This document shows, piece by piece, positions 1 through 36,974 of a DNA stretch of 36,974 bases. The stretch spans positions 1 to 36,974 of the forward strand of contig JAGSHB010000046.1 of NCBI GenBank assembly GCA_023954815.1, read 5' to 3'. The notes under the pieces were generated by a model. That model made no database searches and was not told the DNA's origin. It saw only the letters and a program-made list of their open reading frames with translations. The translations under genes were made by a program, and so were the position numbers. The first letter of the stretch is position 1. Every line of letters starts with the position of its first letter. Origin of the DNA: Myxococcales bacterium (GTDB lineage: Bacteria; Myxococcota_A; UBA9042).

Positions 1-654
1 CCGGTGGTCGCGCACCAACTTGGGCAACATGCGGAAATCACGCTCGGCCACATCGGCGGTTTGCAGCGCCCGGTGACAAGCCTGCAGCTCCGGAATCCGA
101 GCGATACGCGGGTTGGCGTAGCGACCGTGGGGCGTGTTGAAGCGACCCGACAGATTCTCCCGCCACAGCCCGTTGAAGCAGGTGCGATTGAGGAAGAGCA
201 TGCGGGCAGCGCGCTCCACATCGTCCATGTCGACGTCCATCGGATGCCGCGACCGAATCTGATAGAAGTAGGCCTTCCGCCCCTCCGCATCGAGCCGAAT
301 GTACCGCTTCTCATGGACTTGCAGCGCGGAAATCAGGGCGTCTAGCTCGTTTTGAACCACGCGGTAGGCCGTCACCACGTCACGGTTGACGTCGCAGAGC
401 ACACTGCTCTCCAGGGTTCCGCGGCTCTCCAAATGGTAAAACATCGCCCCGCCGCCAACGAAGGGCTCGGCGTAGCGCGTAATCTGTTTGGGCATCAGCG
501 GTTCGAGGGCAGCGATGAGCCGCGCCTTGCCGCCAACCCACTTCACAAAAGGAGCGGCCGGCTTGGTCGGCACATCCGGCGCGCCGACCACACGAAGCGC
601 AGCGCCACGGCGGGCAGTTGAGATCTTACGGGTTGTCTTTCGAGCGATGACCAT
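1..654 (-). CDS. DNA adenine N6-methyltransferase, D12 class (Dam-like), C-terminus cut by window edge
   Basis: The reading frame is open from an ATG at 654 down to base 1 (218 codons, no stop), so this is the N-terminal part of the gene. After a basic leader of about 30 residues it shows PFVKWVGGKARL (SAM-binding entry motif of the D12 class), YAEPFVGGGAMFYHLE, and later FLNRTCFNGLWREN with GRFNTPHGRY. These are signature blocks of Dam/M.DpnII-type enzymes, which methylate adenine in short palindromes such as GATC. The catalytic DPPY motif would lie just beyond the edge, so catalytic integrity cannot be judged. A strong ribosome site (GAGGAG, complement of 663-668) sits 8 nt before the ATG and fixes the start. 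No restriction endonuclease is visible on this side, so solitary methylase versus restriction-modification partner is undecided. The family call is secure; the target sequence is inference. Confidence 0.9.
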   Translation of the reverse strand, partial: MVIARKTTRKISTARRGAALRVVGAPDVPTKPAAPFVKWVGGKARLIAALEPLMPKQITRYAEPFVGGGAMFYHLESRGTLESSVLCDVNRDVVTAYRVVQNELDALISALQVHEKRYIRLDAEGRKAYFYQIRSRHPMDVDMDDVERAARMLFLNRTCFNGLWRENLSGRFNTPHGRYANPRIARIPELQACHRALQTADVAERDFRMLPKLVRDHR

Positions 655-1317
655 GCAGGAGCCTCCTCAGCAAGAGGAAGCGTCTGGCCCGATCGAAGCG
701 CCGTGAAGAAAATCGGACTACGGCGATCTCGGCGCCAACTGGCCGCGATCGCAGAGAGATCTACCAAACAGATGCATTGTCGATCGATTTCAAGCAGTTG
801 CGCTGCGATGGGGAACGCAGCGCAGCGGCGGCTGTCATAGTCCGATCCAGCCGTCAATTTTTGACACCATGGCAGCTAACAGCCTGTAACTAATACGTTC
901 ATTTTTGCGCAACCGGAAACCACCGAACATCAGACGCGATTACCTGTAAACCAACGTCAGCACGAACCGTGAATTCGCGCGCTGATTTCTGTGCTGAGGG
1001 CGTGCACACACTCGAATCTCCTGACAGCCGAAACCATGATCCGGACTTTTGTCACAAAACGGTCATTTTTCTCGAAAACCGGTTAAAAATCATCGGCACA
1101 AACGAAAGCTGGCGCTGTTTTTGAGCCATTTTTCACCCCAAAACCTAAGTTTTCTGCACTTTTTGTAATTTTAATGCTTGCCACGTTTGAGCGGATGGGC
1201 TATCCAACCGCTCACCACGCAACAGGCGTGCGAAACAAGACACCCGCAGCCCGGACACCATCGGGTTTTCGTGCTGCACACAAAGGCGACGACGACCGTC
1301 GCCACGAGGAGTTCCCC
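655..1317. other. 663-nt non-coding region between divergent methyltransferase and peroxiredoxin genes
   Basis: I find no convincing gene here. The short open frames have poor coding character and lack ribosome sites. The middle (about 860-1180) is clearly more AT-rich than the surrounding genes, with T and A runs at 1066-1084 and 1111-1172, consistent with a two-way promoter region. A TTGACA hexamer at 861-866 and a perfect AACCGGTT palindrome at 1077-1084 are visible. No -10 element with good spacing could be paired to the TTGACA. The stretch from 1174 to 1317 is open in frame with the peroxiredoxin but is probably untranslated leader. Confidence 0.6.
1077..1084. promoter_or_regulatory. Perfect AACCGGTT palindrome in the peroxiredoxin upstream region
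   Basis: An 8-bp perfect palindrome lies in an AT-rich stretch and is flanked by A runs on both sides and a T run at about 1066-1070. Its position about 235 nt before the peroxiredoxin ATG, in a divergent intergenic region, would suit an operator. One short palindrome is weak evidence and no second copy was seen nearby. Confidence 0.2.
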
Positions 1318-1914
1318 ATGAGCGTTTTGGTTGGCAAGCAGGCCCCAGATTTCACCGCCGACGCGGTCCTCGCTGACGGCAGCTTCGCCAAGGTCAGCCT
1401 CTCGGACTACAAGGGCAAGTACACCGTCCTGTTCTTCTACCCCCTCGACTTCACCTTCGTGTGCCCGACCGAGATCATCGCGTTCGACAAGCGCATCCCG
1501 AAGTTCGAAGAGAAGGGCGTGCAGGTCCTCGGCTGCAGCATCGACAGCAAGTTCAGCCACTGGGCTTGGCGTAACACCAAGGTCAAGAACGGCGGCATCG
1601 GCGAAGTGAAGTTCCCGCTCGTCGCTGACATCACCAAGCAGATCGCGCGTGACTACGACGTGCTGATCGACGAGTCGGTCGCTCTCCGCGGCGCCTTCCT
1701 CATCGACAAAGAGGGTGTTGTGCAGCACCAGGTCATCAACAACCTGCCGCTCGGCCGCAACATCGACGAGATGCTCCGCATGGTCGACGCCCTGCAGTTC
1801 ACCGAAGAGAACGGCGAAGTCTGCCCCGCAGGCTGGAAGGACGGCAAAGCCGGCATGGACCCGAACAGCGACGGCGTGGCCAGCTACCTGTCGAAGAACG
1901 CGCGCCGCCTCTAA
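1318..1914 (+). CDS. Typical 2-Cys peroxiredoxin (AhpC/Prx1 subfamily)
   Basis: This cytoplasmic thiol peroxidase reduces H2O2 and organic hydroperoxides and is recycled by thioredoxin or AhpF-type reductases. The 198-residue protein has the normal length for the subfamily. The peroxidatic site is PLDFTFVCPTE with P42, T46 and Cp C49; the active-site arginine is R124 (ALRG). The resolving cysteine is C169 in GEVCPAGW. The KNGGIGEV loop (about 90-97) is the GGIG version of the GGLG loop seen in Prx1 enzymes. The start is the ATG at 1318, where the family N-terminus MSVLVGKQAPDF begins and GAGGAG lies a few bases upstream. An in-frame start at 1174 would add 48 unrelated residues and is rejected. 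The gene stands alone, with its own terminator directly after the stop. No ahpF is visible. Confidence 0.96.
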   Translation: MSVLVGKQAPDFTADAVLADGSFAKVSLSDYKGKYTVLFFYPLDFTFVCPTEIIAFDKRIPKFEEKGVQVLGCSIDSKFSHWAWRNTKVKNGGIGEVKFPLVADITKQIARDYDVLIDESVALRGAFLIDKEGVVQHQVINNLPLGRNIDEMLRMVDALQFTEENGEVCPAGWKDGKAGMDPNSDGVASYLSKNARRL

Positions 1915-1934
1915 TTAAGACGGCTCAGTTCGCC

Positions 1935-1966
1935 GCGCCCCGTGAGTCATCTGGCTCACGGGGCGC
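1935..1966 (+). terminator. Rho-independent-like terminator after the peroxiredoxin gene
   Basis: A perfect 12-bp GC-rich inverted repeat (GCGCCCCGTGAG at 1935-1946 and CTCACGGGGCGC at 1955-1966) encloses an 8-nt loop. It is followed by a short T-containing stretch (GCTTCGTTTT). It starts 20 nt after the stop codon, as expected for a monocistronic gene. Confidence 0.85.
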
Positions 1967-2056
1967 GCTTCGTTTTGCGCGCCGTCATTTTACGCGCCCC
2001 CTGGATGCACAGAGAGCAACGGTGTTAGTTTGCCGGTCCATCCCTGGAGGCTCCTC

Positions 2057-3016
2057 ATGGAAGTGCCATCGTGGCTCGGTGACATTGAACTGGTGACGTT
2101 CGACTGTTTCGGAACTTTGCTCGATTGGCGGCGCGGCTTGGCGAGCGTCGAGATCGAGGAGGATCGTGACTTCGCAGAGTTTGTCGACGCCTGCGCCAAG
2201 ATTCAGGGCCAAGAGCGGCACGTGCCCTACACAAAGGTGCTCAAGGACACCATCCGCGCGCTCCGGCCGAAATTGCGGCCAGCTGTTATTGGGCTTTTCG
2301 CCGATGATCTCGGGCGTGTACCGGCATTTCCAGATTCGGCTGGCGCGGTCGGCTCCCTCAAGGACATGGTGCAGGTCGGTGTGCTGAGTAACTGCGACGC
2401 CAACCATCAACTCGACGTGATCTCGAGCCTGCGCGTGGCCTGGGATGTGTGCATCACGAGTCAGGAGATTCGCAACTACAAGCCCAGTGACCGCGCTTGG
2501 GACGCCATCGTGCGTATGGGTGTGGCGCGAACAGCAGCGACCCGAGATTCGTGGTTGCACGTGTCCGCATTCGATAAGATGGACCTGATCCCAGCCCGCG
2601 GTCGTGGGCTGCGCACCTGTCATCTGTTGCGGCAGGGAGGCGACGAAAAGGCCACCGCTGACTTGGTCATCGAGAGCTTGGACGAGCTTGTCGAGATGAT
2701 GATGGAGGCCAAGCAAGGGCCGCTGCTCTTTGAAGTGCGCAACGAAGCCGCTGACGAAGCCACCCGCGAGGAGCTACGCGGCTGGTTGGTCGGTGAGATG
2801 ATGCCGAGCATGCGAGAGGCGGGCGGTATGCGCGACGCGCGGCTGGTCGAGCTGGACGACGGCGCGCTGATCGAGCGCTATACCTTCGGCGGCAAGAGCG
2901 ACGTGGCGACCTACGAAGAGACCTTCGCCGCGGGTCACCGGGCCATGGTGCGCGAACGCTTCGACAATCGCGTCACCCGCACAACCGCCCAGGCGCGAGT
3001 GCGCGGTCACGCGTGA
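2057..3016 (+). CDS. HAD-superfamily hydrolase (haloacid dehalogenase type II-like) with C-terminal DUF4286-like domain
   Basis: The 319-residue cytoplasmic protein has a HAD phosphatase/dehalogenase core over residues 1-205. Motif I is VTFDCFGTLLDW with nucleophile D16, motif II is VGVLSNCDAN, motif III lysine is in RNYKPSDRAWD, and the final acidic motif is FDKMDLIPA. The DxFGTL form and the missing phosphatase-type second Asp resemble type II 2-haloacid dehalogenases more than phosphatases, but the substrate is unknown. Residues of about 222-312 (LLFEVRNEA to the RF/R-rich end) resemble the small ferredoxin-like DUF4286 family. The start at 2057 is chosen because GGAGG at 2046-2050 lies 6 nt upstream; the ATG-like start at 2030 has no such site. 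The gene is convergent with the acyl-activating enzyme gene 42 nt downstream. Confidence 0.8.
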   Translation: MEVPSWLGDIELVTFDCFGTLLDWRRGLASVEIEEDRDFAEFVDACAKIQGQERHVPYTKVLKDTIRALRPKLRPAVIGLFADDLGRVPAFPDSAGAVGSLKDMVQVGVLSNCDANHQLDVISSLRVAWDVCITSQEIRNYKPSDRAWDAIVRMGVARTAATRDSWLHVSAFDKMDLIPARGRGLRTCHLLRQGGDEKATADLVIESLDELVEMMMEAKQGPLLFEVRNEAADEATREELRGWLVGEMMPSMREAGGMRDARLVELDDGALIERYTFGGKSDVATYEETFAAGHRAMVRERFDNRVTRTTAQARVRGHA

Positions 3017-3058
3017 GCTAGCTGACTGTCCGATTGAGGTGCTTTGTGGAGCGCTCCG

Positions 3059-4267
3059 CTAGGCGCTACCGCCCGCGAGCAGGTCTTCCACGTCGAGGCC
3101 GCAACCCCGCCACTCACTGCCGGGCACCCGTCCAGCCAACTCCAACCCATGCAGACCGCCGCCGATCGGAACCATGCGACCCGTGTCAGCGGTGAGCACG
3201 AAGGCGCATGTGTCGAGGTTGGCGAGGTCGATGTGCCCGATCAGCCCGACCGTCTCCGCCGATAGCGCACGCAGGTCCCCTGGCGCCAAGGCAAAGCTGC
3301 GGAGCCAGGGCGGGCCGACGTAGCACCGTTGCGCAGGCATGTCCCCGACCAGGTGCGCACGGGTCACAGTCTCGTAGCGCTGACTGCCGAGCTCCGTCAT
3401 CCCCAACTCGCCCACGATGAACGCAGGAGGTACACCGAGCGCGGTCGTCAACCACCCGTGCTGCGCCTCGCGTGACAGCTCAATGGCCCGCCCTTTGGGG
3501 CCCCCTGTATCCATGATTCGCGAGCCCGATGGCAGCGAAAACGTCTTATTTTCAGGCCATACGTCGCGAAGCAGCGCCAATCCAATGCTCGTCGACAGCA
3601 ACAAGACCGGGACGTTGGCGGCAGTGGCTTGCGCGAGTTCAGCGAGCAGCCGATCGATGTCGAGCACCTCTGAACGACCAGCGGGCTGCGTCTGATCGAC
3701 CCGTTCGTCCGCACTCAGCATCCAGCGCACGGGACCATCGCCCCACGTCTGCCCCACCACATCGACCATATGGCCGAGTGAAGACGCGGGCCGCAGGCGG
3801 CGATCGGGCACCAACGAGATGACGCGAAACGGCCCCTCAGCAGGAGCAGCGGTCAGGCGGAGCGGCGCATCGGGCACGACAAAGTGATGAAAGGCCGCTC
3901 GCAGGGACAGATTATATAAGGCGCTGTCCGCGAGCTGGACGACGCCGGGCCGCCCATCACTGGTGCCGGATGTTTCAAAACGCACCGCCGGTGCGGCCGC
4001 AGCCTGCTGGGTGTACAGGGCGGCGCTCTTGAACGCGCCGACGGGAACCAAGGGCAGGGACGTCACCGCCAGGTCGCCAGCGGTGCGCACGCCCCGCGCT
4101 CCGGCGTACAGCGCAAAAGGAGCGATCCGCTCAATCTGCCGGTCAAAAAGCTGTCGCGCCAACCGATCGAACCGCGCCGCGGGCGACTCGAGCTCGCCAT
4201 GGGCCCACGCGGCCATCCACGCAGCGACGTCCTGTCCGGCTTCGGGTACGGGTGGCGCACCGGTCAT
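3059..4267 (-). CDS. LuxE-type acyl-protein synthetase (ANL superfamily)
   Basis: The 402-residue protein has the marks of the LuxE/acyl-protein synthetase family, which activates a carboxylic acid with ATP and hands the acyl group to a Cys or carrier. RFETSGTSDGRPG (96-107) corresponds to the ANL phosphate-binding A3 loop, and GELGMTELGSQRY (around 285-297) to the A5 motif (YGxTE type). MDTGGPKGRAIELSR lies between them. There are no lux neighbours, so bioluminescence is not implied. Its ATG overlaps the stop of the upstream aminotransferase gene by 4 nt (ATGA, 4264-4267), so the two are almost certainly co-translated. A biosynthetic step that activates an acid for amino-transfer chemistry, or the reverse order, is inference; the substrate cannot be read from sequence. 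Confidence 0.8.
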   Translation of the reverse strand: MTGAPPVPEAGQDVAAWMAAWAHGELESPAARFDRLARQLFDRQIERIAPFALYAGARGVRTAGDLAVTSLPLVPVGAFKSAALYTQQAAAAPAVRFETSGTSDGRPGVVQLADSALYNLSLRAAFHHFVVPDAPLRLTAAPAEGPFRVISLVPDRRLRPASSLGHMVDVVGQTWGDGPVRWMLSADERVDQTQPAGRSEVLDIDRLLAELAQATAANVPVLLLSTSIGLALLRDVWPENKTFSLPSGSRIMDTGGPKGRAIELSREAQHGWLTTALGVPPAFIVGELGMTELGSQRYETVTRAHLVGDMPAQRCYVGPPWLRSFALAPGDLRALSAETVGLIGHIDLANLDTCAFVLTADTGRMVPIGGGLHGLELAGRVPGSEWRGCGLDVEDLLAGGSA

Positions 4268-5655
4268 GGCGTCGCCTCATGCCACGCCGAGTCGATCGTG
4301 CCGATGAGGGTCTGAACCACAAAAGCGCGTTGCTGCGAGGTCATCACGACCGGCGGCGTGAGCTGAATGACATCGCCAGCCCCGCACGGCAGCAACAACA
4401 CGCCAGCCCGCATGCATTCCACGACGACCCGCCACGCCATCTCGGCCGCGGCATCAACTGGTCCAGCCGGGGCCCGCAATTGCACGCCCATCATCAATCC
4501 TCGACCGCGGATGGCGACGACCGCCGGATGGTCGGCGAGTCCAGCGCGCAAGGCCGTCAGCCATGCACCACCGTCTCGCGTCGCCACGGCCGTGAGCCGC
4601 TCGCCGCGAATGACCTGCAACACTTCGGTTGCCGCCGCACACGCAACTGGGTGCCCCAAAAACGTCGATGTGTGCAGCGCCTCGCCCTGGGCTGGCCCCC
4701 AGGCGGCCATCACCTCCGGCCGACCGAGACAGGCCGATACAGGCCAACCACCGCCCAGGGCCTTACCGACGCACAATAGGTCAGGGACGACGCCTTCTTC
4801 GGCGGACGCGAACATGGCGCCCGTGCGCCCGCAACCCGTGAAGATCTCATCGCAGCACAACAGCGCACCGTATGCTTCACAGAGCGCGTGCAGTCCGCGC
4901 AGAAAGCCGTCTGGAGGCAGCCGCGTGCCGCCCCGCCCCTGAATCGGCTCGACCATGACCACACCGATCTCGCTGTCTGTGTCGGCGAGGCGCTGCTCAA
5001 CCACGCTGAGGCTGTGCTCCAAGGCGGCGTGTTCGGCCGCGGAGTCCGTCGGCTGCTGTTCCGGGAAGGGAGCAAAATAGGTCGGTCCAGGAATCCAGCG
5101 CGAAAATGGCGCTCGAAAGTCGGACCGCCAAGTGCCGCCCAACGCACCGAGAGACAATCCGTGGTAGCCGCCCTCAAACGCGATGATTCCGGGTTTTTTT
5201 GTCTTGAGCAGCGCGGTTTTGAGCGCGACTTCGACCGCCTCGGACCCTCCCGTGCACAGCACCGCATGTCCCAGATCGCCGGGAGCTGCGGCAGCGAGCG
5301 CCTCCAGCAGCCGAATGCGTGCCATCGGCGGATGCACGTCCCCCATCCCATGAACGAGCTGACCCATCTGAGTCTGTGCGGCTGCCATGATGCGCGGGTG
5401 CCGGTGGCCGACGAACGCCACGCCAAATCCCGAGCCGGCGTCGATGTAGCGGTTGCCGTCGACATCCATCACCACAGCCGCCCGCGCTGACTGCCACACG
5501 ACGGGAAACTCGCTGGAAACCGTCGTCACGTTCGGAGACTCGACGGCCTTCAGTCGGGCGAGCCAAGCTCGCGAACGCGGCCCCGGCGGCGGGATCCGCA
5601 TGTCGGGCATGGCATCTGGCGAAGGAGGCGGAAAGTCGATGGGATGCGTACTCAT
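4264..5655 (-). CDS. Class III PLP-dependent aminotransferase
   Basis: The 463-residue fold-type I PLP enzyme belongs to the acetylornithine/4-aminobutyrate/glutamate-semialdehyde group. Visible landmarks are DGNRYIDAGSGFGVAFVGH near the N-terminus, CTGGSEAVEVALKTAL (PLP phosphate region), FEGGYHGLSLGALGGT, VVMVEPIQGRGG, CDEIFTGCGRTGAMFA (aspartate that contacts the PLP ring nitrogen) and VGKALGGGWP, where K298 is the Schiff-base lysine. The substrate is not predictable. The ATG at 5655 (MSTHPIDF) is preferred over a TTG at 5691 that would add 12 Pro/Arg-rich residues; neither has a strong ribosome site. The stop overlaps the LuxE-type gene start. The Pro-rich first 30 residues are unusual. 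No biosynthetic operon surrounds this pair. Confidence 0.9.
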   Translation of the reverse strand: MSTHPIDFPPPSPDAMPDMRIPPPGPRSRAWLARLKAVESPNVTTVSSEFPVVWQSARAAVVMDVDGNRYIDAGSGFGVAFVGHRHPRIMAAAQTQMGQLVHGMGDVHPPMARIRLLEALAAAAPGDLGHAVLCTGGSEAVEVALKTALLKTKKPGIIAFEGGYHGLSLGALGGTWRSDFRAPFSRWIPGPTYFAPFPEQQPTDSAAEHAALEHSLSVVEQRLADTDSEIGVVMVEPIQGRGGTRLPPDGFLRGLHALCEAYGALLCCDEIFTGCGRTGAMFASAEEGVVPDLLCVGKALGGGWPVSACLGRPEVMAAWGPAQGEALHTSTFLGHPVACAAATEVLQVIRGERLTAVATRDGGAWLTALRAGLADHPAVVAIRGRGLMMGVQLRAPAGPVDAAAEMAWRVVVECMRAGVLLLPCGAGDVIQLTPPVVMTSQQRAFVVQTLIGTIDSAWHEATP

Positions 5656-5971
5656 GGCGGGCCTTGTAGCGGCGGGGCTTCGCGGCGGCAACCATCTTGG
5701 AAGCGACGCACGCGGATTCGTGCTTGTTGGAGCGGATTGTCCAAGGTCGTCCTTTACTCAAACATGACGAACCATTAGCAACAATTCGACACAAATGTTC
5801 ACGAATGCACTTGGCCCGACCAGCAGAGATCGATAAGCTCCCGATAACTCAATGCGCCGTTTGGGCGGCAAACACCGGTCGGCAAGTCTCTGAAATGAGG
5901 CCACCAGTAGCGCGATTTCGGTTGGTGTTCGCGGGTCGTGCGCACAGAGAGAACGAGAGATGGAGCTCGCC
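5656..5971. promoter_or_regulatory. Divergent intergenic region between aminotransferase and MopE-type lipoprotein genes
   Basis: This 316-nt stretch separates genes transcribed away from each other and so must hold promoters for both. It is moderately AT-richer at 5755-5810. I could not assign convincing -35/-10 pairs. A small hairpin (GCACG at 5708-5712 with CGTGC at 5719-5723) is too short to interpret. No credible gene is seen inside. Confidence 0.45.
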
Positions 5972-8074
5972 ATGCTCAGAATTCGAAACGCAGCTTCCAG
6001 ACTGGTAGTCCTCGCTGCCGTATTGACGGCCCTCGCTGCCGGCTGCGGTGAAGGCAGCACTGAGGTCAAAGGCAGCACGGACGCTGGCTCGGCTGGAGGC
6101 TCCGAGGACGGCGTCATCTCTGAAGACGCCGGGCTGACAGGTGACTCCAACGGAACCGAAGACGCCGCAGTTGCCGAAGACACGGCGACGGCGGTCGAAG
6201 ACACCGCAGTTACCAAGGACGCCGACGACAACGATACAGGCGGCGCGGACGCCGCAGACGCATCAGCCCCCGTAGGCTGCCCGGGGAGCGCAGGTTGCGA
6301 ATGTAGCGAAGCAAGCGACTGCGACCAGGGTGTCTGCATCGACACGGCGGACGGCAAGAAGTGCGCCCAAACCTGCACCGAGAACTGCCCCGGCGGCTCC
6401 ACCTGCAAGAAACTGGGTGATGGCGACGTGATCTTTGTGTGTGTGCCCAACTTCGTCTCCCTCTGCTCTCCTTGCGAGACGAATTCGGACTGTAACGCCG
6501 TAAATTCAACGACCTTGTGTCTAGACTACGGCAAAAACGGTAAGTTTTGCGGAGGCACGTGCAAGTCCAACGGCGACTGCCCGACCAACTACAACTGCAT
6601 CGATGCGCCTGACAACGACACCGGCAAGATCTTCAAGCAATGCAAGCTCGCAGCCAAGGTCTCGGCGGGCAGCGGCAGCACCTGCAGCAAAGACAGCGAA
6701 TGCCCCGCTGACCAGAGCTGCAATGACGGAAAATGCGCCATCGTGACGTTGCCGATGTGCACCTGCTCAAAGTGGGCGACGGTCTTTGGCAAGAGCACGA
6801 CCTGCAATACAACCAACGCGTTCGGTACCTGTACCGGCAAGCGGACCTGCACCGACAAGGGCATGTCGGACTGCAGCGCGACCGAGGCGAAGGAAGAGAC
6901 CTGCAATGGCGTCGATGACGACTGCGATGGCGCGACGGACAAGCTGCCCGCGTCAGTCACGTGCACCGTAGCGACCTATCTCAACGACGGCAGCAAGAGC
7001 GCTTGCACCAAAGACAGCGACTGCTCCGCAGAAGGTGAGGGCTGCGATGAGGGGCAGTGTAAGACGTTCGTCGGCGCGTGTGCCGGTGAGCCCAAGTGCG
7101 ATGCGAAAGGCGGATTTGTCTGCGCCAACGCGAAGAAGGCGGTGGTCGAGGCCTGCAACGGGCTCGATGACGACTGCGACACCGACGTAGACGAGGACTT
7201 CGGCTGGGCGGAGCCTGGCACGACAAAGAAGCTGCCGTTGGGCGCGGCGTGTGGCCAAGGTGCGTGCGCAGGCGGCAAGGTGGCGTGCGTCAATCTCATC
7301 AAGGCGACCTGCACAACAGCCGACAAGGTCTCCAAAGAGAAGTGTGACGACGCCGACAACGACTGCAATGGCAAGGTCGATGACGCGGCCTGTGAAGACG
7401 GCGACGAATGCACCATCGATGCCTGCGACGGCAAGAGTGGGACATGCACCAACAAGCCCGGCGCCGATTGCGACGACAGCAACGCGTGCACCACTGACAG
7501 CTGCAATACGGCTTCCGGCAAGTGCGTCAACAAGTTCTACGCGGGCACGTGCGATGACGGCGACGCCTGTACGATCGGGGACACCTGCAAAGAGGTAGAC
7601 GGCAAGGGCGCGTGCGTACCGGGCGACAAGAAGAAGCAGTGTGACGACAGCAACCCGTGCACCGATGACTCATGCGACAAGGACAAGGGCTGCGTGACCC
7701 TGCCAAACGCTGTGACGCAGGTTTGCTACACGGGCGCCGACAAGACGGAAGATGTCGGCACCTGCAAAGCGGGCATCCGCTACTGCAGCAAGGGACAACT
7801 CGGCGATAAGTGCGTTGGCGAGGTCGTGCCGAACAAGACCGAAGCCTGTGACACGAAAGACGATAACTGTAATGGCAGCACCGACGAAGGCTGCTCGGCG
7901 AAGGGCCTGCAGGCGTTTACCTCCACGGTATCCGGCACCATGGACGGCGGAAAATCAGGCAAAAAGCTGTATGTGCACATCGATGGAGACGGCCCAGCGG
8001 GCAAGTCCGTCGGCACTAAGAACACACTCTGGTCGGGCTTTGTGGCGTGGCTGGTGGGAGCGACTGGCAGCTAG
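5972..8074 (+). CDS. Large Cys-rich lipoprotein with MopE-type metal-binding repeats
   Basis: The 700-residue exported lipoprotein has a signal (RLVVLAAVLTALAAGC) with acylated Cys C25, then an acidic D/E/S/T/G-rich linker of about 80 residues. A long Cys-rich body follows. Four copies of a CNGxDDDCD-type motif are visible: CNGVDDDCDGATD (about 6900), CNGLDDDCDTDVDED (about 7153), CDDADNDCNGKVDD (about 7343) and CDTKDDNCNGSTDEGC (about 7846). These match the putative metal-binding repeat named after the copper protein MopE and common in myxobacterial surface proteins. Between 7390 and 7715 four CDDxxxCTxDxC units resemble slime-mould CTDC-type repeats. The ATG at 5972 has GGAG 6 nt upstream; an ATG at 5960 is the alternative. 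A surface-exposed, disulfide-rich, Ca/Cu-binding role is inference. It ends 54 nt before the adhesin-like gene, probably in the same operon. Confidence 0.85.
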   Translation: MLRIRNAASRLVVLAAVLTALAAGCGEGSTEVKGSTDAGSAGGSEDGVISEDAGLTGDSNGTEDAAVAEDTATAVEDTAVTKDADDNDTGGADAADASAPVGCPGSAGCECSEASDCDQGVCIDTADGKKCAQTCTENCPGGSTCKKLGDGDVIFVCVPNFVSLCSPCETNSDCNAVNSTTLCLDYGKNGKFCGGTCKSNGDCPTNYNCIDAPDNDTGKIFKQCKLAAKVSAGSGSTCSKDSECPADQSCNDGKCAIVTLPMCTCSKWATVFGKSTTCNTTNAFGTCTGKRTCTDKGMSDCSATEAKEETCNGVDDDCDGATDKLPASVTCTVATYLNDGSKSACTKDSDCSAEGEGCDEGQCKTFVGACAGEPKCDAKGGFVCANAKKAVVEACNGLDDDCDTDVDEDFGWAEPGTTKKLPLGAACGQGACAGGKVACVNLIKATCTTADKVSKEKCDDADNDCNGKVDDAACEDGDECTIDACDGKSGTCTNKPGADCDDSNACTTDSCNTASGKCVNKFYAGTCDDGDACTIGDTCKEVDGKGACVPGDKKKQCDDSNPCTDDSCDKDKGCVTLPNAVTQVCYTGADKTEDVGTCKAGIRYCSKGQLGDKCVGEVVPNKTEACDTKDDNCNGSTDEGCSAKGLQAFTSTVSGTMDGGKSGKKLYVHIDGDGPAGKSVGTKNTLWSGFVAWLVGATGS
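6895..7890 (+). repeat. Four dispersed MopE-type CNGxDDDCD coding repeats and four CDDxxxCT units
   Basis: Protein-level repeats inside the lipoprotein gene. MopE-type units lie near 6895-6942, 7147-7200, 7336-7393 and 7837-7890. Between the third and fourth lie four CDDxxxC(T)-type units (about 7391-7715). The units are diverged at DNA level, so they look like old domain duplications, not recent tandem slippage. Confidence 0.75.
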
Positions 8075-8128
8075 CGGGAGCGTTCAACGCAGGACGTGAA
8101 AGCTGGTTTGGACCAAGGGGAGAAGGCA

Positions 8129-11032
8129 ATGAGAAAGTGTGAGGTTCGTCGTGCAGCGGCTCGGTCGCTGACCTTTGGCTTGATAACAGCGATGACGCTG
8201 CTCACCGTGACGCCGGCCTTTGCCGACGTCGGCGATGTGATCAACGTACAAGGTCGTTTGGTCTCCCAAGCCGGAACGCCGGTGCCGGACGGCCAATACA
8301 CCATGACTCTTGGCTTTTATAAGACCAAGGCCGCTGCCAAGGCGTTGTATTCGTACATCGCGGTCGGCGTGCAGGTCACCAAGGGCACTTTTGCGGTGCG
8401 CGTGGGCGAAAAGTTCGCGTTGGACAAGAAAGTGTTCGCGTCCGGTGAGGCCGGCTGGCTCGGCGTCACAATCGGCGGCGACGCGGAGCTGCCCCGGCTC
8501 GCGTTGGCCAAAGTTCCTTATGCCATTCGCGCTGATTCGGCGGCGGCGGCGGACTCGGCGGCATCGGCTGCCAAGCTCGCGTGCTCCGGCTGCATCGACC
8601 AGAGTCACCTCGACGCCAAGTTCACGGCGACGTTGGCGAAGAAGGGCGATCTCTCTGCGGTGGCGACCAGCGGCAAGTACAAAGATCTCACCGGAAAACC
8701 GACGTTGGTAAAGACGACGCAGACCTGCGCCAAAGGGGAAGTGGCTGCGGGGATCGACGCTGCGGGCAAGCTCACGTGCGTCAAGGACAAGAACGACGCC
8801 ACGGTCTACACGGGCAAGGACTTTGCGCTGTCCAATCAGAAGTGCGCCTCTGGCAAGGTCCTCGCAGGGCTCGACAGCGCTGGCAAGGCCATCTGCGTGA
8901 CCGACAAGGACACGAACACGACCTACACCGGAAAGAACTTTGCGTTGGCCAACAAGACCTGCCCGAGCGGCACCGTCATGCGCGGGGTGACGAGCTTGGG
9001 TACGCCAAACTGCATCAAAGACGCCAACTCCACCTACTCTGGCAAGAACTTTGCGCTGTCCAACAAGCTCTGCCCGAGTGGCTACGTCATGCGCGGCGTC
9101 ACGAGCTCAGGCACGCCGAACTGCATCAAGGACGCCAACTCGACCTATTCTGGCAAGAACTTCGCCCTGTCGAACAAGCTCTGCCCGAGCGGCTACCTCA
9201 TGCGCGGCGTCACGAGTTCCGGCACACCAAACTGCGTCAAGCCCACGGCTGTCGGCATCACCTCGGTCAAGGGCTGGAGCGGCCGCTCTGGCTCAAGCTC
9301 CGGCTGGACATCCAGCGGCGGCTGGGGTGAGCCACGGTTCAGCTCATCTTCGGCGCACACAGCGACCGCGGGAAGCACCACAGCGGGCAAGGAGTACATG
9401 GACTTCGCCATCCCCTCCGGCAGCAAGACCGCGTGGATCTCGGTGATGGCTTGGAACAACGGCGGCTACTTCGACATCTTGCTCAAGAAGAGCAACGTCT
9501 GGAAGTTCCACCGTCGACTCAGCTCCTACCAGGCGATTTCGAACTCCAGCGGCGGCGGCACGCACGACGGCAACGTCATTCAGCTTGCAGGTACCGGCCT
9601 CAATCACTTCACGCACATCCGGATTCAGAACCGCAAAGGCCGCATCCACTTCACCGGTCTGGGCTTTTCGCCGGAAGACATGCAGAGCAACGGCGGCAGC
9701 GGCTTCCCGCACTGGGACAACGTCGTCAATCGTCCGAAAGTTGCCTACACGAGCACCATCGCGGCTGATGATTTCAACCAGACTGAGGTCAACAACCTGC
9801 GCGCGGGCAAGCTGGATAACGGCACAACGCCTTGGACGAGCGGCACGAGCCACAACCACACCTACAACGTCAATGACGCATGGCTGAGGGACAACGGCGA
9901 CAACGCCCACGTCAAACTGTACGGCAACAAGCGCACACTCGTCATGCGGACCGATGGCACAGCGCAGTACGGCAGCAATGGCGGCTACCCGTTCCTCTGG
10001 CTGTACGGAGGCGACGGCACAGGCAATCGCCTGATGATGATCAACACGGCGGGCCAGCTCTGGCTGAAGAACTACGGTTGGTTGCACGATAAGTTCCAGG
10101 CCAAGGGCAGCTACCTACCGACCGCAGGCGGCACCATCACGGGTAACCTGAGCGTCAAGGGAACACTCACCGTTGGAAGCACGCTTCACGCTAACAATGG
10201 CGTCTCGGTGGACGGCAAGGTCGTTATCGACAATGGCGCTGGCTGGCATCGCTCCTATGGCGCGACGGGTTGGTACAACGGTACGTACGGCGGCGGTATG
10301 ACCATGACGGACACGACCTACGTCCGCGTGTACGGCGGCAAGATCCTCTACAACGACAAGGCGATTCGTGGCGACGGCGGTATCTACGTCGGTGGTACGC
10401 ACGTAGCGAAGGGCAACCAGAGCTGCCCGTCGGGTCAGGTGCTCAAGGGCTTCAACAACTCTGGCAACAAGATCTGTACTGCGGGTGCCACGGGTGTTGT
10501 GTTCCGTCGCTGGGGTCGCACAGGCTGCCCGAGTGGCACGAGCTTGGTGTACTGGGGCTACATGGGTAAGTCCTACTACGGACACGGGGGTAGCGGCAAC
10601 GATTACCAGTGCTTGCACCGTACGCCCAACTACTTCACGTACAACACTGGCAACCACGACGAGGCGCTGATGTACGGCGTCGAGTACGAGATGAGCTCCA
10701 ACGCCATCGGCAAGGCTGGTTACCACGACTACAACGCACCGTGCGCCGTGTGCTATGCGCCCAACAAGAATACGCAGTTCATGCAGCCCGGCCGCTACAC
10801 CTGCCCGAGCGGCTGGACGACGACCTACAATGGCTACCTGATGGCTGAGCGCCACAACCACAGCTCATCGAACTGGGTCTGCGTCGACAAGAGCTTCCAG
10901 AACATCGGTAGCAAGGCCAACCAGAACGGCGGTCTGCTTTACCCGACAGAGATCGAATGTGGATCGATGCCCTGCTCCTCGGGCAAGTACCAGCAGAACA
11001 AGGAAATCACCTGCGCGGTCTGCTTGAAGTAG
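8129..11032 (+). CDS. Exported adhesin-like protein: tail-fibre/PilV-like module plus short-chain-collagen-type Cys-rich C-terminal domain
   Basis: The 967-residue protein has a Sec signal cleaved after AFA (residue 32). Residues 33-145 (INVQGRLVSQAGTPVPDGQY to LPRLALAKVPYAIRA) match an N-terminal beta domain common in bacterial surface fibre proteins. Residues of about 190-372 carry near-identical 37-residue Cys repeats. A Gly/Ser-rich region follows, then a fibre module (about 660-760) with GGTITGNLSVKGTLTVGS, GWYNGTYGGGMTMTDTTYVR and VYGGKILYNDKAIRGDGG, typical of phage tail fibres and of shufflon-type PilV tips. Residues 788-967 are Cys-rich (FRRWGRTGCPSGTSLVYWGY, APCAVCYAPN, GRYTCPSGW, NGYLMAERHNH, ITCAVCLK) and closely resemble, from memory, the C-terminal domain of animal short-chain collagen C4 proteins. 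The start at 8129 has GGGGAG/AAGG upstream; 8096 would add 11 residues. A role as a trimeric surface binding fibre is inference. Confidence 0.8.
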   Translation: MRKCEVRRAAARSLTFGLITAMTLLTVTPAFADVGDVINVQGRLVSQAGTPVPDGQYTMTLGFYKTKAAAKALYSYIAVGVQVTKGTFAVRVGEKFALDKKVFASGEAGWLGVTIGGDAELPRLALAKVPYAIRADSAAAADSAASAAKLACSGCIDQSHLDAKFTATLAKKGDLSAVATSGKYKDLTGKPTLVKTTQTCAKGEVAAGIDAAGKLTCVKDKNDATVYTGKDFALSNQKCASGKVLAGLDSAGKAICVTDKDTNTTYTGKNFALANKTCPSGTVMRGVTSLGTPNCIKDANSTYSGKNFALSNKLCPSGYVMRGVTSSGTPNCIKDANSTYSGKNFALSNKLCPSGYLMRGVTSSGTPNCVKPTAVGITSVKGWSGRSGSSSGWTSSGGWGEPRFSSSSAHTATAGSTTAGKEYMDFAIPSGSKTAWISVMAWNNGGYFDILLKKSNVWKFHRRLSSYQAISNSSGGGTHDGNVIQLAGTGLNHFTHIRIQNRKGRIHFTGLGFSPEDMQSNGGSGFPHWDNVVNRPKVAYTSTIAADDFNQTEVNNLRAGKLDNGTTPWTSGTSHNHTYNVNDAWLRDNGDNAHVKLYGNKRTLVMRTDGTAQYGSNGGYPFLWLYGGDGTGNRLMMINTAGQLWLKNYGWLHDKFQAKGSYLPTAGGTITGNLSVKGTLTVGSTLHANNGVSVDGKVVIDNGAGWHRSYGATGWYNGTYGGGMTMTDTTYVRVYGGKILYNDKAIRGDGGIYVGGTHVAKGNQSCPSGQVLKGFNNSGNKICTAGATGVVFRRWGRTGCPSGTSLVYWGYMGKSYYGHGGSGNDYQCLHRTPNYFTYNTGNHDEALMYGVEYEMSSNAIGKAGYHDYNAPCAVCYAPNKNTQFMQPGRYTCPSGWTTTYNGYLMAERHNHSSSNWVCVDKSFQNIGSKANQNGGLLYPTEIECGSMPCSSGKYQQNKEITCAVCLK
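8708..9244 (+). repeat. Tandem 111-117-nt coding repeats (37-39 residues, two Cys each)
   Basis: Units begin with Y(S/T)GKNFAL and end with GTPNCIKDANST. Complete units start at 8807, 8924, 9035 and 9146; the last ends near 9244 and a degenerate unit precedes at about 8708. The 9035 and 9146 units are nearly identical in protein and very similar in DNA, which suggests recent duplication or gene conversion. Each unit has two Cys about 17 residues apart (CPSG and PNC), likely one disulfide per unit. A diverged copy (QSCPSGQVLKGFNNSGNKIC) recurs near 10420-10480, just before the C-terminal domain. Confidence 0.9.
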
Positions 11033-11120
11033 ATGTGCCCCTACCGTTGGGAGCGATGGCGCCCGACGGCGAGGCTGGCTAGCTCCCCACCCATCCGATA
11101 GGGTCGCTGCGTCGCGGTCT

Positions 11121-11137
11121 GGCTGCGCTACGCAGCC
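11121..11137 (+). other. Perfect short hairpin ahead of the tandem lipoprotein genes
   Basis: GGCTGCG (11121-11127) and CGCAGCC (11131-11137) form a 7-bp perfect stem with a 3-nt loop. It ends about 12 nt before the AAGGAG ribosome site of the gene at 11161. There is no T run, so a classical terminator is unlikely. It may be a leader structure or chance in GC-rich DNA. Confidence 0.3.
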
Positions 11138-11160
11138 GATGCCCGACCTGAAGGAGCCCC

Positions 11161-12018
11161 ATGTTTTTGCGATGTGCCTGCGTTGTGCTGACGTTGGCTT
11201 GGGCCGGTTGTGCCCCCACGAGTGCGCCTAGTGCGGTGCATGTGCCCGGTGGCCCAGGGGCTGCGCCGACTCCGACAGCGAACATTCCGCCACCAGGAGC
11301 GAACTACAAGGCCCCGCCTGCCACGCCGAATTCTCCGCCCGGCCCCCGGCATGGACTACCTGCCGGCACGGCGAATCCGCGGACCGCCGGTGTGCCACCG
11401 AGTGGGCAACCTGCGCGCCAGGTTGATCTCGTGCCCGCGAACGCTCGGACAGGCGCCGTCGGGGGCAGTGCCGCAGCCGGAAGGCCAGCGCCAGCGGCGG
11501 CCAAGCCCGCCCCACAACGCCGCGCTGCCCCTCAGAAGCTCACCGCAGTGGCCGCGAGCAAGCTGGTGGAGGCGTATGCCGGTCGGCTCGGTCAGTACAA
11601 GGTCGAGATTTTGACTGCAAGGCGGGAGCCGCAGTTCTTTCGCATCGAATATCGGGTCGTGGCCCTCGGCGGCGAGCGTCGCATCATGTTTGTGACCCAC
11701 GATGGCAAATACGCCACGCGCCAGCTCGTAGACATGCAGCAGCGAACCGCGGAGCTGAACTCCGACCGGGCGCTGACCGATTGTCTGGTGTCGAAAGGGG
11801 TGAAGCTCTTCGTCATCCCCGGCGAGCCCAAGTCCGACGAGCAGATCGCGAGCATGGGGCCGTTTGGCAACCGGGTGCTCATCAACTGCAGCGGTTCGTT
11901 CAAAGCGAACTGCGCGGCACTCGGTTACAAGGCATTTCCCGTCTTCGTCTGGAATGAGGGCAGCGAGGTTGGCTTGAAACTACGTGCGCCGATGGCTGCC
12001 GATGTGGGGTGCAAGTGA
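11161..12018 (+). CDS. Lipoprotein with Pro/Ala-rich linker and thioredoxin-like four-Cys C-terminal domain (paralogue 1)
   Basis: The 285-residue protein begins MFLRCACVVLTLAWAGC; the acylated Cys would be C17. Residues 18-125 are a Pro/Ala/Gly linker, suited to spanning the periplasm. The globular C-terminal part (about 125-285) has MFVTHDGKYATRQLVDM and then ALTDCLVSKGVKLFVIPG, FGNRVLINCSG, a C-x7-C pair (C-SGSFKAN-C), LGYKAFPVFVW and a terminal GCK. The pattern and the FPVFV strand recall thioredoxin-like domains of DsbC/VKOR-associated type, but there is no CxxC, so a redox function is uncertain. The next gene is a clear paralogue sharing all four Cys positions. AAGGAG lies 5 nt before the ATG. 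The stop overlaps the next start (TGATG). Confidence 0.7.
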   Translation: MFLRCACVVLTLAWAGCAPTSAPSAVHVPGGPGAAPTPTANIPPPGANYKAPPATPNSPPGPRHGLPAGTANPRTAGVPPSGQPARQVDLVPANARTGAVGGSAAAGRPAPAAAKPAPQRRAAPQKLTAVAASKLVEAYAGRLGQYKVEILTARREPQFFRIEYRVVALGGERRIMFVTHDGKYATRQLVDMQQRTAELNSDRALTDCLVSKGVKLFVIPGEPKSDEQIASMGPFGNRVLINCSGSFKANCAALGYKAFPVFVWNEGSEVGLKLRAPMAADVGCK

Positions 12019-12680
12019 TGGTGGGCGGAGTGCAGCACCGCATGCTGTTGGTGATGGGAATCATTGCCCTGATGACGACGGCGTGCAGTCAAAAACGGCA
12101 GGCAGCCCCCGGCACGACGGCCAATAAGCCAGCGAGTGACGGCGAGGTGGCAGCGAAGAAAGGCAACGCTGAGGTCAAAAAAACGGACCGGCCATCGGCG
12201 AGCCAGATCGCAGCGCGCCTGCGGCTACTTCATGAAGCGGCGAGTGATAGCTCCGCTGACATCGTGGGTGTGACCGTCGACAAAGAGGTGTTCCGGGTGA
12301 CGCTGGCTGGAGGCGAACCGCCGCGCCGCGTGGACACAGCGATCGTCAGTCGCAGCGGCGACTTTCTGATGAAAAATGCCGTTGATCTACGGCAGGAACT
12401 GCACCGGATGGCCACCGACAAGCGGTTTGCAACCTGCCTCAGGAAGGCGGGCATTCAGCTCTTTGTGCAACGTGGAGATGCCCGCTCGCGGGCGATGATG
12501 CGCCGAATTGGGCGTTTCGCAGACCTTATCGCGGTCGACTGTAGCGGTCGCGGCAAGGAGCAGTGCCAGAAGATGGCCGTCGGTGGCACACCTGCCATCA
12601 GCCTGGGTGGTTCGATCCGCCCCGATGCCAACAGCATCGAATGGCTGGAGAGTGCGACGGGCTGCAAACTAGCCCGCTGA
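12018..12680 (+). CDS. Lipoprotein with thioredoxin-like four-Cys C-terminal domain (paralogue 2)
   Basis: The 220-residue probable lipoprotein has the signal LLVMGIIALMTTAC followed by a short Ala/Lys/Gly-rich linker. Its C-terminal domain parallels that of the preceding gene: RFATCLRKAGIQLFV, FADLIAVDCSG, C-SGRGKEQ-C with the same seven-residue spacing, GGTPAISLGG and a final ATGCK. Sequence identity is low outside these positions, so the duplication is old. The ATG at 12018 shares its A with the TGA stop of the previous gene, indicating coupling; an ATG at 12042 is the alternative and gives a more usual signal-peptide length. No enzyme motif is recognised. Co-export of two diverged partners that interact is plausible but inferred. 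Confidence 0.65.
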   Translation: MVGGVQHRMLLVMGIIALMTTACSQKRQAAPGTTANKPASDGEVAAKKGNAEVKKTDRPSASQIAARLRLLHEAASDSSADIVGVTVDKEVFRVTLAGGEPPRRVDTAIVSRSGDFLMKNAVDLRQELHRMATDKRFATCLRKAGIQLFVQRGDARSRAMMRRIGRFADLIAVDCSGRGKEQCQKMAVGGTPAISLGGSIRPDANSIEWLESATGCKLAR

Positions 12681-12685
12681 GCGTA

Positions 12686-12700
12686 CAACCCGGCGGGTTG
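12686..12700 (+). terminator. Possible weak hairpin terminator after the tandem lipoprotein genes
   Basis: CAACCC (12686-12691) and GGGTTG (12695-12700) form a 6-bp stem with a GGC loop, extendable by GCG/CGC with a two-base bulge. It starts 6 nt after the stop codon. There is no T run, so termination is uncertain. Confidence 0.3.
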
Positions 12701-12802
12701 CGCGAACGACAGGCTGATGATTGTGGCGAGGAAGCCAGCCAGCGGTCGAACATCGGCGCAGAGACGGGTAGACTGCGGCGTCTTTTGCCCTCAGGAGCGG
12801 TC

Positions 12803-14905
12803 ATGACGCCGTTGCAGCCTTGTCGAAGCCAGTCGCAGATGAGAGCGGTCGCCGGGCTCGTTGCCTTGGCGCTGCTCGGATGTGGGCAAGACGAGACCAA
12901 GACTGAAAAAGACGCCGGTCCCGGCAAGGACGGATTCGTCTTCGTTCAACCCGATATCAGCGTAGACGGCGGCGCGCCCCCCGATAGCGGGGCGGCGGAT
13001 GACGCTCCCCAAACTGATAGCGCTGCAACCGACACAGGACCAGGGACAGCGGCGGCGGTGACGCTTGCGTTGCCGGAGAAATTGGGCTTGGGCACCGGAA
13101 CCACGCCGATCATCAAGATGGTGCAATCGGACGGCAGCAAGACGACGCCGACGGCCGATGATGAGGTGGTCTTTGTCGTCGATGGCGTGGTGCAGACCGG
13201 CGCTGGGCTGGGGGCCGAGGGCAAGACGCAGCCGGCGGTTGCTGCGTGGACATTTGGTGGCAAACGCACGGTTGTGGGCGCGCGTGCGGGTACGGCGAGC
13301 GTGGTGGTGAAGGTCAATGGCCTCGCCAGTGAACCCGCGAAAGTACAGGTCACGTATCCGACCAGCATGGGCGTGATCGCGGTGACGGCTGACGCCGCTG
13401 GCTTGACGACTGCGTCGCGGACCGCAGATCTACCGAATACCGTGCAACTCAAGGGGAAGACCATTGGTGCTGGTGGGCTGACCGCGTCACTGCGATTTCC
13501 CACAAGCGCCAGTACCGGAGACAAGCTGGATCTGAGCAAACCGCCCACAGATGGGGCCCTGAAGCTCACAGTGAGCTTTGCTGATCTCGGCGGCGCGTCG
13601 GCGAAAATGGCCCAGGGCTACCTGTGGATCGACCAGACAGAGAAGGGCCTATTTCGCGGTTCGTTCCTCGGCAGAACGGCGCAGCTGAAGCCCGTGGCTG
13701 GTGTGTTTGTGGTGCAGCGTGAGGGTAAGTTCGGCATCGACCTGCTCGACGAAACGCAACAAATCGCCAAAAGCGACGGACTGCTCCCCGTGACGGGGGA
13801 CCACTACAGCCGGGTGTCGCTGACCGCCACCGATGACGGCAAGGCGGTGCTGTATGCGCGCCACATCAGCAACGGACTCAAGGCCCATTTGGTGCGCTGG
13901 CAGGTCGACCCCAAGACAGGGAAGGTGACGCCGCTGCCAGCGATGATCGAAAATGCCAATGCCTATGAGGGCACGCCCGACAAGAAAGCGCCGGCATTCG
14001 GCCGTGTGGTGCGGGCGAGCCACGGCAGCGTCGCTATCGAGTTGTGGGAAGGCCGCGACGGCAAGGGCGCAACCAAGCCGCACCGGCTATACGTGCGCCT
14101 GGTGGACGCCGCCGACAAGGTCATCGGTAAACCCGTAGCGATCAGCACGGACCTCTGCTCTGGCGGGTGCAAGCCGGCCGTGGCGCTGTTGCCATCGACG
14201 CGATTCGCGGTGATGTGGAGCGCTCCGGACGGCGTGAAAATTCGGCGGGTCAGAGGCCAGCCGAGCAGCGGAGAGGTTGATTTTGTGGACGCGGAGCCGC
14301 TTGTCATCGGCAAGGGTGGCAAGGACGGCGTCATCGCGACGCACAGCTTCAACGTGCTCGCCGGCTGGTACGATCCGGACAAAGGCCCCGTGTGGCGTCA
14401 CTACCTGGACAAGACGAGCGGCAAGCTCTCCGCGCTGCTGCCGGCTCAAGCTGTGGGGGCCAGCTCCACCAAGGCACCGCGCCAAGTGCTCGCGGCCATG
14501 ACCACCCCGAGCGGCGCGCCCAATCTGCTCTTTGTGAGCACCTGGTTGGATTTTGCTCCGGGTGGAAAACTCACCCAGCGCCGTCTCGGCCTCGACGGTA
14601 CGCCGTTTGGCTTGTCTGCGCCGGTGGCCGATGTCGATGCCGATGCCATTTGGGGTCAAACCGGTCTGCCCGGGCAATTGGCGCTGCTGTCACGTTCGGC
14701 CAAGGGTACGCTGACCCTGCGCAAGCTGATGTTCGAGAGCTTCAAGGCACCGGGCACAGCCTTGGGCGGCCCGGTCACCATGCTACCTAGCGCCACCTAT
14801 CCCGTCGTGCCCGCGATGGTCTACTTAAAAAGCGCCAACATCTGGGTGCTCGCCTGGGCGGGTGACGAGAGCAGCCCGGGTATCTTCATTCGCCGCTTTC
14901 GCTGA
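12803..14905 (+). CDS. Large lipoprotein with acidic linker and predicted all-beta body, unknown function
   Basis: The 700-residue protein has the signal MRAVAGLVALALLGC (acylated C27 when counted from the ATG at 12803). A linker rich in Asp, Gly, Ala and Pro (about 30-85) follows. The body shows alternating hydrophobic strands. The first part (about 85-215) is Ig/BIG-like, with VVKVNGLASEPAKVQVTYP. The second (about 300-700) has repeated strand-turn units such as RLYVRLVDAADKVIGKPV, FAVMWSAPDGVKIRRVRG and NVLAGWYDPDKGPVWRHYLD, suggestive of a beta-propeller or similar surface fold. No catalytic motif was recognised. The start at 12803 has AGGAG 5 nt upstream; the frame is open back to 12563 but that extension lies in the previous gene. 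Only 12 nt separate its stop from the twin radical SAM gene, so the two are probably co-transcribed. Confidence 0.7.
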   Translation: MTPLQPCRSQSQMRAVAGLVALALLGCGQDETKTEKDAGPGKDGFVFVQPDISVDGGAPPDSGAADDAPQTDSAATDTGPGTAAAVTLALPEKLGLGTGTTPIIKMVQSDGSKTTPTADDEVVFVVDGVVQTGAGLGAEGKTQPAVAAWTFGGKRTVVGARAGTASVVVKVNGLASEPAKVQVTYPTSMGVIAVTADAAGLTTASRTADLPNTVQLKGKTIGAGGLTASLRFPTSASTGDKLDLSKPPTDGALKLTVSFADLGGASAKMAQGYLWIDQTEKGLFRGSFLGRTAQLKPVAGVFVVQREGKFGIDLLDETQQIAKSDGLLPVTGDHYSRVSLTATDDGKAVLYARHISNGLKAHLVRWQVDPKTGKVTPLPAMIENANAYEGTPDKKAPAFGRVVRASHGSVAIELWEGRDGKGATKPHRLYVRLVDAADKVIGKPVAISTDLCSGGCKPAVALLPSTRFAVMWSAPDGVKIRRVRGQPSSGEVDFVDAEPLVIGKGGKDGVIATHSFNVLAGWYDPDKGPVWRHYLDKTSGKLSALLPAQAVGASSTKAPRQVLAAMTTPSGAPNLLFVSTWLDFAPGGKLTQRRLGLDGTPFGLSAPVADVDADAIWGQTGLPGQLALLSRSAKGTLTLRKLMFESFKAPGTALGGPVTMLPSATYPVVPAMVYLKSANIWVLAWAGDESSPGIFIRRFR

Positions 14906-14917
14906 TCTCGGACCCAG

Positions 14918-16756
14918 ATGAACACTGCGACCCTGCGCCTCACCCTGCGCTGCAACTTGAATTGTCCATTTTGCAACGCTCGCTCTGATCACGAGCCGGC
15001 CAAATCACACCAAGCGCTCAGCGCCGAATTGCAGCGGGCCCTCGATGACGGCGCGAGGGAGGTCGTGATCACCGGCGGCGAGCCCACCCTGCACCCCGCG
15101 TTGCCGGCACTCGTGGCCCAGGCGACCGCGGCGGGTAGCCGTGTGGTGGTGGAGACCAACGCCTTGGCGCTGACCCTGCCAGGACGAATCGATGAGCTCG
15201 TGGCGGCCGGCCGGCCGACGATTCGGTGGGGCATCTACAATGTCGGCGCGGCGGCGGACACGATGGGCCAGCGGCCGGGTGCCTTTGCGTTGGGACTCAA
15301 GGGATTGCAGTTGGCCGAATCGGCTGGGTTACCGATCGAACTGTCACTGGCTGTCACGGCCCGCACGGACGTCACCAACGTTGTCTCGTGGCTTGTGGAA
15401 GAGCTGCCGGCGGTCACCCAGTTGATGGTGCGACTGGTCAAGGAAGCCCCTGCTGGCTGGGTCCTCGGCCCTGCTCAGGCGGGCCCTGCGCTCAAATCTC
15501 TAGCGACCGCCTGCGACACATCCGGCCTGACCTTGGTCATGGAGCCGCGCTACGCCCTGCCCTTGTGTGCACTGAGCGGCGCCAACCGCTTTGGGGCGCT
15601 CTTTCGGGTCGCTGCCAGCGGAGACGGCAGTCACCTACGCCGGATCGATGCATGCGACGAGTGCGCCATCGCGGACATGTGCCCAGGCGTGGATGCGCAT
15701 TGGGTACGTGCGGTCGGGCAGGCTGATTTCAAACCGGTCACCTCAGGGCAGAGGCGACGGGCGCGCGGGTTGTTCACCGGAAGCAGCGCGCGTCAGTCCA
15801 TGATCGATCCCAGCGAAGGCATGTGGAGCGAGGAAGGCGGCAACGCCCAACTCGAACGGGTGCTGCGGGTGAACTTTCACTGCAATCAAGACTGCGCCTT
15901 CTGTTTCGTCGACCGCGTGCTCCCGGCCCCAGATGGCCAGCACATCCGTTCGCAGATCGACCGTGCCGCTGCCGATGGCGTCTCGCTGCTCTCGTTGAGC
16001 GGCGGCGAACCGACCCTCGATCCCGACCTTGCCTCCTATGTTGCGCAGGCGACTGACCTGGGAATTCGGGTACAGATCCAAACCAACGCGACGCGCCTAG
16101 CAAAGCCAGAATTGGCCGAAAGGCTCGCAAAAGCAGGATTATCGGAGGCTTTCGTCTCGCTCCACGGCGCTGTGGCCGACATCTCCGACGGCGTGACGCG
16201 GGCACCTGGGACGTTTGAGCAGACCCTCTTGGGCATCGATCAGCTGTTGCATTACGGCGTCCATGTCAGCCTGAATTGCGTCATTACCGGGCCAAACCAA
16301 CGAGACCTGGAGGCGCTCCCCCACCTCATCGCGCAGCGCTGGAAAGGCAAGCCAACGATCAACTTCTCGTGGGCCAACGCCAACAGCGGCATGGTGCCCG
16401 TGTCCAATGCTGTGACGCCGCGGTTTTCGACTGTGAAACCTCACGTCGCCCGCGCCCTGCAAGCCTGTCGCGATCTCGCGTTGGACTGGCGCGGACTGAC
16501 CGGCGAATGCGGCGTGCCGCTGTGCTTTCCGGAGCCCGGCTGGCTCGATTTGGCGCAAGTGCCGGAGCTTGGCACCGCTGCGCCTGGTCCAGGTTTTGAC
16601 AAGCCAAGCGCCTGTGAAGGATGCGAATTGTCCAACCGATGCGTCGGCGTGAGAGCCGGATATGCCGCCCTTCACGGCACCGATGAAGTGCAGCCAATTC
16701 GGGATCTACAAAAATGGCAGCGCGCATGGCGTGACTTCCGGCGCAAAACGGAATAG
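14918..16756 (+). CDS. Tandem (twin) radical SAM protein with two auxiliary-cluster-like Cys sets
   Basis: The 612-residue protein is built as two complete radical SAM units. Half 1 has the SAM-cluster motif C12-x3-C16-x2-C19 (RCNLNCPFC), GGEPT at about 52-56, and a C-terminal set C217 (LPLC) plus C246-x2-C249-x5-C255. Half 2 repeats the plan: C322-x3-C326-x2-C329 (HCNQDCAFC), GGEPT at about 363, C536 (VPLC; a further C531), and C566-x2-C569-x5-C575. Each half could therefore hold one radical SAM [4Fe-4S] cluster and one twitch/SPASM-like auxiliary cluster, as in enzymes that modify peptides or make cofactors. The substrate is unknown and no small precursor-peptide gene was recognised nearby. 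The ATG at 14918 has a weak ribosome site (CGGA). It follows the large lipoprotein gene by 12 nt. Confidence 0.88.
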   Translation: MNTATLRLTLRCNLNCPFCNARSDHEPAKSHQALSAELQRALDDGAREVVITGGEPTLHPALPALVAQATAAGSRVVVETNALALTLPGRIDELVAAGRPTIRWGIYNVGAAADTMGQRPGAFALGLKGLQLAESAGLPIELSLAVTARTDVTNVVSWLVEELPAVTQLMVRLVKEAPAGWVLGPAQAGPALKSLATACDTSGLTLVMEPRYALPLCALSGANRFGALFRVAASGDGSHLRRIDACDECAIADMCPGVDAHWVRAVGQADFKPVTSGQRRRARGLFTGSSARQSMIDPSEGMWSEEGGNAQLERVLRVNFHCNQDCAFCFVDRVLPAPDGQHIRSQIDRAAADGVSLLSLSGGEPTLDPDLASYVAQATDLGIRVQIQTNATRLAKPELAERLAKAGLSEAFVSLHGAVADISDGVTRAPGTFEQTLLGIDQLLHYGVHVSLNCVITGPNQRDLEALPHLIAQRWKGKPTINFSWANANSGMVPVSNAVTPRFSTVKPHVARALQACRDLALDWRGLTGECGVPLCFPEPGWLDLAQVPELGTAAPGPGFDKPSACEGCELSNRCVGVRAGYAALHGTDEVQPIRDLQKWQRAWRDFRRKTE

Positions 16757-16907
16757 TCAGACCGCCCGGCGACATGAACGCAGGTCGCCTTGGTCAGAGG
16801 TTGCAACGTCCGGCCCGCACGAGAGCGGTGTCTCGACAGGCGCAACCAATGGCCCCATTGCGGGGGAGACCCCACCCAACGACGTTAGACGAGGGAGCAG
16901 CGTACTC
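16757..16907 (+). other. 151-nt gap before the Bat operon
   Basis: The frame upstream of the MoxR start is open back to 16662, but that extension has no family match and overlaps the radical SAM gene. The gap contains a small GGGG/CCCC hairpin (about 16862-16873) and a GAGGGAG ribosome site near 16891-16897. No confident promoter hexamers were found, so the operon could start here or be read through from the radical SAM gene. Confidence 0.4.
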
Positions 16908-17894
16908 ATGCAGGACATTCGAATTCTCAATGAGTTGGTTCGCCAAGAGTCACAGTTCATCGACGGACTCCTGGCTGAGATGCAGAAAGTAGTGGTTGGC
17001 CAGACCGAGATGGTCGAGCGGCTGCTGATCGGCATGCTGACCGGTGGTCACGTGCTGCTAGAAGGTGTGCCGGGGTTGGCGAAGACCCTGACGGTGCGCA
17101 CCCTGGCCGACACCATGCAGGTGGCGTTCCAGCGCATTCAGTTCACGCCCGATCTGCTGCCCGCCGACATTCTTGGCACCCAGATCTACAATCCGCGCGA
17201 TCAGACCTTCAGCGTGAAGAAGGGCCCGATCTTCTCGAACCTCATCCTGGCTGACGAGATCAACCGTGCGCCGGCCAAGGTGCAGTCGGCGCTACTCGAA
17301 GCGATGCAGGAGCGGCAGGTCACCATCGGTGAGACCACGTTCAAGCTCGCATCGCCCTTTCTGGTGCTCGCTACGCAGAACCCGATCGAGCAGGAAGGCA
17401 CCTACCCGCTGCCCGAAGCGCAGGTCGACCGTTTCATGCTCATGGTCAAGGTCGGCTACCCCTCCAAAGAGGAAGAGCTGAAGATTCTTGAGCAGGCGAC
17501 CAGCGGCTATTCGGCCGATGTTCAGGGCATTATCACGGGAGAGCAGCTGCAAAAAGCGCGTGATGTGGTCCGTGACATCCACATCGATGATCAGCTCAAG
17601 CGCTACATCATCGACCTGATCTTCGCGACCCGTGAGCCTCGCAAGCACGGTCTCGGTGACGCGTCTGAGTACATCGAGTTCGGTGCCAGTCCCCGTGCGA
17701 GCATCTACCTGACCATGGCGGCCAAGGCCCACGCCTTCTTGCGCCATCGCGGCTACGTCATCCCGGAGGACATCAAGGCTGTCGGCATGGACGTGCTGCG
17801 GCATCGCGTGATCCTGACGTACCAGGCGGAGGCCGAGCAGTTGACCAGTGAGGACATCGTTCAGCGCATCTTCGATCGCATCGACGTGCCCTAG
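16908..17894 (+). CDS. moxR: MoxR-family AAA+ ATPase
   Basis: The 328-residue cytoplasmic AAA+ ATPase of the MoxR family acts as a chaperone-like partner of VWA-domain proteins. The Walker A motif is GVPGLAKT (about 53-60), Walker B is LILADEINR (about 113-121), and the sensor 1 region is LATQNPIEQEGTYPLPEAQVDRF, very typical of the family. The C-terminal lid contains ASPRASIYLTMAAKAHAFLRH. The start at 16908 (MQDIRILNEL) is fixed by a GAGGGAG ribosome site and by family length. It is the first gene of a moxR-DUF58-batD-batA-batB type operon, the classical order for the Bat system, in which MoxR is thought to act on the VWA proteins encoded downstream. Confidence 0.95.
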   Translation: MQDIRILNELVRQESQFIDGLLAEMQKVVVGQTEMVERLLIGMLTGGHVLLEGVPGLAKTLTVRTLADTMQVAFQRIQFTPDLLPADILGTQIYNPRDQTFSVKKGPIFSNLILADEINRAPAKVQSALLEAMQERQVTIGETTFKLASPFLVLATQNPIEQEGTYPLPEAQVDRFMLMVKVGYPSKEEELKILEQATSGYSADVQGIITGEQLQKARDVVRDIHIDDQLKRYIIDLIFATREPRKHGLGDASEYIEFGASPRASIYLTMAAKAHAFLRHRGYVIPEDIKAVGMDVLRHRVILTYQAEAEQLTSEDIVQRIFDRIDVP

Positions 17895-17960
17895 GAGCAG
17901 TCGGTTGGTTCGCTCGTCTGGGTGATGGGCGTTGGCAAGGGTTTGGAGGGAGCGGAGCGC

Positions 17961-18839
17961 ATGGCAGCGACGAGCGAGATCCTAAAAAAGGTCCGCGAGA
18001 TCGAATTGGTGACGAGGCGGCTGGTCAACACCACGCTGGCTGGGCAGTACCATGCTGTGTTCAAGGGCCGGGGCATGAGCTTCGATACCGTGCGCGAGTA
18101 CCAGCCCGGCGACGACGTTCGCATGATCGACTGGAACGTGACGGCGCGTACGGGCGAGCCCTTCATCAAGACCTTCGTCGAAGAGCGCGAGCTGACGGTG
18201 CTCATCGCGGTCGATATGAGCGCGTCGGGTGAGTTCGGTACGGTCGATCAGAGCAAGCGCGAGTTGGCTGCCGAAATCGCGGCTGTGCTGGCCTTTTCGG
18301 CTATCAAGAACAACGACCGGGTTGGCTTGGTGATGTTCTCGGACCGCATCGAGCGCTACATCCCACCGAAGAAGGGCCGCGCCCACGTGCTGCGGGTGAT
18401 TTTTGAGCTGCTGGAGTTCGTTCCGCAGGGGACGGGCACTGACATCGAAGCCGCGTGCACCTACCTGACCAACATCCAGCGCCGCCGCTCGGTGGTGTTT
18501 CTGCTCAGTGACTTCATCGCCGACGACTACGAGCGCGCCTTGGGCATCGCTGGCCGCCGCCACGACCTCGTTCCCCTGGTCATCGAGGACGAAAAAGAGG
18601 TCGCTTTGCCCGATCTTGGGCTCTTGGCGCTCGAAGATGCAGAGACCGGCGACGTGCTCTGGTTTGACAGCGGCTCAAAGTCAGTTCGCAACAAATACGC
18701 GAAGATTGCGGCCTCTATGCGGGCAGCGCGTGACAAATCCTTTCGTAAGCACGGCATGGAGCCCATCAGCGCAACCGTCGGTCAGAGCTACCTGCCGGCA
18801 CTCACCGCCTACTTCCGCCGTCGCGCGGCCCGTCAGTAA
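17961..18839 (+). CDS. DUF58 domain protein (VWA-like, Bat operon)
   Basis: The 292-residue cytoplasmic protein has the DUF58 core signature FKGRGMSFDTVREYQPGDD followed by VRMIDWNVTARTGEPFIK and the VWA-type segment VLIAVDMSASGEFG (a DxSxS metal site). VVFLLSDFI further on corresponds to the conserved Asp strand. DUF58 proteins nearly always sit next to moxR and are thought to work with it. The ATG at 17961 (MAATSEILKK) is chosen because GGAGGG lies about 10 nt upstream; a GTG at 17922 would add 13 non-conserved residues. The gap to moxR is 66 nt and to the next gene 21 nt. Confidence 0.92.
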   Translation: MAATSEILKKVREIELVTRRLVNTTLAGQYHAVFKGRGMSFDTVREYQPGDDVRMIDWNVTARTGEPFIKTFVEERELTVLIAVDMSASGEFGTVDQSKRELAAEIAAVLAFSAIKNNDRVGLVMFSDRIERYIPPKKGRAHVLRVIFELLEFVPQGTGTDIEAACTYLTNIQRRRSVVFLLSDFIADDYERALGIAGRRHDLVPLVIEDEKEVALPDLGLLALEDAETGDVLWFDSGSKSVRNKYAKIAASMRAARDKSFRKHGMEPISATVGQSYLPALTAYFRRRAARQ

Positions 18840-18860
18840 TCTGGAGTAGAGACGAAACCG

Positions 18861-20555
18861 ATGCGATCCACCCTGCCCCGCTTGCTGATCTTGCTCGCCG
18901 CTCATGCGGTTGTGCTGCCGAGTGTCGCCCAGACGCCGGGCGCCGCCCAGACGCCGGGCGCAGCACAGACGCCAGGCGCTGCGGTGCCAGCTGCTGATCC
19001 CAAGACAGGCATTCGACCGCTCCCCACGGCGGCCGCTCCCAAGGCAGCGGTGAAGAAGGCGCCGGTCAAAGTCAGCGCCACGCTCAGCAAACCCGAGCCC
19101 GTCTTTGGCGACCGATTCGAAGTGGTCGTCGTGCTGCGTTATCCGACTGATGTGCGCGCGTTCTTCCCCCGTAATCCCGATCTCAAACCCCTGCTGACCC
19201 TGCCCGGTGATGCGGGTCGGGTGGAGCGTCGTGAGGAAAATGGCGAGACGGTCGAGGTGCTGCATATCCCCGTCTTGGCCGTAAAATCAGGGCTTTTGCG
19301 CACGCCGAAGGTCGAGGTGCCCTGGCACCGCGTGACGGCGAGTGGCGGCGCTGGTGAGAGCGGGACGGCCACGTTGAAGGGGCTGCGGATCGTGGTGCGC
19401 AGCCAGTTCGCGGATGCGACCGATGTCAAAGCTGCGCCCCTGCCCAAACCGATGCCGCTCGTCGAAGAGAATGTGCCGCTCAAGGTGGGCCTGCTGGTCC
19501 TAGCCATGATGCTGCTCGCCGGTGCGCTGACGGCTGTGGGTCTGCGGGTCTACCGCAATCGCGCCCTCCGTGCCGAGCCTGAGCCCGAGATTCCGCCGCA
19601 CGTGGTGGCGTTCGGAAAGATCGCCAATCTGCGTAAGTCTGAGCGGCTGGGTGATGGCGAACCGCGCCTGATTCTCGGTGAGATCAGCGCCATTTTACGA
19701 GAATACGTCGGCCGGCGTTATCGCATGCCCGCGCTGGACATGACGTCGACCGAGCTGCTCGAGTCCTTGGATGACAAGGACCTGCGCGGCGTCCAGCTGA
19801 GTGAATTCCAAGACTTTACCTCGATTGGCGATCTGGTGAAGTTCGCCAAGCAGCCCGCAACCCCTGAATTTCTAGGCGAACAGCTGACGTGGGTCGAGCG
19901 GGTCGTCGATCGCACCATGCAGACGCCAGAGGAAGTGGAGCGCCTGCGCCAGCAGAAGATCGCGCGCTTGGCACGGCAGAAGCGTCTGCAGATTCAGGTG
20001 ATGGCCCCGGCGCAGTTGCGGCTGTTGGCCTTTGCGATCGACTTGTTCATCGGCGGCGCGCTAACGCTGCTCATCGCGTGGCTCGCTATCGATACGGCCA
20101 AGCAGGGATTGTTTGACGCGAGCTACGGCGTCTTTATCGCCTGGCTCGTGCTGCGCGACTTGTTGGGTGATGCGTCCCCCGGTAAGGCCATCGTCGGACT
20201 GCGCATCGCCCAATGGGATGAGACCTTTGAGGTCGACGCTGAGGCAGCCCTGCGAGAGGACGCGGCCGCTCGGCGCCTGTCACGGCAAGCTGCTGTGGCG
20301 AGTTTTGGCGCACGATTGCAGCGGAACCTGTTGATGATCTTGCCCGGCGCGGGTCTCGCGGCTGAGGCGCTGACGTGCTGGTATCTGCCAGAGATGCGGC
20401 GCCTGGGCGATCAGTGGGCAGAGACCCGCGTCATCGATGCGCGCTATGGCTTGCGCAAAGTTGTCACCGGTTGGGGTCCAGGCGCGGTCGTGGCCGTGTG
20501 TGCCCTCGTCGCCTTGCTACTGCCGCTATTTGTACTGGGAGGGCGCCCGCTATGA
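18861..20555 (+). CDS. BatD/DUF4381-like protein fused to a C-terminal RDD membrane domain
   Basis: The 564-residue inner-membrane protein has a signal peptide cleaved after SVA (residue 23). An Ala/Pro/Gln repeat linker follows, then a periplasmic beta domain (about 70-195; VKVSATLSKPEPVFGDRFEV, with PWHRVTASG near its end). A membrane helix spans about 203-228. The cytoplasmic region (ILREYVGRRYRMPALDMTSTE and DLVKFAKQPATPEF, about 255-350) resembles the soluble tail of BatD/DUF4381 proteins. Residues of about 384-560 form an RDD-type domain (QLRLLAFAIDLFIGG, LVLRDLLGDASPGKAIVGLR) with several membrane helices. The fusion of a Bat-type protein to an RDD domain is unusual. The stop overlaps the batA start by 4 nt (ATGA, 20552-20555). 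Confidence 0.8.
   Translation: MRSTLPRLLILLAAHAVVLPSVAQTPGAAQTPGAAQTPGAAVPAADPKTGIRPLPTAAAPKAAVKKAPVKVSATLSKPEPVFGDRFEVVVVLRYPTDVRAFFPRNPDLKPLLTLPGDAGRVERREENGETVEVLHIPVLAVKSGLLRTPKVEVPWHRVTASGGAGESGTATLKGLRIVVRSQFADATDVKAAPLPKPMPLVEENVPLKVGLLVLAMMLLAGALTAVGLRVYRNRALRAEPEPEIPPHVVAFGKIANLRKSERLGDGEPRLILGEISAILREYVGRRYRMPALDMTSTELLESLDDKDLRGVQLSEFQDFTSIGDLVKFAKQPATPEFLGEQLTWVERVVDRTMQTPEEVERLRQQKIARLARQKRLQIQVMAPAQLRLLAFAIDLFIGGALTLLIAWLAIDTAKQGLFDASYGVFIAWLVLRDLLGDASPGKAIVGLRIAQWDETFEVDAEAALREDAAARRLSRQAAVASFGARLQRNLLMILPGAGLAAEALTCWYLPEMRRLGDQWAETRVIDARYGLRKVVTGWGPGAVVAVCALVALLLPLFVLGGRPL
18927..18980 (+). repeat. Three tandem 18-nt coding repeats (AQTPGA)
   Basis: Three copies of an 18-nt unit (GCCCAGACGCCGGGCGCC and two near-identical versions) encode AQTPGA three times directly after the signal peptide. 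Copy number is likely variable between strains, because perfect or near-perfect short repeats expand and contract by slippage. Confidence 0.9.
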
Positions 20556-21670
20556 CGAGCAGCTTCACCCTTGAACATCCATGGTTTCTGCTGGGTCTGG
20601 TGCCTGTGCTGGCCCTCGCTTGGGTGCGTCTGCGCGCTGTTCCCGCCGCGCTGCGCGTGTCGAGTCTGAAGACCGCCCGTGCAGCCGGAACTGGGCCAAG
20701 AGCCCGGGTTTGGTGGCTGCCAGACGCCATTCGGCTTATCGCAGCGGGCCTGTTGGTCGTCGCTATGGCGCGCCCGCAGCAGATCGATCGGGAGCTGCTG
20801 AGCGGCGAGGGCATCGACATCATGATAGCCGTCGATATGAGCGGCTCCATGAACGCCATCGACGCATCTGAGGCGGACATCCAGAAGATTCAGTCCAAGG
20901 GATCAGAGCCGCTCAATCGCTTCGGGACGGCCCGCAAAATCCTCAAGCAGTTTATCCGTGAGCGCAAAAGTGACCGCATCGGCATCGTCATCTTCGGCGC
21001 CGAGGCCTACCTGCGCTTCCCGCCGACGCTCGACTACGTGCGCCTGCTCAACTCCCTCGATTCGCTGGTGCTCGACAACGGCCGTCGCCAAAGTAATACG
21101 GACAAGAACTGCTCCAATGGCTGCACGATCCCGGGCTCGGGCACGGCGATTGGCGACGCCCTCAACCGCGCGTACATGCGGCTAGAGCACAGCAAGGCCA
21201 AGTCCAAGATGATCATCCTGATCACCGACGGCAAGCAGGAAGGCGGCTCTATGGCCGGTGTCACCGTGCCGAAGTACATCGCCAGTTTGCCGGAGAAAGA
21301 GCGGGTTCGGATCTACACGTTCCAGGTCGGTTCAGGCCGTGATTCTAGGCTGCCAGCCGTCGATCCCCTGCGCGGCACCCTGCTGCGTGACCGGTTCGGC
21401 CGGGCGCAGTACCAGCGGCCCCAGCGGCCCTTCCCGACAGACCCCGAGCTGTTGCGTCAGATCGCAAAGCTGACCGGCGGCAAGTTCTACCAGAGCTACG
21501 ACCCCAAGAAGTTCGCGAAAGACTTCAAGGATTTGGAGCGCACGACCTTCAAGGTCAAAGTACACACCAACCGCAAAGAAATGTTCTTTCCGTGGTTGCT
21601 CGCGGGCCTGATTTTGCTGGGCTTTGAGCAATTGCTGCGGCTGACTTGGCTGCGGACCTTCCCGGCCTAA
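20552..21670 (+). CDS. batA: BatA-type VWA membrane protein
   Basis: The 372-residue inner-membrane protein has two N-terminal membrane helices (FLLGLVPVLALAWVRL and IRLIAAGLLVVAMA), a von Willebrand factor A domain facing the periplasm, and one C-terminal helix (FFPWLLAGLILLGFEQLL). The metal site is complete: D95-x-S97-x-S99 (DMSGS), T198 (GSGTAIG) and D226 (ITDGK). The RPQQ segment before the VWA domain is typical of BatA/BatB. An insertion at about 176-197 carries two Cys (KNCSNGCTIP), which could form a local disulfide. The start overlaps the previous stop (ATGA). In Bacteroides and Leptospira, Bat genes are tied to oxidative stress tolerance; the molecular role is not established. Confidence 0.92.
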   Translation: MTSSFTLEHPWFLLGLVPVLALAWVRLRAVPAALRVSSLKTARAAGTGPRARVWWLPDAIRLIAAGLLVVAMARPQQIDRELLSGEGIDIMIAVDMSGSMNAIDASEADIQKIQSKGSEPLNRFGTARKILKQFIRERKSDRIGIVIFGAEAYLRFPPTLDYVRLLNSLDSLVLDNGRRQSNTDKNCSNGCTIPGSGTAIGDALNRAYMRLEHSKAKSKMIILITDGKQEGGSMAGVTVPKYIASLPEKERVRIYTFQVGSGRDSRLPAVDPLRGTLLRDRFGRAQYQRPQRPFPTDPELLRQIAKLTGGKFYQSYDPKKFAKDFKDLERTTFKVKVHTNRKEMFFPWLLAGLILLGFEQLLRLTWLRTFPA

Positions 21671-21685
21671 GGAGCGACTGAGACG

Positions 21686-24600
21686 ATGGATGAGCTGACC
21701 TTCGCGAGCCCTGAGATGGCCTGGCTTGCCGTTCCCGCTGTCGTGCTGACAGCGTGGGGCTTGGTGCAGCTGCGTCGTTTGTCCATTCGTTTGGCCCGCT
21801 TGGGTACCGGCCCGGTGATTCATCGGCTCATCGCCAGTTTCTCGCCTCGCCGGGCGACTTGGCAGTGGGTCTGCGTGGGACTAGCCGGCGTGCTGCTCGC
21901 CGCGTCGGCCATGCGGCCCCGGTATGGGCTGCGCGAGACCGAGGTCGCCAACGCAGGAATCGACGTGGTCTTCGCCGTGGACGCGAGCAAGTCCATGCTG
22001 GTTCGCGATGTGGTGCCCAACCGATTGCAGGGCACGATGCTGGAGATTTCGGGGCTGCTCGAACAGCTCGCTGGCGGCCGCGTGGCCCTGGTGCCGTTCG
22101 CCGGAATTCCTTTCGTGCAGTGCCCGCTGACGACCGATCAGGAGGTCATTCGGACCTACATGGGCGAGCTCAAGCCGAGCGATATGCCCGTGGGCGGCAC
22201 CAATATCGGCCGCGCGATTAGCCTAGCTGCCGAGGTGCTCACGGGCGGCAAACAGCAGGCCGAGGCGAAGCTGCGCGGCAACTTAATCCCCCAATTTAAG
22301 GGCAGTAAGCACAAAGCCATCGTGTTGTTTAGCGACGGTGAAGACCACGAGGGCGCCGCGTTGAAGGCCGCCAAGAAGGCCGCCGCGCAGGGGATTCGCA
22401 TCTACACCGTCGGCGTGGGCTCTGGTTTTGGCGATCCGGTGCCGATCATCAGCGGTGATGGCACTGTGACGGGCACCCTGAAGGACAGCTCTGGCAATCC
22501 CATCTTCTCCAAGCTCAACGGCAAGCTGCTGACCGCGATCGCCAAAGCGACGGGCGGCAAGTACTTGCACTACGCCAACAAGACGGTGGTGCCGGACCTG
22601 TTCGCGGCGCTCGATGCGCTCGAAAAGGCCGAGTACGCCGAGACGTTTAAGCTGCTTGGCGAGGATCGGTACCAGTATCTGCTCGGTCCGGCGCTCCTGC
22701 TCCTGCTCATCAGCTTGTTGCTGACCCCGCGGCGGGCCCTGGCACGGGCCGCTGTCGTATTGGTCGGCTTGGCGATGCTGCCGATGCAGTCTGCCCAGGC
22801 TGCCAAACCAGCGCAGGTGCCGACCGCCTCGCAGATGGCCACGGCGCCGCCTGCAAAGTTAGCTCCGGCTGAGCCGCCGGCGGCGTCGCCGAAGCCAGCG
22901 GCCAAGAGATCCGGCGAGCGCACCCAGGCCGAGGCGCGGCGCGACCAGTCGTGGATGGAGCGCGAAAACCCCGACATCGCCGATGGCCGGGACCTCATCG
23001 CGGCGGGTAAGCCAGGAGAGGCGCTGACGGCGTTTCGCGCGGCGAAGGAAAACCGGCCAGAACACGCTGTTATTTGGTACAATATTGGCTTGTCACAGGC
23101 GATTTTGGGCCAGTACGAGGAGGCGGCCAAAGCCCTCGGGCGGGCGCTGTCGGCGCTGGCGGAGTCCGATCCTGAACTAGAGGCGGATATCCACTACACG
23201 AGCGGCACTTCCGAGTTGTTGTGGGGCCAGGATGTGTTGGCGCGAGCGGCGAGCGCGCGGCAGGCCAATGCGGGCGGCGGATCAGCCAAGCCCGACCCAG
23301 CTCCTGGCGCAACCCTCGGCGGCGCTCCGGGAAAGAAGGCGCCAGGAAAGAAGAGCGCAGCTACGGACGCCAAAACCGTGGAAAATGAGGCTGCTGGCCA
23401 CTTTCGCACGGCCGTTGAGCGGTTGCAGGAAGCGCTGATGGCCGCCCCTAGCCGGGTCGATGTGCGTCGCAATCTGGAGCTGGCGCGGATGCTGGCGTAC
23501 CCCCCGTGCGAGCGTCGCGACAAGGCGATGGAGCCGAACAATCAGGTCGCGCAAGCCAAGCCGCTCAAGCTCGATCCGAAGAAGAAAGAGACCAGCTTCA
23601 CCCTGGTGAGTTGCCCGATCGACCGGGACTTGTTTCAGCTGCCGCTACGCGCAGGTGATCGGCTGACCGTGACCGTCGACGCCAAGGAGCCGGACGACAA
23701 GCTCATCGATCCGCTCGACCGTGACAGCAGCCGCCCGGTGGAGCTGGCGGTGCAGCTGCGCAGCCTCGATGGGCAGACGGTGATTCGCGGCGGAGACGCC
23801 CCGACCCAGACCGTGCAGTGGGCGGACGTTCGGCAGGATGAGCGCATCTTGGTGGACGTGCGCAACGTGGCCGAGCAAGAAGCCAACTACGACTTGAAGG
23901 TGAAGATCTTACCCGCCTGCCCGCGGACCGAAGATCCACTGGAGCCCAACGACACGCTGCAGCAGGCCAAAGAGGTGCCGCTGGGCCGGCCGCTGCCCAT
24001 GCGTTTGTGCCCGCGCAATGAGGACTGGATCGCCGTGCGTCTGTCTGCCGGCCAGGGTGTGTTGGTCAAGGCCAAGGCTGAGTTTGACCTCGGCACAGAG
24101 ACCCTAGAGCTCGACGTGATGGGGCCCGATGGCGCCCTGCTGAGCCATGGTGTGCAGGCGAAAGAGGGCTATCTCGCGCGCATGGCCTACGCGCCGATTC
24201 CAGGGCTGTATTACGTCCGTGTGCGCGGTGGAATCGACACAGAAGCCAGCTATCAGCTTTCCATTTCGGTGCTGCCGCCGTGCCAACGCCGAGATGACGC
24301 CTACGAGCAAAACGACCAAGCGCTCAGCGCCAACCCCATGGCGAAGCGGCACTTGAGCGGTCCCCTGCCACCGATGCAGCTCTGCCCGGGTGATGACGAC
24401 TGGTACCAAGTCGAGCTGGCGCAGGGCGAGAGTCTATTCGTGGACCTGATGGCGAAAGTCGCTGAGTTGCCCGATGTGGCGCCGCTGGCCGGTCAGCTGA
24501 CGGTGACGGTGTACGACAGCGCTGGTCGGGTTTGGGGTAAGGCGAGAGGTGCACCACTGAAGGCCGGTCAGGAGAGTCTGGGACGGACCGCGGCCGTTTT

Positions 24601-25837
24601 AGAGCCGCCAGCTGGCAAGTACTGGGTTCGCGTGACTGGTGGTGGCGTCGCAGCGCCGACCTTCCCGCTGCCGGAGATGCCAGCGGAAGCCCGGACAATC
24701 GAGGTCGACCCGCCCAAGCCTCGGCAACAAGGTCAGCGCGGCGGTATGCCGGGCGGCATGCAGGGTCGTCCCGGTATGGGTCGCCCAGGTCTCGGCGGTC
24801 AGGGGTTTCCGACGCAGCCGGGCGGCGGCTTTTTGCCGAAGAGTCCGGGCACGACGCGCAATCCCACCGTGCGACCGCCGGCGCCGAGTCAACCGCGCCC
24901 ACCTGGCATCACGGCACGGCCGCACGGTCAGTTGCCGGGCTTGATTCCAGGAGCGGGCGGCCTGCCTGCGCCAGGTGCAGCAGCCCAAGGTCCTGCCGGC
25001 AAAGCGGCGCCGAAGCGGCCTCCGGCACCGAAGATTCCGAAGGTGATTTTGCCCGATGGCTACCCGCGACCGGCGGTGAATCTCAGCGCTGCCCGGCTGG
25101 ATCTGCCGTACCAGCTGCAGCTCCGTATCCTGCCGCCTTGTCCTGAGGGCAACGACAAGCGCGAACCGAACAATTCGGCCGGAAAAGCAGCCCGTGTGAA
25201 GGTGGGGAGCCAGCAATTGCTCCGGATCTGCAAGGGTGATGTCGACTGGCTGGAGATCGAGCAGAAGACCGATCAGAACGTGCAAGTCATGGCACGCTAC
25301 GACTTCGCCCACGGCGCGTTGCAGATGGAAGCGTTCGACGAGCAGGGCACGACTTCAGTGGCCAAAGCGCAGACTGCAGCGCCGCGCCTGCCAGGCAATG
25401 CCAAGGGCGCCGATACGCCAGAAGCGCGTCGGGGGCGCACAGCGACGACGGGCTTGGTCATCAAGGGCGGCAAAGACAAGCGTGTCGTGAAGCTGCGCAT
25501 CAAGGCCGACAAAGAAACCGAGAATTTCTACGTCCTGCGCCTGCAAGAGCCGCCGCCGCCGAGCGACAAGGGCAAAAAGAAGAAACAGGACAACAAGAAG
25601 AACAAAGACGATAAGAAGAAGAAAAAGAAGGACGACAAGAAGAAGAAGTCGGACCCAAAGAAGAAGAAAGACGACAAGAAGAAAGAGAAGAAGAAGAAGA
25701 AGAAGAAAGATGACCGCCGCAAGGAACAGCTACGTCGCCAGATGAAGCGGCATGACCGAAATCCCAAAAATCTCGAGGCCCAGGAGGCGCTGCGTCGCTC
25801 GCCCTTCCGAAACAGCAGGCCGACAAAGGACTGGTAG
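21686..25837 (+). CDS. batB: Giant BatB-BatC-like fusion: VWA, TPR, four PPC-like domains and Lys/Asp tail
   Basis: The 1383-residue protein is about four times the usual BatB length. Residues 1-375 are BatB: membrane helices near 10-29 and 61-76, a VWA domain with complete metal site D99-x-S101-x-S103, T172 and D217 (FSDGED), and helices near 328-346 and 350-372. Residues of about 428-500 contain TPR units (AVIWYNIGLSQAILGQYEEA), as in BatC. Then come four modules starting with a PPC-like signature: C608 (MEPNN), C745 (LEPND), C866 (YEQND) and C1152 (REPNN). Each contains a CPxDxDW-like or related strand, as in bacterial pre-peptidase C-terminal domains. A Gly/Pro/Met-rich segment (about 1015-1125) separates modules 3 and 4. 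From about 1293 the tail is almost pure Lys and Asp. The start at 21686 lies 15 nt after batA. Confidence 0.85.
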   Translation: MDELTFASPEMAWLAVPAVVLTAWGLVQLRRLSIRLARLGTGPVIHRLIASFSPRRATWQWVCVGLAGVLLAASAMRPRYGLRETEVANAGIDVVFAVDASKSMLVRDVVPNRLQGTMLEISGLLEQLAGGRVALVPFAGIPFVQCPLTTDQEVIRTYMGELKPSDMPVGGTNIGRAISLAAEVLTGGKQQAEAKLRGNLIPQFKGSKHKAIVLFSDGEDHEGAALKAAKKAAAQGIRIYTVGVGSGFGDPVPIISGDGTVTGTLKDSSGNPIFSKLNGKLLTAIAKATGGKYLHYANKTVVPDLFAALDALEKAEYAETFKLLGEDRYQYLLGPALLLLLISLLLTPRRALARAAVVLVGLAMLPMQSAQAAKPAQVPTASQMATAPPAKLAPAEPPAASPKPAAKRSGERTQAEARRDQSWMERENPDIADGRDLIAAGKPGEALTAFRAAKENRPEHAVIWYNIGLSQAILGQYEEAAKALGRALSALAESDPELEADIHYTSGTSELLWGQDVLARAASARQANAGGGSAKPDPAPGATLGGAPGKKAPGKKSAATDAKTVENEAAGHFRTAVERLQEALMAAPSRVDVRRNLELARMLAYPPCERRDKAMEPNNQVAQAKPLKLDPKKKETSFTLVSCPIDRDLFQLPLRAGDRLTVTVDAKEPDDKLIDPLDRDSSRPVELAVQLRSLDGQTVIRGGDAPTQTVQWADVRQDERILVDVRNVAEQEANYDLKVKILPACPRTEDPLEPNDTLQQAKEVPLGRPLPMRLCPRNEDWIAVRLSAGQGVLVKAKAEFDLGTETLELDVMGPDGALLSHGVQAKEGYLARMAYAPIPGLYYVRVRGGIDTEASYQLSISVLPPCQRRDDAYEQNDQALSANPMAKRHLSGPLPPMQLCPGDDDWYQVELAQGESLFVDLMAKVAELPDVAPLAGQLTVTVYDSAGRVWGKARGAPLKAGQESLGRTAAVLEPPAGKYWVRVTGGGVAAPTFPLPEMPAEARTIEVDPPKPRQQGQRGGMPGGMQGRPGMGRPGLGGQGFPTQPGGGFLPKSPGTTRNPTVRPPAPSQPRPPGITARPHGQLPGLIPGAGGLPAPGAAAQGPAGKAAPKRPPAPKIPKVILPDGYPRPAVNLSAARLDLPYQLQLRILPPCPEGNDKREPNNSAGKAARVKVGSQQLLRICKGDVDWLEIEQKTDQNVQVMARYDFAHGALQMEAFDEQGTTSVAKAQTAAPRLPGNAKGADTPEARRGRTATTGLVIKGGKDKRVVKLRIKADKETENFYVLRLQEPPPPSDKGKKKKQDNKKNKDDKKKKKKDDKKKKSDPKKKKDDKKKEKKKKKKKDDRRKEQLRRQMKRHDRNPKNLEAQEALRRSPFRNSRPTKDW
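24717..25045 (+). repeat. Low-complexity Gly/Pro/Met/Gln-rich coding segment
   Basis: This part of the BatB-like fusion gene encodes Gly-Met-Pro/Gly-Arg-Pro-Gly repeats (for example GGMPGGMQGRPGMGRPG) and then Pro/Ala-rich sequence. It lies between the third and fourth PPC-like modules and probably acts as a flexible spacer. Confidence 0.75.
25562..25733 (+). repeat. Lys/Asp-rich low-complexity tail (AAG/GAC-rich DNA)
   Basis: About 57 codons are nearly all AAG, AAA and GAC/GAT, with a few Ser, Pro, Glu, Asn and Gln. The strand is strongly purine-rich and unlike the rest of the GC-rich gene. The frame stays open and the following residues are basic and helical, so it is real coding sequence and not a frameshift. 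The charged tail may bind polyanions such as LPS, DNA or teichoic-like polymers. Confidence 0.85.
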
Positions 25838-28444
25838 ATGAGCGCACGGCTTCAACTCACCCTCGCAGCGATCTTGACGCTGGCGACCGTGTCGCCTGTG
25901 GATGCGGCTGTCGGGCGGCAGGTCACCATGAAGGTGCAGGCCCGTCGCGTGGTGATGGGCGATAGCCTGGTTGTTCAGGTCACGGCGCGGGGCGAGTTCG
26001 ACGATATCACCCCGCCTAGTTCAGACGGATTCGACTTCAGACAGACCGGCCGTAGCTCCCAGATGAGCATCATCGGTGCCCGCGTCTCCCGTAGCTTGGT
26101 GTTGACCTACACCGGCGCGCCAAGACGACCGGGTAAGTGGAAGGTCCACGGCGCAAACCTCAAGTTTCAGGGCAAAGTCGTCAGCAGATCGGCAGATGTG
26201 GTGATCGAGGTCGTCGATGGCCGCGCCGCCATGGGACCGGCGCTATCTCCACGGCAAGCGCAGAACCTCCGGCGGTACAACAACGAGCCATTTTTCGTGC
26301 GGCCGGTTCTCAGCACAGCGAGCCCGTACGTCGGGCAACCGCTGGTCATCAGCTTTGAGTTGTTCTGGGCCCGCGGCTCCTCCGTTCAGGGCATCCGAGA
26401 GTTGGCCGAGCCGAAGTTTGACGGCTTCGAGGTCGAAGATCTGCTCAGCGGCACGCCGCAGCGACAAGAGCAGGTGCGCGTCGGTGGGCGGGTCTACTTT
26501 CGGCAGGTGACCCGCAAGGTGCTGCTGACCGCCTCAGCCGCAGGAACATTCGAGATCATCGGCCCACGCTATCGCGTTGAGGTTGGGGACTTCTTCGACT
26601 CCCGCGCCTACAAGGTCGGTCCACCGCCGGTGAAATTGACCGTCCAAGGCGTCCCGACGAAAGGGCGTCCGAAGAGCTACCGTGACGATGCAATCGGCAA
26701 GTTCACCTTGCGCGGGCACCTGCTACACCGCGGAAAACCGGTGCAGAAGCTCAATATCAAGACCGGTGAACGCGCCGTGTTGGTCTATGAAGTCGCAGGG
26801 CGCGGCAACCTGCTCAGCCTGCCTGAACTCGCCCCTGCGCCCCTGGCCGGGATGCACATCGAGAAGCTGCCCGGCCTGCCCGATGAGTCCGTCAAACGCA
26901 CGGCCTCAGGGATGACGGGAAAGCGGTCGTGGCAGTTTCTACTGAGCTTCGACCGACCCGGCACCCAGACCCTCCCGCCACTGACCTGGAGTTTCTTCGA
27001 TCCAGGCAGCGGGCGTTTTCAGTCTACCCGCATCGAAGGACTACAGGTTGTTGTGTCGGGCGCAGCCTTGGCATCGGCTACCGCAGCAGGCGCTGGTGCA
27101 CAGCCGCCCACGAGCGGAAACCCTGTATTGTCAGGCGAAAAGACGAAAGACCGCCTCGACTTGCGCCCCATCGCACCCCACGCTCGGATCGCACAGCAGT
27201 CCCATCGCCACTTCACCGCGCAATCTTGGTATTGGCCGGCCGCCGGTAGCTCCTGGGCCGGTGCCCTCCTCCTATTTGGCCTTTGGGGATGGCGACGGCG
27301 GCGACAAGCAGGCGCCAAGGGGCGGACGGTTGCGGGTGCACTGCAGCAGGCCCAAGGCGCCCTCGCCGCGGCGACGGACCACGCCGAACTGCAGACGGCG
27401 GTCCACCATTACTTTGCGGTGCGGGCGCAGCTGACGACGTCCGGTCTCACAGCCCAGAAACTCCTTCGGACGCTCTCCCAACGAGGGGTTCCGCCGCAGC
27501 TCGCAGAAGCCATCTCCGCGCAGCTTGAGCACTGTGATTACGCTAGATTTGCCCCAGGCGGCGGCGATGATGAGCTGCGGGCCACGGCTACGCGTCTCGG
27601 CACACTGCTGGCCGATACCGACACGCACCTGGGCGACTCCAAGACGCCGAAACAACCGCTCCACGCCATCGTCTGGCTGGTGATGCTGGTTGCGCTGAGC
27701 CCGGCTGTCAGCCAGGCAGCGACCCTCGATCAGAGCTTTCAGGCGGCCAATGCTGCGTACGTTAGCGGTGATCTGAACGCTGCTGAGCGCGGCTATGAGG
27801 GCCTGCTCAAGCATGGCGTGCACGCGAGTGCCGTGCACTACAACCTGGGAAATGTGCTGACCCGCAAAGGGCGTTTGGGTGAGGCTGTCGGGCACTATCG
27901 TCGGGCGCAACGACTCGGCCCCAGCGCGACTGTCGCAGCAGACGTCGCCCACAACCTCGCCAAGGTGCGTCGCAGATTGGGTGAGCGAGCGCGCCGGAAC
28001 CATCGGGTTCTCCATATTTTCGACGAGACACCGGAACTGGATGTCGCGGTTGCCCGCGCCGCGCCCCGCGGACTGCTGGGCGGCTTGATTTTACTGCTCG
28101 GTGCGCTTGCGCTCGTGTTGCTCGCAATTCGGGTGTTCCGCGGCTCGGGTGCTGCCCTCGGCATCGCGGTAGGGGTACTCGCAGCACTGCAGCTGATTTG
28201 CGCAGGTTGGCTCTGGCATGCGCAGCGGGTCGACCAGCATGTGCGACACGCGGTGGTCGTTCATGAAGACGTTGGCTTGGTGCCGTGCAGCGGGGTCGGC
28301 GAGCGCCTCGACCTGCCGGAGGGCCTGGAAGTTCGCGTCCTGAGAACACGTCCCGACGGTCGCGCGGAAGTGCGCCTGCCCAATGGCCGCAGTGGCTGCG
28401 TGGCACGCGGCGGACTCGTCCACGTCGATCAGGCACAGGGATGA
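25838..28444 (+). CDS. batD: BatD-BatE fusion: BatD beta domains, TPR and SH3-like domain
   Basis: The 868-residue membrane protein has a signal peptide (to about 24; VSPVDAAVG). BatD/oxygen-tolerance type beta domains follow (about 25-400; VGRQVTMKVQARRVVMGDSL, PFFVRPVLSTASPYVGQPLV, TPQRQEQVRVGGRVYFRQV), then a membrane helix with a basic stop (about 468-485; LLLFGLWGWRRRR). A cytoplasmic helical stretch and a second helix lie at about 607-628. TPR units (about 634-700; AVHYNLGNVLTRKGRLGEAV), two helices (about 745-796) and a C-terminal SH3-like domain (PEGLEVRVLRTRPDGRAEVR) match the BatE plan. It starts immediately after the previous stop (AAGGA upstream), and its stop overlaps the next ATG (28441-28444). 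It is the second BatD-like protein of this operon. Confidence 0.85.
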   Translation: MSARLQLTLAAILTLATVSPVDAAVGRQVTMKVQARRVVMGDSLVVQVTARGEFDDITPPSSDGFDFRQTGRSSQMSIIGARVSRSLVLTYTGAPRRPGKWKVHGANLKFQGKVVSRSADVVIEVVDGRAAMGPALSPRQAQNLRRYNNEPFFVRPVLSTASPYVGQPLVISFELFWARGSSVQGIRELAEPKFDGFEVEDLLSGTPQRQEQVRVGGRVYFRQVTRKVLLTASAAGTFEIIGPRYRVEVGDFFDSRAYKVGPPPVKLTVQGVPTKGRPKSYRDDAIGKFTLRGHLLHRGKPVQKLNIKTGERAVLVYEVAGRGNLLSLPELAPAPLAGMHIEKLPGLPDESVKRTASGMTGKRSWQFLLSFDRPGTQTLPPLTWSFFDPGSGRFQSTRIEGLQVVVSGAALASATAAGAGAQPPTSGNPVLSGEKTKDRLDLRPIAPHARIAQQSHRHFTAQSWYWPAAGSSWAGALLLFGLWGWRRRRQAGAKGRTVAGALQQAQGALAAATDHAELQTAVHHYFAVRAQLTTSGLTAQKLLRTLSQRGVPPQLAEAISAQLEHCDYARFAPGGGDDELRATATRLGTLLADTDTHLGDSKTPKQPLHAIVWLVMLVALSPAVSQAATLDQSFQAANAAYVSGDLNAAERGYEGLLKHGVHASAVHYNLGNVLTRKGRLGEAVGHYRRAQRLGPSATVAADVAHNLAKVRRRLGERARRNHRVLHIFDETPELDVAVARAAPRGLLGGLILLLGALALVLLAIRVFRGSGAALGIAVGVLAALQLICAGWLWHAQRVDQHVRHAVVVHEDVGLVPCSGVGERLDLPEGLEVRVLRTRPDGRAEVRLPNGRSGCVARGGLVHVDQAQG

Positions 28445-30435
28445 CGATCGAGCGCTCGACCCAACCAGACGTTCCCGACTACCCTGGCGCCATGATCGGA
28501 CCCTCGTGGCCATATCGCTTCCATGCGGCGTCAGCGCTCACCGTCGTGCTCGTGGCTCTTTTGGGCCTGTTGTCGTCTGGATGCGGCAAGTCGAAGTCGG
28601 GCAATCAGGCCGAAAAGACGGGCCCAAAGGCACAAACACGCGTCTCCCCCCCCAGCGCAGAGGCGTCGCCCCCACCGCTTCAGGCCGCGCGCGCCAGGCC
28701 AGGTGCATCGGCAGCCGGCGCGTTCGATGCAGAGCGCTCCCACTGGGGCCCAGCTCTCACCTCGGTTGGCGCGACCGATGTGTTGATTCGTGCCGAGGGC
28801 CCCGCACATGGCGCCACAGCACTCGATCGGGCCATCGCTCCCTGGGCGCGGGCGCTGCGTAAGCTGCCGGATGTCCGCCACGTTTGGAGCCACGCTGCGG
28901 CCGGACATGTACGCCTAGTCGTTCGGCTTGGGGCCAAGCGCAAGGCCTCCGAGGCGCGAGCGGTCGTCACGCAGACCATCGCCAAGCTCAAGCCACCCGA
29001 GCTGGCCGAACCGCAGGTCGTTGCGATCGTCCCTGGTCAGCGAGCAGTGGCCGCCATGACGGTCATTGCGCCCGACGGCACAAAACAGGCCACTGAGCTG
29101 CTCACGGCGCAGGTGCTACCCGCACTCGGCAAGGTAGACGGTGTTGCCCGATCGTGGGTCGCCAGTGCGGCCCGCAAGTACCAAGTGGTGCGTTGGATGC
29201 CGCCCCACCTCAAGCGCCATCAGGTCGCGCTCGGTGCGGCGCAGCGCGCGCTGAAGTCTGCGCTGAAGAAAGGGACCGGTTCTCTGGCCAATCGATTGGA
29301 GGTCGGTCGTGTCACCAGCCAAGACGGCAAACAGGTGGCCTTGCGCGCATTGAGCGAGGTGGAGTGGGGCGAAGGCGAGCCAGGCGCCGCAGCCTATACC
29401 GGAAAACGCCGCGTAGTATCCGCCATCGTCGAGGCTGGGGTCGCGGTCGACAGCGCCCTGTTGAGTCGTTCGATTCAAGATCAGGTGGTCAAACCGCAAC
29501 TGCGTTCGCTGGGCAAAGGGGTGGAGCACTTTCATCACGCCCTGTTGGTGATGCGCCGATTCCGCCTCGTGCGCAAAGCCGGTTTCGAGCCCATGGCAGC
29601 ATTTCGCACCAGACTTGCCGCGCTAGGCGCTGCGAAGGCGTTTCACGACGTCTTCCTGTTGAAGGGCCTCGATGGCGTGCCGGCCTCGCTGCAGGGCGGG
29701 CTCGATGATGCTGCGCGATGGACGCTGTGGGTCGCAGCCAGCGCCGGCGTCCGCGACGAAGAGATCTACCAAATTCTCGGCGAGACGCTGAATCCCGGTG
29801 GTTGGCGAGTCGTGCCGCTGCAGTCGAGTCAGGACACGGCCATCGCATGGCTCACGGGCAACGACACGACGGCGGCCGTCTTCTTTGCATCCAATGACCC
29901 GGTACGGCTGCGCAAGTCCACGCAGACACTGATCGCCGAGCTGGCCAATGAGCGCCGCATCGGTCGCCGACGCTCGGGACCACGGCGCGGGCCAACGCCG
30001 CTCGGCTATGGGGTAACGCGCGGCAAGATTGCGCGCACTGTGGGCGTGCACAGTAGCGATCTCGCCAGCGCGATTGCGCTCCGTTCGCGCCTTCAATTTA
30101 GCGGTCTCATGGGCACACAGTCCGTCTGGGAGGGGCTGCCGACCGGCGTCATGTCATCGCGTCAGGCCGAGTTGCCGCTTGGTGGCCACAAAGGGCTGAC
30201 CCCTTGGCAGGTTGTTTTGCAAATTCGCGACAAGACAGAGGACACACCGCGGCTGCGTCTCGATGGCATGGCGTGCCTGTGGTACGGCACCGATCCGGCC
30301 GAGGACTCCGCATCCGAGTTCGCTATCGCATTTTGGACGGCCATCGAGGAACGACTCGAACCCTCACGTAGACTCGAGGTTCGTTCGCTGTCGCTCGAAC
30401 AATCTCCACTGAGTCAGGCCACTCGTGTGCCGTAG
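28441..30435 (+). CDS. Lipoprotein resembling the periplasmic porter domains of RND transporters, without membrane helices
   Basis: The 664-residue probable lipoprotein has the signal LTVVLVALLGLLSSGC (acylated C48 from the ATG at 28441, or C31 from the ATG at 28492), then a Pro/Ala linker. The body reads like AcrB/CzcA porter domains. ATDVLIRAEGPAHGATALDR with LPDVRHVWSHAAAGHVRLVV mirrors the first periplasmic strand-helix-strand unit. YQVVRWMPPHLKRHQVALG and a segment containing GKQVALRALSEVEWGEGEPG mirror the later subdomains. The second half (WLTGNDTTAAVFFASNDPVR, YGVTRGKIARTVGVHSSDLA, GLTPWQVVLQIRDKTEDTPR) repeats the plan. Only the signal is hydrophobic enough to cross a membrane. The mature length of about 600 matches two RND periplasmic loops of about 300 each. 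Start overlaps the previous stop (ATGA). Homology is inferred from memory of the family. Confidence 0.6.
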   Translation: MTIERSTQPDVPDYPGAMIGPSWPYRFHAASALTVVLVALLGLLSSGCGKSKSGNQAEKTGPKAQTRVSPPSAEASPPPLQAARARPGASAAGAFDAERSHWGPALTSVGATDVLIRAEGPAHGATALDRAIAPWARALRKLPDVRHVWSHAAAGHVRLVVRLGAKRKASEARAVVTQTIAKLKPPELAEPQVVAIVPGQRAVAAMTVIAPDGTKQATELLTAQVLPALGKVDGVARSWVASAARKYQVVRWMPPHLKRHQVALGAAQRALKSALKKGTGSLANRLEVGRVTSQDGKQVALRALSEVEWGEGEPGAAAYTGKRRVVSAIVEAGVAVDSALLSRSIQDQVVKPQLRSLGKGVEHFHHALLVMRRFRLVRKAGFEPMAAFRTRLAALGAAKAFHDVFLLKGLDGVPASLQGGLDDAARWTLWVAASAGVRDEEIYQILGETLNPGGWRVVPLQSSQDTAIAWLTGNDTTAAVFFASNDPVRLRKSTQTLIAELANERRIGRRRSGPRRGPTPLGYGVTRGKIARTVGVHSSDLASAIALRSRLQFSGLMGTQSVWEGLPTGVMSSRQAELPLGGHKGLTPWQVVLQIRDKTEDTPRLRLDGMACLWYGTDPAEDSASEFAIAFWTAIEERLEPSRRLEVRSLSLEQSPLSQATRVP

Positions 30436-31546
30436 CCACCGCCGCTTGTTGGTTGCGGTGTGGATCACGATGGCGGCGCCCCTGGCGTGTAGCTCTTGGA
30501 ACGAGCCCGCCCCCGAAAAATGGCGCCCAAAGCCCTGCAGCAGCTTGGCGGACCGACTCGTCGAGCTTCGCGCGCACGTGGCAGACGACGGCTTTAAAGA
30601 GACGTCCGCCTGGCTCACGAGCCCGCAGACCGGCGCTGATATCAAGCACGTTGTGGCCCTGCTGCCCGCGACCAACACCAACCTCGCCAAGCTCAACGCC
30701 AGCGGCCCAGGTGATGCAGGATCCGGCGACACCCAGCCAGGCAATGGCGAGGTGGGGCAAGATGCGTCCGCTGTGATGAAATGGGCGCGCAGCACGCTCG
30801 ATGTGCTACTGCTCCCTCCATCCAAACAACCGGCGGCAAATGAGGTTCTTGCGGAGCTATCCAAGATGAGCCACTGCCTCGATGAAACCGCATGGCGGCT
30901 GTTGGGCACGCTATTCCGTGACCCACGAACAGCTACGGCGTTGGCGTCTCTCATGAAGGCGAGCCTTCGACAGACTAGCCAGAAACAAACGGAACTCGCT
31001 GAGGTGGGGCTCGATGACCCAATCGTATTCCAGCAACTCGTCGGCACACTGCTCAAATCGCTAGCTGATCCTGAGTTTGCCCCTGGCCCCCTGCTGGAAC
31101 TTCTCAGCGGACTCGCTTCGACACCCGACGGCTTGCTCACGGCGCTCGGCAACACGCTGTCACTGCTGGTAACTGAGCCGAGCGGTCTCGTGGCGCCCAA
31201 ACGAAGAGCGCACACCGCAGCCCTTCTGACCTGTCTTGGGGCGCGCGAGACGCAGACGCTGCTGCCATGGCTGATCCACGGGGTGTTGGTTCGTCAGCCT
31301 GGACTGGTCACTTCCGCGCCAACTCCCACACCGGGAGATAGCCCCTCCCTGCTCCCCGCTGCCAAGCTCGCCGACGCGTTCGCGAGCCAGAAAGGCGGCC
31401 GTGCAGCGCTGATTCGCCTTGTCTCCGGCGTACTTCAGCCTGCAGTGGTGGCGGAGTTGCGCGCAATGTTGCAGCCACCGCTATCGACGGAATTGCAGTC
31501 GCTCATCGCAGGCCTACCTGCAGCAGCGACGTGTGCGACGAGATGA
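30425..31546 (+). CDS. Probable lipoprotein, alpha-helical, unknown function (Bat operon)
   Basis: The 373-residue protein starts at a GTG (30425) inside the end of the previous gene (11-nt overlap). It has a basic N-region and a signal ending MAAPLAC, so C22 may be acylated, although P-L-A-C is not an ideal lipobox. The rest is Leu/Ala-rich with repeated amphipathic helices (LLKSLADPEF, LLELLSGLASTP, LLPWLIHGVL), which suggests a HEAT-like or helical-bundle fold. No catalytic motif was recognised. Its position between the RND-like lipoprotein and the FadL-like barrel, with overlaps at both ends, points to an envelope role linked to both. Confidence 0.65.
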   Translation: MCRSHRRLLVAVWITMAAPLACSSWNEPAPEKWRPKPCSSLADRLVELRAHVADDGFKETSAWLTSPQTGADIKHVVALLPATNTNLAKLNASGPGDAGSGDTQPGNGEVGQDASAVMKWARSTLDVLLLPPSKQPAANEVLAELSKMSHCLDETAWRLLGTLFRDPRTATALASLMKASLRQTSQKQTELAEVGLDDPIVFQQLVGTLLKSLADPEFAPGPLLELLSGLASTPDGLLTALGNTLSLLVTEPSGLVAPKRRAHTAALLTCLGARETQTLLPWLIHGVLVRQPGLVTSAPTPTPGDSPSLLPAAKLADAFASQKGGRAALIRLVSGVLQPAVVAELRAMLQPPLSTELQSLIAGLPAAATCATR

Positions 31547-32841
31547 GCCGTCACGCTGAGGGCGCGCCGCAGCGCCCACCACTAGCCGGAGCCATGGTGC
31601 GAGGCCGCGCCTGCCCGGTGTTCGCTGCGTTCGTGCTGATTTTCGCACCTTCGATTGTGCTCGCGACGCCATACGGTGCCGGCGCGGTGTGCGTGGCGCG
31701 AGGCGGACAGTGCAGCGCACAGGTCCCGGATACGGCCGCCGCCTTTCACAACACGGCGGCGCTCTCCAACGCCAAACCCGCGGTCAGACTCAGCACGACA
31801 GGCGCCCTTCACGCCATGGGCGCGGCGTTGCGCTGCACCGATTGCACGGCACATCGACCACCTGCATCAAGGCAAACGTCCTTGGGATGGGCGGGCCCGG
31901 TTCATCCGAGGGTCGGTCTCGGCGTTGCCATGAGCGTGCCCGCTGGCGAGCTGGTCGCTATCGGCGTCAGGGATCGGAGACAGCCCCATTGGCCAGGTCT
32001 CATGGGCGTAGCCGAGCGATTTTCATTCCACGCTGGGGTCGGCGCGCGAATCTTTCCGTGGTTGCGGCTTGGCATCGGCGTTCAGGTACATGCTCAAATC
32101 GCGAGCAAAGTTCGCTTGGATCTCGACCTCGTCAACGGCGTGGTCGATCGCGCTGATGTGGAGATTCACCTCGGGCCGTCCGTCGGGCCAACCGCAGCGG
32201 CGCTTGTGTCGCTGAGTGACCACCTACAACTCGCCGCCACATGGCGCTACCAGGCGGCGATCGGTTACCAAATTCCAGCCCACATCGTCATGGACCATGT
32301 CGCTGACGCGCAGCTCACCCTGGCGCAGCTCGCCCACGGCACGCCTCAAACCGTGGACATCGCGTTGGGGTACAGCGATGAAACCGTGTCACTGGAAGCG
32401 GGCTTTCGCGTTGAATTCTGGGGCTGGTTGCCAGGAATCGGCCCCGATGCGGCGTCGGACGTCGGCGGCCCATTGGTCGACGGCGTGGGCCTCGGCCGAC
32501 TCGCTGACATCGACGCTCCCGCTTCGGCTTGGGCGCCCACGCTGCAACATACCCTATCGGCTGGTGCCGCGGTCTCATGGCGCATTCGCCGCCAACTGAC
32601 GCTGCACGCGGGGTGCCGCTTCAAACCTTCGCCCTTCCCGGTTGCCACGGCAGATGCTGCCCTGCTCGACGGCGACGGACTGATGGCTGGAGGCGGTGCA
32701 GCGCTGAAAATTGGCCAGTGGCGTGTGGCCGTCGGCGGTCAGGTCTGGCACTGGCTACCTCGAACACCTGCAGCGGGGCCAACCGCCCGCTATGACGGAG
32801 TTAGCCTCATCGGAGCGGTCGACCTCACGCGAACGTTCTAG
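31543..32841 (+). CDS. FadL/OMPP1-like outer-membrane beta-barrel protein
   Basis: The 432-residue protein has a long basic N-region and a signal segment (FAAFVLIFAPSIVLA). The mature part begins TPYGAGAVCVARGGQC and contains DTAAAFHNTAALSN, close to the N-terminal plug/asparagine-rich start of FadL-type hydrophobic-compound channels. Alternating beta strands follow (VGARIFPWLRLGIGVQVHA, DIALGYSDETVSLEAGFRVE) and the protein ends in Phe (DLTRTF), a usual BAM-targeting signal. The ATG at 31543 overlaps the previous stop (ATGA). An ATG at 31594 would give a more usual signal length but has a poorly spaced ribosome site. Uptake or export of hydrophobic molecules is the family role; the cargo here is unknown. 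It is the last gene of the operon. Confidence 0.72.
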   Translation: MSRHAEGAPQRPPLAGAMVRGRACPVFAAFVLIFAPSIVLATPYGAGAVCVARGGQCSAQVPDTAAAFHNTAALSNAKPAVRLSTTGALHAMGAALRCTDCTAHRPPASRQTSLGWAGPVHPRVGLGVAMSVPAGELVAIGVRDRRQPHWPGLMGVAERFSFHAGVGARIFPWLRLGIGVQVHAQIASKVRLDLDLVNGVVDRADVEIHLGPSVGPTAAALVSLSDHLQLAATWRYQAAIGYQIPAHIVMDHVADAQLTLAQLAHGTPQTVDIALGYSDETVSLEAGFRVEFWGWLPGIGPDAASDVGGPLVDGVGLGRLADIDAPASAWAPTLQHTLSAGAAVSWRIRRQLTLHAGCRFKPSPFPVATADAALLDGDGLMAGGGAALKIGQWRVAVGGQVWHWLPRTPAAGPTARYDGVSLIGAVDLTRTF

Positions 32842-32986
32842 TGTTGCCCAAGGGTCGACCAACAAGTGGCATGGCGCGGCGGTTCCAATCCCGGTCACAA
32901 TGTTGGCGTGGTACCCAAACTGCGTGGTATAAAGTGCATCCGGGCGCCTGCCCGCGCTTGTTGCTTCCCCTACGCTCGGATCGTCC
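32842..32986 (+). other. 145-nt intergenic region with the promoter of the Cys-rich lipoprotein
   Basis: The region lies between the end of the Bat operon and the next lipoprotein gene. No clear terminator hairpin with a T run follows the FadL-like gene. The only structured element I can support is the promoter-like pair given separately. Confidence 0.4.
32903..32933 (+). promoter_or_regulatory. Sigma70-like promoter candidate for the Cys-rich lipoprotein gene
   Basis: TTGGCG at 32903-32908 and TATAAA at 32928-32933 are separated by 19 nt (18 if GTATAA is taken as the -10). A start would fall near 32940, about 45 nt before the ATG. The -10 match is good; spacing is slightly long. Confidence 0.4.
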
Positions 32987-33739
32987 ATGACAGCCCGTTT
33001 CCTGCCCGTCGCCGTCACCCTGGCTATGGCTCTTGTAGCTTGCGGCTCAGATCCCGAACCAACCGATCAACAGGCGAGTGATGCGTCGGCCGATGCAGCC
33101 GCTCAGAGCGACGGCGGACAGAGCGACGGCGGTTCCACAGATACGGGCTCCACAGCTGCCAAAGACACCAGCACGGGCATCAAGTGCCACCCGGTCAACA
33201 ACACAGGCTGCCCTGCCGGTGAGCACTGTATCTGGTCGGGAAACAGCATCGTCTGCGAGGCGGATGGCGAGCACGGCGCTGGTGAGGAGTGCGGCGACGG
33301 GAAAGGCTGCAAAATCGGTGTTTGCGTAGGCGTTCAAGGATCGGACAAGTCCGTTTGCTCGCCGCACTGCTTGGCCAATTTGGAGTGCAATTCTGGCATC
33401 TGCAACAAGCTCACTGACTCCAAGGGAAAGGTCTGCGACATGGGCGTGCAAGTCGCGCAATGTGCGCCATTCAAGAAGGAATGCGATGCGGGTCAATCGT
33501 GCTACTCGGGCGCGCAGGGGTTCATCTGCCTGAGCAACGGCAAAGTGGAGGCAGGCCAGCCCTGCCCAGATGACAACAGTTGCCTGCCAGGCCATGCATG
33601 CGTGGGCAAATCGGGAAGCGGAAATGGCGTCTGCCGCAAAGTATGCAAAATGGGCGGTGGCGAGCCATCGTGTGACGACATCAGCACCTCGTGTTCAAGC
33701 CTGCTCGGCAGTTCAACGGTGGGCTATTGCGGCAACTAG
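32987..33739 (+). CDS. Cys-rich lipoprotein with Asp/Ser/Gly linker
   Basis: The 250-residue lipoprotein has the signal FLPVAVTLAMALVAC (good lipobox LVAC, acylated C19), a linker of Asp, Ser, Ala, Gly and Gln (about 20-65), then a disulfide-rich domain with about 25 Cys. Spacings such as CPAGEHCIW, CNSGICN, CDAGQSCYSG and CLPGHACVG match the loosely conserved Cys modules seen in many myxobacterial surface lipoproteins, including the MopE-type one in this window (GCPGSAGCECSEASDC). No metal-binding CNGxDDDCD unit is present. A short hairpin (CTAGG at 33736-33740 with CCTAG at 33746-33750) overlaps the stop codon. The role is unknown; surface exposure is inferred. Confidence 0.78.
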   Translation: MTARFLPVAVTLAMALVACGSDPEPTDQQASDASADAAAQSDGGQSDGGSTDTGSTAAKDTSTGIKCHPVNNTGCPAGEHCIWSGNSIVCEADGEHGAGEECGDGKGCKIGVCVGVQGSDKSVCSPHCLANLECNSGICNKLTDSKGKVCDMGVQVAQCAPFKKECDAGQSCYSGAQGFICLSNGKVEAGQPCPDDNSCLPGHACVGKSGSGNGVCRKVCKMGGGEPSCDDISTSCSSLLGSSTVGYCGN

Positions 33740-33804
33740 GGACGTCCTAGCCGGGCGATTAACTGAGATTTACGATGACATCGGCGACGGTCGATGATGG
33801 GTGC

Positions 33805-33809
33805 GGAGG
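33805..33809 (+). promoter_or_regulatory. Ribosome binding site that favours the GTG start at 33815
   Basis: GGAGG lies 5 nt before the GTG at 33815. The in-frame ATGs at 33794 and 33797 have only weak purine stretches upstream. On this basis the PilZ-like protein probably starts MSVLDSIDT. Confidence 0.55.
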
Positions 33810-33814
33810 CTAGC

Positions 33815-35632
33815 GTGAGTGTGTTGGACTCGATCGACACGACGGTAACCCTCGAGTGGCCCGGCAGGCGGACCATCGGAACGCTCGTCGAGGTCGACGG
33901 TTACTCCGCGGTGATTACGGCACTCAATGCGCCGAATGACGGCACGACGCTCAGCGTCACTATTGAAGGCGAAACGGCAGACGAGGCTGTATCCATCGAC
34001 GGAGTCTGCCTCGGCGTGAGCGAAACGGCATGGGGCGAGCAACGTATCGAGATGGAGCTTGTCCGCGTCGGAACGGTCTGTTCGGCAAGCCGTTTACGGG
34101 ATTTCGTCGAGGAATATGGAGTCGCCAGCGGCGGATCGGTGCATATCGGTGCCAGTCGCGAGCAGCCCTCACAGAAGCGCTTCGTCTACCACGTGCCCGA
34201 GCGACTCGATACGACGGACACCGCGCGATTGCCGGTGAGCGAGGAGATGCTATCAAGCCTGCCGAGCCGCCACCAAACGACTGACCGGGGAGCGCGGCCC
34301 GATGATATCAGCGCAGCGCTAGACGAGCGTCGGCGCTCATTGACCCAGAGCGACGCCTACACGAGTGGCCCCGCAGCCCCTACAGCGAGCGGTGGAATGA
34401 CTTTGCCCGTCGGTGGCGGCTTTCGTTCTGCGGCCGATGTTGTCTTTGATGCGGACGGAAACTTCGGGCCCGCCATGGTGGGCGACGACAGTGAAATCGA
34501 CATTGGCGACATCGAAGAAAAGACCATCAACAGTGACCTAGCCGGCGGCGCGTTCATCACGGGAGGCAGCCTCGACGAGGCGTTTCGAGACGCGCTGCGC
34601 GCAGTGGATCGCCCCAAGATGCCGGAGCAAGGCGCGGAGCCGATGAGTCGCGCCTCATTGGTGCAGACGAGCCCTGAGTTTGCGATGGACGCTGTTCCCG
34701 TGGACATGGAGATCGGCAGGCCGGTGCTCACGGACGACAACTTCGAAGAAGACGAGCTCGAACCGACGCGCATGCTCGCGGCGATGCCCGACGATGATCC
34801 GGAACCACCGCAGGCCTATGGCGGTGACTTCACCGAGACGGATCTGAGCGCGGACGATGTCACCCGGCTGAAGGCGGCGATTGACGACGCCATCGCCCAC
34901 GAGCGGGACGTCGCCAACAGCGAATACCACGACGCAGACGAACCCATCATCGTGCAGACGGTGGCCCATACGGTGCCATTCGCTGAACCCGTGCAGCTCG
35001 GCAACGACAATCGGGCGCCGTCGATGGCACGGATCGCGCCGTCCCCCACCGCGCGCGCGTCGACTACCTCTGCGGAGAACAAAAAGCCCGTATCTGCGGG
35101 GCCTAGCCGTACTTCTACCGCGCGGATCGAACGTGTCGCTCCCAGCTTGGCTGGCTCCCTGGTGGCCCCCAAGGCCAAGAAGGGCGCCGGCAACAGCACG
35201 CCAGAACCCGCCACACCGAAAGAGCGCAAACCTTCAGACTCGCTTCAAAAAATACGGGGCATCTTCTCGGTGGATATGGCGATTCGCTGTGATCTACCAG
35301 CGACATTTCAGGTCGGAAAAAAGAAGAAGTACACGGGTACGCTGATTCGCCTGTCGGAGAGCAAACTGCGGCTGCAAACGACCGACATGCAGCCGACGAT
35401 TTATCAGCGCCTCACCGTGCTCATCGAGCCAGCCGGCGGCGGCAAGAACAAGATTACCCTGCAATGTGAAATTACGCGGATCCGAGAGTCCCAGGAAGAG
35501 GGCAGCCCAGTCGCGTTCGATATGCGCGTATCCGCTGGCACCAACCCGCCCAAGCAGATGAATGCCCTACGCACGCTCATCCAGAGCTTCGAGGCCCCTC
35601 ATGCGCGGCGCCCGTCGGAAGCTTCTGCGTGA
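33815..35632 (+). CDS. Protein with N- and C-terminal PilZ-like domains joined by a long disordered linker
   Basis: The 605-residue soluble protein has no signal or membrane segment. Residues of about 5-95 (TTVTLEWPGRRTIGTLVEVD to RIEMELVRVG) form a small beta-barrel-like domain. Residues of about 480-595 (VDMAIRCDLPATFQVGKKKK, GTLIRLSESKLRLQTTDMQP, ITLQCEITRIRESQEE, VAFDMRVSAGT) resemble PilZ domains, which bind cyclic-di-GMP or act as degenerate adaptors in motility and secretion. The RxxxR and D/NxSxxG ligand motifs are not intact in either, so ligand binding is doubtful. The middle (about 110-470) is acidic and Pro/Ser/Thr-rich. The GTG start at 33815 has the best ribosome site; 33794 would add seven residues. 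The stop overlaps the esterase start (GTGA). Confidence 0.65.
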   Translation: MSVLDSIDTTVTLEWPGRRTIGTLVEVDGYSAVITALNAPNDGTTLSVTIEGETADEAVSIDGVCLGVSETAWGEQRIEMELVRVGTVCSASRLRDFVEEYGVASGGSVHIGASREQPSQKRFVYHVPERLDTTDTARLPVSEEMLSSLPSRHQTTDRGARPDDISAALDERRRSLTQSDAYTSGPAAPTASGGMTLPVGGGFRSAADVVFDADGNFGPAMVGDDSEIDIGDIEEKTINSDLAGGAFITGGSLDEAFRDALRAVDRPKMPEQGAEPMSRASLVQTSPEFAMDAVPVDMEIGRPVLTDDNFEEDELEPTRMLAAMPDDDPEPPQAYGGDFTETDLSADDVTRLKAAIDDAIAHERDVANSEYHDADEPIIVQTVAHTVPFAEPVQLGNDNRAPSMARIAPSPTARASTTSAENKKPVSAGPSRTSTARIERVAPSLAGSLVAPKAKKGAGNSTPEPATPKERKPSDSLQKIRGIFSVDMAIRCDLPATFQVGKKKKYTGTLIRLSESKLRLQTTDMQPTIYQRLTVLIEPAGGGKNKITLQCEITRIRESQEEGSPVAFDMRVSAGTNPPKQMNALRTLIQSFEAPHARRPSEASA

Positions 35633-36603
35633 GCAGGTATTTTCGGTGGCTCCCGGCCGTCCTGCTCGTCGCTGCGATCTGCATCAGTGCCGTGAACGTG
35701 GTCTCGGCTCGCCCTGCTGCGCGGTCGCACCCCCATCAACCGCCCAAGGCTCCGGCGGGTACACTGCAACATCACGTCGTGGTGCCCCATCTGGGTCAGC
35801 TGCGGTATCTGGTTCATCGACCTCCTGCCCGCTTGGCCCCTGGTCAGAAGCTCCCCGTCGTGATTTTACTGCACGGGTTAGGCGGTTTTCCTGAAAACTG
35901 GCTCGTCGACGCCAACGTGGGTGTGCTGCTCAACCGCGCGGTGCAGTCGGGGAAATTACCGCCCTGTCTCGTCGTCATACCGCAGGGTGATTCTGGTTAC
36001 TGGGCGGACTGGCGCGACAAGCGTCACCCCTGGGCGAAGTGGCTCAATCAGCACCTGCTCGCAGATGTGGCGAAGAGATATCCGATTCGCCAGGGGCGCG
36101 GGGCGATGGCGATTGTCGGGGCCTCGATGGGCGGCTACGGCGCGACGAGTGCCGCATTGACTCATCCGGAACGCTTCGGATTCGTCGTCGCGCTGAGCGG
36201 TACGGACGTACAGATCGCAACCGACGCTCAGCCTCACCATAGGTGGTACACGCGGGTTTGGGGCGATCCCATCGATGCCACTGCACTCAAGCGCGTCAAT
36301 CCACTGCAGATGGTTCAACGCGGGCAGGCCCGTCCGTGGCAGCGATACCTGCTCGGTTGGGGTTCCCGTGAGGCCAGTAAATTTGCCCTCGGCGGTAAAC
36401 GGCTAGCGGCGGCGCTGCGTAAGCGCGGGATTCCTGTTCAAACCCGTGTGGTGCGGGGCAAGGGCCACGGCTGGGCGAACGCCTGGGCACCGTTGCAAGG
36501 CTGGTGGATCGCTGCCTTGGGACGCTGGCTGCGTTCGACAAAGCCCACCCTGACAAAGGCGACACCAACGAAGCGCCGCGCCACCGGCAAAGCTGGGCGA
36601 TAA
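35629..36603 (+). CDS. Exported alpha/beta-hydrolase, esterase D / antigen-85-like
   Basis: The 324-residue secreted or periplasmic hydrolase begins at a GTG overlapping the previous stop by 4 nt. The signal peptide (LPAVLLVAAICISAVNVVSA) ends near residue 27. The catalytic core shows VVILLHGLGGFPENW (oxyanion region), VVIPQGDSGYWADW, the nucleophile elbow GASMGGYGA with S166, and RGKGHGWANAW with catalytic H280. The acidic residue lies between but is not certain. The family hydrolyses esters or transfers acyl groups (esterase D, antigen 85). The C-terminal tail after 300 is Lys/Arg/Thr-rich (TKPTLTKATPTKRRATGK), an odd charged extension. Its co-translation with a PilZ-like protein is notable but unexplained. 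Confidence 0.85.
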   Translation: MSRYFRWLPAVLLVAAICISAVNVVSARPAARSHPHQPPKAPAGTLQHHVVVPHLGQLRYLVHRPPARLAPGQKLPVVILLHGLGGFPENWLVDANVGVLLNRAVQSGKLPPCLVVIPQGDSGYWADWRDKRHPWAKWLNQHLLADVAKRYPIRQGRGAMAIVGASMGGYGATSAALTHPERFGFVVALSGTDVQIATDAQPHHRWYTRVWGDPIDATALKRVNPLQMVQRGQARPWQRYLLGWGSREASKFALGGKRLAAALRKRGIPVQTRVVRGKGHGWANAWAPLQGWWIAALGRWLRSTKPTLTKATPTKRRATGKAGR

Positions 36604-36677
36604 CCCAATCTCGGCAGCAGGATAGACCGGTGTCCGGGCCCCGTGCGGCGGCCACGATACAAGCCGGCCCAGAGATT

Positions 36678-36974
36678 TCACCCTGATTTTGCGGCCTTTT
36701 TTCGCGCTCTGCGCTTGGTGCGCGGCCGCCGTGACTGCCGAGCGCGTCGCGCACCGCGGAGCTTGGCCCGACGCGCATTACGTTGAGCCCGGCGGTTGGC
36801 TTGAACCCGTCGGCGTTGTGCACGCTTTTTCGCCTTTGCAGCCCGTCGGGCAGCGCGCCTCTTCGCCATCGCCGCGCGCCGAATAGCCCGCTTTTTCGCC
36901 ATCGCCGCACGTCGTTTGGCGCGCTTCTTTGCCATGACAGCGCGGCGCTCGGCACGACGCCACAGGGTCGTACC
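36678..36974 (-). CDS. Lys/Arg/Ala-rich repeat protein (histone-H1-like), N-terminus beyond window
   Basis: The frame runs from the window edge to a TGA at 36678. From 36935 it contains four units of an 11-residue repeat (MAKKRAKRRAA, MAKKRAIRRAA, MAKRRAARRAA, then a KAKKRA form). A degenerate repeat (WRRAERRAV) continues upstream to the edge, and the ATG at 36935 has no ribosome site, so the real start is probably outside. The C-terminal part is Arg-rich with Gln, Asn and Ser. The composition matches bacterial histone-H1-like/AlgP/HctB-type basic tails that bind DNA or RNA; a ribosome- or nucleoid-associated tail is also possible. It is convergent with the esterase gene, 74 nt apart. Confidence 0.7.
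   Translation of the reverse strand, partial: GTTLWRRAERRAVMAKKRAKRRAAMAKKRAIRRAAMAKRRAARRAAKAKKRAQRRRVQANRRAQRNARRAKLRGARRARQSRRPRTKRRARKKAAKSG
36804..36935 (-). repeat. Four tandem 33-nt coding repeats in the basic protein gene
   Basis: Units at 36935-36903, 36902-36870, 36869-36837 and 36836-36804 each encode an 11-residue MAKKRAxRRAA-type unit. The first three start with ATG. Third-base differences between units show that protein sequence is conserved more than DNA. Confidence 0.85.

Follow-up and report, generated by a model that had tools for sequence, protein, structure and literature searches.

We analysed a 36,974-nt stretch of contig JAGSHB010000046.1 from a Myxococcales bacterium, hereafter the window. 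Its forward strand carries the gene of a chimeric fibre protein, which comprises the following features, with residues numbered from GTG 8096.

8096..11032, + strand: whole gene of the chimeric fibre protein; open frame with a collinear homologue in the genus-mate (L034)
8129..8227, + strand: signal-peptide-like start, residues 12-44, with the hydrophobic run LTFGLITAMTLLTVTPAFA; by eye from the sequence
8198..8620, + strand: N-terminal base domain, common to 19 ORFs of the genome; weak Bdello_MAT_N match (window copy, E 0.00099)
8702..9259, + strand: Cys-pair repeat array (CxxGxVxxGxxxxGxxxC type); sequence repeats
9266..9715, + strand: uncharacterised domain, residues 391-540; borders by eye from the sequence
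9716..10489, + strand: tail-fibre-like stalk (residues 541-770), then the last Cys-pair repeat with linker (771-798)
10493..10759, + strand: NC1-like tip, first C4-like lobe, residues 800-888; lobe-lobe match, collagen IV profile and fold
10760..11029, + strand: NC1-like tip, second C4-like lobe, residues 889-978; lobe-lobe match, collagen IV fold

The protein has 978 aa from GTG 8096 and 967 aa from ATG 8129, the latter being the likelier start codon. The base domain, starting at 8198, overlaps the signal-peptide-like region. Within the Cys-pair array, three tandem 111-bp copies at 8905-9241 hold one Cys-pair unit each; the length of this region differs between the window and the genus-mate. 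Residues 391-540, which are 74% identical to their genus-mate counterpart, form a probably β-rich domain with no match in Pfam or PHROG. The genus-mate's homologous stalk matched Pfam Shufflon_N (E 1.9e-11), which we count in favour of a fibre, as did the stalk of the paralog L062 (E 9.2e-13). Pfam Collagen had no match in the window protein, which therefore lacks a recognisable Gly-X-Y stretch. The original observation of a bacterial fibre-type protein devoid of such repeats and capped by an end domain of animal collagen type held.

The genes on either side were also inspected. Upstream, at 5960-8074, lies a gene whose Cys-rich, secreted product has Dicty_CTDC repeats (1.1e-10) and a metal-binding motif of the MopE type (3.4e-6); it adjoins the fibre gene in the genus-mate as well. 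On the 3′ side, 11161-12680 encodes, one after the other, two small proteins of secreted type that have spaced cysteines, a thioredoxin-like appearance and no Pfam match, the first of which is conserved in part in the genus-mate. At a guess, these proteins could help the Cys-rich fibre to form its disulphides. Farther downstream, at 16662-28444, is a MoxR / DUF58 / VWA / BatD gene run of the aerotolerance-operon type.

The motifs by which the C-terminal domain had been likened to invertebrate short-chain collagens are all present in the forward frame from GTG 8096: RWGRTGCPSGTSLVYWGY at 10508, APCAVCYAP at 10736, CPSGWTTTYNGYLMAE at 10802, VCVD at 10877, NQNGGLLYPTEIECGSMPC at 10919 and ITCAVCLK at 11006. 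The domain spans 10493-11029 in frame, comprising the last 179 residues (800-978), and is followed by a stop codon at 11030-11032. The start first given for it, 10494, was one base off the frame; the residue range first given, 788-967, agrees with numbering from ATG 8129. The domain contains ten cysteines, four in the first lobe (811, 839, 883 and 886) and six in the second (903, 929, 955, 960, 973 and 976). By analogy with collagen IV, we take the likely disulphides to be 811-886, 839-883, 903-976, 929-973 and 955-960. When the domain was shuffled 200,000 times, its Cys/Trp scaffold was never reproduced; that scaffold was itself derived from the observed sequence, so that the independent evidence is homology. 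The same scaffold recurs in copies from other genomes. In hhalign comparisons, the two halves of the family alignment (1-89 and 90-179) matched each other with E-values of 1.7e-21 for 17 members and 3.2e-10 for the five spongin-like members. Judged by these alignments, the tip domain is a head-to-tail duplication of two C4-like lobes, as is the NC1 domain of collagen IV, which consists of two tandem C4 repeats (PMC6211539).

Searched alone, the tip domain had no convincing family in Pfam, NCBIfam or PHROG, and its single-sequence match to human collagen IV NC1 was marginal (E 0.02), which we count against the relationship. A similarity to AlkB (NCBIfam 0.0093; PDB E ∼0.5) was dismissed, being short, local and no stronger than noise. 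A profile built from four bacterial copies was then run against the PDB: all 10 sequences at E<=1 were collagen IV NC1 domains, from mammals to Drosophila Viking. The human α1 single chain scored 3.4e-5, and single-chain constructs holding several NC1 copies scored 8.7e-14 and 3.2e-9. Profiles of 17 and five members again had collagen IV as the top family, together with a few unrelated weak matches. Pfam C4 (PF01413) matched three of the 17 members (best E 0.0028), none of which reached the cut-off; the window copy did not match, and the genome to which it belongs yielded nothing at E<=10. A Pfam scan alone would therefore overlook this NC1-like family.

Structure prediction pointed to the same family. 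The AlphaFold2 model of the window tip domain, computed as a single chain, had a pLDDT of 78 and a pTM of 0.78. According to Foldseek, the top 18 PDB matches of this model were all collagen IV NC1 domains (best E 5.6e-6, probability 1.00), and beyond these there was no convincing match. A model of the relative L026 (pLDDT 81, pTM 0.80) gave collagen IV NC1 for all of its top 36 matches. Superposition of the window tip on collagen IV NC1 yielded TM-scores of ∼0.5 with an rmsd near 9 Å, which counts against the relationship; the models suggest that the lobes match those of collagen IV NC1, with an arrangement relative to each other that is different or uncertain. Overall, homology of the tip domain to the NC1 domains of collagen IV and spongins is well supported by sequence profiles and predicted fold, and both approaches bore out the kinship with collagen NC1 domains, as measured against collagen IV.

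The tip resembles collagen IV NC1 (PF01413; animals and Ministeria) in its tandem C4-C4 lobes, its CPSG...CxVC cysteine framework and its predicted fold. It differs in being shorter (179 versus ∼230 residues), in lacking one cysteine pair of the first lobe, in falling below the Pfam cut-off, in being attached to no long collagen domain and in lacking the HSQ motif. This motif is absent from window residues 800-978, whereas collagen IV has it at the aligned place (collagen IV HSQTIQIPPCPSGW versus window FMQPGRYTCPSGW). The NC1 domain of spongins has been described as having seven cysteines in common with collagen IV, three of its own and no HSQ motif (PMC5395295). Set against that published description, the cysteine pattern of the tip would be spongin-like rather than collagen-IV-like. 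The original claim of a short-chain-collagen-like domain is supported by NC1 homology, the ten cysteines and the missing HSQ, with likeness to the animal members judged from their description. Spongin short-chain collagens (short-chain collagen C4 of invertebrates) likewise end in an NC1-type domain with ten cysteines and no HSQ motif. By contrast, the window protein is bacterial, has no Gly-X-Y stretch and possesses a bacterial fibre base and stalk.

The original reading needs correcting in one respect, as the domain is not a one-off on a collagen-free protein: Myxococcota hold a deep and diverse family, several members of which carry Gly-X-Y repeats directly before the domain. The window tip is the sole NC1-like copy in its own genome. 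In the genus-mate, L034 encodes a 78% identical tip among collinear neighbouring genes. Few Myxococcota genomes carry a copy, e.g. 11/379 at E<=1e-6, and a scan of the genome collection with two short patterns gave three loci. In a tree of 17 bacterial copies, a five-member spongin-like clade was supported at 100/98 alongside several other clades, which are scattered over different taxonomic families of the phylum. On the basis of this tree, Myxococcota carry several deep subfamilies of the NC1-like domain. No match to the tip domain was found in phages, plasmids or IMG/VR, nor was there a viral fold match, and we rejected a phage or plasmid origin on these grounds.

Two further architectures occur in the window tip's own subfamily. 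L009/L014 encode a short putative lipoprotein in which ∼12 Gly-X-Y triplets (Pfam Collagen 1e-6) precede the ten-Cys domain. In L026/L030, the ten-Cys domain comes after a fibre base (Bdello_MAT_N 7.3e-6) and a long run of Gly-X-Y (Pfam Collagen 1.3e-25). L009/L014 and L026, which belong to this subfamily, thus also resemble spongins in having Gly-X-Y directly before the NC1-type domain. Gly-X-Y also lies ahead of more distant versions of the domain in L005, L010, L018, L020, L025 and L028. In architecture, as read from their sequences, these relatives are bacterial short-chain collagens. A precedent for an animal-type end domain on bacterial collagen is provided by bacterial collagen-like proteins with animal-type caps, namely those with a Cthrc1 C-terminal domain and BclA (PMC7058181); those caps are C1q/TNF-like jelly rolls, whereas the window tip is of the C4/NC1 type.

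Several further loci deserve mention. In genome G384, two NC1-like proteins of different subfamilies are encoded ∼1.2 kb apart on opposite strands (L030:1933-3690, −; L030:4928-6784, +). In genome G013, a 97-residue frame (L041:5086-5376, −) holds approximately the last 45 residues of a spongin-like tip (NANQNGNLLYPTEAECGSLPC...CVVCAR) and is probably a decayed gene. L013 (contig CAMDBH010000103.1, genome G004) encodes a fibre whose tip shows 47% identity; its record title, "Klebsiella pneumoniae", looks wrong, as the genome was placed in the window's Myxococcota family.

The N-terminal base links the window protein to a set of paralogs. This domain occurs in 19 ORFs of the genome, the window protein included (loci L061-L078), and the last 180 residues of the 16 complete fibre paralogs fell into 11 tip clusters. 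Pfam analysis of ten paralogs identified a TLDc tip (L068, 3.6e-28), weak COLFI/fibrinogen-C matches in two (L071 and L077) and Shufflon_N in one stalk. The TLDc and COLFI/fibrinogen-C-like tips are further domain types best known from eukaryotes. Bdello_MAT_N (NF053851) matched 11 of 13 base domains (best 7.4e-7); the window base scored 18.9 bits, below the curated cut-off of 60, and this counts against a MAT-like reading. The mosaic adhesive trimers (MAT) of Bdellovibrio bacteriovorus comprise 21 surface-displayed fibres with a constant base and varied adhesive folds at the fibre ends, such as TNF-like and C-type lectin tips, one of which was demonstrated to bind prey glycans (PMC10769870). 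The two systems are alike in having ∼20 fibres per genome, a common N-terminal base, a fibre stalk and varied tips. They differ in that the window base lies below the curated cut-off and in that an NC1 tip type is not described for MAT fibres; the word "collagen" does not occur in PMC10769870. Because a common base is combined with varied tips, as in Bdellovibrio, we interpret the window protein as a MAT-like adhesin whose tip is NC1-like. It may well work like a MAT fibre; we do not class it as one, since its base falls below the curated cut-off.

We therefore favour, with a probability of about 0.68, a MAT-like chimeric surface fibre, capped by an NC1-like tip that binds an external ligand. 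The protein would be secreted and displayed at the surface, where the N-terminal base probably anchors it, and the Cys-pair repeats and tail-fibre-like stalk would lengthen the fibre. The two-lobed, disulphide-rich C-terminal domain would be the tip. Three tips probably associate, which would place six C4-like lobes in a ring capping a trimeric fibre. This ring could present a face that binds an outside target, such as prey, a surface glycan or matrix. The ∼19 fibres, having a common base and different tips, would then work like the Bdellovibrio MAT adhesins. We infer trimerisation, surface display and function, ligand binding included, from the architecture and from MAT and NC1 biology, and disulphide pairing from the collagen IV analogy; the host is known from a MAG. 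The relatives in which the domain comes right after Gly-X-Y have it at the expected site of a trimeric cap, which we count for the fibre-cap reading.

These same relatives can be read differently: the domain might be a structural cap or network former that aligns and locks three chains, or joins fibres end to end, as part of a matrix without target recognition. The NC1 domain of collagen IV does direct trimer and network assembly (PMC5395295, PMC6211539), and Gly-X-Y repeats precede the domain in several relatives. However, there is no collagen helix in the window protein for such a domain to nucleate, and the tip lacks the collagen IV HSQ motif, while the paralogs keep the base and vary the tip, as expected for ligand diversity. 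We consider a purely structural role unlikely. Far less probable still is that a Cys-rich bacterial domain merely resembles NC1 through convergence, or that the gene is eukaryotic contamination of the assembly. The marginal single-sequence match (E 0.02) and the failure of any member to reach the Pfam C4 cut-off, with the window's own genome empty, are what such an artefact would have in its favour. Against it, collagen IV was dominant in every profile search and in both fold searches, the two-lobe duplication is the same as in collagen IV NC1 and in several MAGs the domain shares one reading frame with bacterial modules. As to contamination, the 37-kb contig also carries the bacterial MoxR/DUF58/VWA/BatD run. 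The adhesive MAT-like fibre thus remains our preferred reading.

The origin of the domain was considered separately. The third-position GC of the tip (0.844) agrees with that of the rest of the gene (0.812), and we rejected a recent foreign gene as judged by base composition. Together with the collinearity in the genus-mate and the depth of the family in the phylum, this agreement argues against a very recent arrival. An origin in bacteria, an early transfer into them and an older common ancestry would each fit these observations. One scenario is that the spongin-like subfamily reached Myxococcota from an animal, e.g. a sponge or cnidarian, and was then fused to a bacterial fibre. Animal spongins have the same pattern of ten cysteines and no HSQ (PMC5395295), and the spongin-like clade is patchy and on a long branch. 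However, in the tree of bacterial copies this clade is nested in a broader bacterial family, whose several deep subfamilies come from different taxonomic families; the third-position GC fits the host, and the gene and its neighbours are collinear in the genus-mate. An animal source is conceivable and, in our estimate, rather unlikely. Equally tentative is the scenario in which the NC1/C4 domain found in collagen IV and spongins predates animals and is of bacterial origin. The domain would have diversified as a fibre and collagen cap in Myxococcota or related bacteria, passed to an ancestor of Filozoa and become the organiser of basement membranes. The C4-C4 arrangement has been dated to the filozoan ancestor (PMC5560861).

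The C4-C4 NC1 domain, the organiser of basement membranes, has been described as being of filozoan origin (PMC5560861, PMC5395295). We found no paper on NC1/C4 domains in bacteria in a literature search that was incomplete, most subscription papers lying outside its scope, and the term NC1 is absent from a review of bacterial collagens. A diverse bacterial family of two-lobed domains, some of them on a collagen stalk, would provide an outgroup and thereby make the origin of NC1 testable by tree. The short bacterial collagen caps could also serve structural work. For the MAT-like sets of bacterial surface fibres, the NC1-like tip would represent a new tip type.
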